Source: a virus
Reading direction: 5' to 3' (one strand)
IMG/VR virus record: IMGVR_UViG_3300046001_006965
Location: 1-64,000 of that record
DNA: 64,000 nt
Shown here: positions 1-64,000 of the stretch, piece after piece
How positions within the stretch are numbered: the stretch's first letter is position 1
Layout of the letters: the number at the start of each line of letters is the position of its first letter
Program-made: the position numbers and the translations under genes
Notes under the pieces: model-generated
The model's database searches: none
The model's input: only the letters and a program-made list of their open reading frames with translations
What the model was told of the DNA's origin: nothing

Positions 1-202
1 TATCCCCGTGTCGGTTGCGTAAAATTGCCACGCTTTCCGTTTCCAATCCCTTGTCATAAACAATACTGTCAACCGCTTGCAAAGTGTATGTTTTGTTCAC
101 GTCATCTTTGTTGGTAACTTGTAAATCGATTTGAACATGTTCAACCAATTGGCCTTCCCGGTCCTGGCATAAAAAAACTTTTTCTACTGTTATAACTTTC
201 AT
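1..202 (-). CDS. Tail-tip accessory protein, partial (left prophage)
   Basis: This is the N-terminal 67 residues of a gene cut by the window edge. The start ATG is at 200-202. It is a close homologue of the complete 128-residue protein at 50798-51184: window bases 1-127 are identical to the corresponding bases of that gene, and divergence grows toward the start codon. The family is not one I can name. Its place directly downstream of a tail fibre gene in both prophages suggests a fibre-associated adaptor or assembly factor, which is inference from position only. No signal peptide or membrane segment is visible. Confidence 0.7.
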   Translation of the reverse strand, partial: MKVITVEKVFLCQDREGQLVEHVQIDLQVTNKDDVNKTYTLQAVDSIVYDKGLETESVAILRNRHGD

Positions 203-482
203 ACTATTTTTTTTTAAAGATTACCCACGCATAAATATTCGTTTGCCACACCCGTGTTGGCTATTGTGTGGGATAGCTTTTCAGCCATTGTAGTTCCCGT
301 GTTGTCCAATAGCACAATTGAACCCCCCAAAGCATAAGTCAGCGTAACCCCCGCCCTTGTTTTTACGCTATAATTAAATCCCAAAGCAAGACCGTTCGGT
401 AATGTCAATGTGCAACTTGCAGTCAATAAAATAACTTTGCCGTTGTAGGTATTGTCAAGCGTTGTGTTTGTGCCGATTTTTA
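1..482. repeat. Tail-tip module shared with 50983-51462 (copy 1)
   Basis: Bases 1-482 match 50983-51462 in the same orientation. The first 127 bases are identical; the rest carries scattered, largely synonymous substitutions. The module covers the start of the 128-residue accessory gene, the short intergenic gap and the last 88 codons of the fibre gene. Similarity stops abruptly near base 482, inside the fibre coding sequence, as expected for modular exchange between phage tail genes. Confidence 0.9.
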
Positions 483-1848
483 CGACTGTTATATTGGTTG
501 AGTTTTCTAAAGTTAACAATCGCGCAATCTCGGTATCTGAAAGCAAAGACTTCCCCGCAACTTTATCAACTTTATTTCCAACAACTCCTGTCAAAGCCAC
601 AATCAAATCATTCAACACTTTCACCTGTCGTGCATCCGCTACTTTTCCGGCAACGATGCAATCAAGCGCATTGTAAATATCTGTTTTGTCTACTTTTCCA
701 GCTAACAGCGAAACCAAGTCCACGCCCTCGGAATAAGTGGAGAAAACCGCCAACAATTCTGCAACGGTATTCACTAATGAATCTCCATCCGCAGTAGAAC
801 CTCCAATGATTGCTTGAACGGCAATTATCTTGTCGTTGAGTTCTTTTAGCGTGTTTGCATCAGCAGGCGCACCGCCTAAAAGTTGTGTGCCTAAAGCATC
901 TATTTCAGTTTGGGTGACTTTGGCAGCCAATGCCGCCGGTAATCCAACCACATCGGCAACGGCAACAGATGCCACCGCATTGATTCGTCCTACGTATTCC
1001 AAGACTCCAGAACTTGGATCTACAATTTTCATCGAAAACCGGATGATCTCGTTGGGGTGCAATACAAGATTTTCGGCATTTGGAAAAGAAAACTGGAATC
1101 CCAGTCCATTTAGATGAAATATGGTGATGTCGGTTGCTTGGCTATTTTTTACCAAGATTTCCTTTCCTGAATATAAAAAAGTGTTTTGGTACACCTTGCA
1201 ACTTTTCAAGTTCGTGACAGCTCCGCGAAAATTCAGATAACCATAGAAAAAATCATCTAAATAAGTGTCGTTTATTTCGCCTGTATTGTAGACTTGGAAG
1301 GGTTGTTTTTCTCGTTCTAATATGGATTTGTTGCCAAAAACCACTTCAGACGGGTTTCCAATTACAGCATCATCCACGTCAAATTCTAATATAAAAACAT
1401 TGCCTATCGGAGTTTTTGGAGCAATTCGTATAGTAGCTGACTCCTCGCCTTTCATTAGTATGATTTGATTCAACTGGTTGGCCACTAAAATATCTTTTCG
1501 GAGCATTCCAGCATCGCACAAGGTTTCGTCGGTTTCGGTTACTGCTGTCGTGGCATAATTAACGCCATCATAGATCCACGAAGTTATCTCTGTAAATAAT
1601 TTCAACCCTACAAAAGTGGTTCCTCCGCCACTCACTAACTGGCTGTATTTTTTGGCGTTGACCGCATTCACGAGTTCCTGAACTGCGATGCTCTCTGAAA
1701 TACCACCTCTGGAAACGTGTATTTTTGATGCGGGATCTAAATTAGTTTGTATTGGCAACTCGTCAATTTTCTTGGCGTTGGTACCAATGGCGTTATAAGC
1801 TGCCGTAAGACTGGCCAGTCGTTCCATTACAAGGGATTGAAAACTCAT
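214..1848 (-). CDS. Tail fibre / receptor-binding structural protein
   Basis: This 544-residue protein is probably the terminal fibre of the left prophage. It carries short heptad-like repeats of the type KVDKVAGKSLLSDTEIARL around residues 430-450, a motif often seen in fibre shafts of Bacteroidota phages, and a middle region rich in small and hydrophobic residues. The last 88 residues are identical to the last 88 of the protein at 51195-52487, although the DNA differs at synonymous sites, so the shared C-terminus looks conserved by selection. It is the first gene behind its own late promoter (1870-1877). The adhesive role is inferred from position and repeat style. Confidence 0.7.
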   Translation of the reverse strand: MSFQSLVMERLASLTAAYNAIGTNAKKIDELPIQTNLDPASKIHVSRGGISESIAVQELVNAVNAKKYSQLVSGGGTTFVGLKLFTEITSWIYDGVNYATTAVTETDETLCDAGMLRKDILVANQLNQIILMKGEESATIRIAPKTPIGNVFILEFDVDDAVIGNPSEVVFGNKSILEREKQPFQVYNTGEINDTYLDDFFYGYLNFRGAVTNLKSCKVYQNTFLYSGKEILVKNSQATDITIFHLNGLGFQFSFPNAENLVLHPNEIIRFSMKIVDPSSGVLEYVGRINAVASVAVADVVGLPAALAAKVTQTEIDALGTQLLGGAPADANTLKELNDKIIAVQAIIGGSTADGDSLVNTVAELLAVFSTYSEGVDLVSLLAGKVDKTDIYNALDCIVAGKVADARQVKVLNDLIVALTGVVGNKVDKVAGKSLLSDTEIARLLTLENSTNITVVKIGTNTTLDNTYNGKVILLTASCTLTLPNGLALGFNYSVKTRAGVTLTYALGGSIVLLDNTGTTMAEKLSHTIANTGVANEYLCVGNL

Positions 1849-1869
1849 GATTTAGGTCTTTTGTTGGAA

Positions 1870-1913
1870 CAAATGTAATAAATAATATTGTTATTTAGAA
1901 TCATTCTAAATAA
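1870..1913 (-). promoter_or_regulatory. Late promoter P1 with 23-bp palindrome
   Basis: On the minus strand a -7 box TACATTTG lies at 1870-1877, ahead of the fibre gene. No TTG stands about 21 nt upstream; that position is occupied by a perfect palindrome, TTATTTAGAAT / C / ATTCTAAATAA, at 1891-1913. The same palindrome with nearly the same spacing precedes the scaffold gene at 16538-16582. A missing -33 element replaced by a palindrome suggests an activator-dependent late promoter; repression is the alternative. Confidence 0.7.
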
Positions 1914-1928
1914 GAAAAACGCAAATAG

Positions 1929-1953
1929 TTTAGAATCATTTATTGTAACTTTG
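1929..1953 (+). promoter_or_regulatory. Leaderless plus-strand promoter for the moron cassette
   Basis: The -7 box TAACTTTG lies at 1946-1953, and the ATG of the first cassette gene begins 5 nt after it (1959), so the transcript should begin at or next to the start codon. Just upstream is a half-copy of the late palindrome, TTTAGAATCATTTA (1929-1942). This divergent promoter may therefore see the same regulator as the late promoter at 1870. Confidence 0.6.
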
Positions 1954-1958
1954 TGATT

Positions 1959-2189
1959 ATGGCACTATTACTGTTTTTCGTGATATTATTCGTCGTCTTT
2001 GTTGGCGGTGGCTGGCTTATTGGCAAGTCTTTTGGCAACGCTTTGTTTCCTGGAGAAAAAGAAGAAAAAACCACTTTTATCAATAACATTACGCACGTTC
2101 ATTATCACGAGCACAAGAATATTTCGATTATTGATGAAGAAACGAAGAAGAAAATATTTGAATTAAAGGAAAATAAGGATGGGAAGTAA
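1959..2189 (+). CDS. Small N-terminally anchored membrane protein, moron cassette gene 1
   Basis: A 76-residue protein starting MALLLFFVILFVVFVGGGW, a single N-terminal membrane segment with a glycine-rich stretch, then a charged, histidine-containing cytoplasmic tail. I chose the ATG at 1959 rather than the GTG at 1953 because the GTG overlaps the -7 box. Gene 2 begins inside its 3' end (ATG at 2179), so the two are translationally coupled. It is oriented against the surrounding late genes, typical of a phage moron expressed in the lysogen. Function is unknown; a host-envelope or superinfection-exclusion role is a guess. Confidence 0.7.
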   Translation: MALLLFFVILFVVFVGGGWLIGKSFGNALFPGEKEEKTTFINNITHVHYHEHKNISIIDEETKKKIFELKENKDGK

Positions 2190-2442
2190 ATTGACAGCAA
2201 AAAAAATTTCTGAAATATGTGTTTTTAAAATAAAATCAGAATTATCAAAAAAGAAAGCAGAATCGGTTTGCTCAAGTACATTTACACTATTCATTTCGGA
2301 GTTGCCGTTTGACTTTTGTATTTCCGAATTTGTAAATGATCTTAAATCAAATTTTAATTCGGCTGAAATATCATATTATGAAGATTATCCTGTATATAAA
2401 TTTTGTGTAAACATCATTAAATACACGCATTCATTAAACTAA
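2179..2442 (+). CDS. Hypothetical protein, moron cassette gene 2
   Basis: An 87-residue, lysine- and serine-rich soluble protein with five cysteines spread along its length and no recognisable motif. It starts 11 bases before the end of gene 1 and ends 3 bases before gene 3. I do not recognise the family. Its coupling to a membrane protein suggests it works with that partner, which is inference. Confidence 0.6.
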   Translation: MGSKLTAKKISEICVFKIKSELSKKKAESVCSSTFTLFISELPFDFCISEFVNDLKSNFNSAEISYYEDYPVYKFCVNIIKYTHSLN

Positions 2443-2445
2443 AAA

Positions 2446-2823
2446 ATGAAAAAAAATAACTACTTCGCTGTTCACAAGAACAAAAAGCCAAAGCGTAAAC
2501 TGGAAGCCATAAACTGGAAACCTATTTATGCTGCGATTTCAAAAGCAACTGAATTAGTTAAAAGTTTGGTTGACCTTAAAAAAGCAATGTATGATTTACA
2601 AATGGTTAGAATTTGTTCAGAATTGAAAAAAGAACCTGCCATTGTTGGAACTGATTATCAACCGGAAATGATAATGAATTCATTTCAACGAAATCCTATT
2701 GCGGGAGTTGCTGTTGAGGAATTTAAAGTGCCAATATCTGATTTAAGCGATTTAAGCGATCATTATTTGGATAAATTAAGAATGAATCAACCAATTTCAA
2801 ATTTAGATTATTTTAAAAAATGA
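2446..2823 (+). CDS. Hypothetical protein, moron cassette gene 3
   Basis: A 125-residue protein with a very basic N-terminus (many Lys/Arg in the first 30 residues), a central helical stretch around residues 35-60 and a tandem 9-bp repeat encoding SDLSDLSD near residue 100. No known domain is recognised. It lies 3 bases after gene 2 and overlaps gene 4 through ATGA. The basic N-terminus could bind nucleic acid, but nothing proves that. Confidence 0.6.
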   Translation: MKKNNYFAVHKNKKPKRKLEAINWKPIYAAISKATELVKSLVDLKKAMYDLQMVRICSELKKEPAIVGTDYQPEMIMNSFQRNPIAGVAVEEFKVPISDLSDLSDHYLDKLRMNQPISNLDYFKK

Positions 2824-2969
2824 AAAAACCACATCTTGATCAATGGCAAAGAAGAATGATCATTGAAAATTATGGGATTTCAGGACCTCTTTTCAATCTA
2901 AATCTTCAATTAAAAATATTTATTAGAAATATTGAAAAAAGCCTCCAATTAAGGAAGCTTTCAAGTTGA
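2820..2969 (+). CDS. Small hypothetical protein, moron cassette gene 4
   Basis: A 49-residue ORF starting MKKPHLDQWQ whose ATG overlaps the stop of gene 3 (ATGA), strong evidence of translational coupling. It is basic, with a central hydrophobic and aromatic stretch. Its 3' end holds an imperfect hairpin (AAAGCcTCC / GGaaGCTTT, 2938-2962) without a clear T run, which could end the cassette. It converges on the tail gene ending at 3026. Confidence 0.5.
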   Translation: MKKPHLDQWQRRMIIENYGISGPLFNLNLQLKIFIRNIEKSLQLRKLSS

Positions 2970-3025
2970 TTTCTCATTCGAGTAAAACAAATCTAAAAAC
3001 GGATAGCCTTGAAGTTTTTTGTTTT

Positions 3026-5047
3026 TTAATAACTCACGAATCCAGTATCTGTACTGATTAATCCTGGTACCTCAACGGCCGAACCGTCAAAATCCAGACT
3101 TCCGCTTGATTTGCTGGTATAAACGCTTCCGGTTTTTATCATCGTGGCCGTCAAAACATAAAGATTTGAACGTTCCAACGGTCCTTCAGTATTGAAATTG
3201 CCGTTTTTTACATAGCCAACTCCATTGATTGTGACGTTTTCGTGTGACAAGGCCAAAACCATTTTTCGCCAAATCTCCTTGGTTACCGGCTCAAACACAA
3301 TTTCGTCCACTTCGTAAACATCGGCATTCAGCAAGATGGAATTTGTGTCGGTTTTGTGTACCTCGCTATCTTCATCCGACTTTCCTTTGAAATAGGTGTA
3401 AGGTAAACGAATTATATTTTCTATTCCAGTTGCATAAAAAATGTCCGTATTGCTTGAATTGCTGTATTTGATTTCCAACACATTTTCGTGTTTCACCTTG
3501 CACCAAATCATTTCGCTTAAATGAATAATCTCGGTGAAATTATCATCGGTATTGTTTATTCTTACCTGAAAATACTGATCAATATAATTGACCATATCAA
3601 TGTCAAATTCGTAAACCTCATAATTGAAACGCTTGAACATAGCAGCCACGATAACGGCAACATCGGCACCGGTGTACACATTGGAAAATGACAACACATC
3701 GGCATTTTTGGCTTCGTCATAGAACGTATCTTCTATCAGGAACCAAGAAGATCCTATCTTGAAATAATTACCGGCAACCGCCCATTCCGGCAATGCACCG
3801 TTTAACAGATAGGTTCCGTTAACCACACCGGTTACATAATCGTAACTGTTTCCTGACCTGAAGTACAATCCTGTTTTACCGTTACCCAAATCGTATTGAA
3901 ACGCATCGCGTTTGTCTTTTATTCCAATATTGTTTGATTTTTTGGTTACCGGAACATTGACTTCAGATAAATCAGATTTAATGATCGTGGCTACATTGTT
4001 TTTGTAGTTCGACTTGAATTGCGTGGTGATCACATCGGCTGATTGAAACTGCTGGATTTCGGTGTATGGAATTTCACAATCGACTTCGTGACTCAAGGTG
4101 TTTTCGTCTGTTTTATAGTTGGCAGAATCTCCCCAGACAATCCGATTTGCGAAACGGATTGAATTTGATTTTGAAATGTAGAAGTAAGGCGTATAGACCC
4201 CGAATTCCGTTACTGAAAAACCTTTTGAAACAGAACACCCTAATTGGTCTTTTATGTAAATCGTATAATTTCCAACTTCCAAACCACTAAAAACAGATGA
4301 AGTTTGCCAAGTAACATTGTCTAATGAATATTGCAATATCAACCCTTCGCTATTCACGTTTGAAATATTTAGCGTTCCACCGTCTGGTGAATTAACCACG
4401 TCAAAATTGAAGTTGGCAATGTTTAAAAACTTAGGCAAATTAAGAGCAATTGACGTTTGTACTCCTAATGCGTTTTCAACCGTTAAAGTGTTATTTTGGT
4501 CTCTTAACCAATCAAACGAAAAAGGATTTTCGGTATTGCCGTAAACGGTGAAAGGCGGCAAAATAGTTGTTGCCAGTTCCGATGTGGTCACGTTTACTTT
4601 TACTTGTTGGCAAGGATTTGCATCGGCTTGCGAAAATGAAATAGTATCAATTGTAAAAGATGGTGCCACTACCTCGTTTTCGATATTTACATCAACAAAA
4701 GCATTGCTCGTGCCCGTGAAAACTGCCCCCGAAAAGTTGGCTTCTATAGTCACAAATCCAACTCCTGAATTTATCGGACCGTTCAAAGTAGTCAAAGTAA
4801 ATAGACCTGTCGAATTATAATCTAAATTGAAAGCGTTTTTGTAATTTACGTTTACAAAACCAAAATACCGATCAGGATGTATGCCATCGTCAGGAGAAAA
4901 AACGGGAAGAGAAACCTGTCTTGTTGCCAATCGAGACTCCTTGAAAGTTTCAAATAGTGATATCCCTAACGATGTTTCTCCGATACTTAAAGTTTCGTTT
5001 ATATCTGGAACTGCTATAAATTCGAGTGTTATTTTAGAATATGCCAT
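3026..5047 (-). CDS. Large tail-tip structural protein
   Basis: A 673-residue protein rich in beta-prone, Ig-like sequence. Its middle (about residues 200-290) resembles bacterial repeat domains with Asn/Gly turns and a 'YTIYIKDQLGCS' type strand, often seen in Bacteroidota surface proteins. It follows the 736-residue tail protein by 5 bases and precedes the moron cassette. Position after the tape measure implies a distal tail or host-contact role. I recognise no enzymatic motif; the exact tail component cannot be named from sequence. Confidence 0.6.
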   Translation of the reverse strand: MAYSKITLEFIAVPDINETLSIGETSLGISLFETFKESRLATRQVSLPVFSPDDGIHPDRYFGFVNVNYKNAFNLDYNSTGLFTLTTLNGPINSGVGFVTIEANFSGAVFTGTSNAFVDVNIENEVVAPSFTIDTISFSQADANPCQQVKVNVTTSELATTILPPFTVYGNTENPFSFDWLRDQNNTLTVENALGVQTSIALNLPKFLNIANFNFDVVNSPDGGTLNISNVNSEGLILQYSLDNVTWQTSSVFSGLEVGNYTIYIKDQLGCSVSKGFSVTEFGVYTPYFYISKSNSIRFANRIVWGDSANYKTDENTLSHEVDCEIPYTEIQQFQSADVITTQFKSNYKNNVATIIKSDLSEVNVPVTKKSNNIGIKDKRDAFQYDLGNGKTGLYFRSGNSYDYVTGVVNGTYLLNGALPEWAVAGNYFKIGSSWFLIEDTFYDEAKNADVLSFSNVYTGADVAVIVAAMFKRFNYEVYEFDIDMVNYIDQYFQVRINNTDDNFTEIIHLSEMIWCKVKHENVLEIKYSNSSNTDIFYATGIENIIRLPYTYFKGKSDEDSEVHKTDTNSILLNADVYEVDEIVFEPVTKEIWRKMVLALSHENVTINGVGYVKNGNFNTEGPLERSNLYVLTATMIKTGSVYTSKSSGSLDFDGSAVEVPGLISTDTGFVSY

Positions 5048-5052
5048 AGTTT

Positions 5053-7263
5053 TTATCTGTTAGATTTTAATAATTTCCATTGTCCTTTCCCATTTGGTTT
5101 AAGGTTAAAAAGGAATCCCTTTTCTTTTTCGTTGTCCTCGTTGATGAATTCAACCAGACCATAAAAGTTTTTGATTTCTTTTCCTGCAATGATGGTGGTT
5201 CCTTCAACTTGTTTCAATACGTCAAACGAACATTTCGCTTCAAATTCTATCCATTCAGGGAAGAACCTGGCCGTTGCCAACTCCGAGTTAATGATGTTGC
5301 CGTTTTCGGAATATTCGTTTTTGCCAATCAATTTTGTTTTTAATTGGCTGTTGGCCGTTGAACTTCCATAACGAACATAATCCGTGATATACTTTTTGAA
5401 ACCGCCACCAAACCACCAACTATGACGAAGCAAACAATTGACAGGCGAAAATCTTAAATTTGTGGCGCTGTCTGGATTGAAAACTCCGGTGGGTTGCATC
5501 TCCATATCATCCTGCCATTTGCGTTGCTCAAATATTCCGGATGCACCTCTTTTCAAGTCCATTATAAAATTGTCATTGTCATAAGGCGTGTCTTCTGTGC
5601 TATTCACTGTTTTCTGTTTCCGTCTGGCAAATTCAGGACCGTAATTATCAGTTCTGTATTTTGATATTTTTGAATACGTTCCCTTCAATCTGTTGATGAT
5701 GGTGGTAAACGTTGATTTTGTATTGTATTCGTCCAATCCCATTGCTTCTTCATAAGTACCTCCTTTTTCACTGCCAAATTCCAATGATGAATAATAGTAT
5801 TCCGTGGCTACGGAACGCTTCACTTTTTTCACTTGATTTGGCAAACGAATGGTCACGTTGTAGTTGTAGAAATAGGATAGTTCTTCCAACCTTACACGTT
5901 CTTTGTTTCCGACTATTTCAATTCCTATTCCAATGTTCCAAATGGCATCCAATGAAGTAACGGCATCTTTGAATGATGTGGTCAATGGCTTGAATAGATT
6001 CTCCACTTTTGGAACTTGCGTTGGTATTGGAAATTTGTCAAATTGTCTAATCCAAAAACCGTGCGTTACTCCGGTCAATGCGCCTGGACCATCAATTGTA
6101 TAACCTAAATCGGTTCTGCCCAAGAAGTCAGAATAGAACGCCTTTTCCTTGCCGGTGGCAATAGTGACCAATCGATCCATTAATTCGTGAGCCAAAATAG
6201 CCTTGGTTGTTGACTTTTCAAAAAACGAATCTTCTTCAACAAACAAAGTTCCCTTGATGTTGGTTAAATCAATAGCCAGTTTTGCGTGAATGCTCACCTT
6301 AAAATCAACGTGCTGCCATGCTTCAATTGCCAAACTTTGTCCGGCTTCTAGCTCAACGGTGGCATCATAGCTTACAGAATAAGTATTTCCATTTCCGGCA
6401 TTCATCGCGCTAATGTTTGCCATTGTAAACAAAGGAATGCGTGTTGGCGTATCGTAAGAGATTCCATTTTTGAAAGTCGTCAAACTGATTTTAAAACTGG
6501 CTGTTTGAATTTTCTCCTGAGCAATGATGAACTTGAATGTAAAATTAGTCTTAATGTGAAGTATTCTCTTTCTGTCAGAAACAGCAAAAAACATCATCCC
6601 GGTTGTACCTGTTGATTCATTGGCCGTGTTGCCGCTCAATACATCCTGAACCTGTTCATGCGATTTATTCACGATTTCAAAAGGCAAGCCAACGGTTTGG
6701 TTTCTGGTGTTTCCCGCATTCGATTCATTGTACATAGAAACTTCATTGTCAGTTTCTTTTGTCTCTAATTGCGATTTCAGAAAAATTCTTCTCCCATCCA
6801 AAGCCACGGTTATCGGCTCTATTTCCGGTATTGTTTTGCCGTCTATTGTCGTGGTTCTGTCAATTTCCACGCTTTCGGATTCTCGGGCTTTCAAAACTTG
6901 CTCAATACCTCCAGAGTTAAATTTGATGGCAATTTTATTATTCTCCGTTTCCTTTGTCGAAAGGTCAAGATTTCCGGAATAACCCAATTGCCAGACGTCA
7001 GTTTTCGGATGCTTTTCTTCTCTTTTGAGCTGAATATCTGCATTTATGCCCTCAACATCATCAACTAATTTGATAAAATCCTTTCCGCTTCCGATAAACT
7101 TAGAAGAGTTGGAAAACCTTGAAATAATGCCGTGATATTGTTCGTGACGTGCCAATTCTTTTTCGTCACTTTTCCAGCCTATCGGCTCTTCGATTACCAA
7201 AGAGCCCTGACTTTTATTAAACAATGTGTATCGAACACGGTCGAAGTAAGTTAGATTTCCCAT
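5053..7263 (-). CDS. Tail protein downstream of the tape measure (distal tail/hub candidate)
   Basis: A 736-residue protein starting MGNLTYFDRVRYTLFNKS. Its ATG overlaps the tape-measure stop (TAATG), so expression is coupled. Long beta-rich stretches and the absence of transmembrane segments fit a virion component. The gene immediately after the tape measure in siphoviruses normally encodes the distal tail protein or hub, and that is the basis for the call. The length is larger than a simple distal tail protein, so a fused hub is possible. Confidence 0.6.
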   Translation of the reverse strand: MGNLTYFDRVRYTLFNKSQGSLVIEEPIGWKSDEKELARHEQYHGIISRFSNSSKFIGSGKDFIKLVDDVEGINADIQLKREEKHPKTDVWQLGYSGNLDLSTKETENNKIAIKFNSGGIEQVLKARESESVEIDRTTTIDGKTIPEIEPITVALDGRRIFLKSQLETKETDNEVSMYNESNAGNTRNQTVGLPFEIVNKSHEQVQDVLSGNTANESTGTTGMMFFAVSDRKRILHIKTNFTFKFIIAQEKIQTASFKISLTTFKNGISYDTPTRIPLFTMANISAMNAGNGNTYSVSYDATVELEAGQSLAIEAWQHVDFKVSIHAKLAIDLTNIKGTLFVEEDSFFEKSTTKAILAHELMDRLVTIATGKEKAFYSDFLGRTDLGYTIDGPGALTGVTHGFWIRQFDKFPIPTQVPKVENLFKPLTTSFKDAVTSLDAIWNIGIGIEIVGNKERVRLEELSYFYNYNVTIRLPNQVKKVKRSVATEYYYSSLEFGSEKGGTYEEAMGLDEYNTKSTFTTIINRLKGTYSKISKYRTDNYGPEFARRKQKTVNSTEDTPYDNDNFIMDLKRGASGIFEQRKWQDDMEMQPTGVFNPDSATNLRFSPVNCLLRHSWWFGGGFKKYITDYVRYGSSTANSQLKTKLIGKNEYSENGNIINSELATARFFPEWIEFEAKCSFDVLKQVEGTTIIAGKEIKNFYGLVEFINEDNEKEKGFLFNLKPNGKGQWKLLKSNR

Positions 7264-10200
7264 TAGTTTTTGCTCCAGTTAGTGTTACCCATTTTCCATA
7301 AATGGTGATTAATATCAAGTTTCGGCATATTGATAACAGAACCGTTTTTCTGTCTTTTCAAGACTGAAAGCGTTTCTTTCATCACATCAAGAGATTCTTT
7401 TCCGTACAAATCATTGTTTTGCATCAACTGAAAATCGTTCATTTTACGGCCTTCAATTTGGAAACCCGACAAAATGGAAGCTCTCATATAAGCCTGATAA
7501 TCTGCCATCGATTTATGCACGATGTCGCCTTGGTTCAGATGGGTAAGAGTTGGAATGTTTGGCGTTAATCTTGCGTTTGCTCCACTTGCAGAAGTAATTA
7601 CCTCGTGAACAAAACCATCACCAACTTCGGCAATTTCTGCCGGTCCGCCTTTTCTACCCATTTTGTATTTCGGGATTGGGGTTGCGATAATTGCCCCGAT
7701 TTGAATTGCACCAAGAACACCGGCCAATATCGCCATTGCCGGACCCATTGGAAGGAATGGCTGTGTACTCAAAGCGGCCAAAACCGCTAAGGCAGTACTT
7801 ATTCCAGCTTGTGCAATTGCAGAAGCTTTATTAAAAACGGCTGCTTTGTGTTGCTCCTTACGTTTCTTTTTTTCTAATTCATCATTCTTTTTTTCACGCT
7901 CTTTTTGTAGCAAGTCTTTTTGGCGTTCATCGTTTCCGGCCAACTCCATTTGCATATCATAGAATTCGTTATTTTTGTCGATTTCTTCCTGAATATTTTG
8001 GATTTTCCTTTCGAAAACAGCATTTCCAAGATCTGTCAAAGCTCCAGTTAAAGCAGATGACATTTCGAGTATCTTTTCAGTTTTTTCCCTTTCGGTCATT
8101 ACCTCTTTTTCAGAAGTATTTTTGCTGGTGCTCACCTCAACTTCTGACAAATCAAGTTTTACCTTGCTTAATGTTTCAGCTATTTTCTGTCTTTTGTCTG
8201 CTGATATTTGTTCGTTTGCCGGAAGCAAATCATTGGCAGCTAATTCTGCTTCAAGATTGGCAATTTGAAGCTTCAATGTTTTTATAGCATAGGCTTTCTT
8301 AATTTCAAAAATCTTTCTTTCGTGATCTTCTATTGCCTGTTCTCGATCGGCTTGTGCCATTGCCTCCAAATCTCCCAATGTTGCAAACTTTTCATTTTCG
8401 GCTTGCAATTCTGCATTCATTTCAACATTTAGTTTGGAAACTTTATCTTCTAATTGCTTTTGATATGCCGCTTCATCAAACTGGTTTATTTTCAAAATAT
8501 CTTCAGCTGTTTTTTTCTTGATGTCGATGATTTTGTTTTCGGCTTCAGTCACGATAACCACTTTTTGATTTGCGTTCATTCGGTCTTTAGCCAACACGAA
8601 TTTGTCCGCATCCAAAGCGTGTTTCTCGTTTAGTTTGGCCAGATCAATTTCTTTCGTTTGAACCAACTCCAATGCCTTGATTCTAACCTCATCACTCAAT
8701 TTGTCGTCTGCTGCAATTTCGCCATTGATTTTAATCGAGCGTTCCAAACGTTGTTTTTGCAATTCATACAAAGAATCTGAAAGCTTTTTGGCTCTGTCCA
8801 AAGCTTCTTTTGCTGCTTTTTCGGCTGCTCCGTTATCTGCTTTTGGAACTGTCGGATCTGTTGGGTCCACTACCTTTTTGGCCGTTCTTTGTTGAATAAA
8901 TCCTTGAACCGTTTTATTTTCAGCACCGGCAAAAACAGTTTTATTGTTTAATGCTGCAATTTTTCTTTGATTGTCTTCAATTTGTTTCTTTCTTTTACCA
9001 CTATTGAAGAAGGAATCATCAGCAGCTATTTTTTTATTTATCTTTTCTAACTCTAAAGCTGCTCTGGTATTTTCGGCAATTTCTGCATTGTTCCAAGCAA
9101 CTACATTTTGCAAATCTTCCAGACTTCTTTTGTTCTTGTCGGCATAGTTTTTTATAGCACTGTCGGCTCCTTCTTTTCTTATGCCGGCAAGCTCTCTTTC
9201 TCTTTTTTGTGCGCTGGTAGTGAACCAATCATCAAGCATTGATAAAGTATCAATTGCATCATTTACCCAGAACTTTAAAAAGTTACCACCCGCATTCCCT
9301 TTTTCCGAAAGACTTAACACAAAACTTCCCCAGGCACTTTCCAATAAATCCATTGAACCGGTTAAGGTATCCATTCTTATTTTCGCCTGTTCTGTTGCTG
9401 TTCCGTTCTCGTTCATTTTAGAAGTCAGTTCCTTCAAACGGTCTGTATGTCCCAAAACATTCATTGCCGCTGTTGCATTTTCCAAACCAAAAATCTTGAC
9501 AATAGAAGCATTGTCTTTCATCAACGGTTTCAACATTTCTAATTTTTGCTGAATAGGAATTGATTTGTCTTTCAATGTTTCCAATGAAATACCCAACTTG
9601 GCAAATTCTTCTTGTGCTTTTTTAGGCAAGGCATCCGGAGCACTGATTTTCAACAATACATTCCTCAATGCGGTTCCAGCATCAGCTCCTTTTAGGCCAT
9701 TTTCTGCCAATAACTCCACCAATGCCGTACTTTCTTGTATACTTACATTTGAAGTACGGGCAACCGCACCAAATTTCAATAAGGCTTCGGTAACTTGCGG
9801 GATTTCTGCAGCTCCATATTTGGCACCATTGGCCAAGGCATCCACAAAAACGGTCGCTTGACTTGCATCAGCCCCAAATTGGTTCATCGCATCGGTCAAG
9901 GCAATTGCAGCGTCCGGCATTTCCATTCCTGATGCTTGTGCCAATGTCAAAACAGCTTCGGTTACTTGATTTAAAGCAGAAACGTTTTCTAATAATTCAG
10001 GTTTGGCAGACGCTATTAATTTGTATGCTTCAACTACTGCAACCGCACCGCCTTTTGTTCCTTTTCCTAACTCAATGGCTTGGTTTTTCAGGTATTCTAA
10101 ATCTTTACCCGTTGCACCTGTTATTGCGCTCAAATCTGCCACTCCTTGTTCAAACTTTTTAATCGTATCAAAAGCATTTTTCATTATCGAAGCAAACAAA

Positions 10201-10892
10201 GCAATTCCTCCCAAAACACCGAAAGCCCCCATAAGGTTTCTAATACCATCGGCCATTTTGGTAATCTTTGGATAATTACCAACTGATTTATGGAAATCAC
10301 CAACGGCTTGGTCTGCTTTACGAACACGAACATCCAATCTTCCAAACTCCTTTTCGGCCTTTTTAATAGCCTCGGTATTTTGATTTTCGGCACTTAATAA
10401 ATCAAGTAAATTTCTTTTGGCAATGGTGCGTTGCAGGTTCAATTTAGTGTAAGCAGTGGTCATTTTGCTGGACAAAATGGCCTGTTCTTTTGCTATTCTA
10501 TTATTCTGCTCATTGGCCAAACGTTCCTCGACTGATAGCTTTATATTTGATTTAGTTGCAGCATTTTTTTTGGCTGCAATATCCAAGGCCAGCTTCTCCG
10601 TTTTTAACTTTTCCTGTGTTATTTTCTGTAATTTAGTTTCTTCAACTTGCTCTTCTTTTATCAAAGAAATTGCTTTTTCAGAAATTAGCTTTACTTCGTT
10701 TTTTTGCTTGATGAACTCGGTTTGGTTTTCGCTTCGACGAAGTTTTACGTTTTCAGCATTCAGCAAAATAATGGTATCGACAAATTCTCTATTTATACCA
10801 ACTGCGCCTTCCATTATTTTCCTATATTCATCACCCCAACGCAAAGCATCGTCGGTAATAATATCTTTTCTGGTTATTGTACCTTCTGCCAT
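7263..10892 (-). CDS. Tail tape measure protein, TP901 family (left prophage)
   Basis: A 1209-residue tape measure that would set tail length and line the tail tube. The N-terminal 200 residues are coiled coil. The TP901 core lies at about residues 240-430, with the characteristic stretch 'GVADLSAITGATGKDLEYL' followed by alanine-rich helices. Residues 600-1010 are again long charged coiled coil, and a hydrophobic segment rich in Ala/Ile/Leu lies near residues 1030-1080, as in other tape measures that reach the host membrane. It is almost twice as long as the right prophage's tape measure, implying a longer tail. It overlaps its neighbours at both ends. Confidence 0.93.
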   Translation of the reverse strand: MAEGTITRKDIITDDALRWGDEYRKIMEGAVGINREFVDTIILLNAENVKLRRSENQTEFIKQKNEVKLISEKAISLIKEEQVEETKLQKITQEKLKTEKLALDIAAKKNAATKSNIKLSVEERLANEQNNRIAKEQAILSSKMTTAYTKLNLQRTIAKRNLLDLLSAENQNTEAIKKAEKEFGRLDVRVRKADQAVGDFHKSVGNYPKITKMADGIRNLMGAFGVLGGIALFASIMKNAFDTIKKFEQGVADLSAITGATGKDLEYLKNQAIELGKGTKGGAVAVVEAYKLIASAKPELLENVSALNQVTEAVLTLAQASGMEMPDAAIALTDAMNQFGADASQATVFVDALANGAKYGAAEIPQVTEALLKFGAVARTSNVSIQESTALVELLAENGLKGADAGTALRNVLLKISAPDALPKKAQEEFAKLGISLETLKDKSIPIQQKLEMLKPLMKDNASIVKIFGLENATAAMNVLGHTDRLKELTSKMNENGTATEQAKIRMDTLTGSMDLLESAWGSFVLSLSEKGNAGGNFLKFWVNDAIDTLSMLDDWFTTSAQKRERELAGIRKEGADSAIKNYADKNKRSLEDLQNVVAWNNAEIAENTRAALELEKINKKIAADDSFFNSGKRKKQIEDNQRKIAALNNKTVFAGAENKTVQGFIQQRTAKKVVDPTDPTVPKADNGAAEKAAKEALDRAKKLSDSLYELQKQRLERSIKINGEIAADDKLSDEVRIKALELVQTKEIDLAKLNEKHALDADKFVLAKDRMNANQKVVIVTEAENKIIDIKKKTAEDILKINQFDEAAYQKQLEDKVSKLNVEMNAELQAENEKFATLGDLEAMAQADREQAIEDHERKIFEIKKAYAIKTLKLQIANLEAELAANDLLPANEQISADKRQKIAETLSKVKLDLSEVEVSTSKNTSEKEVMTEREKTEKILEMSSALTGALTDLGNAVFERKIQNIQEEIDKNNEFYDMQMELAGNDERQKDLLQKEREKKNDELEKKKRKEQHKAAVFNKASAIAQAGISTALAVLAALSTQPFLPMGPAMAILAGVLGAIQIGAIIATPIPKYKMGRKGGPAEIAEVGDGFVHEVITSASGANARLTPNIPTLTHLNQGDIVHKSMADYQAYMRASILSGFQIEGRKMNDFQLMQNNDLYGKESLDVMKETLSVLKRQKNGSVINMPKLDINHHLWKMGNTNWSKN

Positions 10893-11479
10893 TATTTCTT
10901 GTTTTTAGCGTTTTGTTTTTCGATCGATGCAATTTTTTGTTTCACTTGGATTTCTAAGGATTTGAATTTCTCTACTGATACGGTGTAATAGTCATAATCA
11001 TAACCCAAAACAGAAGAGTAACTGGCCATTAGATTGATGATGGAATTATCTTTGTTTTCCGATTTTGACTCGTCAATTTTTGGAAGCCCCTGTTTGAGTA
11101 GGTTAATTTTCTGGACTATTCCCTTGCTTTCTCGTTCTACACGTTCCAAATCTTCATTGTAAAATTCATCCCTGAACCTGTATCCATAATCGCGAAGTAT
11201 CGCAATCAACTCGGGATAAACATCAAATTTCAAGGCTTCGATGATCAACTTTATTTCGAAGTATTTTTTATCCAGGTATTCGATTTCTTTTTCAAGATTG
11301 AATACTTTGTTGCTGTTCTGCTTGTTGTATTTTTGCTGGTATTCTTCGAACAATTCATTCCAGATGGTAAGTAATTCATCAAGATCAGTTTCTTCATCTG
11401 AAAGCAATGAAATATCGCCAGATTCCATTATTTCGGTAAAGGTTACCATTGGTAATTTTCGGAGCGTTTTGTAAATCAT
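10892..11479 (-). CDS. Putative tail assembly chaperone (left prophage)
   Basis: A 195-residue, acidic, helical protein placed directly upstream of and touching the tape measure gene, where tail assembly chaperones are encoded. It contains a long coiled-coil-like stretch at about residues 55-75 and ends in a lysine/asparagine-rich tail. I see no obvious second overlapping frame. The ATG overlaps the upstream gene's stop. Identity rests on position and size. Confidence 0.5.
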   Translation of the reverse strand: MIYKTLRKLPMVTFTEIMESGDISLLSDEETDLDELLTIWNELFEEYQQKYNKQNSNKVFNLEKEIEYLDKKYFEIKLIIEALKFDVYPELIAILRDYGYRFRDEFYNEDLERVERESKGIVQKINLLKQGLPKIDESKSENKDNSIINLMASYSSVLGYDYDYYTVSVEKFKSLEIQVKQKIASIEKQNAKNKK

Positions 11480-11925
11480 AATCCTATTTTTTGACGGTTG
11501 TTTTTCAATACAAATGGTAGAATTTTGGTATCAATAACATCTTTAAGGTTTTCGGATGTGAGTCCAAAAAGGCTGTGAGAAAGCCAATGTTTGCTGCTTA
11601 GAATATCATCGGTTTTGGGATCAGTAGAACCAAAGAAAAATATATTGTCAAGAACCGTTACATACCAACTATCCAACCATTTTCCTGTATCCTTTCCGGT
11701 GAAAGGTGTGCCCCATTCTTTTTCGCCATTTGTCAATATATCGGTTGCCTTGGAATAGAAACCAATTGCCTTTCCGTAAATATCCTGGCTGTCCTGATTG
11801 ATTTGTTTTTTGTTTAGTTCCACCATATACTCGCTTACGGTTTTGATGAACAGAAACAAGTCTCTGGCAATGATTTCAGAGGTTATGCTTTTCGAACGTT
11901 CTAATTGTTGATTGAATGTGGCCAT
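11476..11925 (-). CDS. Tail/neck protein, HK97 gp10-like candidate
   Basis: A 149-residue protein starting MATFNQQLERSKS. I chose the ATG at 11925 because a strong terminator hairpin (11934-11974) lies just upstream, which would be inside a longer reading. It carries 'WGTPFTGKDTGKWLDSW' near residues 70-86; a PF...DTG pattern recurs in phage minor tail and head-tail joining proteins of this phylum. It is overlapped by the next gene. Function is inferred. Confidence 0.5.
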   Translation of the reverse strand: MATFNQQLERSKSITSEIIARDLFLFIKTVSEYMVELNKKQINQDSQDIYGKAIGFYSKATDILTNGEKEWGTPFTGKDTGKWLDSWYVTVLDNIFFFGSTDPKTDDILSSKHWLSHSLFGLTSENLKDVIDTKILPFVLKNNRQKIGL

Positions 11926-11933
11926 ATTTTGTA

Positions 11934-11974
11934 TAAAAAAAGAGGCTAAACCATTGGATGATTTTAGCCTCTTG
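11934..11974 (-). terminator. Intrinsic terminator between tail tube and tail assembly genes
   Basis: On the minus strand a stem AAGAGGCTAAA pairs with TTTAGCCTCTT around a 12-nt loop and is followed by a run of T (complement of A 11934-11941). It lies between the 62-residue gene (11999-12187) and the next tail gene. It should reduce transcription into the tape measure relative to capsid and tube genes, matching the lower dose needed. Confidence 0.85.
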
Positions 11975-11998
11975 TTCAATAAATTGATCTCAATTTTT

Positions 11999-12187
11999 CT
12001 ACTGGTTCACTTCTATTTCTGCCGTTTTCTTGGTGGCAATCTTAAAAGCTTTTTTCAGTTCTAAAAGTCTTTCTTTTTCTGGAATTCCCTTGAATACCCA
12101 AGTGTTTTCGAACTCTGTTTTGAACTGATCAAACGTCCTACTGTAATTATCTTCAAACGTTATGCCTTTGTATTTGGCGCGTGGCAT
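11999..12187 (-). CDS. Small hypothetical protein after the tail tube
   Basis: A 62-residue basic protein (MPRAKYKGITFEDNY...) 3 bases after the major tail protein and just before an intrinsic terminator. It is therefore the last gene of the highly expressed capsid/tube block. No family is recognised. A small tail or assembly role is inferred from position only. Confidence 0.55.
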   Translation of the reverse strand: MPRAKYKGITFEDNYSRTFDQFKTEFENTWVFKGIPEKERLLELKKAFKIATKKTAEIEVNQ

Positions 12188-12190
12188 TTA

Positions 12191-13054
12191 TTAAACAGTT
12201 ATGGAAACTGCACCGGCACTTTCGTAAGTTGCTTCAGTCTGAATAACAACACCGTTTAAGTTGACAACGTTTCCAGTTACAAATCCTGTTCCTGTCAATT
12301 CATAAACACCGTTAGCATCGGCAGCCACAAATGAATGTGTCACGGCAACACCGGCAGCGGTTTTGAATGTTACATCAACAGTATCCAATGAAGTTACCGG
12401 ATCAAGTGCATCACCTGATAAAACCTTGAATTTAACTGAAGTTGCTGAAGAACTTTCAACCACTATTTTAGCATCGAAAATACCGTTCACTTCGATATGG
12501 CTCCAAGTTGGTTTGATGATTACAGCGTTTTTAGTTCCTTCGTTTTTATCTGCATAAATTAAAGAAACCGGAGTATGAGCTGGTTTGTCCGGCATTGCAT
12601 CCACACGCATTCCTACCTCAACCGTTACTTTTTGCCCTTTTACTTTTACGCCGTCAGGAGTAGTTCCCTTAACTTCTTGTGCATCGGTAAATTCATAAAC
12701 GCGCATCGTTTTTCCATGGTAGGATTCCAACGCATTATGAGAATTTACACCAATCATGCAAATAAAATTCCTGATTTTTTTAGGTTTCTTGGTCAAGTAT
12801 TTGCTGTTTCCTTCAAAATAGGCGGCGGCTAGATCAGCATTGGCCAATTCTTCCAACTCAAAAAGAGGAATTATTTTCTTTAAATCTACATCAGCCTTCC
12901 AATTGGCTAATGTTTTAGCAGCTTCTGCCGTGGCAAATTCCTGCTCATCAGTGGCTAATGCGTGGCGAATAGTAACTCCTTCTAGGAATTGATCGCTGGC
13001 ACCAGTGTTTTTATTGCCTTCACCTACTATGGTGAAATCGATTATTGTACTCAT
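12191..13054 (-). CDS. Major tail (tube) protein with C-terminal Ig-like domain
   Basis: A 287-residue protein. The N-terminal ~190 residues would form the tail tube subunit. Residues from about 195 to the end ('DAKIVVESSSATSVKFKVLS...') are Ser/Thr/Val-rich with short strands and look like an added Ig-like or BIG2-type decoration domain, common on siphovirus major tail proteins. Order (head connectors, this gene, terminator, chaperone, tape measure) supports the call. Confidence 0.75.
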   Translation of the reverse strand: MSTIIDFTIVGEGNKNTGASDQFLEGVTIRHALATDEQEFATAEAAKTLANWKADVDLKKIIPLFELEELANADLAAAYFEGNSKYLTKKPKKIRNFICMIGVNSHNALESYHGKTMRVYEFTDAQEVKGTTPDGVKVKGQKVTVEVGMRVDAMPDKPAHTPVSLIYADKNEGTKNAVIIKPTWSHIEVNGIFDAKIVVESSSATSVKFKVLSGDALDPVTSLDTVDVTFKTAAGVAVTHSFVAADANGVYELTGTGFVTGNVVNLNGVVIQTEATYESAGAVSITV

Positions 13055-13067
13055 GGTTTCTTTTTTA

Positions 13068-13598
13068 TTAGTTACAATTAAATGTGTATTTCAAATCTCC
13101 ATTTATCGAAAAGGTGTGATAAGGTTGCAAATCATTCAATTTGATGTTCTCAATGTTGAAGTCTTTCAGCACGTTTTTCAATCCTTTTTCAATTCCGGTG
13201 ACCTCTAATGCTTTTATTTTTTCGACTAGCTTCACGCATATATCCTGAACTTCTGAATCTGCTCTGTAGGTTGTATTGGCAAAACATTTGTTTAAATTCA
13301 ACATAAAAACAATCTTTACCTTTGCCGTGAACAACTTTCCTTCTTTGCTTATATGATTGTCATCATCAACAAAGAAAACATTTCCTCCAGGTGCGTTACG
13401 GTCATCATAAAAAACGCCTTTGCGTTCCTTGTTCGAAACGTGAACCTCCGGAACAAATGATTTTCCATCCTTGGCCAGTACTTTCTGAACCCTTCCATAA
13501 AAATCAACACCTACAAATCCCAAATGCAAGTTCAATGCATTCTGAATGAGTTGTATTTTGTGGTCAATTCCTTTGGCCGGATAGTTGTTGTAGTTCAT
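13068..13598 (-). CDS. Head-tail joining / tail terminator candidate
   Basis: A 176-residue protein between the connector gene (one base downstream of its stop) and the major tail gene. In siphoviruses this slot holds the head-tail stopper or tail terminator. It has a mixed alpha/beta composition and no membrane segment. I recognise no family with confidence; the assignment rests on gene order. Confidence 0.5.
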   Translation of the reverse strand: MNYNNYPAKGIDHKIQLIQNALNLHLGFVGVDFYGRVQKVLAKDGKSFVPEVHVSNKERKGVFYDDRNAPGGNVFFVDDDNHISKEGKLFTAKVKIVFMLNLNKCFANTTYRADSEVQDICVKLVEKIKALEVTGIEKGLKNVLKDFNIENIKLNDLQPYHTFSINGDLKYTFNCN

Positions 13599-13599
13599 A

Positions 13600-14181
13600 T
13601 TACCAGGGTTTGCCGTTTTTAACGGTTGGATTTCGTGGAAAGAGTATGTTTTGCGTTTTGGTGATCGCTGATTTCAGTTCGTATTTAATACCGGTGGCTA
13701 CATAAAAACCCCCATCGTTTCGAACACCTTCCAATTCAATTTTAAGGTTTTGGAAACTCAATTTGGCGTTACGTTCCAAAAGATTGTTTCTGCTGGATGA
13801 AATGAACAATTCCAACATTTTTACCGCGATACAATACCCAATGGCATCATCGAACAATCTTGGTTTTGCAATGATCAAAGCCGAATAATCAGTTTCTTCT
13901 ACATACATTTCGCTTTTGTCGAAAATGGCAGTCAAGACCTCCAACACCGATTGCTGACGAACAGAAGAAAGGAAGCCGTTGAAATCTACGGCCTCCATAT
14001 CTATTTCTGGAACTGCTGCATAAACATTTTCAACTGTAACGAGTTGGTGAAAAGAATTTACTTTTCTTGCTGAATCTGCGGTTAGAACCTCCTCATCTAA
14101 CTCGATTGCAAATGCAGTGTCTAAAGGTTTCTCCCAACCAATTCTAGTGTTTAATGATGTTATGCTTTGTCCGTTGTACAT
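13600..14181 (-). CDS. Head-tail connector candidate
   Basis: A 193-residue, largely helical protein immediately after the major capsid gene (one base apart), the usual place for the head-completion adaptor (gp6/gp15-like). It includes a run of hydrophobic helix around residues 110-130 and ends with a beta-rich segment. The function is inferred from order and size. Confidence 0.55.
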   Translation of the reverse strand: MYNGQSITSLNTRIGWEKPLDTAFAIELDEEVLTADSARKVNSFHQLVTVENVYAAVPEIDMEAVDFNGFLSSVRQQSVLEVLTAIFDKSEMYVEETDYSALIIAKPRLFDDAIGYCIAVKMLELFISSSRNNLLERNAKLSFQNLKIELEGVRNDGGFYVATGIKYELKSAITKTQNILFPRNPTVKNGKPW

Positions 14182-14182
14182 A

Positions 14183-15463
14183 TTATACTGATGCTACGAT
14201 GTTAGCTTCGAATACCAATATAGCTTCTTCAGACAATTTATTGATTGCTGTAAGTAAAGCGGCATCGGTTGAAGCGACAGTCAATTTAGTTGCTGGATAA
14301 GCCAATTTCAAGGCAGATGCAACAGATGCTTTAGTGTAAGAAACTGTTTCATACAAGAAGTTTGCATCACCCTCTGTTTGAACATCGGCAGCGGCTTCTT
14401 CAGTGTTTAGATAAAACAAAGACTCTACATTTTGAAGTACAGGAATAACAAGAGCTTCTGCCGCGGTTCTTTCGCTTACAGGATCTGTTGTACCATCTTT
14501 TTTAACTAAAATATAGCTGTTTGGTTCAGCATAAATAACACCCTCTTGTTTGTAGATTGATTCGGCTAATTTGCTATAAACCAATGCTCCAACCTTAACA
14601 CCTGATGTGAAAACAACCATGTTTGGAGTCCATCCTTTAGAAGTTGTTCTTTTTCCATCTTTTTCGTGATAAAAAGTACGGTCAACAATTCTTAAGTTAA
14701 GCTTAAAGTTTCTTTTTAGAACATCTCTAACCTGATCTTCACTAAGCGAAGGCACGTTTGTTCCAACAAAGTTTAAGCTAAAAGCAAATAGCTGTTTTAC
14801 TTGATCATTGTTTAAGATGTTATCAAGAATATCGCTATCCATCCATATCGTATCAGGATATTCGCCTTTTGATTTTGCATCTTTTAAAACTCTTTTTATG
14901 TCATCTATTGGCGTAGACGTAGGAGAGCTCCATTTGATAACTGATCCAAATTGGTTTGATAATGGAATGTTGTAGTTTATACGAATTCCAGTTCCAACAT
15001 TTAAAGCATCTTCAATCAAAGTGATGCCGCCTGAAAATCCTAACAAGTGAGCTTGTTCAATCTTTTCTTTGATACCATAAATAACGGATTCAGTATCGTT
15101 GAAAATCTTTTTGATAAACTCACCAATTCTTCCGGCTTTATTACTTAAATTAATTAAAGTATTCATTTGTTTTTCATTCAAAACATACTTTATTGCCATC
15201 TTAGGAATGTCTCCAGTTGCTGTTTTTAAAGAGCCTCTGCTTTTAATAGGCGCTGGAGAATCAAACGCAACAACATCTGCAGTCACTCTAGTGAAATTAC
15301 CGCTAATGGAAGCGTAGGTCATGTCATCTGAGTATTCCTCATCTAACATTTCGTCGTGTAGATATTTAGGCTCTTCTTTTGAACCGTTTATCTTTGCGTA
15401 AAAATATTTTGCAGTTGCTGGAAAATATTTAGTTACTAAATCTTGAAAAATTGACTTTGCCAT
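14183..15463 (-). CDS. Major capsid protein (left prophage), phage cap E-like
   Basis: A 426-residue capsid subunit. The region around residues 205-310 with 'DTIWMDSDILDNILNN' and later 'GWTPNMVVFTSGVKVGALVYS' matches the general pattern of the GpE-type major capsid family, where a conserved P-x-x-x-hhh...G stretch precedes the C-terminal A domain. It sits between a decoration-like protein and connectors, in the order decoration-capsid-connector. It is not similar in sequence to the capsid at 63238-64000, which shows two phages are present. Confidence 0.8.
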   Translation of the reverse strand: MAKSIFQDLVTKYFPATAKYFYAKINGSKEEPKYLHDEMLDEEYSDDMTYASISGNFTRVTADVVAFDSPAPIKSRGSLKTATGDIPKMAIKYVLNEKQMNTLINLSNKAGRIGEFIKKIFNDTESVIYGIKEKIEQAHLLGFSGGITLIEDALNVGTGIRINYNIPLSNQFGSVIKWSSPTSTPIDDIKRVLKDAKSKGEYPDTIWMDSDILDNILNNDQVKQLFAFSLNFVGTNVPSLSEDQVRDVLKRNFKLNLRIVDRTFYHEKDGKRTTSKGWTPNMVVFTSGVKVGALVYSKLAESIYKQEGVIYAEPNSYILVKKDGTTDPVSERTAAEALVIPVLQNVESLFYLNTEEAAADVQTEGDANFLYETVSYTKASVASALKLAYPATKLTVASTDAALLTAINKLSEEAILVFEANIVASV

Positions 15464-15464
15464 C

Positions 15465-15839
15465 TTAGTCTACTTGATTATGAATGCCTAAAAGTTTTAA
15501 TGCAGCAATTGAATTGGCATTAAAAGGATATTTAGTAGCATTGCTGTTAATAGTTCCTTGTGTCATCATACCTGTTGAAGGTTTTGATTTTTTAGTAGTA
15601 GAACGTACCACGCCTACCAACTTAGCGTATAAAGAGCCATCAACTGGTTGAGGCTTGTACACTGGAGCTTCGGCCGTACCGTCATTGATTATTCCGTGAC
15701 CGTTATAAATAACGTCGTCTGGAAAACCAGTGGTATCTAGTACTAAACCTCCCTCTTTACCGTGAATGTAGTGCTTGATTGCGGTATCATAACCGCCTTC
15801 AAACTCTTCTTCTGTTTTGCTTAAATCTAATGTCGCCAT
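15465..15839 (-). CDS. Head decoration-like protein
   Basis: A 124-residue, glycine- and serine-rich protein directly upstream of the major capsid gene, one base from it. Phages with GpE-type capsids often place a lambda gpD-like decoration protein here. It contains 'VDGSLYAKLVGVVRSTTKKSKPSTGMMTQG', consistent with a small beta-barrel. Role inferred from composition and context. Confidence 0.6.
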   Translation of the reverse strand: MATLDLSKTEEEFEGGYDTAIKHYIHGKEGGLVLDTTGFPDDVIYNGHGIINDGTAEAPVYKPQPVDGSLYAKLVGVVRSTTKKSKPSTGMMTQGTINSNATKYPFNANSIAALKLLGIHNQVD

Positions 15840-15868
15840 CGCTTTTTTTTTTAGATTATTAATTGTTA

Positions 15869-16504
15869 TTATTCATAAATCTTTTTGATGTCTTCAAGTG
15901 TAGGATCTCCTTTAGGTAATCCCATACCTGCGCCACCACCATAAACACTATTATCGGCATTTACTTGAACTAATTCAGAGTATTCAGATTCTAATTCTTT
16001 GATTTGATCCTCGATTGGAGTTTCAGAATTAACATCTACTCTGCTAACCCAACGGTCTTTTAATTCAGGTTTCAACCCTTTCAGGATGTCTGATTTTTCG
16101 AAAGACTGCAAGGCAGTTTGTTTTTTAGTTTGAAGTACGTTCCCAGATTCGATTGCCGTTACTTTTTCAAGCAATGCTTTGTTTGCTTCAACTAATCCTT
16201 TAGCCCATTCTGGAACATCTACTGGAGGTGTTGGCAGTTTTGGATCTTCCGGTGCTGGAGGGATGATAACTTTACCCGCTTTTTCCTCTAATGTTCTGAT
16301 TCTGTCGTCCTCACGGGCGATTTCTTCAAAAGCGTTAAAGTCGTTAGCTTGATTTAAAATTACATCTACAGCTGTGTCGTCTGCATCGTCTGCTGGCATT
16401 GGTGCAAGTTTAGCCGCGATTGCGTCTAGCCTTTTTTGAGATAAGTTCGCCTTTGGGAATAATGCCCTAAGTCGTGCCTTAATAATTTCTGGTTTAACTG
16501 CCAT
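15869..16504 (-). CDS. Capsid scaffold protein candidate
   Basis: A 211-residue acidic, helical protein starting MAVKPEIIKARLRALFP. I took the ATG at 16504 because the longer reading would run upstream of the late promoter at 16538-16545. Residues 55-105 are proline- and alanine-rich, followed by a charged coiled-coil-like segment and a glycine-rich stretch (GGGAGMGLP) near the end. As first gene of the capsid operon with no enzymatic motif, a scaffold is the best fit; no protease motif is visible. Confidence 0.6.
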   Translation of the reverse strand: MAVKPEIIKARLRALFPKANLSQKRLDAIAAKLAPMPADDADDTAVDVILNQANDFNAFEEIAREDDRIRTLEEKAGKVIIPPAPEDPKLPTPPVDVPEWAKGLVEANKALLEKVTAIESGNVLQTKKQTALQSFEKSDILKGLKPELKDRWVSRVDVNSETPIEDQIKELESEYSELVQVNADNSVYGGGAGMGLPKGDPTLEDIKKIYE

Positions 16505-16537
16505 AATAAAATGATTTAAATTGTTGATTTGTAATGA

Positions 16538-16582
16538 CAAATGTAATAAAATAATTCTCTTATTTAGAATCATTCTAAATAA
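16538..16582 (-). promoter_or_regulatory. Late promoter P2 with 23-bp palindrome
   Basis: The minus-strand -7 box TACATTTG lies at 16538-16545 and the palindrome TTATTTAGAAT / C / ATTCTAAATAA at 16560-16582, identical to the one at 1891-1913. The palindrome centre is 26 bases from the box (25 at P1), and no TTG stands at the -33 position. It follows directly on the terminator at 16596-16628, so it starts the capsid and tail transcript. Confidence 0.75.
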
Positions 16583-16595
16583 TAAATTTTAACAT

Positions 16596-16628
16596 AAAAA
16601 AACCACGTTATTTCTAGCGTGGTTTTTT
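16596..16628 (-). terminator. Intrinsic terminator before the capsid operon
   Basis: AAAAAAACCACG and CGTGGTTTTTT form a stem around a 10-nt loop with A/T runs on both sides. It ends the transcript of the terminase-portal block just upstream of late promoter P2. Confidence 0.85.
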
Positions 16629-16646
16629 ATACTAATTGAATCTTAA

Positions 16647-16877
16647 TTATTCTGCTTTTGTAAAATCAAGGTAATATTCTTTTCCCTCTTCGAAGAAATC
16701 TGCAGCTTGAGTTTCGTAGCTAATACTTAATGATACACTTCCAGCTGGCGTGTATTTTGCAAATGATTTGTTTTCATCGCTTCCTCCAATTACTGGATTA
16801 AGTGCAATTAGTTTTTGTTGATACTCTGGATCGTCCTTTACTGCGATACATTTGAACTTTGCTCTTACTTGTGGCAT
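16647..16877 (-). CDS. Small conserved-looking phage protein
   Basis: A 76-residue protein (MPQVRAKFKCIAVKDDPEYQ...) that is acidic toward its C-terminus and ends in 'FFEEGKEYYLDF'. It is the last gene before the terminator at 16596-16628. Its size and the strand-rich pattern suggest a small OB- or SH3-like fold, which I cannot confirm. Function unknown. Confidence 0.55.
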   Translation of the reverse strand: MPQVRAKFKCIAVKDDPEYQQKLIALNPVIGGSDENKSFAKYTPAGSVSLSISYETQAADFFEEGKEYYLDFTKAE

Positions 16878-16930
16878 AATTTATATATTTTGATGTTCCC
16901 TACTCGTTAGCTTTTCGGGTTCCGCTTTTT

Positions 16931-17209
16931 TTAATCAATTTTCCACCCCTGAAAACTCAACCCAAAGCGGGTGATTCCGTTGCGGTCCTGGTATTCGTTA
17001 CCTCGAACATTCACGCTCACTTTTACTTGCTCTCCAATTTGAAGGTTATTCAATAAATCCACTTTGTCCTTGATGAATTCTATTGGTAGTTTTTGAGGAT
17101 ATTCTGCATCCGTTTGAATTACTACAATTTGTTTTCTCATTTGGTTGGATCCAATAAGTTCTACTTCAGATTTGAAATACACTTTTCCGATAATCTCTGC
17201 TTTGTCCAT
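16931..17209 (-). CDS. DUF3127 OB-fold protein
   Basis: A 92-residue protein whose pattern fits DUF3127: 'RKQIVVIQTDAEYPQKLPIEFIKDKVDLL' followed by 'GEQVKVSVNVRGNEYQDRNGI' and a terminal 'SFQGWKID'. DUF3127 proteins are predicted OB-folds and are common in Bacteroidota phages and mobile elements, where a single-strand DNA-binding role is suspected. It is translated together with the HExxH protein upstream (one base gap). Confidence 0.8.
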   Translation of the reverse strand: MDKAEIIGKVYFKSEVELIGSNQMRKQIVVIQTDAEYPQKLPIEFIKDKVDLLNNLQIGEQVKVSVNVRGNEYQDRNGITRFGLSFQGWKID

Positions 17210-17210
17210 T

Positions 17211-17558
17211 TTACTTTTTGTTTGATTTATTATTGTTGTTTAAAAATTCATAAATTTTGTCAAATAACCAACCTGTTAAATATGCTTCAGGTTCGTCATT
17301 ATATCTATCTGAACTCATTGCACAATCTAAAAAAATGTAGTTTTTTAAATGTACAATTTCGTGTGCAATATTGCTTAAATGATTAGCGTCGGTGAAAGCA
17401 ACTACATAATGCCTATATCCTGCACCCTTCAAAGTGACTGCTCCAAAATCTTCTAGTGGCATAGTCTTATACTTTTTTTCAATAGCCTTTAAATCATCAG
17501 CAAGAATCATTGTGAGTTTTCCACAATAAATTGGAATTTCAATTATTTTAGATTTCAT
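17211..17558 (-). CDS. Putative zinc metallopeptidase-like protein (HExxH)
   Basis: A 115-residue protein starting MKSKIIEIPIYCGKL. The ATG at 17558 is chosen because the preceding gene stops at 17561. It contains 'NIAHEIVHLKNYIF' near residues 63-76, with an HEIVH zinc-binding motif, and a downstream conserved-looking 'NDEPEAYLTGWLFDKIYEF' supplying a candidate third ligand Glu, as in small phage 'gluzincin-like' proteins. Its place among packaging genes could mean head maturation, but a regulatory peptidase is equally possible. Confidence 0.65.
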   Translation of the reverse strand: MKSKIIEIPIYCGKLTMILADDLKAIEKKYKTMPLEDFGAVTLKGAGYRHYVVAFTDANHLSNIAHEIVHLKNYIFLDCAMSSDRYNDEPEAYLTGWLFDKIYEFLNNNNKSNKK

Positions 17559-17560
17559 AA

Positions 17561-18280
17561 TTACATTATTACTTCCCGAGTTTGATTTTTGTGGTTGTAT
17601 ACTTTCTCGATGTTGTACATATACAATTTTACACTGGCTTGGCGATCCATCAGCATTGGCGCCTGGGCAATTTTGTTTTTTAGTTTTTCGAAGTTGCAAA
17701 GGCCTTTCTTTTGCAGTTCCTGAACGGCTCCAATAAGGTTTCTGTCTTTCGAAAATCGATACTGGCTAAACAATTCATCCGACAATGTTAGCAGTGCATC
17801 TGCTTCATCAAAGAAATTGCACTCAAAACCACCGCTTTGAAAGGTATCTGTTGATTTTGCTTTTGGATTATTGTACATCAACAGATCAATAGAAAGTTTG
17901 ATGGCGATTTTGTGTTTGTGCATCACTTCAAGGACTTTCTCATAATCAGTAATTCCTAATTTTATGTAACAATTCAAGAAGTCTGTTGGTTTCCATTTTT
18001 CGCCACGACTGTTTAGTTGTGCGATTTGGTTTAACGTCAAAGTATTGCAAATGACAAAATACACAGGGTTATTTGTTTTTTTGCTTACCTCAAAACGATG
18101 TTGACCATCGATGATGTGATAAATGCCATCATGTTCCGATACCACTATTGGGCAGAACGGTAACATATTAAAACCATTATTAACATCGTTGGTGATTTTC
18201 TCTATTTTCGACTGGCTCAAAACCCTGTTTCCAATAATGTTTCCGAAATCTTTGTAACTGCTTGATTGTTGAATTTCCAT
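17561..18280 (-). CDS. ParB/Srx-fold protein with DGQHRF motif
   Basis: A 239-residue protein with the ParB-like nuclease fold signature: 'PIVVSEHDGIYHIIDGQHRFEVSKK' near residues 44-68, where DGQHRF is the nucleotide-binding loop. The remainder is helical with no HTH that I can see. It lies between portal and the metallopeptidase-like gene. ParB/Srx proteins bind CTP or act as small nucleases; which applies here is not shown. Confidence 0.75.
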   Translation of the reverse strand: MEIQQSSSYKDFGNIIGNRVLSQSKIEKITNDVNNGFNMLPFCPIVVSEHDGIYHIIDGQHRFEVSKKTNNPVYFVICNTLTLNQIAQLNSRGEKWKPTDFLNCYIKLGITDYEKVLEVMHKHKIAIKLSIDLLMYNNPKAKSTDTFQSGGFECNFFDEADALLTLSDELFSQYRFSKDRNLIGAVQELQKKGLCNFEKLKNKIAQAPMLMDRQASVKLYMYNIEKVYNHKNQTREVIM

Positions 18281-18299
18281 TTTTACTTTTGCTATTTAA

Positions 18300-19712
18300 T
18301 TAAACTTTTGCCGGAGGTGTTTCCACCGCTTTATTTTCTAATTCAATTTGCTCTATTTCCGCTTCGTGATCATCTACCAGATCAATTAATCCAATGGCTG
18401 TTTTTTGGCTGACGAATTTACCTGATACCGCATTTGAAAGATAAGTAACCGTTTCAGCAATATCTGATGGCAATATGGAATTGAACTGTACATCGTAATA
18501 CAACGCTTTCCCCTCTGTGGACATCGTGGTATTGGTTGTTTTGGTCACTCCGGAGATGATTATATTGATGCAGCGTTCTATAAATGTTCGAGTGGATGAT
18601 TGTTTCAACGCTGTTTTTATGTCAGTAGCTATAAACATAAGCTTTACTGTTTTTTCAGCAACATTTCCCAATGATTTCAATTTTTCCAAGGATAGGTTAG
18701 GCACTCCAGAACCATAAGCAATTACATCTTCGAGTTTGTCCAATTCCAGTTTATTTGACTCTGGGGCAGTAGTTGCTTCAAGAAAACGAACGTCACCTTT
18801 TATTACTGTTTTTTTATCTTCTCCACCTAGCTTTATAGGAATATTAAAATGCTTACCACTTTCACTTTTCAAAGGCATATTTTCAACTTCTCCTTCTGTT
18901 ACTAAAATAGGATGTCCTGAATAATCATTGGCATCTCCCAATTTTGACATTGCCACTTCGTGTCTGTCCATTGGAGATTTCACGGTGTACCATAGCGGTT
19001 CGTCTTGACTATCATAAACAATTGGAATACGGTCGAATCCGTGAGGCAAATTGGTAAACAAAACGGAACCCTTGAAGTGAAGCATATTAGTTTCATTCCA
19101 AATTTGCACATTAGCCACTTCTTTTTCTCCTTCCTTGGCTTTATATTCCCACATAAAAAGCAACATATTGCCTGTAGCATCAAAATAGGGCGTCATTGTT
19201 CCTTTGGTATTGTCCAGGACCAAAGCTTTAATTTCCTTGACTTGTGTTTTTAGTTTCAAAAATGACAACACTTTGTTTAAAAGTGAGGTCTCACCGGCAT
19301 CAACAATGTAGAATTGCATGGCCACTTGGGTTTGCGAAAACTTGATGATGGTGGCATCCAACAGTTTTGAATCAATGCGATTTACTCTCCATATTTGTTT
19401 GACCAATTTTGACAAGTTGTTTTCCTCTGAAGGAATTAACGTGATGGGTTTTCCAATGACAAAAGCGGCCAAAGTTTCGACAATATTCTGGGCGTGATTA
19501 ATGTAGATTTTAACCATTTTAGAAACTTTACCGGCTTCCAGAGTTTTATCTACCTGGATCTTTTCGAGCTGTCCTTCTCGTTGATCTCTGGCAAATTCTT
19601 TGTACTCTTTGACATAGTTTTCGATGTCGGTTGGTTTCTTGGTGCTTTGCGCCTTGATGGTTTCAATCGCTTTTTGCGGGTCTGATTGCAATAATTCCAG
19701 TATTTCTTCCAT
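18300..19712 (-). CDS. Portal protein, SPP1 gp6-like
   Basis: A 470-residue portal subunit forming the dodecameric DNA channel at one capsid vertex. It follows the large terminase by 12 bases. The pattern 'KMVKIYINHAQNIVETLAAFVIGKPITLIP' near residues 66-95 is typical of the SPP1 gp6 family, as is the later 'PNLSLEKLKSLGNVAEKTVKLMF' region. The acidic C-terminus is usual. Order terminase-portal is canonical. Confidence 0.88.
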   Translation of the reverse strand: MEEILELLQSDPQKAIETIKAQSTKKPTDIENYVKEYKEFARDQREGQLEKIQVDKTLEAGKVSKMVKIYINHAQNIVETLAAFVIGKPITLIPSEENNLSKLVKQIWRVNRIDSKLLDATIIKFSQTQVAMQFYIVDAGETSLLNKVLSFLKLKTQVKEIKALVLDNTKGTMTPYFDATGNMLLFMWEYKAKEGEKEVANVQIWNETNMLHFKGSVLFTNLPHGFDRIPIVYDSQDEPLWYTVKSPMDRHEVAMSKLGDANDYSGHPILVTEGEVENMPLKSESGKHFNIPIKLGGEDKKTVIKGDVRFLEATTAPESNKLELDKLEDVIAYGSGVPNLSLEKLKSLGNVAEKTVKLMFIATDIKTALKQSSTRTFIERCINIIISGVTKTTNTTMSTEGKALYYDVQFNSILPSDIAETVTYLSNAVSGKFVSQKTAIGLIDLVDDHEAEIEQIELENKAVETPPAKV

Positions 19713-19724
19713 GATGAATATTTA

Positions 19725-21194
19725 TTAATAGTTTAGTTTTCTGCTTTGTTCCTCTGTCATTTTAAAGACCGTTTCTCTTGGGCTATTGTGTGCGATGTGG
19801 CCATATCTAGCTGCATCCCAAATGTGATTCCATTTATCGATAGGCTGGTTGATCTGAAGACCTCCTATCTCTTTCATCTTGTAATTCTGTTGCTCTTTGA
19901 GAGCTTCTTTATACAGATGATTTTTGATAATGTGAACCTTCTTTTTTTTCATCGATGTAAGCCAAAACATCACCGATTTAGTTTTGCTGATTTTGTAAGC
20001 ATTAACAAAACCCTCATCATTAAGGCCTCGGACCATCTCCACCGTTCCTTTGTTTTCTCCGGTGTATTTATCGGCAGAATCACAAGGAATAATATCTATG
20101 GCTTTATCAATTCCAAGGCTGTTCAATAATTCGGATAGTGCAGATGGCGTTTCTATCGGCTCATACGACAAAGGCTCTATCCAAATATTATATTCATCTT
20201 CGGCATATCGCACCAGCGTATTTGGATCTGTTGTAAATCCAAAGTCATTTGGATAAATAGGTGCTTTTTCTTCAGGAAATTTATCAAGCCAAAATACATT
20301 TGGAAATATTAATCCTTTCATTGCGCCTCGAAGTCCTAAACCGTATATTTTCCAGTAATCTTCGTCGGCCGTACCGTTAGTGATATTCGTTGGATGCGGT
20401 GGCGGTTGGTTCGTTTTGCTGATGGGTTCAACCTTTCCGGTTGCTTTGTTATAGCATTGTATCAAACTATCTTTGACAATGTATGAACCAGGCTTCCAAG
20501 GCTCGGTAATTATAATCTCATTCTTTTCTTGTGGTGAAATGAATTTATTATCATTGAATGTTGTTCGAAGGAAAGCAACGTCTGGACGGGTCAAAGCATT
20601 ATCAAAAAACCAGTGATCTGTGAATGACGGGTTATAATCAGCCCACCAAAACTTTCTACAACGCATTACCACCTGACTGAAAACTGACTTTTTTATAAAC
20701 ATTACTTCATTGAAGAAAGCATAGTCGCAACCTCCACCGTGTTTTCCATCGCCAATGAAATGTATTTTTGATTTTCCTATCTTGAAAGCTTTTACTTCTT
20801 CGGCATCGTGGAATTTATTAGGAAGTCCGTAATCATCCAATCGCCTTTTGAAATCATCGTACAAAGTAGTCTTGAATTCGTTGTACGTTTCACGGTAAAT
20901 ATTGATCGTGCATCCGTTTGGTTCGAAGTAAAGGCAAAGCCAAATAATAATGTCCACACCGGACCAAGTTTTTCCGGAACGTGAGGAACCTTCTAAGCCA
21001 GCGCCACGATAACCAGAAACGAGCTCCATTTTTCCGTTTACCTCTTTGTATTCCTGACTTGAAATGGCATTATGAAGAAGCGTGTAGTTTGGATTTGTTT
21101 CTTCATTTAAAACACAAAGCCGTTTACGTGAAAAGTCGATGTCTCTTTCTTTCAAAAGAGTTTCGAGTTCTAACATTTCGGCATCGTTTAGCAA
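19725..21194 (-). CDS. Terminase large subunit
   Basis: A 489-residue packaging motor. The ATPase Walker A-like motif is 'GSSRSGKT' at residues 69-76, and 'CDYAFFNEVMFI' around residues 155-166 is a Walker B-like acidic strand. The C-terminal nuclease region includes 'YPNDFGFTTDPNTLVRY' and 'DIIPCDSADKYTGENKG', supplying the metal-binding aspartates of an RNase H-like nuclease. Followed by portal. Conserved architecture of SPP1/T4-like large terminases. Confidence 0.93.
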   Translation of the reverse strand: MLNDAEMLELETLLKERDIDFSRKRLCVLNEETNPNYTLLHNAISSQEYKEVNGKMELVSGYRGAGLEGSSRSGKTWSGVDIIIWLCLYFEPNGCTINIYRETYNEFKTTLYDDFKRRLDDYGLPNKFHDAEEVKAFKIGKSKIHFIGDGKHGGGCDYAFFNEVMFIKKSVFSQVVMRCRKFWWADYNPSFTDHWFFDNALTRPDVAFLRTTFNDNKFISPQEKNEIIITEPWKPGSYIVKDSLIQCYNKATGKVEPISKTNQPPPHPTNITNGTADEDYWKIYGLGLRGAMKGLIFPNVFWLDKFPEEKAPIYPNDFGFTTDPNTLVRYAEDEYNIWIEPLSYEPIETPSALSELLNSLGIDKAIDIIPCDSADKYTGENKGTVEMVRGLNDEGFVNAYKISKTKSVMFWLTSMKKKKVHIIKNHLYKEALKEQQNYKMKEIGGLQINQPIDKWNHIWDAARYGHIAHNSPRETVFKMTEEQSRKLNY

Positions 21195-21220
21195 TTGTTG
21201 TTTTTTATTTAGTACTGATA

Positions 21221-21580
21221 TTATCTCTTTCTAAAATTATTTCTTGGCTTTGAAATGAATTTGCTTTGTACTTTTTCGTAAACAATAGTTTTTAAATCTT
21301 CTTGAAAAGACCTCAATTTTAAGGCTTCATCCCTGAAACAATCATCCATTGAAACAATTTTATCTGGAGTAATTTTTTTCAATTCATTTATAGAATCAAT
21401 TGCATATTTAACTGATATTGCAGCATCATCAAAAGACATATTTAAACTAGCCATAGCCGAACCAATATCAGCAAAATCAACTCCAACTAACACAAGCCTT
21501 TCTTTTAAAGATTTTTGCATCAATGCGCGCTTTCCTTGTCTACAATGGCCAATTATAATAATCCCTCTTTCGCTTTCCAT
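21221..21580 (-). CDS. Hypothetical protein upstream of large terminase
   Basis: A 119-residue protein with a hydrophobic beta strand at the start (ERGIIIIGHCRQGK), then helices. It overlaps the upstream gene (TAATG). The early 'GHCRQGKR' resembles a phosphate-binding turn, but it lacks the GK(S/T) of a Walker A motif, so I do not call an ATPase. Function unknown. Confidence 0.5.
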   Translation of the reverse strand: MESERGIIIIGHCRQGKRALMQKSLKERLVLVGVDFADIGSAMASLNMSFDDAAISVKYAIDSINELKKITPDKIVSMDDCFRDEALKLRSFQEDLKTIVYEKVQSKFISKPRNNFRKR

Positions 21581-21837
21581 TACTCTACAACTTTGATTAA
21601 TTTAAAATAGATCATGAAATTGATTTTGTCCTTGATGCTTTCTTGGGCTTTACGTCCAAATGCTCGTTTGTTTTGTTGCATCAATACAAACTGGTCAATG
21701 ACTTTTTGTCGCTCGATTGGATCGTTGAGCTTGTGTTTTTCGATGATTCTTTTAACCTGTTCCTTTTGGGCACGTTTCCTGATCAGGTATTGAAACCGGA
21801 TGGACAGATTCCGTTTGATGGCTTTTAGAATACTCAT
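21580..21837 (-). CDS. Small basic helical protein
   Basis: An 85-residue, strongly basic, helical protein (MSILKAIKRNLSIRFQYLIRKRAQ...). Its ATG overlaps the preceding stop. The charge suggests nucleic-acid contact. No family is recognised. It is part of a tightly packed run between the AP2-domain gene and large terminase. Confidence 0.5.
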   Translation of the reverse strand: MSILKAIKRNLSIRFQYLIRKRAQKEQVKRIIEKHKLNDPIERQKVIDQFVLMQQNKRAFGRKAQESIKDKINFMIYFKLIKVVE

Positions 21838-22151
21838 TTTACTTTGTTTAATTCGTAATCTATTTGAGCAGCAATCAAGGCGCCGGCTTTTGTAAGTTCC
21901 TTGATTCTGTCCTTTGGAGTCGGTTTCCAGAATTTTTCATCCCACGGCCACATAGCAGTAATAAAACTACTATATTCAGGATCTTCTATTGGTTCTGATT
22001 TTTTACCACGATAACCTTCATTTAAAGCATAACAAACGCCTGCTAAAGCTAATTGTTCACCTTTATACAAAAAATCATTGGTGTAATCATACCCTAATTC
22101 TTCTATTTGTCTTTTTCGCTCGATGGCGATTAATTCTACACCTTTGCTCAT
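21834..22151 (-). CDS. Conserved phage protein with WPWD motif
   Basis: A 105-residue protein. The start ATG at 22151 is preferred over a GTG at 22160. The order 'ELIAIERKRQIEELGYDYTND', then 'MWPWDEKFWKPTPKDRI', then 'TKAGALIAAQIDYELNK' matches a widespread phage family of unknown function found in phages of many hosts. It overlaps both neighbours. I know of no established activity. Confidence 0.7.
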   Translation of the reverse strand: MSKGVELIAIERKRQIEELGYDYTNDFLYKGEQLALAGVCYALNEGYRGKKSEPIEDPEYSSFITAMWPWDEKFWKPTPKDRIKELTKAGALIAAQIDYELNKVK

Positions 22152-22152
22152 T

Positions 22153-22383
22153 TTATGCACGTTTTAAAATTTGTAATGGTTTATTCAATCCTAATGAAAT
22201 AATCTTCATATCTCTGGCTTTGGCCGCTTCTCTATCATCATCAAAGCAACCACATAAATAAGTGATGCCTTTGTCTAATACTGTTGAAATCCATTTTGAA
22301 GCATCCCTATTCCAGCGAACGCCAACGTATTTCGAAACCCGATTGTTTGAAGTTCTGCCTTCTTTGATAAATTTTGTAGCCAT
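22153..22383 (-). CDS. AP2-domain DNA-binding protein
   Basis: A 76-residue protein consisting of one AP2/ERF-like domain: 'SKYVGVRWNRDASKWISTV' gives the three-strand sheet with Val-Gly-Val-Arg/Trp, then 'CGCFDDDREAAKARDMKII' gives the packing helix. Such domains occur in phage homing endonucleases and as stand-alone DNA binders. No nuclease domain is attached. It may regulate nearby genes or be the remnant of a homing enzyme. Confidence 0.8.
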   Translation of the reverse strand: MATKFIKEGRTSNNRVSKYVGVRWNRDASKWISTVLDKGITYLCGCFDDDREAAKARDMKIISLGLNKPLQILKRA

Positions 22384-22553
22384 TATAGTTCCGTGATTAA
22401 TGATTGGACAAATACGTCCTGGTCTTTGAGCACAATCTTCATCCCGTCGTTTTCTTGGGATTCTGCAAAATCAAGTAAGGCGTAGCCAATAAGTGTTGGA
22501 TCCACTGTTTCTTTGCCTTCAACAAATACACGTCCGTTTACGATTTCTATCAT
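22383..22553 (-). CDS. Small hypothetical protein
   Basis: A 56-residue protein starting MIEIVNGRVFVEGKETVD. The internal ATG at 22553 is preferred because the longer reading begins in low-complexity sequence. It looks like a compact beta hairpin followed by a helix and is acidic. It overlaps the AP2 gene start by one base. Function unknown. Confidence 0.45.
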   Translation of the reverse strand: MIEIVNGRVFVEGKETVDPTLIGYALLDFAESQENDGMKIVLKDQDVFVQSLITEL

Positions 22554-22797
22554 GGTTATTTTGGGGTTTTGGTTTAAAAATAAAAGCAATTCACATCTGG
22601 TTTTTTAAAAGGGGGTATTAATGAAAATTAAAAAACATTGCCACCTCCTAACGACATACGATCCAGATTCCCTACATCCCTATTTTTACCCAGTAATCGA
22701 TGCAGCATTGAATGATTTAACGAGCCTTTCCAACCCGACTGGTTCAATGTCCCGACTAATCTCGGGATGAATTGCTTTTGTTTCAAATAACATTTTG
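22554..22797. other. Intergenic stretch between tRNA-like gene and packaging block
   Basis: This region holds a perfect short hairpin (TCCCGA / TCGGGA, around 22750-22768) and two overlapping minus-strand open frames of about 100 nt. One is a 35-codon ORF at 22686-22793 (MLFETKAIHPEISRD...). The other is open but lacks a good start; it ends in a glycine-rich tail (...SLGGGNVF). Neither can be called coding with confidence. Confidence 0.35.
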
Positions 22798-22868
22798 TTG
22801 CGGATGTCGGACTCGAACCGATCTAATAGGTTATGAGCCTACTGTGCTAGCCATTACACTACACCGCG
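22798..22868 (-). tRNA. tRNA-Met(CAT)-like gene with irregular acceptor stem
   Basis: The D arm (GTG..CAC around TAATGGCTAG), anticodon stem GTAGG/CCTAT with loop CTCATAA (anticodon CAT), and T arm with loop TTCGAGT are all recognisable. The acceptor stem pairs at only four of seven positions (CGCGGTG against ATCCGCA). It is a phage-borne tRNA or a decaying one. CAT could mean Met or lysidine-modified Ile2. Confidence 0.65.
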
Positions 22869-22974
22869 CTATTTCTATGGATAACCTATATCATTGTACT
22901 TTTGATAAAATCTACTTTTGCTATTCGCGAAATACCAATCATAAACCTTTCAGTTATCCTTCTCTCTGGTTTTG

Positions 22975-23044
22975 TGGAGAAGAACGGACTCGAACCGATA
23001 TACCGAAGCACCAACAACTGCTCTACCATTTGAGCTACTTCCCC
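22975..23044 (-). tRNA. tRNA-like gene, anticodon uncertain
   Basis: The acceptor stem GGGGAAG/CTTCTCC pairs fully (one G-T), the D arm is GCTC/GAGC and the T loop is TTCGAGT. The anticodon arm is unusual: stem GTTGT/TCGGT is mostly G-T pairs, with centre GTG but G instead of T at position 33. His(GTG) is the most direct reading; it may be degenerate. It lies 106 bases from the tRNA-Met-like gene on the same strand. Confidence 0.6.
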
Positions 23045-23048
23045 ATTT

Positions 23049-23080
23049 AAAAAAGCCGTTCATTTACTGAAAGGCTTTTA
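23049..23080 (-). terminator. Intrinsic terminator after the secreted-protein gene
   Basis: AAAAGCC(g)TTCA pairs with TGAA(a)GGCTTTT across a 5-nt loop and ends in a T run on the minus strand. It lies 18 bases after the stop of the gene at 23099-23479 and just before the tRNA-like gene. Confidence 0.75.
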
Positions 23081-23098
23081 TACATTGAATTGACCTTT

Positions 23099-23479
23099 TT
23101 AACAGTCGTTCCTGATCTTGTTACAGGAACTTGTTTTACTGGTCTTAAAATTTAAATTGTAATTTGTAATCAATTTTTCTTTGTATGGAATATGCACAAA
23201 AGATAAATTTTCACTTCGCCATCCTACATCTGTGATGATTGCTAAGGATGGGTTTAAAGTTTTTTGATTGCTTTCAATGAAAATACATTGAGAAAAAGCC
23301 GCTTCAATCGGAACGGAAACAACTTGAAAAGTGTAATCTACATTTACAGCCTCAATGCTGACAGATTGATCTGCCGTGAGTACTGTTTTCTGTTTTTGGT
23401 CCGGTTTGCTTGTAGTTGCAAATGCCGTCAAACTAATCATCCCGATTAGCAAAATAAAGACCGAACGAATGTTCTTCAT
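23099..23479 (-). CDS. Secreted or periplasmic protein of unknown function
   Basis: A 126-residue protein with an N-terminal signal peptide (MKNIRSVFILLIGMISLTAFA, cleavage near residue 22) and a C-terminus with three cysteines. It has its own promoter (box 23488-23495), so close that the transcript should be almost leaderless, and its own terminator. Isolated control plus an export signal fit a lysogenic-conversion or lysis-timing gene. The family is not recognised. Confidence 0.65.
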   Translation of the reverse strand: MKNIRSVFILLIGMISLTAFATTSKPDQKQKTVLTADQSVSIEAVNVDYTFQVVSVPIEAAFSQCIFIESNQKTLNPSLAIITDVGWRSENLSFVHIPYKEKLITNYNLNFKTSKTSSCNKIRNDC

Positions 23480-23487
23480 AACGATAT

Positions 23488-23530
23488 CAAAAGTAACATA
23501 TTTTACAATATAATTGCAAAATATGTTATT
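23488..23530 (-). promoter_or_regulatory. Operator-promoter A of the AACATATTTTG regulon
   Basis: The minus-strand -7 box TACTTTTG is at 23488-23495 and TTG at 23517-23519, with a 21-nt spacer. Overlapping both is an inverted repeat, TAACATATTTTACAA (23494-23508) and TTGCAAAATATGTTA (23514-23528), matching at 14 of 15 positions with a 5-nt spacer. It resembles sites at 26052, 32089 and 39867. Confidence 0.75.
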
Positions 23531-23546
23531 AATTAGTTAAAAAAAG

Positions 23547-24014
23547 TTAGATTAATTTTTGCGCTTTAGCTATAAGTGCCGCTATGCGTGCTTCACGCTC
23601 TTCGGAATTGGTTATTACCAAAGGATTTTCTTTGTCGCCCTGGATCATAATTTTAGTTACAGGATAGATTGCCTCTAACTTATTTATTTCCTTTTTGTAG
23701 TTCAAGAGAACAGCCATTCCTTGAGGAGTGTTTTTAAACTTGGCATCCATCGAACGAACATCTTGCTTTAGTTCTGCAATTTTTAATGATCGCTTTTGCT
23801 CGACGGTAGCTTCCTGTTCTTCATGCCAAATCTTGTAAGCTTTTTGAAGTAAAACTTTTGATTGCCTTCTCTTGATGTACTCGCCATCTTTATTTACAAA
23901 CTGCTGCTCGATATTCTTTAAAATCAAATAATCGGGCACGCCATTGATTATCCACCCTTGAATGGTGAATACTCGTTTTTCGGTTTCTAATTTACTTGAT
24001 CTAGAACCTGGCAT
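23547..24014 (-). CDS. Terminase small subunit candidate
   Basis: A 155-residue protein. The N-terminal 45 residues ('TEKRVFTIQGWIINGVPDYLILKNI') look like a DNA-binding helix-turn-helix. A long charged helical region follows (residues 60-120), and the end contains 'PVTKIMIQGDKENPLVI', resembling the C-terminal segment of some small terminases. It lies upstream of large terminase on the same strand, though several genes intervene. The family is likely but not certain. Confidence 0.5.
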   Translation of the reverse strand: MPGSRSSKLETEKRVFTIQGWIINGVPDYLILKNIEQQFVNKDGEYIKRRQSKVLLQKAYKIWHEEQEATVEQKRSLKIAELKQDVRSMDAKFKNTPQGMAVLLNYKKEINKLEAIYPVTKIMIQGDKENPLVITNSEEREARIAALIAKAQKLI

Positions 24015-24019
24015 ATCGT

Positions 24020-24256
24020 TTATTGATTTGGGTACATTCGTTTAATAACCGCAATATGTCGGCTTAATTCTGTAATCCTATCCCGGAGTTTGATAGCTTC
24101 TTTTTCTCTCAAAATACGTATTTCGGCATCTTGCTCAGCAATTGGTTTTGGCTCATAAGCCAACAATGCTTTTTCGTTTATCGTTTTTTCTTCTTCTAGG
24201 TAGTCTAAAATGGAATCTCTCATTTCGATTAATATTTGGTAGTTTGTTTTTGCCAT
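24020..24256 (-). CDS. Small coiled-coil protein
   Basis: A 78-residue acidic helical protein (MAKTNYQILIEMRDSILDYLEEE...) with heptad-like spacing through residues 45-75. It ends 5 bases before the small terminase candidate, so the two are probably co-translated. Unknown function; an oligomerisation or packaging accessory role would fit the location. Confidence 0.5.
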   Translation of the reverse strand: MAKTNYQILIEMRDSILDYLEEEKTINEKALLAYEPKPIAEQDAEIRILREKEAIKLRDRITELSRHIAVIKRMYPNQ

Positions 24257-24360
24257 TTCTTCACTTAGTTTTGTTACGATGGCATAAATGTAAGCAAAAC
24301 TGATATTAAACCCGTACAGTGACCGAAGCCACTATTTAAATTTCATAATTTATTATTGTT

Positions 24361-24510
24361 CTAAAAAGCGTAAATAGTATGTCCGTCCAATAACAATACT
24401 CTATTTCCGTGAATAGCAAAAACTTTGGTTTTGATTTCTATTTCTTCTCCTCTGTCTTCGACTGCATAAGTGATGTTATCTCCTTTTTTTAATTTTTCTA
24501 ATAAATACAT
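24361..24510 (-). CDS. Small 49-residue hypothetical protein
   Basis: A short ORF (MYLLEKLKKGDNITYAVEDR...) placed 17 bases after the methyltransferase gene. The pattern of alternating hydrophobic and charged residues with 'GDNITYAVEDRGEEIEIKTKV' suggests a small beta-barrel. Spacing and frame within a gene-dense stretch support it being real. Function unknown. Confidence 0.5.
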   Translation of the reverse strand: MYLLEKLKKGDNITYAVEDRGEEIEIKTKVFAIHGNRVLLLDGHTIYAF

Positions 24511-24527
24511 GGCTTGCTTGTTTTTAA

Positions 24528-26015
24528 TTACAGAGCAATATTGGGTTGAATTTCGTACTGTTCCAAGTCATCACCCAAGTTTAATTCAGGATAGTTTTCT
24601 TTTATTTTCTTTGGATCACCTTTGTAGAACACCAATACATTCTGGTGCATTTTGCCTACTTTTCGGCCACCGTTGAACTGGCGACGAACACGAATGGCCA
24701 GAGAACCCACCACGTTTACCAATATAATTTCATTGTAGTACTTTGCTCCGGCTTCTTCAAAAGCCCGTACTGTATCGCCCACAAAGTTGTAATAAAATCC
24801 TTTTTTATCTCTAACATCACCCACAACAAAACAGGCGAAGCGATCATCTTTGAGTCGTGCAATTGATTTTTTGATGATACTGAAATAAGCATCTTTGAAG
24901 TCTGCATAATCCATATTGGACAAATCCTTTGGATCATCACTATATTTCTCTAAATCGGCATAAGGCGGACAGCTATACACAAAATCATAAGTACGTTTTT
25001 CGTCCATATCTTTTTCCAAGACATCATTACTATCGCCAGCGTGCCACATCACATTTTCTATATTCAAAACCTTGGCTTGTTTTCTGTTAGCATCACATTG
25101 ATCTTCTCTCAAATCAATTCCCAAGTATTCATAACCAAGAACTCCGGCAACTATACCACGAACAGAACCACCGGCAAAAGGATCTAAAATAAAACCACCT
25201 TCAGGACAAAACCAACGATAGGAAAGCTCACAAAGAACTGGATCAAAAATACTGGCGCCTTCGTAAACGTGCATTCCTTTTTTCTTTGCATAGTCAAGGA
25301 TTTCATCCCACTCGGGGTCACGTCCTAAGTTTTCACGCATTTTATTTCTAAGTTCATAGATTGCTGTTGATTGGCCACTTTTTGCGATTAGCTCAACATC
25401 TTCTCGGGTTTCTTGTGAGTTGAAACCAAGTGACAACCATTTGCGTTTTCTTTCTTGCCACACTCCAGAGCGTGTATCTAAAATTGAAAAAGGAGGAAAT
25501 ATAAAACTATCTTTTAACGAAGATGGAATGATCGGATTATTTTCGGAATCATTTTTATTCATCAAACCCTGGAAAGCAATTTCGTCAAAGTCTGCAATAT
25601 TCAACATTGCTTGCATATCCGGAAAGTCTAAATCAAAATTATTAACGAAGTCGAACAATCCTTGCTGGGTAATTTTTGCGTAGTTACTAGAGTACACTAA
25701 AACCAATTCGGCTGCTTCTTTCATATTGGCACAATCAACAAAAGTGGCCGGCAGCAATTCCGGAACGGAACTACCGGACAATGATACTTTTTCTAAATCT
25801 AAAAACCTATGGCGACCATCAAGGCAATAGTTCACTCCATCGTTGTGCCATACCATAAACGGAGCAATGAATTGATATTTTAAAATGGATTCAACCAGCT
25901 TTTCAGCACCGTTATTAACCCATTCCTTGAAGTTTTCCTGTTGGATGAATTGAAGCTCACGCCAGTTGATTGGCTCTGTTTTTAGGATTCTGGAAGCTAT
26001 AGTTTGTGACGTCAT
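24528..26015 (-). CDS. ParB-fold domain fused to DNA methyltransferase
   Basis: A 495-residue fusion. The N-terminal domain has the ParB/Srx signature with DGRHRF near residue 66. The C-terminal half is an amino-methyltransferase: 'DPFAGGSVRG' near residue 278 is the S-adenosylmethionine loop, and 'CPPY' near residue 348 is the catalytic motif of N4-cytosine/N6-adenine enzymes, with 'YLGIDLREDQ' as motif II. ATG 26015 is used since the longer reading crosses the promoter. The order of motifs (SAM loop, then CPPY) is that of the beta/D12-like class. It may protect phage DNA from restriction or mark packaging sites. Confidence 0.85.
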   Translation of the reverse strand: MTSQTIASRILKTEPINWRELQFIQQENFKEWVNNGAEKLVESILKYQFIAPFMVWHNDGVNYCLDGRHRFLDLEKVSLSGSSVPELLPATFVDCANMKEAAELVLVYSSNYAKITQQGLFDFVNNFDLDFPDMQAMLNIADFDEIAFQGLMNKNDSENNPIIPSSLKDSFIFPPFSILDTRSGVWQERKRKWLSLGFNSQETREDVELIAKSGQSTAIYELRNKMRENLGRDPEWDEILDYAKKKGMHVYEGASIFDPVLCELSYRWFCPEGGFILDPFAGGSVRGIVAGVLGYEYLGIDLREDQCDANRKQAKVLNIENVMWHAGDSNDVLEKDMDEKRTYDFVYSCPPYADLEKYSDDPKDLSNMDYADFKDAYFSIIKKSIARLKDDRFACFVVGDVRDKKGFYYNFVGDTVRAFEEAGAKYYNEIILVNVVGSLAIRVRRQFNGGRKVGKMHQNVLVFYKGDPKKIKENYPELNLGDDLEQYEIQPNIAL

Positions 26016-26051
26016 TTTTTTGAAATATTTTTCTTTGGTTACATTATACCA

Positions 26052-26096
26052 CAAATGTAACAAAATATGTTATTACATTGCAAAATATGTTATAAT
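26052..26096 (-). promoter_or_regulatory. Operator-promoter B of the AACATATTTTG regulon
   Basis: The minus-strand box TACATTTG is at 26052-26059, with TTG at 26081-26083 and a 21-nt spacer, the best match to the Bacteroidota consensus in the window. CAAAATATGTTAT occurs twice as a direct repeat, 26061-26073 and 26081-26093, with a 20-bp period, so two copies of the operator half-site lie on the same face of the helix. Confidence 0.8.
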
Positions 26097-26099
26097 AGA

Positions 26100-26124
26100 A
26101 AAGCCACTTGCAGTAAGTGGCTTT
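26100..26124 (-). terminator. Intrinsic terminator between DUF3560 gene and promoter B
   Basis: AAAGCCACTT and AAGTGGCTTT form a 10-bp stem with a 5-nt loop. The T run on the minus strand is short (about four). It separates the upstream accessory genes from the methyltransferase promoter. The remaining 120 bases to the gene at 26246 hold nothing I can identify. Confidence 0.7.
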
Positions 26125-26245
26125 ATCATAAATAACTGAATGTTAATGTATTAAATTTTTGGTCGAAGAAATATAATTACATCATTCCCTATTTGTATTG
26201 GGGTGGGGCTTTCACATCAAAACCAACTTTATGGCCTGTTTTAGA

Positions 26246-26887
26246 TTATGACCATAATTTTTTAGCAGTTTCAAGGTTCTTTTCTGCTTCATTTACTGCT
26301 TTTTTAGCATAAGTAAGCGAATAAGAGTGTCGTCTTTCGTACTTTCCGGACTTCAATCCTTCGTGCTGTTCTTTGGCTGCTTCGACTTTGTATTCAAAAT
26401 ACTCCAGGCTTTCCGGCATTGAAAGATTTATGACGTTTGCTTTTCTTTCCCAGTATTCGGCTTTGCTTTCGTGTTGTTCTGCGATTTTGGTATTCTCTAC
26501 AGATTTGGCCATTCTATTCCAATTACGGTCTATTAACGCTCTATGACGTTTTTCTGAATGATGGCCAATCTTAATTGGTTCTGCCAATGCTAGAAAATCT
26601 CTTCCTTCTTGAGACGCTTCAAAGTATTCAGTTGATTTGCTTTCTCGGGAATTTGCCCAGTTATGATAACGTTCTGCTTTGGCTTTTGCAAACTCCTGAA
26701 CATTAAAACCGTCAGCTCTTACAATGGAATAGTAATAATGATCGTCCTTTCTTAACACAAGGTTAAAAACAATACATTCGTGTTCTTTTCCATATTTTGT
26801 TTCCAAGGTAATGGTTTCTCCTTTTTCGTGTCTTTCTGGACATTTTGCCACAAAAACATTAGCAGTAAATTTTGAGTAAGTGTTCAT
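26246..26887 (-). CDS. DUF3560 domain protein
   Basis: A 213-residue protein that matches the DUF3560 pattern: 'RADGFNVQEFAKAKAERYHNWA' near residues 78-99, then 'IKIGHHSEKRHRALIDRNWNRM' and long charged helices. DUF3560 proteins are abundant on conjugative plasmids and phages of Bacteroidota, yet their activity is unknown. The conserved GHHSEKRHR segment would suit metal or nucleic-acid binding. Confidence 0.85.
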   Translation of the reverse strand: MNTYSKFTANVFVAKCPERHEKGETITLETKYGKEHECIVFNLVLRKDDHYYYSIVRADGFNVQEFAKAKAERYHNWANSRESKSTEYFEASQEGRDFLALAEPIKIGHHSEKRHRALIDRNWNRMAKSVENTKIAEQHESKAEYWERKANVINLSMPESLEYFEYKVEAAKEQHEGLKSGKYERRHSYSLTYAKKAVNEAEKNLETAKKLWS

Positions 26888-26973
26888 ATTGATTATTTTT
26901 TACAGATTGTACATTTATAATTTTTGAATATTGTCATTGTGAAGCAATGTTTGCAGTATTTAAACATGGTTTT

Positions 26974-27183
26974 TTAGTTTTGAAGTTCATAATATCCGTT
27001 AATGTCGTAGGTAATCGACATTGATAAATCTTCTTCGAGTTGGTCGATGTTTTCCTCTTCTTCTTCAAATTCGTATGATCCGGTCCATGCGTTCCATTCG
27101 GCATGATAGGAAGAATTGTCTAATCTAAATTGAAGTAAGTTTGCATCAATCGTTGTGCGTGGAGTAAATAATAATAGTGCCAT
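26974..27183 (-). CDS. Small acidic protein
   Basis: A 69-residue protein starting MALLLFTPRTTIDANLLQF. The ATG at 27183 is preferred over the upstream in-frame one. It ends in a strongly acidic tract (EEEEENIDQLEEDL). The hydrophobic start is too short for a clear signal peptide. Acidic small phage proteins often mimic DNA to block host enzymes; that is only a possibility here. Confidence 0.5.
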   Translation of the reverse strand: MALLLFTPRTTIDANLLQFRLDNSSYHAEWNAWTGSYEFEEEEENIDQLEEDLSMSITYDINGYYELQN

Positions 27184-27267
27184 AGTATTGCTTTTTTTGT
27201 GTTTATCGTTAAGCAATATTAGGTTGAGATATTTTCACTGTCAAGGGAATCGGCCTTATTCTTCGAG

Positions 27268-27483
27268 TTAAAAAAGAGAAAGTTGGTCATAAATCTCTTT
27301 CTCTTTTTTGATTATTATTTCAAACAAATCAGGAAACATTACCATAAACCGGTTCATATAATTGATAACAGTTTCAGATAGTTTTTCAATGTCAATGAAA
27401 TTTTGTTTTAATTGGATCTTTGGAATGCCATTTTCATAAATGACATTCGATTTCCGGCTGTAGGTGTTACTGAGATTAAGCAT
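27268..27483 (-). CDS. Small hypothetical protein
   Basis: A 71-residue protein ending in 'EKEIYDQLSLF', with a helical middle (NFIDIEKLSETVINYMNRF). The QLSLF ending resembles the QL[S/D]LF sliding-clamp-binding motif, and a phage beta clamp is encoded at 28981-30093. That match is worth testing; no other motif is seen. It overlaps the next gene by 8 bases. Confidence 0.5.
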   Translation of the reverse strand: MLNLSNTYSRKSNVIYENGIPKIQLKQNFIDIEKLSETVINYMNRFMVMFPDLFEIIIKKEKEIYDQLSLF

Positions 27484-27688
27484 TGCTTTTGAGTTTTACA
27501 ACATAGGAATTAAATCCACTGGCTATGTATGTTTTATTTGATATTGAAAGACAGTTTAATTTATACTCATCATCTATAAAATATTTATCTTGTAAAGTTT
27601 CAGATTCAACGTCTGATAATATTTCTAAATCCAGTCCGTTACCGATTATCCTACTGATGAAAACCAGGTCTTTTGCTTTTCTTTTCAT
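27476..27688 (-). CDS. Small hypothetical protein
   Basis: A 70-residue protein with a basic start (MKRKAKDLVFISRIIGNG) and strand-rich remainder. It is tightly packed between the ASCH gene (4-base gap) and the clamp-motif gene (8-base overlap). No family recognised. Confidence 0.45.
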   Translation of the reverse strand: MKRKAKDLVFISRIIGNGLDLEILSDVESETLQDKYFIDDEYKLNCLSISNKTYIASGFNSYVVKLKSNA

Positions 27689-27692
27689 AGTT

Positions 27693-28295
27693 TTACTTTT
27701 CTGATTCTCTAATTTCTTCAGCCTCTTGTGCCATAATCGGAGAAAGTTCCCTCCAACATTCTATACAAAATTTTTCACCTTCATCATCTTGTTCCATCGT
27801 TTCTGAGTCAAATTTGTTGCCACAACCGATGCATTCCACAATGTCGGTATCCGGAAACCAAAAAGATAGTTTCCCTTTTACGTTCAGGATTGGTTTTTCG
27901 TAAAGAACCGGATTGGCGAGTACCCAGTTGTAGATTGGTTTTTGACCGATAATTATATTAGTTCTGCCAACTTTTGTAACTCCTTCTGATTGTTCTGCCC
28001 AAATACTCGGATTATTGATAACACAATCAATGATGTCAACTTCGCCAATGATTGCAGATTTTAAAAAGAATTTGTTATGTTCTTCTTTTATAGAAACATC
28101 AACTTTTTTGTTAATTGCTTCCCATTGATTTACAGGAAAAGCCAAATTATTTCCTTTGAAAAATGGATAAATCTGACCTGAAGAGTGAATATATATTCTA
28201 CCTCTGAAATGAGTTTTCCAAGTTCTGTTCTCGATGTCTTTAATTCCGTGAGCGATTAATGATGCCCAAGGCTGTTTGATTGATAGTGTTTTCAT
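27693..28295 (-). CDS. ASCH-domain protein with C-terminal zinc ribbon
   Basis: A 200-residue protein. The first 30 residues (MKTLSIKQPWASLIAHGIKD...) are the classic ASCH opening, and ENRTWKT follows at residues 22-28. ASCH domains bind RNA or modified nucleobases and resemble YTH/PUA folds. Residues 155-180 carry CIGC..CIEC, a four-cysteine zinc knuckle. Phage ASCH proteins may act in coactivation or in handling modified nucleotides; the substrate is unknown. Confidence 0.85.
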   Translation of the reverse strand: MKTLSIKQPWASLIAHGIKDIENRTWKTHFRGRIYIHSSGQIYPFFKGNNLAFPVNQWEAINKKVDVSIKEEHNKFFLKSAIIGEVDIIDCVINNPSIWAEQSEGVTKVGRTNIIIGQKPIYNWVLANPVLYEKPILNVKGKLSFWFPDTDIVECIGCGNKFDSETMEQDDEGEKFCIECWRELSPIMAQEAEEIRESEK

Positions 28296-28306
28296 AATGT
28301 GTTTTA

Positions 28307-28753
28307 TTAATTAAATTCAAGTCTCGTTTGATATTTTCCTGCGTAACCTTTGTCTTGGCACATTTTTATAAAAACTGGAGGCGTAACGGCTTTTAATTTT
28401 TGATCATCAATAATTAATCTTTCGATATCTCGATAATAGAAAACCAAAAATCTTTTGAATGCTGGCCTGAAATAGTAATTTATGTATTCTTCTATCTCTA
28501 AATCTGTCATTTCACGACTTTGAATATATTCCCAATTGTTTTCAACTCCGGTTCTTCTGGTCATAAATGGATCAGTATTTATAATTAATGCAATTTGCTT
28601 TTTTTGGCTGCTTTCTTTATTATAAAAACCATAGGTTACAGTGAATTTTTTATTTTTGATTTGCTTTTTTAGGAAGCTAAATTCCTCTGGATCAAAATCT
28701 ATGTTTATGTCTTTTTCCCATAAATCATAGTATCGCTTTGTGTTTTCAGTCAT
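28307..28753 (-). CDS. Hypothetical protein
   Basis: A 148-residue protein with many aromatic and charged residues. The middle ('MTRRTGVENNWEYIQSREMTDLEIEEYINYYF') is helical and the N-terminal third is beta-rich. It abuts the HTH gene with no gap. I recognise no family; it sits in the accessory block between the replication genes and the methyltransferase. Confidence 0.5.
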   Translation of the reverse strand: MTENTKRYYDLWEKDINIDFDPEEFSFLKKQIKNKKFTVTYGFYNKESSQKKQIALIINTDPFMTRRTGVENNWEYIQSREMTDLEIEEYINYYFRPAFKRFLVFYYRDIERLIIDDQKLKAVTPPVFIKMCQDKGYAGKYQTRLEFN

Positions 28754-28960
28754 TTAAAAATTATTTATACTCGAATGAAAATATAAAAAGTTGCCACGGT
28801 CAAACTGTATCTTTTTATCGTAAAAATCTTGAATGATTCTTGAAACAGTTTGATCTGACGTTCCTACTATTTGACCAATAACTTTCAATCTTCTATCGTC
28901 TGAACAAAAAAATAATTCCAAGACTCTCTGCTCTTGATTTCGTGATATTTCATTTAACAT
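28754..28960 (-). CDS. Helix-turn-helix regulator
   Basis: A 68-residue protein with a tri-helical DNA-binding fold: 'RRLKVIGQIVGTSDQTVSRIIQDFYDKKIQF' has the spacing of an HTH, with TSDQTVSRII as turn and recognition helix. It is too short for a sensor domain. It could be a repressor or activator acting on the regulon described in this window. Its target is unknown. Confidence 0.65.
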   Translation of the reverse strand: MLNEISRNQEQRVLELFFCSDDRRLKVIGQIVGTSDQTVSRIIQDFYDKKIQFDRGNFLYFHSSINNF

Positions 28961-28980
28961 GGCAACTTCTTATTTTTGGT

Positions 28981-30093
28981 TTATATTTTTACCGGCATGG
29001 CCAGCATTAGAATTTCTTCGCCTTCTTCCAGACCGTCAATTGGTTTTAAGATTCCGGCACGCACTGGTGTTGACAGTTCCAGTTGAATCATTGTTGATTG
29101 TAAAGTGCCCAGCATTTCAGAAAGAAAACGGGAGTTAAACCCGATCTTGATGTCTTCTCCTTCGTAATTACACGTAAGGCGTTCATCCGCTTTGTTGGAG
29201 TAATCAATATCTTCAGCAAAAATGTTTAGTTCGGTTCCGGCAACTTTCAAAATAATTTGATGCGTAGTTTTATTGGAGAAAGTCGCCACGCGCTTTACCG
29301 ATTGCAATAACAAACTTCTGTCAATGATCAACATACTGGGATTGTTTTTTGGAATAACCGCTTCGTAATTTGGATATTTGGCATCTATCAAACGGCAGGA
29401 AATAATATAGTTTTCAAAAGAAAAAACGGCATTCGAATTGTTGAATTCAATTGTCACGGCTTCGTCCAAGGTGCTCAATATTGCTTTTAAAACTCCTAAC
29501 GGTTTCTTTGGCATAATGAAATTGGCATTTTCTGAAGCTTTCACATCTGATCGGGAATACTTGACCAATTTGTGAGCATCTGTGGCTGTAAAAATCAAAC
29601 CTTCAGTTGAAAGTTGAAAATATACACCAGTCATCATTGGCCTCAAATCATCGGTTCCGGTGGCAAAAAGTGTTTTGCTGATGGCATTTGCTAATACTTT
29701 GGAAGGAATTACTGTTGATGATGGATTTTCCAATACAATGGCTTTTGGATATTCTTCTCCAAGGAAATAAGCAATTTCATATTGTCCAGAATTCGAACTG
29801 ATTTCGATGGTGTTGTTCTCTTTGGTTGTAAAAACCAAAGGCTGCTCCGAGAATGTTTTCAAAACTTCAATCAAAAGTTTGGCTGGTATGGCCACGGATG
29901 CTTTGCCCTCAAAATCTACATCCATTGTGGTTGACATCGTGGTTTCCAGATCGGATGCCGTGATTTTCAATTGGCCGTTTTCGATTTCAAAAAGGAAGTT
30001 GTCCAGGATTGGCATTGTGTTACTATTGGAGATTACTCCACCTAAAAAATTGAGTTTCTTTAATAACTCCGTGCTGCTTAAAGTGATTTTCAT
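28981..30093 (-). CDS. dnaN: DNA polymerase III beta sliding clamp
   Basis: A 370-residue protein of the size and organisation of bacterial beta clamps (three repeated domains). Diagnostic stretches include 'TMPILDNFLFEIENGQLKITASDLETTM' in domain I, 'GVYFQLSTEGLIFTATDAHKLV' in domain II and 'LAMPVKI' at the C-terminus. It would tether polymerase to phage DNA. No phage polymerase is visible in this window, so it probably recruits host Pol III or other clamp clients, perhaps displacing the host clamp. Confidence 0.95.
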   Translation of the reverse strand: MKITLSSTELLKKLNFLGGVISNSNTMPILDNFLFEIENGQLKITASDLETTMSTTMDVDFEGKASVAIPAKLLIEVLKTFSEQPLVFTTKENNTIEISSNSGQYEIAYFLGEEYPKAIVLENPSSTVIPSKVLANAISKTLFATGTDDLRPMMTGVYFQLSTEGLIFTATDAHKLVKYSRSDVKASENANFIMPKKPLGVLKAILSTLDEAVTIEFNNSNAVFSFENYIISCRLIDAKYPNYEAVIPKNNPSMLIIDRSLLLQSVKRVATFSNKTTHQIILKVAGTELNIFAEDIDYSNKADERLTCNYEGEDIKIGFNSRFLSEMLGTLQSTMIQLELSTPVRAGILKPIDGLEEGEEILMLAMPVKI

Positions 30094-30110
30094 AATTTTG
30101 TTTTTAATTG

Positions 30111-31448
30111 TTATGCCACTGCTTTTTCTTTGCTTTTTGGCCTTGTTTTGATTACTATTTTTCTAATTTTTTCCATATTTCGTTGGACTAAATCAATGAT
30201 CTCATTGTGGTGTTCAGTTGACTCATTTTTCAAACCACGCGATTGTTCAATTTTTAGTTCCGGCAGCCTCAACTCAATTGTTTCGGCTCGTTTGCCATCT
30301 ACTTTTGCTGAAAGGATCAATGATTTTTCCTTGAGATAATATTCGTTGGTGTAAACACAATGCTTGAGCTCGTCGCCTTCTTCCTTGAATTCTTCAATAC
30401 TTTTGAGAACTGAAATGGATATATTTCCTTTCTTGAATTCCAAGTCGAAGAAATTTTTCCATCTTTCGACATAATCAGATATCGCTTTTTCTAGTTTTTG
30501 CTGGCGTCTGATTACTCTCAATTTTTCATTTTCTATTTCTTGAATCCTTAAAATCTCACGCTTTTTCTTCATCAATTTGTCGTGTTCTGCTTTCAGGTTC
30601 TTTGGGCAAACATAAACGGCATTACGCAAATCTTTTTTGAAATACCTCAGCAAGTCCAAATAGTCATACCAAATTCCGGCATCTTTGATTTTATACTTAT
30701 TTCTGATTACAATTTTCACAGAATCCCAATAACTTTGGTGGCGACTGTCTTTGTAAACTCCAAAAAACAAAAGCTCTTTTTGATTGGCTTTTAATAGTGT
30801 TTCTATTTTTGGCGAATGTTCCAGTTTGTAAATTAGCAATCTATAATCGCAATGATGATTGAATTTTGTCAATCCATACTTTTCAAAACGAGGTAAGAAC
30901 TCCGCTCCTGGACAATTGTAATCTGATGCAAATTTGTCATAATCCGTTTGTTGGTGATAGGGTCTGGAATTCTGCCTAACCTCATAATCTGACGAAGAAA
31001 AACCATCACCGGTCCAAGTGGTATTTCGTCCTACAATTACGCTTTTGTTTTTATCGTAATCTTTCCACTCTTCAAACAAGCTTCTGAAATTATACCTTGG
31101 TGGTTTATTTTTTGACATTAATTTCCAACAGGAGAAATATCTAAAAACTTGAAATCTATCAACTACTTGAACCACTGAATAAGAAATTACCTTTTCAAAC
31201 AATCCGTTATTGATATTGATTTTCTTTAGTTTTTTGGCACACGAAGGGCAAGTAACTCCGATAACTTGCTCTTGCCAAACTTGCGCTGGCTTCCAGCTGT
31301 GATTACATTCCATACAAACTAAATTTTTGTAATGGGTTGTATAATAAAAATCGTGATTAGAAATCACATAATCCTCTTGCTCTCTTGGTTCAGAAAGTTC
31401 TTTATGAAGATTCCAAACTTCTACTTGTAATCTGGTTCTCGGCTTCAT
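30111..31448 (-). CDS. PcfJ-like protein
   Basis: A 445-residue protein. Cysteine pairs near residues 45-80 (CMECNHSW..., CPSC) form a zinc-ribbon-like N-terminal part. The C-terminal third carries the PcfJ domain: 'IEEFKEEGDELKHCVYTNEYY' followed by 'TIELRLPELKIEQSRGLKN'. PcfJ was named on plasmid pCF10 and is widespread beside PcfK on mobile elements of Bacteroidota; its function is unproven. The ATG overlaps the PcfK stop (TAATG), so the two are coupled. Confidence 0.88.
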   Translation of the reverse strand: MKPRTRLQVEVWNLHKELSEPREQEDYVISNHDFYYTTHYKNLVCMECNHSWKPAQVWQEQVIGVTCPSCAKKLKKININNGLFEKVISYSVVQVVDRFQVFRYFSCWKLMSKNKPPRYNFRSLFEEWKDYDKNKSVIVGRNTTWTGDGFSSSDYEVRQNSRPYHQQTDYDKFASDYNCPGAEFLPRFEKYGLTKFNHHCDYRLLIYKLEHSPKIETLLKANQKELLFFGVYKDSRHQSYWDSVKIVIRNKYKIKDAGIWYDYLDLLRYFKKDLRNAVYVCPKNLKAEHDKLMKKKREILRIQEIENEKLRVIRRQQKLEKAISDYVERWKNFFDLEFKKGNISISVLKSIEEFKEEGDELKHCVYTNEYYLKEKSLILSAKVDGKRAETIELRLPELKIEQSRGLKNESTEHHNEIIDLVQRNMEKIRKIVIKTRPKSKEKAVA

Positions 31449-31957
31449 TAGGCAAATAGATCTATTTGTTCCGCTTCGGTTGCCGGTTTCTTTTTGGCTG
31501 CCTTTGCAACTAATTTTTCTTTTTGCTCCGATACTACTTTTTCGATTGCTTGATTTTTAGCATCCTGTAAATCTTCTTCCGATAGTTTAATCTTTTTAGA
31601 AAGGGTTTTCTTCGCTTCTACTTTTGCTTCCTCGATCAACAAATCCATTGCTTTTTCTTTGGCTAATGCTTTATCTTCTTCGGTCAATTCAACGCTATGA
31701 TTGACGATTGCTTTTCCGGAGACTGGTTTGATGTTTTTGATGTCGTCTTCATCGTAGTAATGAACTGCCCAGCCAAATACCTCATCATCGGAATAACCGC
31801 CACAATCACCGTCCTTTGCGCACTTCATTACATAGCTGCAGCATTCGTCCAGATTTTTGTTTTCTTTTTGGTAGGTAACAGCGAAGAGTTCATCTTCAGA
31901 TGCTCTTTTGTCAAGGTAAGCCTTGATGGTTTCTTTAAATGCGTTTGATGTTTTCAT
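31448..31957 (-). CDS. PcfK-like protein
   Basis: A 169-residue partner of the PcfJ-like protein. The N-terminal half ('FKETIKAYLDKRASEDELFAVTYQKENKNLDECCSYV') fits PcfK, with an acidic and cysteine-containing middle (CAKDGDCGGYSDDEVFGWAVHYYDED). The C-terminal half is lysine/alanine coiled coil and ends EAEQIDLFA. It is the first gene behind promoter C, and its 190-bp leader contains a long hairpin. Confidence 0.85.
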   Translation of the reverse strand: MKTSNAFKETIKAYLDKRASEDELFAVTYQKENKNLDECCSYVMKCAKDGDCGGYSDDEVFGWAVHYYDEDDIKNIKPVSGKAIVNHSVELTEEDKALAKEKAMDLLIEEAKVEAKKTLSKKIKLSEEDLQDAKNQAIEKVVSEQKEKLVAKAAKKKPATEAEQIDLFA

Positions 31958-32016
31958 TTTACTCGTTTTTAAAATTTGATTGTTAATTAAAACGCAAATG
32001 AGCTATAAATTCCCAA
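31958..32016 (-). promoter_or_regulatory. Repeated translation-start leader upstream of PcfK
   Basis: In mRNA sense the bases before the ATG read AACAATCAAATTTTAAAA then ACGAGTAAAATG (31955-31984 complement). Nearly the same sequence precedes the Rad50-like gene (42010-42035) and a shortened copy precedes RecT (39527-39550). Being at ribosome-entry distance, it may replace the Shine-Dalgarno signal. Confidence 0.6.
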
Positions 32017-32076
32017 CGTCTCACTTTTGGTTCATTACAGCTCAATGCTATGCTTTAAGTTTCGTAATGTGAGACG
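32017..32076 (-). promoter_or_regulatory. Leader hairpin C upstream of PcfK
   Basis: CGTCTCAC (32017-32024) pairs with GTGAGACG (32069-32076); above a one-sided bulge, ATTAC (32034-32038) pairs with GTAAT (32064-32068). It lies downstream of promoter C and upstream of the start codon, so it is transcribed. A matching structure at 39799-39856 has a different stem sequence with compensatory changes. Confidence 0.65.
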
Positions 32077-32088
32077 GAAACTGTTTTG

Positions 32089-32142
32089 TAAATATATAAA
32101 ATCAATAACATATTTTGCAAGTTTATAACCTAATATGTTATT
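32089..32142 (-). promoter_or_regulatory. Operator-promoter C of the AACATATTTTG regulon
   Basis: A -7-like box TATATTTA is at 32089-32096 and TTG at 32118-32120, with a 21-nt spacer. The operator is AATAACATATTTTGCAA (32104-32120), then 12 bases, then ATATGTTATT (32133-32142), an inverted repeat overlapping the -33 element. Identical arm order and 12-base gap occur at promoter D. Confidence 0.75.
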
Positions 32143-32162
32143 GTTCTAAATAAGATATGGAG

Positions 32163-32600
32163 CTATAATCCCCAAATTAGCATCATTGCATCACGCTGCT
32201 CTTGATTGGTTCTTTCTTTTATTTTGGTAATCTGCTCAAAAAATTTTGAATCTGTTTTAGATTTCGTTGGTTTTACTTGTGTAAATGGTAGTTTCAAGAA
32301 CTCGCACATTTCGCAAATTTTCTTAGCTATCTCGTGATTTGCTCCAACCCGCTCACTTATTTTTCCATTAAAAGCTGTGGAAGCTGCTGCTTTGAAATGC
32401 CTGTTTCCTCCGTTCAGAAATCCACATTCTACATACACCATCACCTCGTAATCTAAATATTCTGGTGTGTTTTTTATAAAATAAAGCATTTGCAAAAGCT
32501 CGAAAAACTTTAAATTTTTAAGCTGTATTTTTTTGCCTGATTTCAAGGCAAACCCAGATTTATCGGTGTCAGGATCTATGCCTATAAGTATTTTTCCCAT
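32163..32600 (-). CDS. RuvC-like Holliday-junction nuclease
   Basis: A 145-residue RNase H-fold nuclease. 'GIDPDTDKSGFAL' at residues 7-19 gives the first catalytic Asp, 'VYVECGF' near residue 55 the second acidic residue, and 'QEQRDAMMLIWGL' at the end the terminal Asp helix. It would resolve phage recombination or replication branches before packaging. It follows the zinc-finger gene by two bases. Confidence 0.85.
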   Translation of the reverse strand: MGKILIGIDPDTDKSGFALKSGKKIQLKNLKFFELLQMLYFIKNTPEYLDYEVMVYVECGFLNGGNRHFKAAASTAFNGKISERVGANHEIAKKICEMCEFLKLPFTQVKPTKSKTDSKFFEQITKIKERTNQEQRDAMMLIWGL

Positions 32601-32602
32601 AA

Positions 32603-32968
32603 TTAAAAAATTGATTTTTCTTCAAAAGATTCGCATTTGTTTGGCATAGGTTCTTGTTCTTGAAAGGTTTCATATTTTTTATGAAGTCCTCTTTTTTCAA
32701 TAGAAAAAGGAAACATTAATTTATCTAATTTTGAACATTTAAAAACTTTTACCATTTTATCTGTGTAATCAACTTCTCCATATCCGCAATACGTTTCAAA
32801 AGAAACTTCTTTTTGTATTTTTTCTAAATGTTCGCAAAAGTGACAGGCTTTTTTATTGGCTGGATTTTGATCGCATTTCAATTCGTGGTTGATCATTGCG
32901 TGTTTTCGCTTCAATTCTTTTTTACAAAAATCACATTTGTAAATGGTTACGTTTTCGATTGTTTTCAT
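32603..32968 (-). CDS. Cysteine-rich zinc-finger protein
   Basis: A 121-residue protein. The N-terminus has C2H2-like spacing: 'YKCDFCKKELKRKHAMINHELKC' at residues 9-31. A second cluster (CHFC, CGYG, FKCSK) follows. Probably a small DNA- or RNA-binding protein in the replication block. It is co-transcribed with the RuvC-like gene. Confidence 0.65.
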   Translation of the reverse strand: MKTIENVTIYKCDFCKKELKRKHAMINHELKCDQNPANKKACHFCEHLEKIQKEVSFETYCGYGEVDYTDKMVKVFKCSKLDKLMFPFSIEKRGLHKKYETFQEQEPMPNKCESFEEKSIF

Positions 32969-32980
32969 TTTGTAATAGAA

Positions 32981-33721
32981 TTAAAATTTATAATCTCCTT
33001 TTATTACTAATCTTTTTTGTCTCAAGTAATTCAGAAAAGGTTGCATTTCGGTTTTCTTTTCCCAATCGATAATGGTATCTTCCAGCATTTGTCGGTCCAT
33101 ATTTTGAACCATTTCATCTATTTCCTGATGCATCTGTGCCTCTTTTTCCTTTCGTAATTTTTCAGCTTTTCTTTTTTCGTAGAACTGATGAACGGCATTG
33201 CTTCGAATATCATTTTCAGTTTGGGTGCTGCTGGTTTCTCTCTCTTTGATTCGCTCAAATTCAATGTATTTTTTTTCGAGATATTCCGGCATCCATTTTA
33301 CAAGCACGTTTTGTCCATCAAGTTTGTAATCTTTACCGTCTCCCAGAATGCCTTGACGAACTTGTTTGAGCATCAACACAACGTCTTCGATAGTTTCATA
33401 AGGATATTTTTCGGCGATATCCGCTGCCAGCAAAGCTGACTGTGTTGCAGAAAGTGATTTTCCAACATTGAAATTTGCATTAAATCTGTTGAGCAAATAA
33501 CAAATGGCGGTTATGGTGCCAATTTCTCCAACTGTTTTTTCTAGTTTTTTAAGTGTGGTACCGTCAATGGCTTTTATCAAACTTAGATTTTTCTCAAAAA
33601 CAATTAATCCAACTTCGTTATTAGCCGCCAAACATTGCATTAACTGCATTGACTGCTGATTGCTTATGGTTAGCATCTGCTCTTTGTGAATTGAGACTTC
33701 GTACATTTTCTCTGTTTCCAT
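32981..33721 (-). CDS. Replication-associated hypothetical protein
   Basis: A 246-residue protein with a helical N-terminal domain ('TLKKLEKTVGEIGTITAICYLLNRFNANFNVGKSLS') and a charged coiled-coil middle ('REKEAQMHQEIDEMV'). It overlaps the 3' end of the DUF4373-type gene by about 100 bases if the first ATG is used; ATGs at 33706 and 33676 would shorten the overlap. Position after the primosome-like gene suggests a helicase loader or replication accessory, not proven. Confidence 0.6.
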   Translation of the reverse strand: METEKMYEVSIHKEQMLTISNQQSMQLMQCLAANNEVGLIVFEKNLSLIKAIDGTTLKKLEKTVGEIGTITAICYLLNRFNANFNVGKSLSATQSALLAADIAEKYPYETIEDVVLMLKQVRQGILGDGKDYKLDGQNVLVKWMPEYLEKKYIEFERIKERETSSTQTENDIRSNAVHQFYEKRKAEKLRKEKEAQMHQEIDEMVQNMDRQMLEDTIIDWEKKTEMQPFLNYLRQKRLVIKGDYKF

Positions 33722-34547
33722 AATTATCTTCTAAAATTTTTAAAAAATTGGCTGGTTTGAAAATCCAATCAAAACTAGCCGTCCAGTTATCTTTGTTGTC
33801 GCCCTGCAGAAATGGGGAATCTCTCGTTTTTTGAATTACGTTCTGAATTGATTCTTTGCCGTATTGTTTTTCCAACAGCTGAATTCTTTTTTTCCTGACA
33901 TCTGACATTTTTTTTACTTCAGGTAAAAGCCCCCGGTTTGAATTAAAAAAAGAAAGAAGTTTATCAAAATCAATCTTGTGGGTTGGAAGTTGATTTGGAA
34001 AATCAACAACTCCGTTAGGAGTATATTTTTCTTTTGTTTTCTCTTCTATAATTTCCTCTTCTATACTATACTCTTCTTTTCTTTGCGGATAACTTCCGGC
34101 AATCTCCCGCGGATTGACCTCTTTTTTGGGGCAATCTCCCGCGGATTGACCTCTTTTTTGCCTTATTTTGTCCAATATGTCGGAGTATTGAAACATTTCT
34201 GTTTTTCTTTTTCGATAAGCATCTTGAATACTGTCGGCAAATTTTTGACTGTAAATCACTTTGTAATCATCAAAAAGAGCTTTGTCAATTGCTCCTAATT
34301 TTGCCAAATCATTTAAAATCGAAAGTGTTTTTTCTTCGTCAATTTTAAAAATAGAATTCAGAAACATTAAGGTCATTTCATCTGAAGCATCTATGTAATG
34401 ATTATTGGCCTTTCCCAGCTGTTCTAATAGCTTAAACCAGGTTGCATACCCATCATTACCGTATTTTGTTTCTATGATGTGCATTTTGCGTCCGTGAGTA
34501 CAATCGTGTGGAAAATAATCAACATCTTTTCTTTGTTCTCTAGCCAT
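33621..34547 (-). CDS. DUF4373 (Lin1244/Lin1753-like) replication protein
   Basis: A 308-residue protein whose N-terminal 95 residues follow the DUF4373 pattern ('DVDYFPHDCTHGRKMHIIETKYGNDGYATWFKLLEQLGK'), a winged-helix domain of phage replication initiators. The C-terminal part ('NWTASFDWIFKPANFLKILEDNYGN') is the DnaD-like tail usually attached. Residues 133-153 are encoded by a 31-bp sequence present twice with a 32-bp period, so the second copy is read in another frame. Confidence 0.8.
   Translation of the reverse strand: MAREQRKDVDYFPHDCTHGRKMHIIETKYGNDGYATWFKLLEQLGKANNHYIDASDEMTLMFLNSIFKIDEEKTLSILNDLAKLGAIDKALFDDYKVIYSQKFADSIQDAYRKRKTEMFQYSDILDKIRQKRGQSAGDCPKKEVNPREIAGSYPQRKEEYSIEEEIIEEKTKEKYTPNGVVDFPNQLPTHKIDFDKLLSFFNSNRGLLPEVKKMSDVRKKRIQLLEKQYGKESIQNVIQKTRDSPFLQGDNKDNWTASFDWIFKPANFLKILEDNYGNRENVRSLNSQRADANHKQSAVNAVNAMFGG
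34098..34160. repeat. 31-bp tandem repeat with 32-bp period inside the DUF4373 gene
   Basis: The same 31 bases occur at 34098-34128 and 34130-34160. Because the period is 32, the copies are translated in different frames (KRGQSAGDCP and KKEVNPREIAG). Loss or gain of a copy would shift the reading frame of everything downstream. Confidence 0.9.
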
Positions 34548-34555
34548 AATAATTT

Positions 34556-35704
34556 CTACTTTTTAAAAGGTACGTTTGTGAGTTGTCTTCCGTTGTTCCA
34601 GATGGCAAAACGACCTTCAGTATCAACTTCAATTTTCATTGTTTCAATCTTGCCAAATTGGTTGAGATTGCCTCCTAAATCTACCACCCACGCATTTTGT
34701 TTGTTGGGATGAATTCGCATGGCACGGCCTACAATTTGATAGAACAAAGACAACGACATCGTGGATCTGGCCATCAATACTGCTTCGAGTTCCGGATAAT
34801 CAAACCCGGTGGTTAAAACACCCACATTTACCACGCATTTTATAATTCCTTTTTTGAATCTTGAAAGGATGCGTTCGCGTTCTTCTTTCTTGGTATCCGA
34901 TGTCAATAGAACGGCTCCCGGAATGCGTTTTACCACTTCTTTGGCTTCGGTGATCAAAGCGCAAAAAATTAGAAGATTTGGCTTTTTTGACAGCACGTAA
35001 AAAGCATATTTTACAATCCGGCTGGGCATATCGATTGACTTGTAATACCGACTTAGTGAAGCGGTTGTAAAATCGGTTCCTGAACTGTTTAATTCTAGTT
35101 TTGAGCGATCAATTACATCAAAGGAGTAATACTCTAGCTTTGCCAAAAATCCAGCGTCAAACAGCGTATTATTTTGAACGTAATACAGAATTTTATTAAA
35201 AATTCGTGGAGTGCTTCGGGTCAGGAATGTTAGCTGTGGTCCTTCGCTTGTTTGCGACAAACGATATGGTGTGGCGGTTAATCCCAACACATTGGCATCC
35301 GGAAAATGATTGATGAATTCCTGATACATTCCACCGTCTGAATTAACCAAATGACATTCGTCGATTAGTATGTTTTTCAGTCCGGCAAACAAATGTTTTT
35401 TGTTGATGATGCTGCCAATGGTGCAAAAAGTGACGCGACCAATTATCTTTTCGCCAGCTGATGCGCTGTAGATGGATGCTTTGCCATATTTGGAATACTT
35501 CTCATAGTTCTGTTCCAGGATCTCTTTCGAGGGCTGGAGGATGATTGTTTTACCCTCCAGCGGTGCTACTAAGTTGGCAATAACAATAGATTTTCCAGCG
35601 CCTGTTGGCAGGACAATTACAGCATTGTCATTTGACTTTCCCTGTAAATATTCCACTCCTAAACGTGTTGAATCTGCTTGATAAGGCCTTAATTGAAATC
35701 CCAT
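34556..35704 (-). CDS. Superfamily 2 DEAD/DEAH-type helicase
   Basis: A 382-residue helicase with both RecA lobes. Motif I is LPTGAGKS at residues 32-39, motif II DECH at 115-118, motif III-like GLTATPYR at 141-148, and motif VI QIVGRAMR near residue 335. The opening 'LRPYQADSTRLGVEYL' is the Q-motif-like region of RecG/UvsW-type enzymes. Likely remodels DNA in phage replication or recombination. Confidence 0.92.
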   Translation of the reverse strand: MGFQLRPYQADSTRLGVEYLQGKSNDNAVIVLPTGAGKSIVIANLVAPLEGKTIILQPSKEILEQNYEKYSKYGKASIYSASAGEKIIGRVTFCTIGSIINKKHLFAGLKNILIDECHLVNSDGGMYQEFINHFPDANVLGLTATPYRLSQTSEGPQLTFLTRSTPRIFNKILYYVQNNTLFDAGFLAKLEYYSFDVIDRSKLELNSSGTDFTTASLSRYYKSIDMPSRIVKYAFYVLSKKPNLLIFCALITEAKEVVKRIPGAVLLTSDTKKEERERILSRFKKGIIKCVVNVGVLTTGFDYPELEAVLMARSTMSLSLFYQIVGRAMRIHPNKQNAWVVDLGGNLNQFGKIETMKIEVDTEGRFAIWNNGRQLTNVPFKK

Positions 35705-35706
35705 CC

Positions 35707-36309
35707 TTAAACGGCTTGTGATTCATCATCGAATTTTGCATTATCAAAAGAGGCATCTTCTGAAGCAAAATCCATGTGCAATTGTTCTGGTTGTGGAGCT
35801 GATTTTCCGTTCATGTAAAACTCAACCTCTTTGATGGCATTATCTAAAATAGCAGTCAATTGAGTCAAATAAAGATAGGCTCCGTTTAGTTTTACTTTTG
35901 GAGCACTAAACTTAATTACTCCATTTGTCACTTCTTTGTAACCTGATAAAATCAAAGCTCTGTTTTCCTCTACTCCAGATATTGAAAAAGCATTCACGAA
36001 ATATTTTTCTGTTTCAACTTCTTCTTCAAGAAATGATAATTCGGTTGCATTATCATTACCCGTGTAGGCATCATCCAAGTGTGCCAGGAACACATCAAAC
36101 TTATCGAATGCTATTTCTAAATCTTCGTGAACGATGTGTTTTCCGTTTCTTGAAAGTCCATCGCCTTTAGTCTTTCCGGTTAATAATTCGTAGGAATAAT
36201 TGCAAAGAGCATCTTTGAGCGAAGCGCTTTTTATTTCTACATCTTTTTGAACTTGATCTGCTAATCCTAATTTTTCTGTAAGGATTGTGAAAACTTTTTC
36301 TTTTGACAT
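35707..36309 (-). CDS. Hypothetical protein of the replication block
   Basis: A 200-residue acidic protein that precedes the helicase by two bases. The end ('APQPEQLHMDFASEDASF') contains QLHMDF, which resembles a sliding-clamp-binding peptide. The body shows mixed alpha/beta content and no known motif. A role as helicase partner or single-strand-binding protein is possible. Confidence 0.55.
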   Translation of the reverse strand: MSKEKVFTILTEKLGLADQVQKDVEIKSASLKDALCNYSYELLTGKTKGDGLSRNGKHIVHEDLEIAFDKFDVFLAHLDDAYTGNDNATELSFLEEEVETEKYFVNAFSISGVEENRALILSGYKEVTNGVIKFSAPKVKLNGAYLYLTQLTAILDNAIKEVEFYMNGKSAPQPEQLHMDFASEDASFDNAKFDDESQAV

Positions 36310-36318
36310 GGTGGTTAT

Positions 36319-36690
36319 TTAATTAAAAATTGATATTTGGTTTCTGTTTTGTTGCGATGCATTGGCCTGTTGTATCAGGCTGTATTCTTTGCTTATCCAA
36401 ACTCGCAACGGTCTTTGGTGGGCTTCTTTATTGGTGCTTTTTTGGGTTCTTTCGGTATCGAAAATCAAATGTCTTTTTGATAATTTTCTGAAAGGAACTC
36501 CAAAAACACTTGGTTGTGATGGAGGTGCATTTCCTGAATTAAAAAATGCCTTTTTCAGATCATCTGCAGTGAATGGTTTCATCTGTGTTTTTACCCAATT
36601 TTCGGCAAAAGCGCAAAGTTTATCGCAATAGACTTTGTTGTTTACTTCTACATCTTCGACGGCTTGGTTGGTTACTTGGAATGGTGTCAT
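36319..36690 (-). CDS. Hypothetical protein, possible winged helix
   Basis: A 123-residue protein. I use the ATG at 36690 (MTPFQVTNQAVEDVE...) because upstream in-frame codons overlap the preceding gene. The region 'MKPFTADDLKKAFFNSGNAPPSQPSVFGVPFRKLSKRHLI' has the helix-turn-strand pattern of phage winged-helix proteins. It ends QISIF, again clamp-motif-like. Function unknown. Confidence 0.55.
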   Translation of the reverse strand: MTPFQVTNQAVEDVEVNNKVYCDKLCAFAENWVKTQMKPFTADDLKKAFFNSGNAPPSQPSVFGVPFRKLSKRHLIFDTERTQKSTNKEAHQRPLRVWISKEYSLIQQANASQQNRNQISIFN

Positions 36691-36704
36691 AATTTTTTTT
36701 TGTT

Positions 36705-36911
36705 TTAAAAAGATTCCTTTTCTTTGAATAAAGAGCAAGCAGCATCTTTACATTTAATTTTTAATAGTCCATTATTGGTTCTGTTTGATTTCCTGATACC
36801 ACAATACTGAAACACCTTTGAATTACATTCCCATCGTTGGCGGTGTTCACAATCTCTACAAGTATTTGTTGGTTTTGAAACCTGCTCTTCAAATTCAAAT
36901 AGATTAACCAT
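36705..36911 (-). CDS. Small cysteine-rich protein
   Basis: A 68-residue protein with six cysteines. The arrangement CRDCEHRQRWECNSK...YCGIRKS...CKDAACSLF suggests a compact metal-binding fold and recalls small phage zinc-finger proteins. It overlaps the upstream gene start. Function unknown. Confidence 0.6.
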   Translation of the reverse strand: MVNLFEFEEQVSKPTNTCRDCEHRQRWECNSKVFQYCGIRKSNRTNNGLLKIKCKDAACSLFKEKESF

Positions 36912-37293
36912 TAAAAGATTGCATTTCAGCTTTCGCTTTTGATATTAAAGTTCTGCACCAGTCTAGTTGGTGTGTACATGATGCATTTAATCTTGTTGCC
37001 CAAGTCAATAAGTAATTTTCATTTTCAACTAATGTATCTGTAAATTTTACTGCAACACTGGGTGGAAGGGCAACTATCTTTTTAATTTCTGAAACTATAT
37101 CACTCCTTAATTTACGGTCCTTATGAATTTTAGAATCAGCTAGAAGTTTTCCGGTTCTTGCCATATAAACTGATAATGTATTTCCTCTATAGACAGCCTC
37201 GTTAGCATCTTCACTCATTTCTATTTCAAGAAATTCCTGTATAGTTATTAGTTCTTTTTTAATTTCAGATAGGCTTGTTACTAAGTCATTCAT
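36904..37293 (-). CDS. Hypothetical helical protein
   Basis: A 129-residue, mostly helical protein (MNDLVTSLSEIKKELITIQEF...) resembling phage recombination or replication accessories in composition only. It is 6 bases after the next gene and overlaps the cysteine-rich gene by 8. No motif recognised. Confidence 0.5.
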   Translation of the reverse strand: MNDLVTSLSEIKKELITIQEFLEIEMSEDANEAVYRGNTLSVYMARTGKLLADSKIHKDRKLRSDIVSEIKKIVALPPSVAVKFTDTLVENENYLLTWATRLNASCTHQLDWCRTLISKAKAEMQSFNG

Positions 37294-37299
37294 CTTTTT

Positions 37300-37524
37300 T
37301 TAATTTTTGTAACCGTTAAAAGCCATTACTTGATCTTCTGGAATAAGGAATTTCACTACTGCCGTCAATCCCCTAAAAAATCTTCTTTTCTGGGTAAGCG
37401 ACTGAATAATTCCTTGATGCTTTTTAATCCTGGCATCATATTTTTTAGCATAATGTTTACTGAGCTCTATTTCAAAAAGCAAGTAATTAATGCCGTTCAG
37501 CGTGTGTACAATTTTTTCACTCAT
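37300..37524 (-). CDS. Small helical protein
   Basis: A 74-residue basic helical protein starting MSEKIVHTLNGINYLLFEIELS. The ATG at 37524 overlaps the upstream stop (ATGA), which decides the start. Many Lys/Arg and a hydrophobic patch near its C-terminus. Unknown function. Confidence 0.5.
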   Translation of the reverse strand: MSEKIVHTLNGINYLLFEIELSKHYAKKYDARIKKHQGIIQSLTQKRRFFRGLTAVVKFLIPEDQVMAFNGYKN

Positions 37525-37811
37525 AATTCGGTGGCTTTTTTGATTGCTGATTTTGCTTTGTCCCAAGCAATGTGATTCCTATCTGAGATTTTAACTACTT
37601 CTATTAATGCTTCCAGTAATTCCGGGGCTGCTGCGATTAGCTTGGCGTTTGATTTTGAAACGCTTTCACAAATAAGGTTTCCACCATAATACTCAATGGC
37701 ATCTTCGCCAACCGAACCTCTTATAGAAAGTGATTCATCATTTTTAGAAATAACACAACTATTATATTTGCCTATTTCCCACGGTCCTTTTGTTCCTTTA
37801 AATTCTGCCAT
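37521..37811 (-). CDS. Conserved phage protein (KGTKGPW...AKLIAAAPELLEAL type)
   Basis: A 96-residue protein that fits a very common phage family: opening 'FKGTKGPWEIGKY' and ending 'NAKLIAAAPELLEALIEVV'. It is found in phages of many Gram-negative hosts; the function is unknown. It is three bases from the MBL-fold gene. Confidence 0.75.
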   Translation of the reverse strand: MAEFKGTKGPWEIGKYNSCVISKNDESLSIRGSVGEDAIEYYGGNLICESVSKSNAKLIAAAPELLEALIEVVKISDRNHIAWDKAKSAIKKATEL

Positions 37812-37813
37812 AA

Positions 37814-38554
37814 CTAAAAAGGTGTTTTATTAAAATTAATTTTCATACCGTTACTCGCCACGGTGACGTTTTTTCCTGTGAGTTCTGCCACTTCTTTTTG
37901 AAATTGTTTTTCATCTGAATTGCTGTCTGAAAGATGTATCAAAACGATGTTGTTGACTTTCGTTAGATCATTGGCAGCCAACATATCCTTGCAGTTGGCC
38001 AGCGAGAAATGAGATCTTAAAATCCGGTTTCTCAAAAATTCCTTTCCAGAATCAGCTCCAAACTTTCTGTCGATGATTTCCTTTGAGAAATTGGCTTCGA
38101 TAATGATATTATTCAATCCCTTGAAAGTATATTCACAATAGTAGGTATCGGTCAGGAAAAGCACCTTTCCACAATCAGGATGCTCGATCAAGAACCCCAA
38201 AGGTTCCGCTGCATCGTGTTTCACATCGAAAGCCATTACCTTGAAGTTTCCAATTTGTACCGTTTGTCTGGGTTTGATTGCCGTGGCTCTTGGAAGTGAA
38301 AAAACAAAGCGTTTTTCCAATGTTCCGGCAGAAGCATACATATCAATTCCCAACTTTATCACATCATAAATGGCTTTGGAGTGGTCAAAGTGTTCGTGTG
38401 TACAAAGACAACCAACCACTTTTGACAAATCAAAATTCAAGGCCTGTTTTATGTCCTTGATGTTTACACCACACTCGATAAGCAAAGCCTCATTCTCGTT
38501 TCCAAGAATGTAGGCATTACCCTTTGAGCCAGTTCCTATTATGTTAAGATTCAT
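37814..38554 (-). CDS. MBL-fold metallo-hydrolase
   Basis: A 246-residue metallo-beta-lactamase-fold protein. The THEHFDHS motif (about residues 52-59) supplies zinc ligands, followed by 'FDVKHDAAEPLG' and 'LFLTDTYYC', where the Asp completes the site, and a final 'NNIVLIHLSDSN' histidine. The closest well-known relatives are YycJ/WalJ-type nucleases and PhnP-like phosphodiesterases. Lying beside RecT and a Rad50-like gene, it is a candidate DNA end-processing nuclease. Confidence 0.88.
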   Translation of the reverse strand: MNLNIIGTGSKGNAYILGNENEALLIECGVNIKDIKQALNFDLSKVVGCLCTHEHFDHSKAIYDVIKLGIDMYASAGTLEKRFVFSLPRATAIKPRQTVQIGNFKVMAFDVKHDAAEPLGFLIEHPDCGKVLFLTDTYYCEYTFKGLNNIIIEANFSKEIIDRKFGADSGKEFLRNRILRSHFSLANCKDMLAANDLTKVNNIVLIHLSDSNSDEKQFQKEVAELTGKNVTVASNGMKINFNKTPF

Positions 38555-38654
38555 CTGATTTAGATTTAATAATTGAAAGACATATAACTATAAATACTGC
38601 AACAGCAAAGGCGGTATCTTTATGCCTTTCAATTGTTATGAAAAAAATTTCCAT
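38544..38654 (-). CDS. 36-residue single-pass membrane peptide
   Basis: A short ORF (MEIFFITIERHKDTAFAVAV...) filling the gap between RecT and the MBL gene. It has one membrane segment (about residues 14-28) and overlaps the start of the next gene by 11 bases. Its packing between two genes supports translation. Unknown role. Confidence 0.5.
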   Translation of the reverse strand: MEIFFITIERHKDTAFAVAVFIVICLSIIKSKSDES

Positions 38655-38656
38655 AA

Positions 38657-39529
38657 TTAGAAGTTTGGACCTGCAGGAGTTTCTTCAAATTCCAATTTTT
38701 CGGAAACCACTGTTTCAGGATCTACCACCACCGCATCTTCGATGTTGTTTTCGAAATCCAAACTTTGCTTGTTGGCTTTGGTTTTGATTTCGTGTTGAAC
38801 GTCTAATGCTGGTTTGTCTGAAAGTAATCCTTTGTCACTTGAAGAAGATGTTTCAATTTTAAGAGATCTTGCAATTACTGTTTTTTCACACATCTGGTCA
38901 GGAAATTTATTATGTGCCGGTGAATTCCCTTTTGCTCCACCCATTGACCAGGATGTTTTTATTTGGTCAATTGTCATTATTTCAGAATCTGAACTTCCAT
39001 CATTGTATGTAACAATTGCATAGGCGCCTACAATTTTATCATTGGCAATGTTTGCCAATTTTTGATTGTGTTTTGTGACATTTTTTCTTCCTGTAGAAAA
39101 ATCAACTGAATATTCAAATTCGTCATCTTTATAAACAGTCACAGCATTCACTTCTTTAACATTTGCAACCCTTTTGGCTATTGCAATATCTCCAATATAT
39201 GATTGGTCAAACTGGAGCTTATTCCCATAAACAACAAAGTATCCTTGCTTTTTTGAAACACTTAAACCGCTTGTTACCATATCAAGAAAAGCATTTGCAA
39301 TGCTTTCTTTGGTACAAACTTCAAGTGCTGGATTTCCTCCTCTATCCACTACTCCTTGTAATACCAACCAAGCGGCTCTAACTGCGTTTTCAGGAACATA
39401 ATCAGATGGTAAAACGATCTCTCCTGTGGCTTGTATTTCGGCTATTCTGGACAATACACTATTTACAGTTGCTTCGGTAAATTTGTTTGTCTTTTTTTCT
39501 ACTACTTGTACATTTTCTGTTGTGCTCAT
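38657..39529 (-). CDS. recT: RecT-family single-strand annealing protein
   Basis: A 290-residue annealase. The core includes 'IANAFLDMVTSGLSVSKKQGYFVVYGNKLQFDQSYIGDIAIAKR' near residues 78-120 and 'SPAHNKFPDQMCEKTVIARSLK' near 200-222, both hallmarks of RecT. It pairs complementary strands during phage recombination. No RecE or lambda-type exonuclease is seen nearby; the MBL-fold protein or the Rad50-like ATPase may supply resection. The C-terminal tail is acidic. Confidence 0.9.
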   Translation of the reverse strand: MSTTENVQVVEKKTNKFTEATVNSVLSRIAEIQATGEIVLPSDYVPENAVRAAWLVLQGVVDRGGNPALEVCTKESIANAFLDMVTSGLSVSKKQGYFVVYGNKLQFDQSYIGDIAIAKRVANVKEVNAVTVYKDDEFEYSVDFSTGRKNVTKHNQKLANIANDKIVGAYAIVTYNDGSSDSEIMTIDQIKTSWSMGGAKGNSPAHNKFPDQMCEKTVIARSLKIETSSSSDKGLLSDKPALDVQHEIKTKANKQSLDFENNIEDAVVVDPETVVSEKLEFEETPAGPNF

Positions 39530-39548
39530 TTTTTTAAAATTTGATTGT

Positions 39549-39764
39549 TTATAATTCTATTACTAATTGATTACTGTTTATGATGGCTTCACACCTCACG
39601 AATTCAAGGTCAAAGGCTTGGGATTCGATTTCTTTTTTGGTATTTTGATTGTGTTTGCAGTTGGCGGTGCAATCAAAACTTCCAATTGTAATTCCTTTGT
39701 TTACCTTGCAATTTGCCAATAGATGACCGTCTTTGTTGCGTGGTATTTTGGTTTTATTTTCCAT
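39549..39764 (-). CDS. Small cysteine-containing protein, first gene behind promoter D
   Basis: A 71-residue protein starting MENKTKIPRNKDGHLLANCKV, chosen because the longer reading would enter the leader hairpin. Four cysteines (C19, C32, C36, C58 approximately) might bind metal. It precedes RecT by 19 bases and is separated from promoter D by a hairpin leader. Function unknown. Confidence 0.55.
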   Translation of the reverse strand: MENKTKIPRNKDGHLLANCKVNKGITIGSFDCTANCKHNQNTKKEIESQAFDLEFVRCEAIINSNQLVIEL

Positions 39765-39798
39765 TTTAAAATAAAAATGCCTTCGAAAAATCAATTAC

Positions 39799-39856
39799 CG
39801 TCCGACGGGCAATCTCTTTTAAGAAGGCTAAAAGTTTAAAGTTCTACTGTCGGACG
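39799..39856 (-). promoter_or_regulatory. Leader hairpin D
   Basis: CGTCCGAC (39799-39806) pairs with GTCGGACG (39849-39856), enclosing a smaller AT-rich hairpin. Compared with leader C (CGTCTCAC/GTGAGACG), the changed bases remain paired, TC/GA becoming CG/CG. It sits between promoter D and the first gene. Confidence 0.7.
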
Positions 39857-39866
39857 AACTACTTTG

Positions 39867-39921
39867 TAAATATACAAATTAAAATAACATATTTTGCAAT
39901 TAAATAACTAAATATGTTATT
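39867..39921 (-). promoter_or_regulatory. Operator-promoter D of the AACATATTTTG regulon
   Basis: The box TATATTTA is at 39867-39874 and TTG at 39897-39899 (22-nt spacer). The operator AATAACATATTTTGCAA (39883-39899), a 12-base gap and ATATGTTATT (39912-39921) repeat the layout of promoter C. It should drive the RecT-to-RuvC transcript. Confidence 0.75.
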
Positions 39922-39936
39922 ATTTTTTAGCATCCA

Positions 39937-42012
39937 TTAGGCAGCTTGAAGTATTAATGGTAATCCTGTTTTTGCATCAATTAAAATTCCGTTTACTTTT
40001 GGATTTCCAACATTTAAAACAGAACCCTTCCATACATTAAGATTTACTAACTGGCTTTCAATATCAATAACCTCGATAATGCTTTCCCTGTTGTCGATAA
40101 AGATGGGAGCCGTAACTTGGTAGAATTCGCAAAGCGTGTTGATGATGTCCAGTCCGGCATTAATTCTGGATGCAGTATTAGCATCACTGAACGGCACGCC
40201 ATCGATTAAAGCATCACAGCATTCAGATTCTCCACCATTGATTTGCGTTTCGAACATTCTGAATTTTACGAACTTGAATTTCTCGTTGATCTTGGATTCA
40301 AGCGTATCTATTTTCAGTTTGTTGAAACGTTCTATAACGAATTGCGTTTTCTCGACATTGGCGATTTGTTGTGCCAAATCCTTTTCCTCTTGCTCCAGGG
40401 CTGCAATACGATTGTCAACGGCTTTGATTTGGTCCTCGTTACGTAATTGTGATTTGATTTCGTCAATGGCGGTTACCAAGGCTGAACGGGTGCTTTGCAA
40501 TTCTGAAATATCAACCACCGGAACATCTTCTATGGTTGCCAGAATTGTTTTGAGCTCAATTTTCTTATCAAGGTAATTGTGATTTGTTGAAAGTGAGTGC
40601 TCATAAATAGCTGTTTCGTCAACCGCTGCCGTTGGTGTAACTTTTGAAGTTTCGGTTTCTATTTCTAGTTTTAAAGATTCGATTTCTTTGCCTAAATCAG
40701 CAACCATTTTTTCTCCTTTTTCGATTCGTTCCGCAAATAACCAAACCTCAGCTTGCACAACTCCTTTTTCGTCTCCCAATGCTTTTCCTTGTCTTTGAAT
40801 TTCTGCAAGGCTACTGGCTTTTGCTGTTTTGAAATTGGATAACATTTCGGTTTTTTTGCCTTTAACATCACCTGCTTCAAAATCACGCTTGCATGTTGGA
40901 CAATGAAAATCGTTATCATTGAAAGTCAATTCCTTTGCGTTTTCAATTCCCCAAGCTTCACGTTTTGCAAGAATCTGTTTTTCGAGATTGTTTAAATCTT
41001 CAGTTCGCATTGTCTTTTTGGAATGCAATAACTGAACTCCATTTTTGGCGCTTTGCAAGTCGGCCACTTTTGCTTCGTGGGTTCTTTTCAATCCATCCAG
41101 AACCGATGTGTCAGGAATTGATTTGCGTTGTGATTCTCTTTTTGCGTTGGCTTCAATCGTTTCGATGTCCGATTTGATGCTGTTGGCTTTAGCTTTCTTT
41201 TGGTTCACTTCGGCAAGTGCTCCATCAAAAGCAGCCGATTTATTTTGGATGGCTTGATCTACTTTTTTAAGGTCCGTTTCTTTCAATCCTAGACCTACTT
41301 TTAAATTATTGAAATCAACTGCCTCTGGACGTGATTTGTAAACCTCATCAATTCGAACTGGGATTCCTTTCAAATCTTCTTTTGCTTTTTTGATGGAAGC
41401 AAGAATTTGTTTTTGATATTCAACCAATGTTTTCCCGTTGGTTAATTGTGCCACCAAATTTTCATATTCTGCGTTTCCTGCTGCCAAATCACCGTCCGAA
41501 ATTGCACCGGCAATAGCTACTAAAACATTTCTTCTGTCTTGCCATTTCAAGGAATTAAACGCCAATGGATTTGTGATCATTTTGAAAACTGTTTCCTCCA
41601 GAATGGCGCTCACTTTTTCTTGAAATGTTTTTTGTTGCATTGGCACGCCATCCCAATAATACTCTGTTACGTTGCCTGAAAACTCGGTAACTTCCGAACC
41701 TCTTTTTTTAACCCAGTTTTCTTTTAGGATTTTTGAAATTTCAATCTTCACATCATCGACCAGGATAACCGATGCCACTTCATGTTCTATTTTTGGGATT
41801 GCCACATTAAATTTATCTAATGTTTTTATCTCAAAATCTTTTCTGTCTGTAGAATCTTTCCCAAACAACATCCAGAGAAAAGCATCCATGATGGTTGTTT
41901 TTCCGGTTCCGTTTGCTCCAAAAATATCAGTGTTCTTATTGAACGTGATTTTTTCATTTCTCAGTCCTTTGAAGTTAGTAAGGCTGATTTCTAAAATTTG
42001 AATTGTTTTCAT
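39937..42012 (-). CDS. Rad50/SbcC-like ATPase with zinc hook
   Basis: A 691-residue SMC-type ATPase. Walker A is FGANGTGKTT at residues 31-40; two long coiled-coil arms surround a zinc-hook motif CPTC near residue 371. The C-terminal lobe has 'PFSDANTASRINAGLDIINTL' in place of an LSGGQ signature and 'APIFIDNRESI' as Walker B. Such phage proteins regulate end processing by a partner nuclease. No Mre11/SbcD-type phosphodiesterase is visible in the window, so the partner is uncertain. Confidence 0.88.
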   Translation of the reverse strand: MKTIQILEISLTNFKGLRNEKITFNKNTDIFGANGTGKTTIMDAFLWMLFGKDSTDRKDFEIKTLDKFNVAIPKIEHEVASVILVDDVKIEISKILKENWVKKRGSEVTEFSGNVTEYYWDGVPMQQKTFQEKVSAILEETVFKMITNPLAFNSLKWQDRRNVLVAIAGAISDGDLAAGNAEYENLVAQLTNGKTLVEYQKQILASIKKAKEDLKGIPVRIDEVYKSRPEAVDFNNLKVGLGLKETDLKKVDQAIQNKSAAFDGALAEVNQKKAKANSIKSDIETIEANAKRESQRKSIPDTSVLDGLKRTHEAKVADLQSAKNGVQLLHSKKTMRTEDLNNLEKQILAKREAWGIENAKELTFNDNDFHCPTCKRDFEAGDVKGKKTEMLSNFKTAKASSLAEIQRQGKALGDEKGVVQAEVWLFAERIEKGEKMVADLGKEIESLKLEIETETSKVTPTAAVDETAIYEHSLSTNHNYLDKKIELKTILATIEDVPVVDISELQSTRSALVTAIDEIKSQLRNEDQIKAVDNRIAALEQEEKDLAQQIANVEKTQFVIERFNKLKIDTLESKINEKFKFVKFRMFETQINGGESECCDALIDGVPFSDANTASRINAGLDIINTLCEFYQVTAPIFIDNRESIIEVIDIESQLVNLNVWKGSVLNVGNPKVNGILIDAKTGLPLILQAA

Positions 42013-42035
42013 TTTACTCGTTTTAAATTTGATTG

Positions 42036-42311
42036 TTATAATTTCTCTACTAATATTTCCAGTGCTTTTGACTCAAAAGACACGTTTGTTTCGATGGAAT
42101 AAAGCGCATTGGCTATTGTGGTGTATGCTGCTTTTCGCACGTTGTTTTTGGTAATTTCAGCTTCATTCATACATCCGTGAATGAATGCGGTGAAGTCTTG
42201 GTATGTTTCCACTTTGAGATAAGCGCTTTCGATGTAGGCATATACGAAAGGGAACATTGGAAACTTAATGTCCGGTTTGGTGAATTCTGAATTAATTTGT
42301 AGTTTTGACAT
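42036..42311 (-). CDS. Small hypothetical protein upstream of the Rad50-like gene
   Basis: A 91-residue, mainly helical protein (MSKLQINSEFTKPDIKFPMFPFVYAYIESAYLKV...). Its leader contains a degraded copy of the AACAATCAAATTT start-region repeat. It probably belongs to the same transcript as the Rad50-like protein. Unknown function. Confidence 0.55.
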   Translation of the reverse strand: MSKLQINSEFTKPDIKFPMFPFVYAYIESAYLKVETYQDFTAFIHGCMNEAEITKNNVRKAAYTTIANALYSIETNVSFESKALEILVEKL

Positions 42312-42356
42312 CTCTAAAAGTTTTTAATTATTACTCGTGATTGAAAATTTGATTGT

Positions 42357-42387
42357 AAAAACCACTTTTCGCGAAGTGGTTTTTTTT
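42357..42387 (-). terminator. Intrinsic terminator after the Cro-side genes
   Basis: AACCACTT and AAGTGGTT form an 8-bp stem closed by TTCGCG (42360-42381), flanked by A and T runs so that it can act on both strands. On the minus strand it lies at the stop of the gene ending at 42386 and should limit read-through from the switch promoter. Confidence 0.8.
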
Positions 42388-42613
42388 ATTTTGTTAAACT
42401 TGCTATTGCTTCCAGTTTCTTTTCGGGAGACAGTTCGTATTTACCCTTTCGGGCGGAACTGGAAGCTCCCAAACTATCCAGTTCCAACTCTAAGTATCTC
42501 TTACGGCTTGTAATCGAACTTAATCCTTGCATAAAGAGCTGCTCCTGGGTTTCTAATTCCCTTGTTTCTCTTTTTATGAATGCTATTTTTTCTAGTCTAT
42601 TCATCAGTGCCAT
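42386..42613 (-). CDS. Small helical protein
   Basis: A 75-residue basic helical protein starting MALMNRLEKIAFIKRETREL. The pattern of heptad-spaced hydrophobics suggests a coiled coil. The gene overlaps the upstream membrane peptide by a few bases and ends in the terminator. Function unknown. Confidence 0.5.
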   Translation of the reverse strand: MALMNRLEKIAFIKRETRELETQEQLFMQGLSSITSRKRYLELELDSLGASSSARKGKYELSPEKKLEAIASLTK

Positions 42614-42711
42614 CTATTTAGTTTATCATAAACCCACTTGCCCAAATTCAGCAATCCCAAAATTGCTATCAGGATTATGCAGACAATAATTCCAAGATCG
42701 TATCTATCCAT
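42604..42711 (-). CDS. 35-residue single-pass membrane peptide
   Basis: The ORF (MDRYDLGIIVCIILIAILGLLN...) is almost entirely one transmembrane segment with a short basic tail. It overlaps both neighbours (the downstream start by 10 bases, the upstream peptide by 37). It is one of three consecutive tiny membrane proteins behind the Cro-like gene. Confidence 0.5.
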   Translation of the reverse strand: MDRYDLGIIVCIILIAILGLLNLGKWVYDKLNRWH

Positions 42712-42827
42712 TTTGGCTTGAGTGTTAAAAGGGTTAAACCAATTAAGGCATCTGATCCAAACCCAACTGAACAGATCAGTAAAAATGTTTGGTAAATTCT
42801 GTGAGTTCTTTCGTCGTCGTAGTTCAT
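42675..42827 (-). CDS. 50-residue membrane peptide
   Basis: The ORF (MNYDDERTHRIYQTFLLICSVG...) has a charged start followed by one or two hydrophobic segments (residues 14-37). The start lies 11 bases after the gene at 42839. Size and topology resemble small phage exclusion or antiholin proteins, but there is no direct evidence. Confidence 0.5.
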   Translation of the reverse strand: MNYDDERTHRIYQTFLLICSVGFGSDALIGLTLLTLKPKWIDTILELLSA

Positions 42828-42838
42828 GGCATAAATTT

Positions 42839-43063
42839 TTACAATGATTTCATTTTTCTAAATGATGCAATTGTTTCTTCGGAATACACCAGTTTGACCC
42901 GGTGCGTTACGTGTCCAGAGCTGTTTCTTTTTTCGGGAACCGGAACCCTGTTTGCGTTGTCACTCACTTCAATGAAATGATGCAATCCGCTGTCGGCCAC
43001 AAAAACCACTTGCAGAAATTTGCCGGTTTTTGTTTTGTAGACTTGGTTGAGTTCTACTGCCAT
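42839..43063 (-). CDS. Small hypothetical protein
   Basis: A 74-residue soluble, beta-rich protein (MAVELNQVYKTKTGKFLQVV...). Its ATG overlaps the stop of the upstream membrane peptide by one base. Perhaps an SH3-like barrel. Function unknown. Confidence 0.5.
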   Translation of the reverse strand: MAVELNQVYKTKTGKFLQVVFVADSGLHHFIEVSDNANRVPVPEKRNSSGHVTHRVKLVYSEETIASFRKMKSL

Positions 43064-43164
43064 TATCCTTTCATATCGCCAAAGGCAACAACAAAAGAGA
43101 TCATCGCTAAAGCGGAAAGCCAGAAAATGATTGTGGCTTTGTTGGTTTTGATTAACTGTTTCAT
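43063..43164 (-). CDS. 33-residue single-pass membrane peptide
   Basis: The ORF (MKQLIKTNKATIIFWLSALA...) has a basic start then one transmembrane segment (about residues 10-29). It lies 22 bases after the Cro-like gene and shares one base with the downstream start codon. It is the first accessory protein made after induction, if P(cro) drives it. Confidence 0.55.
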   Translation of the reverse strand: MKQLIKTNKATIIFWLSALAMISFVVAFGDMKG

Positions 43165-43186
43165 GGTAGTTATTTTTTAGGGTTAA

Positions 43187-43399
43187 CTAATTGGTGATTG
43201 TTTCTGTTTCAAAAATTTCTTTTTCTTTTAATCCGGTAGATTTATAGTATTTAACAGCTTTGAATTTTGTCAAATTATCGCTATTGCGTTCTGCTAATTG
43301 TTCTACATTTCTTTCGGTAACTCCTAAAGCTAGAGCAGTATGCTGACGAAATACCCTGTCTGTTTTAATTTTATTAAGTATTAATTGTGATACTTTCAT
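43187..43399 (-). CDS. Cro-like regulator candidate
   Basis: A 70-residue protein starting MKVSQLILNKIKTDRVFRQ. The ATG at 43399 is preferred since the longer reading begins upstream of its own promoter. 'QHTALALGVTERNVEQLAERN' (about residues 20-40) reads as a helix-turn-helix. It is divergent from the XRE repressor at 43516 and is the first gene of the early transcript. Confidence 0.7.
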   Translation of the reverse strand: MKVSQLILNKIKTDRVFRQHTALALGVTERNVEQLAERNSDNLTKFKAVKYYKSTGLKEKEIFETETITN

Positions 43400-43463
43400 T
43401 ATTTTTATGTATTTTTGTTCGTATATATATGCAAATATACACCGAATATTCATATAACAAAAC
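43385..43463. promoter_or_regulatory. Lysogeny switch: face-to-face promoters and operator
   Basis: On the plus strand TTG (43385-43387) and TATTTTTG (43410-43417), 22 nt apart, point toward the repressor. On the minus strand TATATTTG (43432-43439), with TTTTG upstream, points toward the Cro-like gene. The boxes face each other, so the start points nearly coincide. Between and over them lies a quasi-palindrome centred on TGCA (GTATATATATGCAAATATAC, 43421-43440), a likely operator. Confidence 0.6.
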
Positions 43464-43515
43464 AAATAACACCTTTTTTTCGTGTTTATTTGAATTATTT
43501 TTTAAAAGTTTTAAA

Positions 43516-43890
43516 ATGAATGGTTTACAATTAAAAGAAAAGCGAAATAGACTAGGCCTAACCCAGACAGAACTGGCAGAACAGGTTGGAGTTGCTATGC
43601 GTACCGTTCAAAATTGGGAGAAAAATACAAATAAAATACCAAAAAGCACCGAGGTATTTATTGACGAGCTACTTAAAAACACCGAAATTTCATATTTGAA
43701 TACATCTAATAAACCCGAAGAGTCTAATCCTACCTACACTATCAAGGAAAAAATGACCACAGAAAGCCCACCTCAAAAAGAGAATGACCACGAATATGTT
43801 GTCGTTAGTAGGTTAACAAAGATGTTAGACGATGCTTATCAGGAAATAAAATTGCTTCGTCAAGAGTTGGAACGAAAGAAAAACAATTGA
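43516..43890 (+). CDS. XRE-family phage repressor
   Basis: A 124-residue protein. 'LKEKRNRLGLTQTELAEQVGVAMRTVQNWEKNTNKIP' at residues 5-41 is a textbook Cro/CI helix-turn-helix. The C-terminal half ends in a coiled coil (LTKMLDDAYQEIKLLRQELERKK) that would oligomerise it; there is no LexA-like peptidase motif, so induction would not be by self-cleavage. The ATG at 43516 is chosen because the longer reading crosses the promoter. It is divergent from the Cro-like gene. Confidence 0.85.
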   Translation: MNGLQLKEKRNRLGLTQTELAEQVGVAMRTVQNWEKNTNKIPKSTEVFIDELLKNTEISYLNTSNKPEESNPTYTIKEKMTTESPPQKENDHEYVVVSRLTKMLDDAYQEIKLLRQELERKKNN

Positions 43891-44092
43891 ATTTTTAGAA
43901 TTAAAATTTCAGAATAGGCACAAATTAGTCTGCAAATCAATACAGCACATTGGATTTTTGGGGGCATTACAAATTATTTAAGAATTAAAAATTGAAATTA
44001 AGTTTATAAAAATTATCGTTTTTACGGGAAACCTCATTTTTGAATTTCTTGTAATTTGCAGATTAATATTCAACAAGTTAAAAACAACGATT

Positions 44093-44647
44093 ATGAAAAA
44101 TATTATTTTAGTAATATTAGTATTATTTAATTTATCTATTTACGGCCAAGAAGCTGAATTCAAATTCACTAAAGATGGCCTTACTGATTTTGTTATAACA
44201 CCAGTAAATGGTAAAACCCAATCCGAGCTTTACAAAAAAACATTGGAGTGGGTTTCTTATTCTTTTAAAGAACCAGCAGAGGTTATAAAAGCGAATATCG
44301 AAAATGAGTATATTCGAATAGAAGGATTTAGCAAAGAATTAATTTGCTACAGTTATATGGGAAAAAGATGTGGAGATACCAAGTATGAAATCGAAATTTC
44401 ATTTAAAGATGGAAAATACAAATTTGATGTTTTGAGTATTTTAGAATACAACAATATGTCTAAATCTATTTTGTGGACCAATTTCGAGATCAATAATACT
44501 GCAGCTTATTTTGATAAAAAAGGAGAGGTAAAGAGCTCGTACAAGTTTATCGTTAAAACGGTTCCGGAGTATTTCAATAAACTTAACATAAACTTAAGAG
44601 ATTTTTTAATTAGTGATGGAGTTTCCAGCAAAAAAAACGATTGGTAA
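44093..44647 (+). CDS. Secreted DUF4468-like protein
   Basis: A 184-residue protein with a signal peptide (MKNIILVILVLFNLSIYGQ, cleavage near residue 19). Residues 24-110 match the DUF4468 pattern ('GLTDFVITPVNGKTQSELYKKTLEWVSYSF'), a TBP-like fold found in Bacteroidota periplasmic proteins. It lies on the repressor strand, so it may be made in the lysogen and exported, a lysogenic-conversion candidate. The 200 bases before it hold no clear promoter. Confidence 0.75.
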   Translation: MKNIILVILVLFNLSIYGQEAEFKFTKDGLTDFVITPVNGKTQSELYKKTLEWVSYSFKEPAEVIKANIENEYIRIEGFSKELICYSYMGKRCGDTKYEIEISFKDGKYKFDVLSILEYNNMSKSILWTNFEINNTAAYFDKKGEVKSSYKFIVKTVPEYFNKLNINLRDFLISDGVSSKKNDW

Positions 44648-44910
44648 TGTACACTTCAGATGAAAGAATAATCCACCTTATTGATCTTTTGAAATATCAA
44701 AAGACAATTATCTATGATAAAGATTTTTGTCAAGATGTAGGAATGTTGGAGCAAACCGTTTCAAAAATAAAAAAAGGCAAAAATCATTTTACGGTATTGC
44801 AAATTGAAGCGATCTGCAAAAAATACAATGTGAATGCCAACTGGATTTTTGGAGTTCAAAAAAACATCTTTAATATTCCTCAGCCCAAACAAATAAAGGA
44901 GTTAAGCTAA
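44647..44910 (+). CDS. XRE-like HTH regulator
   Basis: An 87-residue protein starting MYTSDERIIHLIDLLK. The ATG overlaps the preceding stop (TAATG), so a TTG six bases earlier is not needed. 'DFCQDVGMLEQTVSKIKKGKNHFTVLQIEAICKKYNVNANWIF' is a helix-turn-helix with the NANW(I/L) turn of phage repressor-type proteins. It could be an excisionase-level or integrase regulator, lying just before the attachment region. Confidence 0.8.
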   Translation: MYTSDERIIHLIDLLKYQKTIIYDKDFCQDVGMLEQTVSKIKKGKNHFTVLQIEAICKKYNVNANWIFGVQKNIFNIPQPKQIKELS

Positions 44911-45033
44911 AAGGGTTACCGGCAACCCTGCAAAACACTAAAATCATAAAAAAGAAGCAAAAATGATAAAAAACAAATAACTAAACGCCTGATTTTACAG
45001 TAATTACAATAGGATACAAATGCGAGTTTGGTT

Positions 45034-45077
45034 TTCATAACCCTGAGGTCCCGAGTTCAAATCTCGGTCTCGCTACA
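45034..45077 (+). other. tRNA-Met(CAT) 3' half: probable attachment core
   Basis: From the anticodon loop onward the sequence is a perfect tRNA: TTCATAA loop, CCCTG, variable AGGTC, T arm CCGAG/TTCAAAT/CTCGG, acceptor TCTCGCT and discriminator A. Upstream, the 5' anticodon stem and D arm are absent. This is the usual remnant left when a phage integrates into a tRNA anticodon loop. It is not a functional gene. Confidence 0.8.
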
Positions 45078-45086
45078 AATTAAAAC

Positions 45087-45125
45087 AACACTTAAACCCA
45101 CTCCCAACAAGGGTTTAAGTGTTTT
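45087..45125 (+). terminator. tRNA terminator carried with the attachment core
   Basis: AACACTTAAACCC and GGGTTTAAGTGTT form a perfect 13-bp stem around an 11-nt loop, followed by TTAAT. It lies 10 bases after the tRNA fragment, so it would terminate a reconstituted tRNA transcript and isolate the integrase gene. Confidence 0.85.
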
Positions 45126-45195
45126 AATAAAAAATCTTACGGCTTGTAATTACTTAAATCGGCAACCCTACCGACAACCCTAAAGTAATTACATC

Positions 45196-46401
45196 ATGGC
45201 AAAAAATTTATTATTCGATTGTGCGTACTCTGACCTATGGGTACACCCCGAAAACTGGAAAACACTGACTTCCCAGAAATCATTACAACTTGACTGGCGC
45301 GTGGAATGCAAATTCTATGACCCTAAATTTAAGGAAAAGTACCCAAAAGGCTTTTTATTCAGAAAAAAACTTAACCGGTTCCGATCATTGGAGGAACGTA
45401 AAGCTGTTGTCGAAACGTGGTTAAAGGAAATCCCAAAACTTTTTGAAGACAAAGGATATAATCCAATTACCAAAAAATACATGGTTCAGGAACTCAAACC
45501 AGTTCCAGGATCATTGCACCCGAAATTAAACTTTGTTGAAGCTCTCAAAATCGCTTATCCCTTGTTGTCGGTTTCCGAAGGCGTAACGAAAGAGATCAGG
45601 AGAATTGTCGCCAAGGTGGAGAAATCAGCAATTGCATTGAAAATGGAATTTCCTATATGTGAAATTCACAGCGGCCATGTCCGTGATTTGTTGGATCCTT
45701 TGGACTTGACACCAAACGAATATAATAAATACCTCACTCATTTATCAATTGTGCTCTCTGACTTGGTGGAAAAAAGAATGGTTTTTCACAATCCTATTAA
45801 GGACATCAAAAAGAAAAAAACAGTCAAGAAAATTCGTGAAACCCTTGAAGTTGACGAACTGAACAAAATATTCAAGATTCTAAAAACAGAAAATTATACT
45901 TTTTTCAGATATGGCATGATATTCTTTCATTCCGGAGCCAGAACCGCTGAATTGTTTCGAGTTCAGAAAAAGGATGTAAATCTAGCCAAGCAGGAATATA
46001 AAATAACTATCCTGAAAGGCAGTGTCAGCAAGGAAGTAATCAAGGTTATATTGCCAAACGCATTGCCTTTCTGGACCGAAATTATCAATGAATGTACCGA
46101 TGATGAAGATTATCTGTTTACAAGAGGCTTGAAGCCGTCATTGATTCCAATACAAGCATTTCAAATCAGCATTAGATGGAGGCGTTGGGTAAAAAAGAAA
46201 TTAGATGTAACTGCTGATTTTTATGCATTGAAACATTTGTTCCTGGACGAACTAGACAAAGCTTCAGATGGTGAAAGTAATTTATCAAAAGGAATGGCCT
46301 CACACGAAACGAATGTTACAGAAACGGTATACTTAGTAGGTAGAAATAATCGAAAAAATGAAGCATTGAAAAAGATAAACATTCAATTCTTAAATATATA
46401 A
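45196..46401 (+). CDS. int: Tyrosine recombinase (phage integrase)
   Basis: A 401-residue integrase. The catalytic domain has box I 'HSGARTAELFR' (Arg near residue 250), 'ILKG' as the beta-hairpin Lys, box II 'DFYALKHLFLDEL' near 342, and 'MASHETNVTETVYLVG' with the nucleophile Tyr near residue 378. In box II the usual H-x-x-R is Y-A-L-K, so a Lys replaces the second Arg; I believe this occurs in a subset of flavobacterial integrases. It acts on the tRNA-Met site just upstream and converges with late genes. Confidence 0.93.
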   Translation: MAKNLLFDCAYSDLWVHPENWKTLTSQKSLQLDWRVECKFYDPKFKEKYPKGFLFRKKLNRFRSLEERKAVVETWLKEIPKLFEDKGYNPITKKYMVQELKPVPGSLHPKLNFVEALKIAYPLLSVSEGVTKEIRRIVAKVEKSAIALKMEFPICEIHSGHVRDLLDPLDLTPNEYNKYLTHLSIVLSDLVEKRMVFHNPIKDIKKKKTVKKIRETLEVDELNKIFKILKTENYTFFRYGMIFFHSGARTAELFRVQKKDVNLAKQEYKITILKGSVSKEVIKVILPNALPFWTEIINECTDDEDYLFTRGLKPSLIPIQAFQISIRWRRWVKKKLDVTADFYALKHLFLDELDKASDGESNLSKGMASHETNVTETVYLVGRNNRKNEALKKINIQFLNI

Positions 46402-46406
46402 ATTTG
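46399..46406 (+). promoter_or_regulatory. Leaderless promoter after integrase
   Basis: The -7 box TAAATTTG ends 5 nt before the ATG of a 28-residue membrane peptide. The same 5-nt distance separates TAACTTTG from the ATG at 1959. No good TTG stands upstream, so strength is uncertain. Confidence 0.5.
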
Positions 46407-46411
46407 CATAT

Positions 46412-46498
46412 ATGATAATACTAGACATCATAATTTCGGCAGTGGTTTTTATTTTTGTTGGGAGATTACTTTGGTACAAATTCAAGCAACCCGGGTGA
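46412..46498 (+). CDS. 28-residue single-pass membrane peptide
   Basis: The ORF (MIILDIIISAVVFIFVGRLL...) is one transmembrane helix with a short basic tail (WYKFKQPG). It starts 11 bases after the integrase stop, at the predicted transcription start. Short, but composition and promoter support it. Unknown function. Confidence 0.45.
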   Translation: MIILDIIISAVVFIFVGRLLWYKFKQPG

Positions 46499-46589
46499 TA
46501 AGTATCACAATGATAGCTGGAAGAGTAGGAACAAATAATACATATTTCTTCAAAAATTATATACAATAAATCATCAAAATTATATAATC

Positions 46590-46620
46590 AAAAAAGCGCA
46601 CCAGTAATGATGCGCTTTTA
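46590..46620. terminator. Bidirectional terminator between integrase and late genes
   Basis: AAAAGCGCA and TGCGCTTTT form a 9-bp stem, with A and T runs so that it can work in both directions. It lies between the plus-strand integrase region and the minus-strand gene ending at 46647. It marks the end of the right prophage's late transcript. Confidence 0.8.
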
Positions 46621-46646
46621 CGACTAACCAAAATAATAAAAAGGCG

Positions 46647-47303
46647 TTACCTCTTTATATCAAATATCGAAAAATTATAACCGATCCATATAGTTTGATT
46701 GGTATCAAAAGAACCGGACAATATATTTCCTTTTCGGTTTTGAAGCATCAAGTTTGCTTTTGCAGCGAAGCCATCCAGTTTCGTGTTGTTGCCAACCTCT
46801 AACCCACCTAAGAGTCGAAAAACGGTTTCCTTGACTTTCACCGGAACTTCCATTTTCTTTTCCTTGATTTTGTAATTTGGAGTGACCTCTTTGACTTTCC
46901 CCTGGACAATTCCGTTGATGTTTAGAACGATATTTTCATCTTCAAACGTGGACGAAAATTTGTTTAGTTGAATAGCTTTATTATATGCAATTATTCTTTT
47001 CAGGCTGTCTTTTTCCCTGGCAAAGTTTTGCTTTAAACTTTCATTTTCTGCAATCAGTTTCGGGTCAATAGGATTGTCTTTGTAAACGGTTTCGCCTTTG
47101 GATACTTTTTGTCCAATTGGCACATTAACCGGTTTTTGAGCCTTGAATTTTCCTTTTACTTCCGGAACTGTAACTTTCACGATTTGTGGCGAAGGTGTAC
47201 TTCCTGAACATCCACGGAACCATAAAACAAGGAACAAAAGAATCCAACCAAGATACTTGAAGAATTCCTTCAACAAAGGCGAATGTATATTTATCTGTTT
47301 CAT
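46647..47303 (-). CDS. Membrane-anchored coiled-coil protein, spanin-like candidate
   Basis: A 218-residue protein with one N-terminal transmembrane segment (about residues 14-31, WILLFLVLWF) followed by a periplasmic part: a proline-rich stretch, a coiled coil near residues 85-120 and a beta-rich end. Following a muramidase and a holin-like gene, it occupies the inner-membrane spanin position. No lipoprotein partner is adjacent, so the role is uncertain. Confidence 0.5.
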   Translation of the reverse strand: MKQINIHSPLLKEFFKYLGWILLFLVLWFRGCSGSTPSPQIVKVTVPEVKGKFKAQKPVNVPIGQKVSKGETVYKDNPIDPKLIAENESLKQNFAREKDSLKRIIAYNKAIQLNKFSSTFEDENIVLNINGIVQGKVKEVTPNYKIKEKKMEVPVKVKETVFRLLGGLEVGNNTKLDGFAAKANLMLQNRKGNILSGSFDTNQTIWIGYNFSIFDIKR

Positions 47304-47314
47304 ATTTCAGAGCT

Positions 47315-47872
47315 TTAATTTAAGTGATGATATTTTTTATCCGCATTTTCTAATTTCAAATCATATTTATGAATGTAATATTTTTCACCGTTGTAAAACT
47401 TGGCGGCAACTTTCCATTCGCCATTTACAAAAGCATTGTACATTTTTAGATTGCTTTTTATGAATAACAACCCCAACCTCATTTGGTTATATTCAGAAAC
47501 TTTGGCATAATCCCACATTGAACCAACGGTTTTGAAACCTAATAATTTGTAGTGAAATCCCATAACTTGCATAATCCCAATAGAAGTAGATTCCATCGCT
47601 GTATTAGGATTTTTATAAAAAGCATCGTTAAACGCAATCCATTCATTCACCTGAACATCGACCTTGTTCAATGACCACTTGCCGGATGGGGTATAAGGCG
47701 ATTTTCGTTTGAACCACGAAGGCTCAAACTGGATGATAATTTTACCCGTGTCTTTTGCAAAACCAATCCCGCTACTTTCCACTTCCATAATAGCGTATAT
47801 TCTTGAAATTGGCATTTTGAATTCTTCAGATAATTTTTTAATGTCCGTTTGTGTGATTTTTTGTACTGCCAT
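47315..47872 (-). CDS. Endolysin, N-acetylmuramidase (DUF3380-like)
   Basis: A 185-residue lysozyme-like protein. 'AIMEVESSGIGFAKDTGKIIIQFEPSWFKRKS' (residues 27-57) holds the catalytic Glu and the IIxFE core of the N-acetylmuramidase family. Residues 93-115 ('ESTSIGIMQVMGFHYKLLGFKTV') are the family's second signature. No signal peptide, so it needs a holin. It is distinct from the CHAP-type endolysin at 62335-62790. Confidence 0.88.
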   Translation of the reverse strand: MAVQKITQTDIKKLSEEFKMPISRIYAIMEVESSGIGFAKDTGKIIIQFEPSWFKRKSPYTPSGKWSLNKVDVQVNEWIAFNDAFYKNPNTAMESTSIGIMQVMGFHYKLLGFKTVGSMWDYAKVSEYNQMRLGLLFIKSNLKMYNAFVNGEWKVAAKFYNGEKYYIHKYDLKLENADKKYHHLN

Positions 47873-47875
47873 TTA

Positions 47876-48295
47876 TTATTTTGATTTTGAGACCATTGCT
47901 TTTGCTTTTGTCAACAGGTCCAATTGCGCTTCGAGATATTCAATTTTCAAAGCCAGTTCCGTATTTTTGTTCTCCAGTTCAAAACTTTTTTTCTGTTCTT
48001 TTGCGTACAACAACAAAATATCAGTTTGTTTGCCTGATATAGACATATTGCTCGTCCTCAATTCTTTCACTTCATCACGCAAAACTCCCATCTGCAAATT
48101 ATGATCTTCGACAAATTCACGATATGCCTTTGCAATCGCACTATTGGCATCGGCATCCGTTTGTTTTGCAGCTGCATTTTCCTTTTTTAAGGCGACTCTT
48201 TGAGCCATTTTCCCACCGAAGAAGTAAGCCATTGGCGGTCCGAAAACGCCTAAAATTGCCAAGACAGGCGCATATAATTCTAAAAATTCTTTCAT
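47876..48295 (-). CDS. Holin-like membrane/coiled-coil protein (cassette 1)
   Basis: A 139-residue protein with one N-terminal membrane segment (about residues 8-26) and a long coiled coil (residues 35-135). It ends 3 bases before the muramidase gene. The same architecture (short transmembrane start plus coiled coil, next to an endolysin) occurs at 62787-63182. Either a holin or a spanin-like anchor. Confidence 0.5.
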   Translation of the reverse strand: MKEFLELYAPVLAILGVFGPPMAYFFGGKMAQRVALKKENAAAKQTDADANSAIAKAYREFVEDHNLQMGVLRDEVKELRTSNMSISGKQTDILLLYAKEQKKSFELENKNTELALKIEYLEAQLDLLTKAKAMVSKSK

Positions 48296-48304
48296 AATTT
48301 TATT

Positions 48305-48719
48305 TTAATATTTTGCAAAGATTATGCAGTTGTACGATTTATATGTATAGCTTCCTATGTGGGTAAAATTCCCTAAAATCACGTTTTTATGGGTCTTGCT
48401 CCTTAAATAAGCCTTTAGCAAACTTTCGTCGCTTTTGTATCCATAAGCCACTATCTGACCTTTTTTTTTCCGTGTAAAGTTCTAAATCTGTAAATCCATT
48501 GTGACTGACCTTTTTTTCACTCTCCATCTGGACAGCTTTTTGTCTGCTCAACTCGATTAACAAACTTTCAGGTTTCAGTTCGTTCAGCCTATTGCCGTGT
48601 CGTTCATCGTTTATCAGTTTTGTCAATTCGTCCGTTGCGTTTGCTTCTTTTGGCACGTATTTTATTTCGTCTGCCGATGTACAGGAAATGAATATCAGGA
48701 AAAGAAGTATCGTTTTCAT
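48305..48719 (-). pseudogene. CAP/SCP-domain lipoprotein split by an A9 homopolymer frameshift
   Basis: The reading frame from 48719 gives a lipoprotein signal (LIFISCTS, Cys near residue 13) and the first half of a CAP domain ('LTKLINDERHGNRLNELKPESLL', '...VSHNGF'). After nine A (complement of T 48461-48469) the frame ends at 48387 in unrelated sequence. Shifting by +1 restores 'VAYGYKSDESLLKAYL', 'GNFTHIGSYTYKSYNC' and a stop at 48305-48307, the expected second half of a CAP domain. A sequencing error, phase variation or programmed frameshift would each fit. Confidence 0.75.
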
Positions 48720-49153
48720 ATTTCTATTTTTATCAATATTTTGTAATCTTTTTCAATTTCTTCTTTGTTGGCTTTTTTCCAATTGAAAGGCACAATAAAC
48801 AATCCAACAATTGTCAATCCAACAAATCTTCCGAACGAGCTGTATTGACTTTTCCCTTTGCGTTCCATTCCTTTCGCAAACATCCAATCCGCTTTCCATT
48901 TGGTTGCAAAATTGGAATTTGCGTTGCAGTTTGAATAATGGTAATCGTGCAACATAGCGTCTAAATCCAAACCTTTTATGTCGCACAAATCTTTTGAATA
49001 ACTTGCTCCGTCAAACTCGTTTGGATTCAAGGCAAAAAATAAAAATGCTTTTTTGTACACTTTTATTTCTTCCCTTTCGTAACCTTTCGCATTCAAAAGT
49101 TTACGGCATCTTTGCCAATTGGAATGATTGAATATGTTAGTTGTTGTTTCCAT
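48716..49153 (-). CDS. Phospholipase A2-like membrane protein
   Basis: A 145-residue protein. 'DLDAMLHDYHYSNC' (about residues 62-75) and 'ATKWKADWMFAKGM' reproduce the HDxxY and (A)D arrangement of phage and parvovirus phospholipase A2 domains. A transmembrane segment (GLTIVGLFIVPFNW) follows near residue 115. The similarity is a short-motif match, not a proven homology. It is coupled to the CAP lipoprotein (overlap of 4 bases). Confidence 0.45.
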   Translation of the reverse strand: METTTNIFNHSNWQRCRKLLNAKGYEREEIKVYKKAFLFFALNPNEFDGASYSKDLCDIKGLDLDAMLHDYHYSNCNANSNFATKWKADWMFAKGMERKGKSQYSSFGRFVGLTIVGLFIVPFNWKKANKEEIEKDYKILIKIEI

Positions 49154-50788
49154 TTATAAAATCCCTCCATCCGTTATTGTCCAGTTATTAGGCGCGCCAG
49201 TTAATATTGCACGTGCAGCGCTTGATGCCGAAGTATATTTTGCACTTCCAAAACTTATCGTAATATTTGGCTTAACCGGTCTTGAACTCCATCCGTTGTA
49301 TATTGCGTCTAAATTTGCCGATGAAAGTGTTGCTGGTGTTTTATTTGGCATAAACAATGCGAAATTGGTACAATTAGAAACATTCCACATTCCAATGTTT
49401 TGATTGAAGCTTGCACTTTGAAACATTTGTTCAAGTCTTAAAGCGGAACCCATATTCCAATTGCTCAAAGAATCGTTAAAAGCAGAGCCTAAAAAGACAA
49501 CCCAAAAATTCGTGACAGCAGAAACATTCCATTCGTTTATTCTTGCGATTGTAGCTTTTGAATAACCGTTGAACATCCAACTTAAATTCGTAGTTCCCGT
49601 CAAGTCAAGAATGTCGATTACATTAACAAGGCTCAACCTCGAACAACCGCTAAAATAAGAACCAACGTTCCCCAATCTTATTCCTCCCCATTGCGTTATG
49701 CTGATTAATTTTCCTGCATCAGCACCAAAAGACCAACCGTAAAGCGTTCCAGTAATCACAATGCTGTATTCCCCCACTTCACTATAATTGTGCGTGACTG
49801 CTGTTTGGTTGTATGCTGTTATAACATTGGATGTTCCATCGCCCCAATACACCGTGAAATTATATGTTCCACTTGCAATCAAAGGCAATTTAACTGATTT
49901 ATTACTTGAAACACCTCCATACATAGTATTCCATTTTGAAATGAAAGCCGTTGTCGCATTGGTGGAACAGGTTATTTGGTTGCTGAATCCATTGGTATTT
50001 CCCGAAACATCAAAACCCTCTATTTTTATAATGTATGAAGTGGACGAAGCCAATCCGTCAGCATAAACCTCGGCTTTATTGCAAATATTGTTTAGTACTC
50101 CATTAACATAAACTTTGTAATATAGTATTTCATTTCCTACGGGAGTTGTGAACCCCAATTTTATTATTTGGTTGTATGCTGAAACAAAAGACAAGTCACT
50201 TATAATTGACGGAGCCGTGTCGTTTAGCCAAACTTTTGCGTTTCCACCGTTGTTTATATATTCAGTTAAATCAGCGTCTGGATTTCCTGCGTTTGAAGTA
50301 AAACAAGAACTATCCAAAACCAACAATGACGGATAAAATGTCCTGTTTCTGAAAACATATTCATAACCCGAGCCTCCAATGGTGGTGCATTTTGGGATGT
50401 AAATGTTTTCCAAAACTCCAATTTTTCCATCAAGGTCAAAAGATTGATATCCTAATTTGGTCAGATTTTTAGCCTTGAACGACTTTAATTTAGTAGTTCC
50501 GTAAAAACTTGCCCCACCTGTTTCAGTCATAGCTCCACCCAAATCGTGAAAGTAGGTTATGAGTGCATTATTATAAAAAGCCTGTACAGGAAGAATGTAG
50601 TTTCCAGTTACATTGCATTTTATATCTGTTCCAACAATTTCAAAATTAGAAATTCTCGTAACGCTGACTCCTAATGTTGTTGCCAATATTTGAGCCGTTG
50701 AAATTACAGATGAAACTCCGCCAATCTCGGTACTGGAGACGATTAACCCGCTTTTAAGACTGAATATTTCACGTGCAATTAAATTCAT
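49154..50788 (-). CDS. BspA-like adhesin with fibronectin type III domain
   Basis: A 544-residue tail-tip adhesin. The N-terminal ~190 residues are LRR/BspA-like. 'PSIISDLSFVSAYNQIIKLGFTT' through residue 275 is a fibronectin type III domain. Residues 285-510 contain DUF285-type repeats ('LSWMFNGYSKATIARINEWNVSAV', 'LEQMFQSASFNQNIGMWNVS'). These domains are typical of Bacteroidota surface proteins, so the phage has captured host-adhesion modules. Likely the host-specificity protein. Confidence 0.75.
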   Translation of the reverse strand: MNLIAREIFSLKSGLIVSSTEIGGVSSVISTAQILATTLGVSVTRISNFEIVGTDIKCNVTGNYILPVQAFYNNALITYFHDLGGAMTETGGASFYGTTKLKSFKAKNLTKLGYQSFDLDGKIGVLENIYIPKCTTIGGSGYEYVFRNRTFYPSLLVLDSSCFTSNAGNPDADLTEYINNGGNAKVWLNDTAPSIISDLSFVSAYNQIIKLGFTTPVGNEILYYKVYVNGVLNNICNKAEVYADGLASSTSYIIKIEGFDVSGNTNGFSNQITCSTNATTAFISKWNTMYGGVSSNKSVKLPLIASGTYNFTVYWGDGTSNVITAYNQTAVTHNYSEVGEYSIVITGTLYGWSFGADAGKLISITQWGGIRLGNVGSYFSGCSRLSLVNVIDILDLTGTTNLSWMFNGYSKATIARINEWNVSAVTNFWVVFLGSAFNDSLSNWNMGSALRLEQMFQSASFNQNIGMWNVSNCTNFALFMPNKTPATLSSANLDAIYNGWSSRPVKPNITISFGSAKYTSASSAARAILTGAPNNWTITDGGIL

Positions 50789-50797
50789 AATCTATTT

Positions 50798-51184
50798 TTA
50801 TCTTGGTTCCCAAATACCGTCATAAACGTTGTCACTAACTAAATTATAAAGCAAACCTTTAAGCAACAAAAAATCATCCAATTCACTTCCAATCAATGTT
50901 GTTTCTTCGCCATAAATAGAAAGCAAAACTTCTTTTTGCTCGTCATATTCCTGATAGGTTTTTTGATAGGTTTTGACTTGAATATCCCCGTGTCGGTTGC
51001 GTAAAATTGCCACGCTTTCCGTTTCCAATCCCTTGTCATAAACAATACTGTCAACCGCTTGCAAAGTGTATGTTTTGTTCACGTCATCTTTGTTGGTAAC
51101 TTGTAAATCAATTTGCACGTGCTCGATAACTTTGCCCTCACGATCTTGACATAAAAAGACTTTTTCCGTTGTAATTGCTCTCAT
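50798..51184 (-). CDS. Tail-tip accessory protein (complete copy)
   Basis: The intact 128-residue homologue of the partial gene at 1-202. It lies between a fibre gene (51195) and the BspA-like adhesin. The sequence is beta-rich ('VQIDLQVTNKDDVNKTYTLQAVD'), suggesting a small adaptor. Function is unproven. The gene starts 10 bases after the fibre stop. Confidence 0.65.
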   Translation of the reverse strand: MRAITTEKVFLCQDREGKVIEHVQIDLQVTNKDDVNKTYTLQAVDSIVYDKGLETESVAILRNRHGDIQVKTYQKTYQEYDEQKEVLLSIYGEETTLIGSELDDFLLLKGLLYNLVSDNVYDGIWEPR

Positions 51185-51462
51185 AATAATTTTTTTAAAG
51201 ATTACCCACGCATAAATATTCGTTCGCTACACCCGTGTTCGCTATTGTGTGAGATAGCTTTTCAGCCATTGTCGTTCCCGTGTTGTCCAATAGCACAATT
51301 GAACCCCCTAAAGCATAAGTAAGCGTAACCCCTGCTCTTGTTTTGACGCTATAATTAAACCCCAAAGCAAGACCGTTTGGCAATGTAAGAGTACAACTCG
51401 CAGTCAATAAAATAACTTTGCCGTTGTATGTGTTGTCTAAAGTGGTGTTTGTGCCGATTTTT
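50983..51462. repeat. Tail-tip module shared with 1-482 (copy 2)
   Basis: This is the second copy of the module described at 1-482, in the same orientation. It spans most of the accessory protein's first half, the intergenic gap and the last 88 codons of the fibre gene. The DNA of the fibre part shows synonymous differences while the 88 residues are identical. Confidence 0.9.
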
Positions 51463-52487
51463 AATATTGTGATATCCAAATTTTGAGCCGCTGCCGGATG
51501 CGTATGTGTCGTGATTTCTCCAGTAAGTTTCGCTTCAATTTCGGCTTTTGTGATATTGCTGTTTTTCTGGGCATCGTTTGGAGCCGTGGATGGTGTGTAA
51601 CCTAAAGCGGCTACTATATTTGCAAGAGTTAAATTCGTCAAGAATCTAGCAACGGTAAAATACAAATTAGTACTTCCTTCCGGCAAAGTATCAGTATTAA
51701 CCGCCCCACTGCCACCAGAACCATTGTTTACCCAGATATTTTCCTCTGCATCCCAAGAGTAATTTACAACATCAGTTGAACCCACAATATTCACCTGTGC
51801 AGAATCCCCGGCAGATGCAGTTGGGTGCGCCGCGTTTAAAGCAGCCTCGGTCAAGTAAACACCTTTAGAGTGGTTGTTGTAATCTGCGGCATCTAGCTTT
51901 AAAGCCAAAGCATCAAAAACAACATTTTCACTAGGTGCATATCCCGTTTCGCCATTTCTTAATTGTTGAGAAACTGCCCATCTAGGTTTAGGTATCACCG
52001 GTGTACCCACAACCGTACTCTCAACATCAATAGAGGCCAATTCAATTGTTCCCGTTGGTGCTGATGGCTTCAAGGCCACACCAACTCCTTCATCTCCTGG
52101 TACCCGATAAATTGTACCAAGGTTTGTCCCTACAAAAATATCAGTACGAATATAGCCGGAAGTGGCGAAAGGAAGCACTGTATTATAAGCGGCCGCATTG
52201 GTATATTGAACTTGCAGCAATCTCCAAATAAAGTCCTCCGCAAGTATGTCAACGGTCGTTCCGGTTACGATAACCTCACCCTCTTTGATAACATCATCAG
52301 GAAGGGCAATGGCGTTAATTTTAACGTCTTGAGCCAACAAAACAGCATCAAGTCCCTCAATACTTTCATAAGGAACACTTTCGCTTTTATGCCTAAAGCT
52401 ATCCCACACATCCCAAAACTGTGCTTGGGTTGGTTTTAAACCAGTTTTAAACCAGTTTTTTATCGTAGTTAAAGAAACTATTGCCAT
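51195..52487 (-). CDS. Tail fibre protein (right prophage)
   Basis: A 430-residue fibre starting 'MAIVSLTTIKNWFKTGLKPTQ'. The N-terminus is a short attachment domain, the centre has repeats ('GYAPSENVVFDALALKLDAADY', 'LTLANIVAALGYTPS') and the last 88 residues are identical to those of the left prophage's fibre. The upstream collar protein would carry it. Swapping of the C-terminal tip between prophages is evident. Confidence 0.75.
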   Translation of the reverse strand: MAIVSLTTIKNWFKTGLKPTQAQFWDVWDSFRHKSESVPYESIEGLDAVLLAQDVKINAIALPDDVIKEGEVIVTGTTVDILAEDFIWRLLQVQYTNAAAYNTVLPFATSGYIRTDIFVGTNLGTIYRVPGDEGVGVALKPSAPTGTIELASIDVESTVVGTPVIPKPRWAVSQQLRNGETGYAPSENVVFDALALKLDAADYNNHSKGVYLTEAALNAAHPTASAGDSAQVNIVGSTDVVNYSWDAEENIWVNNGSGGSGAVNTDTLPEGSTNLYFTVARFLTNLTLANIVAALGYTPSTAPNDAQKNSNITKAEIEAKLTGEITTHTHPAAAQNLDITILKIGTNTTLDNTYNGKVILLTASCTLTLPNGLALGFNYSVKTRAGVTLTYALGGSIVLLDNTGTTMAEKLSHTIANTGVANEYLCVGNL

Positions 52488-52489
52488 TG

Positions 52490-53305
52490 TTAGGTTTTTT
52501 GAATATACAGAACTACTCGGTATGGGTTCATAATGTCGTAAGCAACTCCTGATCCGGCAGATTTAGTACTAAAAACGGTTGCCGTAGTTGAATTTTTTAC
52601 ATAGTCATTGCCACCGTCTGAGTTAGCTCCGCCAGTTGATAATCCTAAATCGTGTACGTGAGGAACCATCTCTGCTAATGTATTTGTATGTGTTTTAGAT
52701 CCAGAGGCATAAGTCAAGGTATCAAACCCCGGAATAGCGGAGTCGTAACCAACGGCCATTCTACCTCGCAAAGGCGTATATTCTGTCCAACCAACTGGAA
52801 TTAAACTAGCCGCTTGACCCCAAATAGCAATCAGGCCACTTGGCACATTAACCGTGGTTATTGCTTCCAATGCCGCAACTCTTTCCAATAATGCGGCAAC
52901 AGTGGTTTTGTCTTCTTTAAATTCCAATGCGGCAGGGATTTCCTTAGTTTCAAAACCTCGTTTAAAATCTGCCCACGGCCATTGAGTGGTGCCGGTTCCA
53001 AAGGTGGCCCATCTCGTATAAATAACATCATTCGAATTCCCGTCCTCAAATTCCCGCAATTGGGCCGATTGAACGATAATAACATTCGTTTGAACTACAC
53101 CTCCTCGAAACTCCAATACTTCGCCGTTAATATAAACAACTCCGTTGGTGGCCGTTGTTTCCGTAACTACGCACCCACTTATGATGGTAAAGTTGCCCAC
53201 AATTGCACCTAAAGCATTGAAAATACTATAGGCTTTTTGCATTTCGTCAAGGATTTCCGTTTCTAAAGGGAACCCGACACTTTGATTGAAATTTAATGAA
53301 TTCAT
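52490..53305 (-). CDS. Tail collar-domain fibre protein
   Basis: A 271-residue protein. The C-terminal part ('SGLIAIWGQAASLIPVGWTEY', 'PLRGRMAVGYD', 'PHVHDLGLSTGG', 'MNPYRVVLYI') is a phage tail collar domain. The N-terminal 100 residues form a beta-rich domain. It precedes the fibre gene and follows the tail-pin protein, as in P2-like baseplates. Confidence 0.85.
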   Translation of the reverse strand: MNSLNFNQSVGFPLETEILDEMQKAYSIFNALGAIVGNFTIISGCVVTETTATNGVVYINGEVLEFRGGVVQTNVIIVQSAQLREFEDGNSNDVIYTRWATFGTGTTQWPWADFKRGFETKEIPAALEFKEDKTTVAALLERVAALEAITTVNVPSGLIAIWGQAASLIPVGWTEYTPLRGRMAVGYDSAIPGFDTLTYASGSKTHTNTLAEMVPHVHDLGLSTGGANSDGGNDYVKNSTTATVFSTKSAGSGVAYDIMNPYRVVLYIQKT

Positions 53306-53769
53306 ACTATTGGTCGTATTTGGTAGCGTTTCGACGCTAGTTTGTAAAAGGTAATAAGAGCATTCAACTCATTTATTTTGGTGTCAATCAATTCCTGAGG
53401 CGCAAACACAATGAAGTCGGCTCCCGTGTTTAAATATTCCGAATTGCGGTAAATGAACATTGTCCCAATATATACCGGCTTATTTTCGACACCCGTATAA
53501 ATGTATTTTCTAGGGAACGCATTACCGTTCGTGATATAGATGCGACGGTCAATTGGGTCAATAGCATCGTTCAATACTTTTCGCATCAGGCAAACTTGGC
53601 CCGTGTGCTCAATCTTATACCAATCTGTCAATCGCTTTTGTGTCCAGGCATAATGCAAGTTGATTATTTGAGTGACAATAGCATTCAAGAAAGCCAACCA
53701 AATTGGTTTTCTTAAAAAAGCGGGGACCCGCTCTTGGCTCAGTTTATCAAAATCTATATTATACCACAT
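53302..53769 (-). CDS. Baseplate tail-pin protein (gpI-like position)
   Basis: A 155-residue protein between baseplate J and the collar fibre; in P2-like phages gpI occupies this slot. Content is aromatic and mixed ('MWYNIDFDKLSQERVPAFLRKPIW'). It overlaps the upstream gene by 11 bases and shares its ATG with the downstream stop. Named by position only. Confidence 0.55.
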   Translation of the reverse strand: MWYNIDFDKLSQERVPAFLRKPIWLAFLNAIVTQIINLHYAWTQKRLTDWYKIEHTGQVCLMRKVLNDAIDPIDRRIYITNGNAFPRKYIYTGVENKPVYIGTMFIYRNSEYLNTGADFIVFAPQELIDTKINELNALITFYKLASKRYQIRPIV

Positions 53770-54628
53770 AGGTCACGGTGTCAAAATTGGGTACTTCAAA
53801 ATATCCGGCAACAGGAATAGTCTTCACGTTAATTGGTGCGTAATCTCTATAATCTAGCGTAACCGTGTCATATATGCTCGATGTCGCCACAATTATATGA
53901 GCATTGTCAACACCGTCAACGGCTCTTAATTTTTCAATCAAATCATTCAAAACCAACTCACCGTCAAAAGGCAAATTCTTAATATAAGCATTGACTGCTG
54001 TCTCCACCGGCTTACCACCGTTTAGAATGCTATTTCCATTTTCATCAATCACCAGGACATCCCGATAAATTGCCATATTCAATAACAATTGATCTGCAGG
54101 ATTATTCACAATTTGCAACTTCACACCCGCATATTTTATTTCTTCCATATAACCGTCAAAACTATCGAGCTGCAATGTGGTCAACGGAATCAATTCGCCT
54201 GCACTTTCACCCGCCACTTTCACAACTAATCTATTGCTCTCGCCTGATTCCTTCACGCTGCGGTATTTTATAATTTTTGAAGCGTCAATCTGGTCAACGG
54301 TGAAACCCGTGTTGTCAAATTTGTCACTATCAGCTAAAAGGTCAAAGCCATATTGAAAAGCCAAAGCCATATTTCCATACCACCTCGGAGTACCACTCTT
54401 TTGCTCATACAATGCCGTGTCAACTTCCTTTTTGTGTTGATCAAAGATTTGTTCTAAAATCAATGTGCAATACGCAAACACGTCAAAAAATATACTTTCA
54501 AAAGAAGCCTTCGAAAATTCGTCATCAAACAGGGCACCTTCCACAAATCCGTATGAGGTTTGTATTATCGCTTTCGACATAAATGCTGCCGTCAATTCCT
54601 TTTTTATTTCTAATAATGTGCGTGCCAT
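53759..54628 (-). CDS. Baseplate J-like protein
   Basis: A 289-residue baseplate wedge protein. The first 60 residues are helical ('LLEIKKELTAAFMSKAIIQ'), and residues 150-289 resemble the gpJ C-terminal repeats ('NLPFDGELVLNDLIEKLRAVDGVDNAHI'). It follows the gp25-like and LysM-like genes and precedes the tail pin. The order matches contractile-tail baseplates. Confidence 0.8.
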   Translation of the reverse strand: MARTLLEIKKELTAAFMSKAIIQTSYGFVEGALFDDEFSKASFESIFFDVFAYCTLILEQIFDQHKKEVDTALYEQKSGTPRWYGNMALAFQYGFDLLADSDKFDNTGFTVDQIDASKIIKYRSVKESGESNRLVVKVAGESAGELIPLTTLQLDSFDGYMEEIKYAGVKLQIVNNPADQLLLNMAIYRDVLVIDENGNSILNGGKPVETAVNAYIKNLPFDGELVLNDLIEKLRAVDGVDNAHIIVATSSIYDTVTLDYRDYAPINVKTIPVAGYFEVPNFDTVTYVV

Positions 54629-54630
54629 AA

Positions 54631-54927
54631 TTATTGTATTATAAAAGTTGTTCCTATTTCCATAAATCCAATTCCTTCATTCCCTGGTGTAGTGCCCGGC
54701 TTCTTTTCAATCGCACTTGCGGGCCTATTTCTATCATCAAATAATTTTACCATTCCCTTTCGTGTCACTCTACTCGATTGAAGTTCCTGACCTATCGCCA
54801 CACTGTCCGTCAAGGACATTCCATTCAATAATGCCATTTCAAAAGCGTTCTCGGAGCTTCCAGTGGTTTCCAAAACCTTGTCAATAAAGTTTTGCCCTTG
54901 ATAGACTTTATCCTTCATAGTCGGCAA
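54631..54927 (-). CDS. LysM-like tail protein
   Basis: A 98-residue protein. 'VYQGQNFIDKVLETTGSSENAFEMALLNGMSLTDSVAIGQEL' (about residues 8-49) has the LysM-like fold pattern of phage tail protein X, that of threading the hub. A proline-rich, beta-forming tail follows. It lies between gp25-like and J, overlapping the former by 20 bases. Confidence 0.6.
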   Translation of the reverse strand: MPTMKDKVYQGQNFIDKVLETTGSSENAFEMALLNGMSLTDSVAIGQELQSSRVTRKGMVKLFDDRNRPASAIEKKPGTTPGNEGIGFMEIGTTFIIQ

Positions 54928-55249
54928 TGATTTTTATTGGTTTGTTTTCGTACAAATCAACCGTTTCCACAACCAAACCATCTTTGGCAAAGTGCTCTCT
55001 AATTCTATGACGAAACTCCAAATAATCGGAACCCAACAACAAATCACCCAGTCCAACACCCAAATCGGGATTTGCTTTCAACTCACCTTGATGGGCAATG
55101 AGAATGATTCCTTTGTTTTGTTCCAATATATTGCCAACAACAAGCCCAGAAACAATCAGTCCGGCACTGTCCCGAATCACATTGATTTTTAAATCAAGTA
55201 CGTCTCCCGTGTCATTATTGTCAACCAATTGGATTCCTATATATTTCAT
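54908..55249 (-). CDS. Baseplate wedge protein, gp25/gpW-like
   Basis: A 113-residue protein. 'QGELKANPDLGVGLGDLLLGSDYLEFRHRIREHFAKDG' is the gpW/gp25-like region with a hydrophobic strand followed by a helix. These proteins have a lysozyme-like fold and form the wedge of contractile-tail baseplates. It lies 6 bases after the spike gene. Confidence 0.75.
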   Translation of the reverse strand: MKYIGIQLVDNNDTGDVLDLKINVIRDSAGLIVSGLVVGNILEQNKGIILIAHQGELKANPDLGVGLGDLLLGSDYLEFRHRIREHFAKDGLVVETVDLYENKPIKIIADYEG

Positions 55250-55255
55250 TTAAAC

Positions 55256-55765
55256 TTACTTTAAAAGGGAATTAACCTTTGTTGAAAAATTAGTAACTAA
55301 TGTCACCACGTCAGGTGTAATAGTTCCGCTTGGTGCTCCAACGGAAACAACATTAACTTTCAAACTATTAATTATCGTGGCCAAGTCTGAAAATAAATCC
55401 TTCAAATTAACCGTTCCGTTTTCAATCTTTATTTTTTTATCAAAACTGTCAAACTCAACTTTCATTCCCTCTTGCGAAAATTGAAACTTAGCAACTTCAT
55501 TCACTTTTATGATATAAAGGTTCGAAAGGGTTCCGTCACCGCTCAACATCAAAACCTCCGAGTTGAATGCAGGAACTAGCAATAAAAAATCTTCACCATC
55601 AGTCACACTAGCATTGATTTTCACGTCCGAAAGAACTAACCCACTTGCCAATTGTACCGTGCACGTTTCACCTTCAACAGACTGCACCGTTCCCACAATT
55701 GGATAGTTAGGATTTGCCCCAACAACTTCTTGCAATCTTTTCTTAATTTCGGCTTTCTTATCCAT
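55256..55765 (-). CDS. Baseplate spike protein, gpV-like
   Basis: A 169-residue protein with an N-terminal OB-fold-like domain ('YPIVGTVQSVEGETCTVQLASGLVLSDVKINA') and a beta-helix-like C-terminus. It would form the membrane-puncturing tip. The ATG overlaps the gpD-like gene's stop. The placement hub-spike-wedge is canonical. Confidence 0.75.
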   Translation of the reverse strand: MDKKAEIKKRLQEVVGANPNYPIVGTVQSVEGETCTVQLASGLVLSDVKINASVTDGEDFLLLVPAFNSEVLMLSGDGTLSNLYIIKVNEVAKFQFSQEGMKVEFDSFDKKIKIENGTVNLKDLFSDLATIINSLKVNVVSVGAPSGTITPDVVTLVTNFSTKVNSLLK

Positions 55766-56730
55766 TATAGCTTTATTCCTGGTGTAATAGTTCGAACGGC
55801 TCCGCTCTCGCTAAATATTGTTTTAACTCCAATTATATAATAATTTCCATCTTTGTATGGATAGTCACTGTCTTCTATTTTTGCCGAGTAGGTAGGTTTC
55901 ACAAATGGAATCAACCACCCGTCGAACGTTCCCGCATATCCGTCAAAACTGTTTTTCTTTAAAGCTGCACTCGCCACTTTTCGCATATCGGCCTCACTCA
56001 TTGGGCCCACTTTCAAATTAATCTTTTCGCCTCCGGTAGATCCTGCAGTGATGCTCGTCACCTTACCTTTAGTATCGGTACTTTCAACTGTTACCTCGAT
56101 TTTTTTATCAATCGCTTTTTTATATTCCAGCGAACTTTTTTCAATATTCCTTTGCATCGAATAACGCACGGCTCCTGCCTTTTCTAAATAGGGAGGGTGT
56201 ATGTGCAAAACCTTGTTAGTCGTGTCAAAATATACGTTGGCTTTAGTTTCCTCCTGCAGCTTTTTCAAAACATCGTATGCTGTTGCTTGATGAATTACAA
56301 ACTTTTCATAACTTATGTCATAATCACAATTCAATGTAAATGACGGATCTATTTTGTCAATCAAATATTGTCCAATCTTTTTCAAAGAACTCGGTTTCAA
56401 TTCCACGTCCGGGATGCCAACACGGAACAAAAACAAAGCATCTTCACATAATATCTTGAGCGTGCTGTCATTCGTGGTAATCTCTTGAATATAGCCTTCG
56501 AATTCCGTCACCAACTTATTGTCATACCCTAATTGTATCAATACTTTTGTGCCTCGGCTTATCTTTTCCTCAATATTCATAACCTGGTTCATCACCGCCT
56601 CCGGGAGCACTATTGTGGCAACATCGGCAAGATTATCGACCGAGCACTCAATTTCGCATTCGGCAAGGATGCCCAACTTGAATTGTTTGCCTTTATTGTC
56701 GAATACGATATTCCAGTTCATTCTATACAT
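55765..56730 (-). CDS. Baseplate hub, phage protein D-like
   Basis: A 321-residue protein. 'TKVLIQLGYDNKLVTEFEGYIQEIT' (about residues 62-86) and 'YDVLKKLQEETKANVYFDTTNKVLHIHPPY' are signatures of phage late control D / T4 gp27-type hub proteins. It forms the trimer that joins tube to spike. It follows the DUF6046-like gene, overlapping by one base. Confidence 0.85.
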   Translation of the reverse strand: MYRMNWNIVFDNKGKQFKLGILAECEIECSVDNLADVATIVLPEAVMNQVMNIEEKISRGTKVLIQLGYDNKLVTEFEGYIQEITTNDSTLKILCEDALFLFRVGIPDVELKPSSLKKIGQYLIDKIDPSFTLNCDYDISYEKFVIHQATAYDVLKKLQEETKANVYFDTTNKVLHIHPPYLEKAGAVRYSMQRNIEKSSLEYKKAIDKKIEVTVESTDTKGKVTSITAGSTGGEKINLKVGPMSEADMRKVASAALKKNSFDGYAGTFDGWLIPFVKPTYSAKIEDSDYPYKDGNYYIIGVKTIFSESGAVRTITPGIKL

Positions 56731-57395
56731 TATATTTGCATTAATAGATTATAGGTAGAGTCAGAACAGCATTTAATCTCATAGGCCTGCACATTTTCGC
56801 CTTTTGTAAATGGCAAACTAAAATCATCAATTACTATGTTATGAATATCCAATAGTTCGAATGGTGGACACTTAACTTTTATTTGCTTGGCATTCGTCAA
56901 AATCTTTTTTAATTTTAAAAAATCCTCCTTTGGAAAACAGTCCTGAACGGTTCCCCTTAAAAGTGAGCCTATCAAAACGCCTGTTATTGTTATTTCATAA
57001 TCATCTTGTGACCATCTTTCTTTTATCGTTCCAGTCACTTGCTGTGTAATATCAGAGCTCCATTTTGCGACTCTTCGCTTGGCGATGACGTTCTTTCCTG
57101 ATATACTAATAATTGGCTCGTATGGCAAACGAAACCAACTCTTGCCCTCGTCAATTGACATCGACAATGGAAAAAACTGTTGAGCCTCGTCTAAAGGGAA
57201 GTCGGCTTGCCAAGTGGTACTTTCTAAGGCGCTGACTTTTGGCTTTTCGACACCGCTTTGATTTTGAAATGGTAAAAAAGGAATCGGAGGCAAAACGTGC
57301 TTGCCCAATTCATTATTTATCAAATCGAGAGCCGGAACCATCTGAATGATTTTTGACCCAAAAAGTGACGCGATTAATATCTCTTGATTTCCCAT
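56730..57395 (-). CDS. Tail protein between tape measure and hub (DUF6046-like)
   Basis: A 221-residue protein with mixed alpha/beta composition; 'RWSQDDYEITITGVLIG' and 'LKKILTNAKQIKVKCPPFELLDIHNIVIDDFSLPF' resemble DUF6046, a family found next to tape measures in Bacteroidota contractile systems. It takes the place of a gpU/gp53-type hub-collar protein. Function is inferred from context. Confidence 0.6.
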   Translation of the reverse strand: MGNQEILIASLFGSKIIQMVPALDLINNELGKHVLPPIPFLPFQNQSGVEKPKVSALESTTWQADFPLDEAQQFFPLSMSIDEGKSWFRLPYEPIISISGKNVIAKRRVAKWSSDITQQVTGTIKERWSQDDYEITITGVLIGSLLRGTVQDCFPKEDFLKLKKILTNAKQIKVKCPPFELLDIHNIVIDDFSLPFTKGENVQAYEIKCCSDSTYNLLMQI

Positions 57396-59372
57396 TTAGT
57401 TTCCTGCTGTTGTGGCCATAGCCAATAATCGCAATAATGCGTCTTGGCTTTGCTCGGCCATTTGTTGTGAACTGTCTTTAAAGTCTTTTCCTGCGATGTT
57501 TAAAACGCCAATCAAATCCTTTAAATTAATATTGATAACTGTATTCTTTGTGCCTCCTGTGGCAATTGCCTCATTGGCTTTTGTCTTGCTGCCTTTACCT
57601 CCTCCGGTTCCTGTTCCACCACCATTTGTATTGGCGGCCGTTCCGGGAATGACTGGAGCTGTAATACCATCGGCTTTTTTCATTGCCTTTTTTTGTTGCT
57701 CTCCTGGTGTAATCAAATCCATTTTGGCGCGCATCGCTTTAATCGAAGCGGCACCAGAACCGGCAAGTCCACCAAGTCCGGGAATCTTTGCAATCAGTTC
57801 CAAAAGTTGTTGGATAGGTTTCAATAACACGTCGAGCATTACGATGCCAATTCGTTTGAATCCCGCAATAATACCACCACTACTAAAAGCAGTTGTAATA
57901 GAGTCCCAATGATCCTTTAATGTCATAAATGCCGAGACCACAAACCCAATTGGGCCGAGTAATAAAGTCATCGATGCTCCAAAACTATCAAAATGTGTAA
58001 CTGCAGTAGCAATATATCCTATAAGCAAAGCAACACCGGCAATGATTAACCCAATTGGGTTAGCCGTCATTGCAGCATTCCAAAGCCATTGCGCGCCTGT
58101 GACAACGCTAGTCCAAGCCGCTTGCATTTTTGTGGCACTGGTTAAAAATCCTAATACTTTTCCCGCTCCCGCAAACAAAGGAACCATATTGCTAAAGTCT
58201 CTCGTTGTGTCACCAATAACAGAAGCGTAAGCCATTAGGCCATTTGTACCGTTAAAAAGAGATATTTTAAAATCATCTACTTGAGCCTGTAATCTTTTAT
58301 TTTTTTCTGCAGGCGATTCCATAATAATGGCCGCTTGCTCGTAAGCCGAGTTTGTTCCTGTAATTGCAGTTGTCAGCCTTTTTTGCTCTTCGATTCCTGA
58401 AATCATTGCAATCGCTGCCGCGCTGTTTTCTTTTCCAAATAATTTAGTAACCAAAGCCTGGTCGCCCATTATCTTTTTAAGTGGCGAAAGGCGTTGCGCC
58501 AATGTCTTAGATCTATCACCCAATGCGTTAATATCAATTCCTGCACTTTGCAATTCTGCCTTAACATCCTTTGGTAAAAATCGCCCTTCAGAAAGTGTTG
58601 TCATTACGTTACGCAAAGCAACTCCACCCTCAGCGCCTTTTTTTCCTGCCTTGTCTAATACTTGGATTGCCGCATTGGTTTCTGCAAAGCTCACGTTTGC
58701 CGTTTTAGCTGCAAGACCGGACTGCTCAAGTGCTTGTTTTATTTGTGGAAGTTCTGCAGATCCTTCTTTCGCCGCCGCCGACATAATATTCATCATTACG
58801 GCCATATCTTTGGATGCCTGTATTGGGTCAACCGTAGAAACTTGGTATTGGTTCATTGCCGTTGTTAGAACCTCGGTTGCTGCCACTGTATCGCCGCCCA
58901 TTGTTTTGGACAAGGTATTGATACTATCACCCATACTTTTTAAAGCCGTTGGGGCTTTGGCAATTTCAGGATTCAATTGTGAAAGTACGAGTTTGTATGC
59001 CTCAACTCCTTGTGCCGCCGTACCTCCAAAAGTTTTAGCACTTTGACGAGCGTAACCTTCAATATCTTTTAATTTATCCCCTGTAACCCCTGTTATTGCG
59101 GATAAGTCAGCCATTGAAGATGTTAAATCAATGCCCGGTTTATTCAGGGTGTTTAATCCTGTGGCCACTCGGTCAACCTGATCTAATATTGAGGAAAGTT
59201 TTATGGTATTTATTGAACTCTGCATACTGGCAAAAGACTTCTTGAAAGTAGCATCCATACTCACCGTATTGCCCTGTATTTTATCAACAGAGGCATTCAG
59301 TTTATTCATACCCGCGGTTACCTTTTCGGCATCGGATGTGATTTTGAATATGTAGTTAAAAACGTTGTTCAT
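57396..59372 (-). CDS. Tail tape measure protein, TP901 family (right prophage)
   Basis: A 658-residue tape measure. The TP901 core ('MADLSAITGVTGDKLKDIEGYARQ', residues 86-109, through 330) is followed by two hydrophobic segments ('PIGLIIAGVALLIGYIATAVTHF' and 'LLLGPIGFVVSAFMTL', about residues 445-490) and a Gly/Thr-rich linker. It is much shorter than the left prophage's tape measure, so the contractile tail should be shorter. The ATG lies 5 bases from the frameshifted chaperone. Confidence 0.93.
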   Translation of the reverse strand: MNNVFNYIFKITSDAEKVTAGMNKLNASVDKIQGNTVSMDATFKKSFASMQSSINTIKLSSILDQVDRVATGLNTLNKPGIDLTSSMADLSAITGVTGDKLKDIEGYARQSAKTFGGTAAQGVEAYKLVLSQLNPEIAKAPTALKSMGDSINTLSKTMGGDTVAATEVLTTAMNQYQVSTVDPIQASKDMAVMMNIMSAAAKEGSAELPQIKQALEQSGLAAKTANVSFAETNAAIQVLDKAGKKGAEGGVALRNVMTTLSEGRFLPKDVKAELQSAGIDINALGDRSKTLAQRLSPLKKIMGDQALVTKLFGKENSAAAIAMISGIEEQKRLTTAITGTNSAYEQAAIIMESPAEKNKRLQAQVDDFKISLFNGTNGLMAYASVIGDTTRDFSNMVPLFAGAGKVLGFLTSATKMQAAWTSVVTGAQWLWNAAMTANPIGLIIAGVALLIGYIATAVTHFDSFGASMTLLLGPIGFVVSAFMTLKDHWDSITTAFSSGGIIAGFKRIGIVMLDVLLKPIQQLLELIAKIPGLGGLAGSGAASIKAMRAKMDLITPGEQQKKAMKKADGITAPVIPGTAANTNGGGTGTGGGKGSKTKANEAIATGGTKNTVININLKDLIGVLNIAGKDFKDSSQQMAEQSQDALLRLLAMATTAGN

Positions 59373-59377
59373 TTTGC

Positions 59378-59544
59378 TATTGTTTACCGGCTTCTTTTTT
59401 TCTAATCCAACTTAGTTCTTGAAATCGTGCCGCCCACTCCTCATCGTCAAGGTCGTCAGGATCTATCTTGAAATAGTAGCGGAGTTGCGCATTGGTTATC
59501 CTAATATTATCATCAGGGTCAACCTCTGCGGCGGCTATAACTTT
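59378..59544 (-). CDS. Tail assembly chaperone 2, no start codon, expressed by -1 frameshift
   Basis: A second open frame overlaps the end of the chaperone gene (59535-59849) and ends just before the tape measure. It has no start codon and encodes acidic sequence ('VDPDDNIRITNAQLRYYFK', '...EEWAARFQELSWIRKKEAG'). Shifting -1 near AAAG (59541-59544), 6 bases before the upstream stop, joins the frames. The gpG/gpGT arrangement upstream of tape measures is the known precedent. Confidence 0.65.
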
Positions 59545-59849
59545 GCGAGCTCCGCTTCTTTTATAACTATCAGTTCAGATAGTTTGCCACTCACGGCCAA
59601 GAAGTAATCGTCGTTAGTTTTCAACTCCTCGTCACCGCCCAACCAACAGTTAGTCAAAATGATTTCATTGAATTTCATTGGGTCTTTGGTTCCAATGGAA
59701 GATGCAAAACTCAAGGTCTTTCTATCTACTTTTCGTAGGTAGCCTATTTTGTCCTCAACTTTAATGGCGTAAACATCGCCGTGTAATTGTTTCCACGCTT
59801 CGATTTGTTCTGGTGTAGCTTGTCCGCTTAATTCTGCTGTTTTGTTCAT
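59535..59849 (-). CDS. Tail assembly chaperone 1 (gpG-like)
   Basis: A 104-residue protein (MNKTAELSGQATPEQIEAWKQLHGDVYAIKV...) with 'YLRKVDRKTLSFASSIG' and 'MKFNEIILTNCWLGGDEELK', a pattern seen in myovirus tail chaperones. It ends KEAELAKL. Its 3' end overlaps a start-less frame downstream, suggesting translational frameshifting. Confidence 0.7.
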   Translation of the reverse strand: MNKTAELSGQATPEQIEAWKQLHGDVYAIKVEDKIGYLRKVDRKTLSFASSIGTKDPMKFNEIILTNCWLGGDEELKTNDDYFLAVSGKLSELIVIKEAELAKL

Positions 59850-59876
59850 TTTATTTTGTTTTTTGTGGTTTGTTTT

Positions 59877-59908
59877 AAAAAAAATCCCTCCCTATAAAGG
59901 AGGGATTT
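59877..59908 (-). terminator. Intrinsic terminator between tail tube and chaperones
   Basis: TCCCTCC and GGAGGGA (59885-59905) form the stem, with T8 on the minus strand. Like the terminator at 11934-11974 it separates the abundant tube/sheath from tape-measure genes. Confidence 0.85.
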
Positions 59909-59928
59909 AAATACTAATTCAATATTCT

Positions 59929-60339
59929 TTAAACTTGGTTTTGAACTCTAAGAGCAACAAATGGAAGTGAAATTTCCATAAACTTGTCTCCTTGTTTGAA
60001 CTCTTTTACATTTTCAGTGAAACGAATTCCAAGAACTCTATCCGTAATGATAGCGTCGGCATTCAGTGGGTTGCCATAGGCAAATAAACCATCAAGTGAG
60101 AGTGACATTATAGACCCGCCACCGGCTTTCACCATTGCTTCATATTCCGATTGCAAAACAGTGATTTCGCCCTCAACGGCCGAGTTACCTGTCTGAATGG
60201 AATGCGCGTCACGTCCTTTGGCATAAATCGCCTCACGCTCCATTTTCTCTCCGTATTTCGCGGCTCTAATTCCGGTCACGTCTTTGCCTCCTAAAATAAG
60301 GGTGAGGTCTGCCCATTCGTATTGTCTACTATTAAACAT
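59929..60339 (-). CDS. Tail tube protein (right prophage)
   Basis: A 136-residue protein ('QYEWADLTLILGGKDVTGIRAAKYGEKMEREAIYAKGRD...') typical of small tube proteins of contractile tails. The 'YGEKMEREAIYAKGRDAHSIQTGN' part is the conserved loop. It lies 10 bases after the sheath and before a terminator. Confidence 0.8.
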   Translation of the reverse strand: MFNSRQYEWADLTLILGGKDVTGIRAAKYGEKMEREAIYAKGRDAHSIQTGNSAVEGEITVLQSEYEAMVKAGGGSIMSLSLDGLFAYGNPLNADAIITDRVLGIRFTENVKEFKQGDKFMEISLPFVALRVQNQV

Positions 60340-60349
60340 ATCTTTTTGA

Positions 60350-61576
60350 TTAAGCGGTTACGGGTACGAATCCAAGAGGGACGTCAATCCAACGGTTAGT
60401 GCCTTTAGTTTTTACCTGAAGCTTTGCAATTTTCAGTTTAGAAGTCGAAGTCACGTTATGCGTCAAATCAACTTGACAAATTACACCGCGGTCTTTGGCA
60501 TCATTTGGGTCAAAGGATAATTCACCGTTAGCAGTCATTTGTTTGAAAATTAAACTTTCGACTTCATTCTCTACGCTTTTAGCATAGATTGGCGAAATAG
60601 TTCCGTTATTGTTTACCGTGTTGTCATCCAAAAGGAATTCCAACATTGCAGCATACGCCAAACGAAATGCTTTGTCAATTACACGTCTACGACCTGCGTA
60701 GTGGTAGTCGTCAGCAACTTCACAAGCTAATGGATCGTCTGTAAAGAAATATCCTGATTTGCCTGTGTGCTGTCTGAAAGTCACATATCCTTTGTCGTGC
60801 AAAGCTTCGACATCATAAGACTCAGCAGGTGTATCCAGGATAAAAGCGGTTAGGCTCGAAACGGCACCGTCTCTCACTTTCCCAATGTTCACGTGGACTT
60901 GGTTTTTTGCCAATCTTCCGGCAAGGATTCCAATCGCTGCACCTTTTGAGGCAGTTGCTCCGGTTCTTGTTTCAGAGTCACCCAAAACAATCATTGCTCG
61001 GTTGAAAGATGCTGTACTTAGATCTGTCAAGGCTACTTTGTCACCGTCAAAAGCATACCCTTCAATAATGGTGAAAAAAGGAGCATATTTATTGGCAGTG
61101 TATGCCTCGGCCAAAATTTGGGCAAGGTTTACGGCAACCATTACGTCATCGTCTATTCCGTCAGTTACAACAGGAACATAGGCTTCACTTGGTGAAAATG
61201 CTGTAAACAAAAATTTCAGTTTTCCGTTGGCTGCATCTAGCAACTTTTCGGCAGGTGCTTTCCCGGTTACTACGTCAAGAGCAAACCAGTCGCTTACTTT
61301 TGTAGTTTTGGCAAAACCCATTAACCAAAGTTCAGTTCCTTCTCCAGACTCTGCATAAAACTCTTTTAAAGTTTTGTAAAGCTTGTAGTTGTTCACATCA
61401 TTTATGATTCCTAAAGCAGCCACATCAATCATCGATTTGATTTGATAAGGCGTGTTTAAAAGAAACGTAGTCGATACAGCGGCAGCACTTGCGAGCAATC
61501 CGCTTACGCCGTCCGGTAGGTCAATAACCTGACCTAACTGACCGTTTTGAAATTGTATATCTATTCCTGGTAACAT
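60350..61576 (-). CDS. Tail sheath protein (DUF2586-like)
   Basis: A 408-residue sheath subunit. The start 'MLPGIDIQFQNGQLGQ' and the C-terminal region ('DDYHYAGRRRVIDKAFRLAYAAMLEFLLDD', '...WIDVPLGFVP') fit the DUF2586/sheath family of Bacteroidota contractile phages. It contracts around the tube at infection. Together with tube and baseplate J it shows that the right prophage is myovirus-like. Confidence 0.85.
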   Translation of the reverse strand: MLPGIDIQFQNGQLGQVIDLPDGVSGLLASAAAVSTTFLLNTPYQIKSMIDVAALGIINDVNNYKLYKTLKEFYAESGEGTELWLMGFAKTTKVSDWFALDVVTGKAPAEKLLDAANGKLKFLFTAFSPSEAYVPVVTDGIDDDVMVAVNLAQILAEAYTANKYAPFFTIIEGYAFDGDKVALTDLSTASFNRAMIVLGDSETRTGATASKGAAIGILAGRLAKNQVHVNIGKVRDGAVSSLTAFILDTPAESYDVEALHDKGYVTFRQHTGKSGYFFTDDPLACEVADDYHYAGRRRVIDKAFRLAYAAMLEFLLDDNTVNNNGTISPIYAKSVENEVESLIFKQMTANGELSFDPNDAKDRGVICQVDLTHNVTSTSKLKIAKLQVKTKGTNRWIDVPLGFVPVTA

Positions 61577-61577
61577 A

Positions 61578-61856
61578 CTACTCTTCTGTTTTTGGAGTTA
61601 ATTGAAGCTCAATGGCCTCAATGATTTTTGCATTTGTTGCTTTTGGGTCAACAGTCAATTCATTGTCTGCAGCAAAGGCAATAAGTTGCGCTTTTGTCAT
61701 ATCAGTCAATTTCACTTCTGACTCTTCGCCTATTGATTCCTCAACTTCAATAGCCGGAGGAGTCACCGTTTTATCCTCTAAGGATCTTGCGTGACTTTGT
61801 GCGTGATTTTCAGTGTAGAACTGTTCGCCGTCACTTGTTTTGAAATACTTGCTCAT
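61578..61856 (-). CDS. HeH/LEM-domain small protein
   Basis: A 92-residue acidic protein. The C-terminal part ('DMTKAQLIAFAADNELTVDPKATNAKIIEAIELQL') is a helix-extended loop-helix (HeH) domain, often found at the end of phage head proteins. The N-terminus has 'FYTENHAQSHARSLEDK'. It is encoded between the spanin and the sheath; probable head-tail or minor capsid role. Confidence 0.65.
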   Translation of the reverse strand: MSKYFKTSDGEQFYTENHAQSHARSLEDKTVTPPAIEVEESIGEESEVKLTDMTKAQLIAFAADNELTVDPKATNAKIIEAIELQLTPKTEE

Positions 61857-61861
61857 AATTT

Positions 61862-62338
61862 TTAAAGTTTAGATTTTACATAAACCCATACTGCCAAAAG
61901 CAGCGTAAGTCCTAGATATATTCGAAAGCCAATGATTTGTGTTTTTTGCCAATAGTTTAATTCATTCGTAATAATTGGCGGTAATTGTGTGACAGTATCT
62001 TGTGATATATAAGTGTCTTTCCACTGAGCAAATAGTTCCCGCGCTCTAGACTCACAATCAACTTTGATAACGTTATCCGAGAGACGAACCTTAGGGCTTT
62101 TTAAAGTGCGCCCTGGTTCGCTCTGGATAATGTTCTTAATAACTACTTTACCGTTTTGGCATTCTAATAATGCCTCCAGATAGCTGCTGTCTTTTTCAAT
62201 TTTGAAAATGGTATCGTGTACCGTTTCCTTAATGATTTTTGTTGTTTCATTCTGCACCACAATAGGCTTTCCGCTTCCGCAGCCAACCAGTGTGGCGAGA
62301 ACGAACAAACAACAAAATACGCTTAGTATATTTTTCAT
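61862..62338 (-). CDS. Unimolecular spanin (u-spanin) candidate
   Basis: A 158-residue protein with both spanin anchors: an N-terminal lipobox (LVGC, Cys at residue 20), for an outer-membrane lipoprotein, and a C-terminal transmembrane segment ('FRIYLGLTLLLAVWVYV'), for the inner membrane. The periplasmic part is helical. This is the T1 gp11-type arrangement and bridges both membranes in lysis. It overlaps the endolysin by 4 bases (ATGA). Confidence 0.8.
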   Translation of the reverse strand: MKNILSVFCCLFVLATLVGCGSGKPIVVQNETTKIIKETVHDTIFKIEKDSSYLEALLECQNGKVVIKNIIQSEPGRTLKSPKVRLSDNVIKVDCESRARELFAQWKDTYISQDTVTQLPPIITNELNYWQKTQIIGFRIYLGLTLLLAVWVYVKSKL

Positions 62339-62790
62339 AATCTTAAAAATCCTTTAATGGTTTTGATTTCTCTTGTGCGTCTGCAAACTTGGTATCCTTC
62401 ACGGCTTGAAACATTGTTGGTATTTCCTTCAATGGTGTGGAGCGTAGTTCCCGATACCGATTCCACTATGCCAGTGTGTCCGGTTCCGTGTCCAAACTCC
62501 ATTATAAAAATGTCGCCTGATTGTGGCACTGTCACTCGTAGATCAACTTCTTTGTTGTACATATCGAGTACGCCTGCTGTTTTATAAAGTGGGTTTAAAT
62601 ATTTCAAGTCTAGGGACGCTTCTTTGGCGCACCAGTATATGAATGCCATACACCAGGAATACCCCTTTCCAAGTCCAACGCTTTTGAGATACTTCTCAAC
62701 TGCGGGGCCCGCATTCGAACCTCTTGGTATTTCTTCGACTCCCAATTGGGAAATCGCTTTTTGTAATGTTGTTGTTGCTAATGGGGTCAT
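62335..62790 (-). CDS. CHAP-domain endolysin
   Basis: A 151-residue cysteine-histidine amidohydrolase/peptidase. 'YSWCMAFIYWCAKEA' (catalytic Cys near residue 47) and 'FGHGTGHTGIVESVSGTTLHTIEGNTN' (His) are the CHAP/NlpC-P60 motifs, and 'SQLGVEEIPRGSNAGPAVEKYL' is the family's usual opening. It cleaves peptidoglycan after holin lesion. It lacks a signal peptide and overlaps both lysis neighbours. Confidence 0.9.
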   Translation of the reverse strand: MTPLATTTLQKAISQLGVEEIPRGSNAGPAVEKYLKSVGLGKGYSWCMAFIYWCAKEASLDLKYLNPLYKTAGVLDMYNKEVDLRVTVPQSGDIFIMEFGHGTGHTGIVESVSGTTLHTIEGNTNNVSSREGYQVCRRTREIKTIKGFLRL

Positions 62791-63182
62791 CCCTCTTTAC
62801 CGTTAAGTTGTTTGTACTTTCTTAATTCACCTGTAAGGGTTTCCAATTCATCAATCAATAGATCAATCTTTTTATCTCGCTCATTAATCGTTAGGTCACG
62901 GTCTTTTATCGCTTGCAATGCTGTAGACAATTGACCCGTTAAGATGTCAATTTTTGCGTCCCTCAAGTTGATAGCTGCAATGGCAGAGTCTAGCTGTTTT
63001 TTGCCATCTTCAATCAAACCTTTGTAAAAATCGGCTGACTTGATTTCGTTGTCAATTTCTTTGGATACGGCATCGGCTTCGAGTGCTCTATCAGTTGCAT
63101 TGTTTTTGCGTTTTTCTACTAGCTTCATTCCGAAGGCAGTAAATAAAGAAGCTAAAACAGGATATAAAAACGTTAGTAACAT
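62787..63182 (-). CDS. Holin-like membrane/coiled-coil protein (cassette 2)
   Basis: A 131-residue protein with an N-terminal membrane segment (LLTFLYPVLASLFTAFGM, residues 2-19) and then a long charged coiled coil. The position ahead of the endolysin (4-base overlap) fits a holin or release regulator. The topology parallels the protein at 47876-48295. Confidence 0.55.
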   Translation of the reverse strand: MLLTFLYPVLASLFTAFGMKLVEKRKNNATDRALEADAVSKEIDNEIKSADFYKGLIEDGKKQLDSAIAAINLRDAKIDILTGQLSTALQAIKDRDLTINERDKKIDLLIDELETLTGELRKYKQLNGKEG

Positions 63183-63194
63183 TGGTGAGATTTT

Positions 63195-63226
63195 TTAAAT
63201 AATAGCTCTCCGGTTACAGGAGAGCC
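63195..63226 (-). terminator. Weak terminator after the capsid gene
   Basis: GCTCTCC and GGAGAGC form a 7-bp stem with a 7-nt loop (63205-63225). The following bases are A/T-rich, with a T run only after 9 bases. It may attenuate between capsid and lysis genes. Confidence 0.5.
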
Positions 63227-63237
63227 ATTGATTTATA

Positions 63238-64000
63238 CTAAAGGATTGCTCCTATCCATTTAGCTTGGAAAGGCACTGCAATGAAGTAGTGACGATACGC
63301 CAATTGGTTTGTTTGGGTCGTTGGGTTGTCAGCAGCCGCCGTGAAATACTGTTTTGTATTTCCTGTCTTTTTGGCGATGTTGTCTTTCACAAAAGCAATG
63401 GATGCTTTTTTGTCAGTTCCACCCGGAACAGATCCGTATGCTTTTTTCACGTTCAATGAAGTGAAGTAAGGCATATTCACATATTGGTAGATTTCGAAAC
63501 CTGCAATCGTAGGAGCTACGTCGCCAGTTCTGTAATTCACCAATTGATCTCCAAAGTTTTTACGATCTCTCAACAAGTCGTTATAGTGCTCTGTGTTCAA
63601 AATCAAACGTCTACCATCAACAGGCGCACCTGCTAAATCGAAAGCTTCTTTCAAAGACACAACATCTTCATAAACCAATCTCAATCTTCCGCCGGCAGTT
63701 GCTTCAGCAGTTGCACCACCTGTGGCAGTGATAACCGGAGTTGCTGTAGTTGTAGAAGTTGGAGCAATGGCGTGAACCGCTTTTCCAAATTTCTCGGCAG
63801 TTAATTTTTGAACTGTTTTACGAGTCGCATTATCGATACGGTCGTAAGATGCACCAAGAACTTGGTCATCTGAAAGTGTTACCACTTTGGTTTGGTATTT
63901 ATCCAACTGAATAATAACCGCGTCATCCGTGTACGCCTGTAAAGCGATTGGGTAAGTACTGTTGTTAATCAAAATGTCAGGAGCAAACTCGCTCGTTGGC
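63238..64000 (-). CDS. Major capsid protein, partial (right prophage)
   Basis: The gene runs off the window; 254 residues are seen, in frame to the last base. 'LINNSTYPIALQAYTDDAVIIQLDKYQTKVVTLSDDQVLGASYDRIDNATR' is the helix-strand start typical of a large Bacteroidota capsid family, and the rest ('DAVSLKEAFDLAGAPVDGRRLIL' type, '...FEIYQYVNMPYF') continues the HK97-like core. It is unrelated in sequence to the capsid at 14183-15463. Confidence 0.75.
   Translation of the reverse strand, partial: PTSEFAPDILINNSTYPIALQAYTDDAVIIQLDKYQTKVVTLSDDQVLGASYDRIDNATRKTVQKLTAEKFGKAVHAIAPTSTTTATPVITATGGATAEATAGGRLRLVYEDVVSLKEAFDLAGAPVDGRRLILNTEHYNDLLRDRKNFGDQLVNYRTGDVAPTIAGFEIYQYVNMPYFTSLNVKKAYGSVPGGTDKKASIAFVKDNIAKKTGNTKQYFTAAADNPTTQTNQLAYRHYFIAVPFQAKWIGAIL

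Follow-up and report, generated by a model that had tools for sequence, protein, structure and literature searches.

Identical Fur-type boxes at the fibre and capsid-operon promoters of a temperate phage: a candidate paired element for late-gene control

The window analysed here is the whole stretch of 64,000 nucleotides taken from IMG/VR record IMGVR_UViG_3300046001_006965, which is 82,969 bases long. It contains an integrase-type prophage of Bacteroidota (phage 1) in which the promoters of the fibre gene and of the capsid operon carry the same palindrome. The relevant features are:

214..1848, minus strand: putative tail fibre gene, served by the first promoter; the label is that of the original prediction, the gene has no PHROG match and homologues in relatives are equally placed
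1870..1877, minus strand: -7 box (sigma-A) of the fibre promoter, TACATTTG; consensus TAnnTTTG (PMC9723704)
1891..1913, no strand: Fur-type box of the fibre promoter, a perfect 23-bp palindrome with its centre at 1902
1931..1947, plus strand: partial box copy, 9 bases from the TAACTTTG of the divergent gene
1953..2189, plus strand: divergent gene for a small membrane protein of 78 aa, kept beside the fibre promoter of relatives
14183..15463, minus strand: major head protein (phrog_29, 1.9e-34)
15869..16504, minus strand: first gene of the capsid operon, 211 aa (phrog_5824), kept in all relatives
16538..16545, minus strand: -7 box of the capsid-operon promoter, TACATTTG
16560..16582, no strand: Fur-type box of the capsid-operon promoter, the same 23-bp palindrome with its centre at 16571
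22383..22553, minus strand: gene for a 56-aa protein (MIEIxNGRVFxxGKET) upstream of terminase, present in every long-box phage
43516..43890, plus strand: CI-like HTH repressor gene; in relatives a third box lies at the repressor start

The palindrome, TTATTTAGAAT-C-ATTCTAAATAA, is perfect and identical at both promoters, and these are its only perfect copies in the record. Shuffled sequence gave no match with up to three mismatches allowed (expectation 0). On the minus strand each copy is followed by TACATTTG (1877-1870 and 16545-16538); from the two centres, the distance to the -7 box is 25 bases at the fibre promoter and 26 bases at the capsid-operon promoter. TTG is absent from the region 19-27 bases upstream of the -7 box at both promoters. 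The original prediction had claimed identical palindromes, a spacing of 25-26 bases and the lack of TTG at -33, and all three hold on measurement; the interval 1870-16582 to which it referred is two separate sites and not a single feature. TAnnTTTG is placed at -12 to -5 (PMC9723704). With this placement the palindrome centres lie at about -37 and -38 and cover the place of the -33 element; the commonest spacing in the family, 24 bases, puts the box centre at about -36.

A third partial copy had also been proposed, at 1929-1942 in the divergent promoter. It exists at about 1931-1947 as TTTAGAATCATTTATTG, with five mismatches to the 17-bp core. Elsewhere it is found only in degenerate form in one close relative; consequently it is not a conserved site and was rejected as a real one.

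Several other features of the record were observed. An Rfam DUF805b RNA motif lies at 16897-16928 (minus strand), just upstream of the 76-aa gene that precedes the capsid promoter. Two tRNA genes, one of them for Met, are located at 22797-23044 (minus strand) between the early genes and the terminase region. Four early or middle promoter regions (23490-23534, 26054-26098, 32102-32146 and 39881-39925) have another operator in common, AATAACATAT...ATATGTTATT, which TAnnTTTG adjoins in some of them; it is probably the site of another regulator. Beside phage 1 the record holds a second, Mu-like prophage with genes for a transposase, a DNA transposition protein and a tail sheath (window 46647-64000, continued in L003, record 63001-82969). 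About 500 bases are common to these two unrelated prophages (1-494 and 50983-51475, 88-90% identity); the match covers the end of the phage 1 fibre gene and has the appearance of a recent exchange of a fibre module.

The sequence of the palindrome resembles a known operator. Riemerella anatipestifer has the predicted Fur box ATTTAGAATTATTCTAAAT, and promoters with Fur boxes were studied by EMSA (PMC5609570). The 19-bp core of the palindrome, ATTTAGAAT-N-ATTCTAAAT, is the same as this box except at the central base; in the Fur regulon of this member of the Flavobacteriia, the box lies upstream of iron and haem genes. A scan of 85,000 species genomes located the exact 23-mer on genome contigs in at least 119 stretches; most of these are from Bacteroidota, and a few are from Streptococcus and others. 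Genes adjoining the 23-mer among the matches listed include TonB receptors, fur itself, hemA (haem) and cytochrome genes. Across 81 Flavobacterium genomes, matches to the 19-mer with no more than one mismatch outnumber those to the reversed-pattern control about tenfold, and they are located at hemA, cytochrome and TonB genes. The match of the core to the Riemerella box and the location at iron and haem genes together identify the palindrome, at the level of sequence, as a Fur-family operator, namely the Bacteroidota Fur box.

The motif is thus not confined to phages. It had been stated beforehand that a host operator found widely in the chromosome would speak against a late-gene activator site; the motif is indeed a Bacteroidota Fur box, but few Flavobacteriaceae chromosomes have the perfect 23-mer (three of 151 genomes, one of the three being a prophage) and the spacing is specific to phages. 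Chromosomal sites have other spacings to a -7 box (9, 16-18 or none), and the phage boxes share neither this spacing nor the chromosomal context. In contrast to the Flavobacteriia Fur regulon, they lie at two structural operons and take up the position of the -33 element, with 23-26 bases to the -7 box. When up to one mismatch is allowed, Flavobacterium sp. 1355 has no sites other than the two of its long-class prophage; host Fur may therefore prefer other sequences there.

The original prediction had suggested a search for the palindrome upstream of late genes in flavophage genomes. In related phages it was found at the same two operons with fixed spacing. In capsid relatives it lies about 1.15 kb upstream of the capsid gene and 23-26 bases from a -7 box, and whole-genome comparison shows that the twin layout of capsid operon and fibre gene is kept in long-class phages. 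Of 91 dereplicated viral sites at which a -7 box lies within the scanned range of 17-31 bases, 53 have a distance of 23-26 bases (p=2e-10 against a uniform distribution). TTG at -33 is missing in 36 of 37 late promoters; since only about six would have it by chance on a rough estimate, this shortage is suggestive and not strong. Riemerella phages with distant capsids have no boxes. Several late promoters thus have an operator at their -35/-33 position, with the spacing fixed, and the sequence comparisons support the two sites as a paired late-gene control element. The earlier proposal of a late-gene activator site stands as far as the conserved pair, the fixed spacing and the absent -33 TTG are concerned, all of which look like such a site; activation itself is only inferred.

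A second, short operator class is found in some relatives. It consists of TTATTTAG-N-CTAAATAA or close variants, with two half-sites and one base between them, and occurs at both promoters of G001, G019, G022 and G023. A scan for it gave 45 stretches; a prophage in the genome G075 has two perfect copies, separated by 14.8 kb. Its spacing to the -7 box is looser (16-27 bases). Each phage has one class at both promoters: long in 12, short in four, degenerate in two and mixed in none. By capsid, G001 is the nearest relative of the window phage (78%), yet it has the short class; the class therefore does not simply follow the capsid gene. Symmetric double changes occur in single boxes (GAAC-G-GTTC at the G021 fibre promoter, TTATTAAG-T-CTTAATAA at the G001 capsid promoter) and point to binding as a dyad. 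The short class shows no enrichment over control in Flavobacterium chromosomes and was rejected as a host-wide Flavobacterium operator.

In several relatives a third box is associated with the lysogeny switch. It lies 11-20 bases upstream of the start of a CI-like repressor in G001, G007, G012 and G022 (one or two mismatches), before another small gene in G004, and on the early side of the switch in G010 and G023. The repressor gene of the window phage has no such box with fewer than six mismatches.

Which protein binds the boxes was addressed by comparing gene content. Sensitive HMMs detected no Fur domain in the window phage, and the same is true of most long-class phages; host Fur is therefore the default binder. 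The original prediction had named a small early HTH or AP2 protein as the regulator. This was not upheld: the AP2-like gene is present in few relatives, and there is no HTH gene that every long-class phage has. Neither the AP2-like gene (22153-22383) nor other small early genes are conserved across the long class as a universal regulator would be. The small HTH gene at 28754-28960 was rejected because it is present in only two of 20 relatives searched (a clear homologue in G026 and a weak match in G021). The c58 family (21580-21837) occurs mainly in long-class phages, and its link to Fur is no better than chance (E 0.13). The search of the window phage thus gave no cognate activator gene. All 13 long-box phages share just two non-structural genes, those for the 56-aa protein, which is acidic, and the 78-aa membrane protein.

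Proteins of the Fur family are encoded by some of the relatives. A search of 42 phage records with Pfam FUR gave nothing above the cut-off and one weak match, in the long-class phage G025; a further weak match, in G021, is a false lead, being the HTH of a LexA-type repressor. The G025 protein has a short conserved N-terminal piece joined to a Fur-type winged helix, and the same fusion is found in G019, G023 and the G075 prophage. Relatives of the 56-aa gene share this arrangement: they occupy one genome place and have a conserved 35-aa N-terminus with interchangeable C-termini (a Fur-type winged helix, other domains or short tails). Other short-class phages encode unfused mini-Furs of 76, 110 and 151 aa. 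Several mini-Fur genes lie 60-600 bases upstream of a short-class late promoter; in L448, which was found by the protein alone, the promoter downstream of the mini-Fur gene has a short-class box. Not every short-class phage has a mini-Fur.

One HMM retrieves the mini-Furs together with true cellular Fur proteins. The L424 mini-Fur has the DNA-binding winged helix of PF01475 above the Pfam cut-off (23.9 bits against 23.1), and the other mini-Furs fall below it. A mini-Fur structure predicted by AlphaFold has a pLDDT of 92.5, and its top PDB matches in Foldseek are Fur, Mur and PerR (best E 1.2e-3, probability 1.00, TM 0.78). The mini-Furs correspond to the winged-helix DNA-binding half of the Fur family; unlike cellular members, all of them (76-151 aa, matching profile positions 2-61 of 121) lack the C-terminal dimerisation and metal-binding half. 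No PHROGs family matches them. Since no Fur domain was detectable in the window phage or in most of the long class, the mini-Fur link does not reach the window.

An explanation that stands at about an even chance is that the late promoters are run by a Fur-type protein which recruits RNA polymerase, the binder in the window phage being host Fur or a Fur paralogue. The Fur-type box would take the place of the -33 element at the capsid-operon and fibre promoters, and the bound DNA-binding protein would most likely act as an activator; recruitment of RNA polymerase at both boxes would switch on both late operons together. For the window phage, we infer host Fur (or a paralogue) as the most likely binder, activation over repression, and dependence on iron. 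Several relatives, mostly of the short class, encode such a DNA-binding domain themselves, minus the metal-sensing half, and would use it instead. Where the third box lies at the CI start, the same protein would shut down the lysogeny gene. The lack of enrichment of the short class in Flavobacterium counts against this explanation, as a host regulator would not account for it.

Fur is usually a repressor, and a site centred near -36 could equally well serve one. It is accordingly conceivable, at a low probability, that host Fur represses the late promoters in the iron-replete lysogen, and that they are freed when phage replication, or iron starvation, titrates or unloads Fur. There is a precedent in the stx1 promoter of Stx1 phages: its Fur site lies between -35 and -10, and expression occurs at low iron (PMC10042803). 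For a titration trap, phage boxes would have to beat every chromosomal site, as they do in the one host checked (Flavobacterium sp. 1355), and the long-class phages have no late activator gene in common. However, 36 of the 37 promoters have no -33 TTG and so look weak unaided, a repressor would not require nearly so fixed a spacing, and repression of both CI and the late genes would give conflicting signals.

It is just as improbable that a phage-encoded activator too diverged to recognise, such as a mini-Fur remnant or the 28754-28960 HTH protein, binds the boxes; the likeness to the Fur box would then reflect shared ancestry of the DNA-binding domain, with host Fur uninvolved. The Fur-type domains of relatives, one of them in the long-class G025, favour this, and the presence of the same class at two loci in each phage suggests a co-evolving phage regulator. 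Against it, the sensitive HMMs found no such domain in the window phage, and the HTH candidate is as restricted among relatives as described above, with no HTH gene in all long-class phages. A perfect, duplicated inverted repeat might also be a neutral or structural element (hairpin, terminator or recombination site) near promoters by chance, which is very improbable given its place before the -7 box, the distinct terminator-like hairpin upstream, the fixed spacing, the symmetric double changes, and its retention at the same two genes in diverged phages.

Activation by a Fur-type protein would resemble known systems in part. T4 MotA, Mu C and P2 Ogr are phage activators with a site that replaces or overlaps the -35 element. 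They likewise have an operator at the -35 position of several phage promoters with fixed spacing; here the operator and the relatives' protein belong to the Fur family, and no MotA, C or Ogr homologue is present among the proteins scanned. The stx1 promoter, where host Fur represses a gene of the prophage late region, is similar in having a host Fur site in a prophage promoter. It differs in that only a toxin gene is controlled, from an otherwise normal promoter; here capsid and fibre operons are involved, the -33 element is replaced, and relatives have a CI box. Iron can also trigger prophage induction through SOS (PMC6173762). In the open-licence literature, neither a Fur box at a late operon of a phage nor a Fur DNA-binding domain encoded by a phage was found.

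The closest isolated phages by capsid (36% identity) are Nekkelsvirus (Assiduviridae), represented by Cellulophaga phage Nekkels_1. This phage has two late promoters with degenerate short-class boxes and no perfect box. It also encodes a 70-aa winged-helix-like protein near the terminase genes (Nekkels1_19, L444:6466-6678), which is not a clear Fur domain; it is a candidate regulator in a culturable system.

Late-gene switching is little described in most Bacteroidota phages. Two operator sequences, their exact position, a phage family that includes a cultured near relative, and a family of candidate proteins make the question directly testable. A wider scheme, put forward tentatively, is that host Fur, reporting iron status, acts as late activator and CI repressor in a widespread family of Bacteroidota temperate phages; some members may have acquired the DNA-binding part of Fur and lost its metal-sensing part, which would free late transcription from iron, and the operator class would have changed in step. 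The layout, together with the stripped-down Fur-like protein of relatives, suggests a new way to switch on virion genes. If host Fur binds, phages of this family would couple the production of virions to cellular iron; if a mini-Fur binds, it would represent a phage late regulator of a new class, with a metal sensor as its origin.
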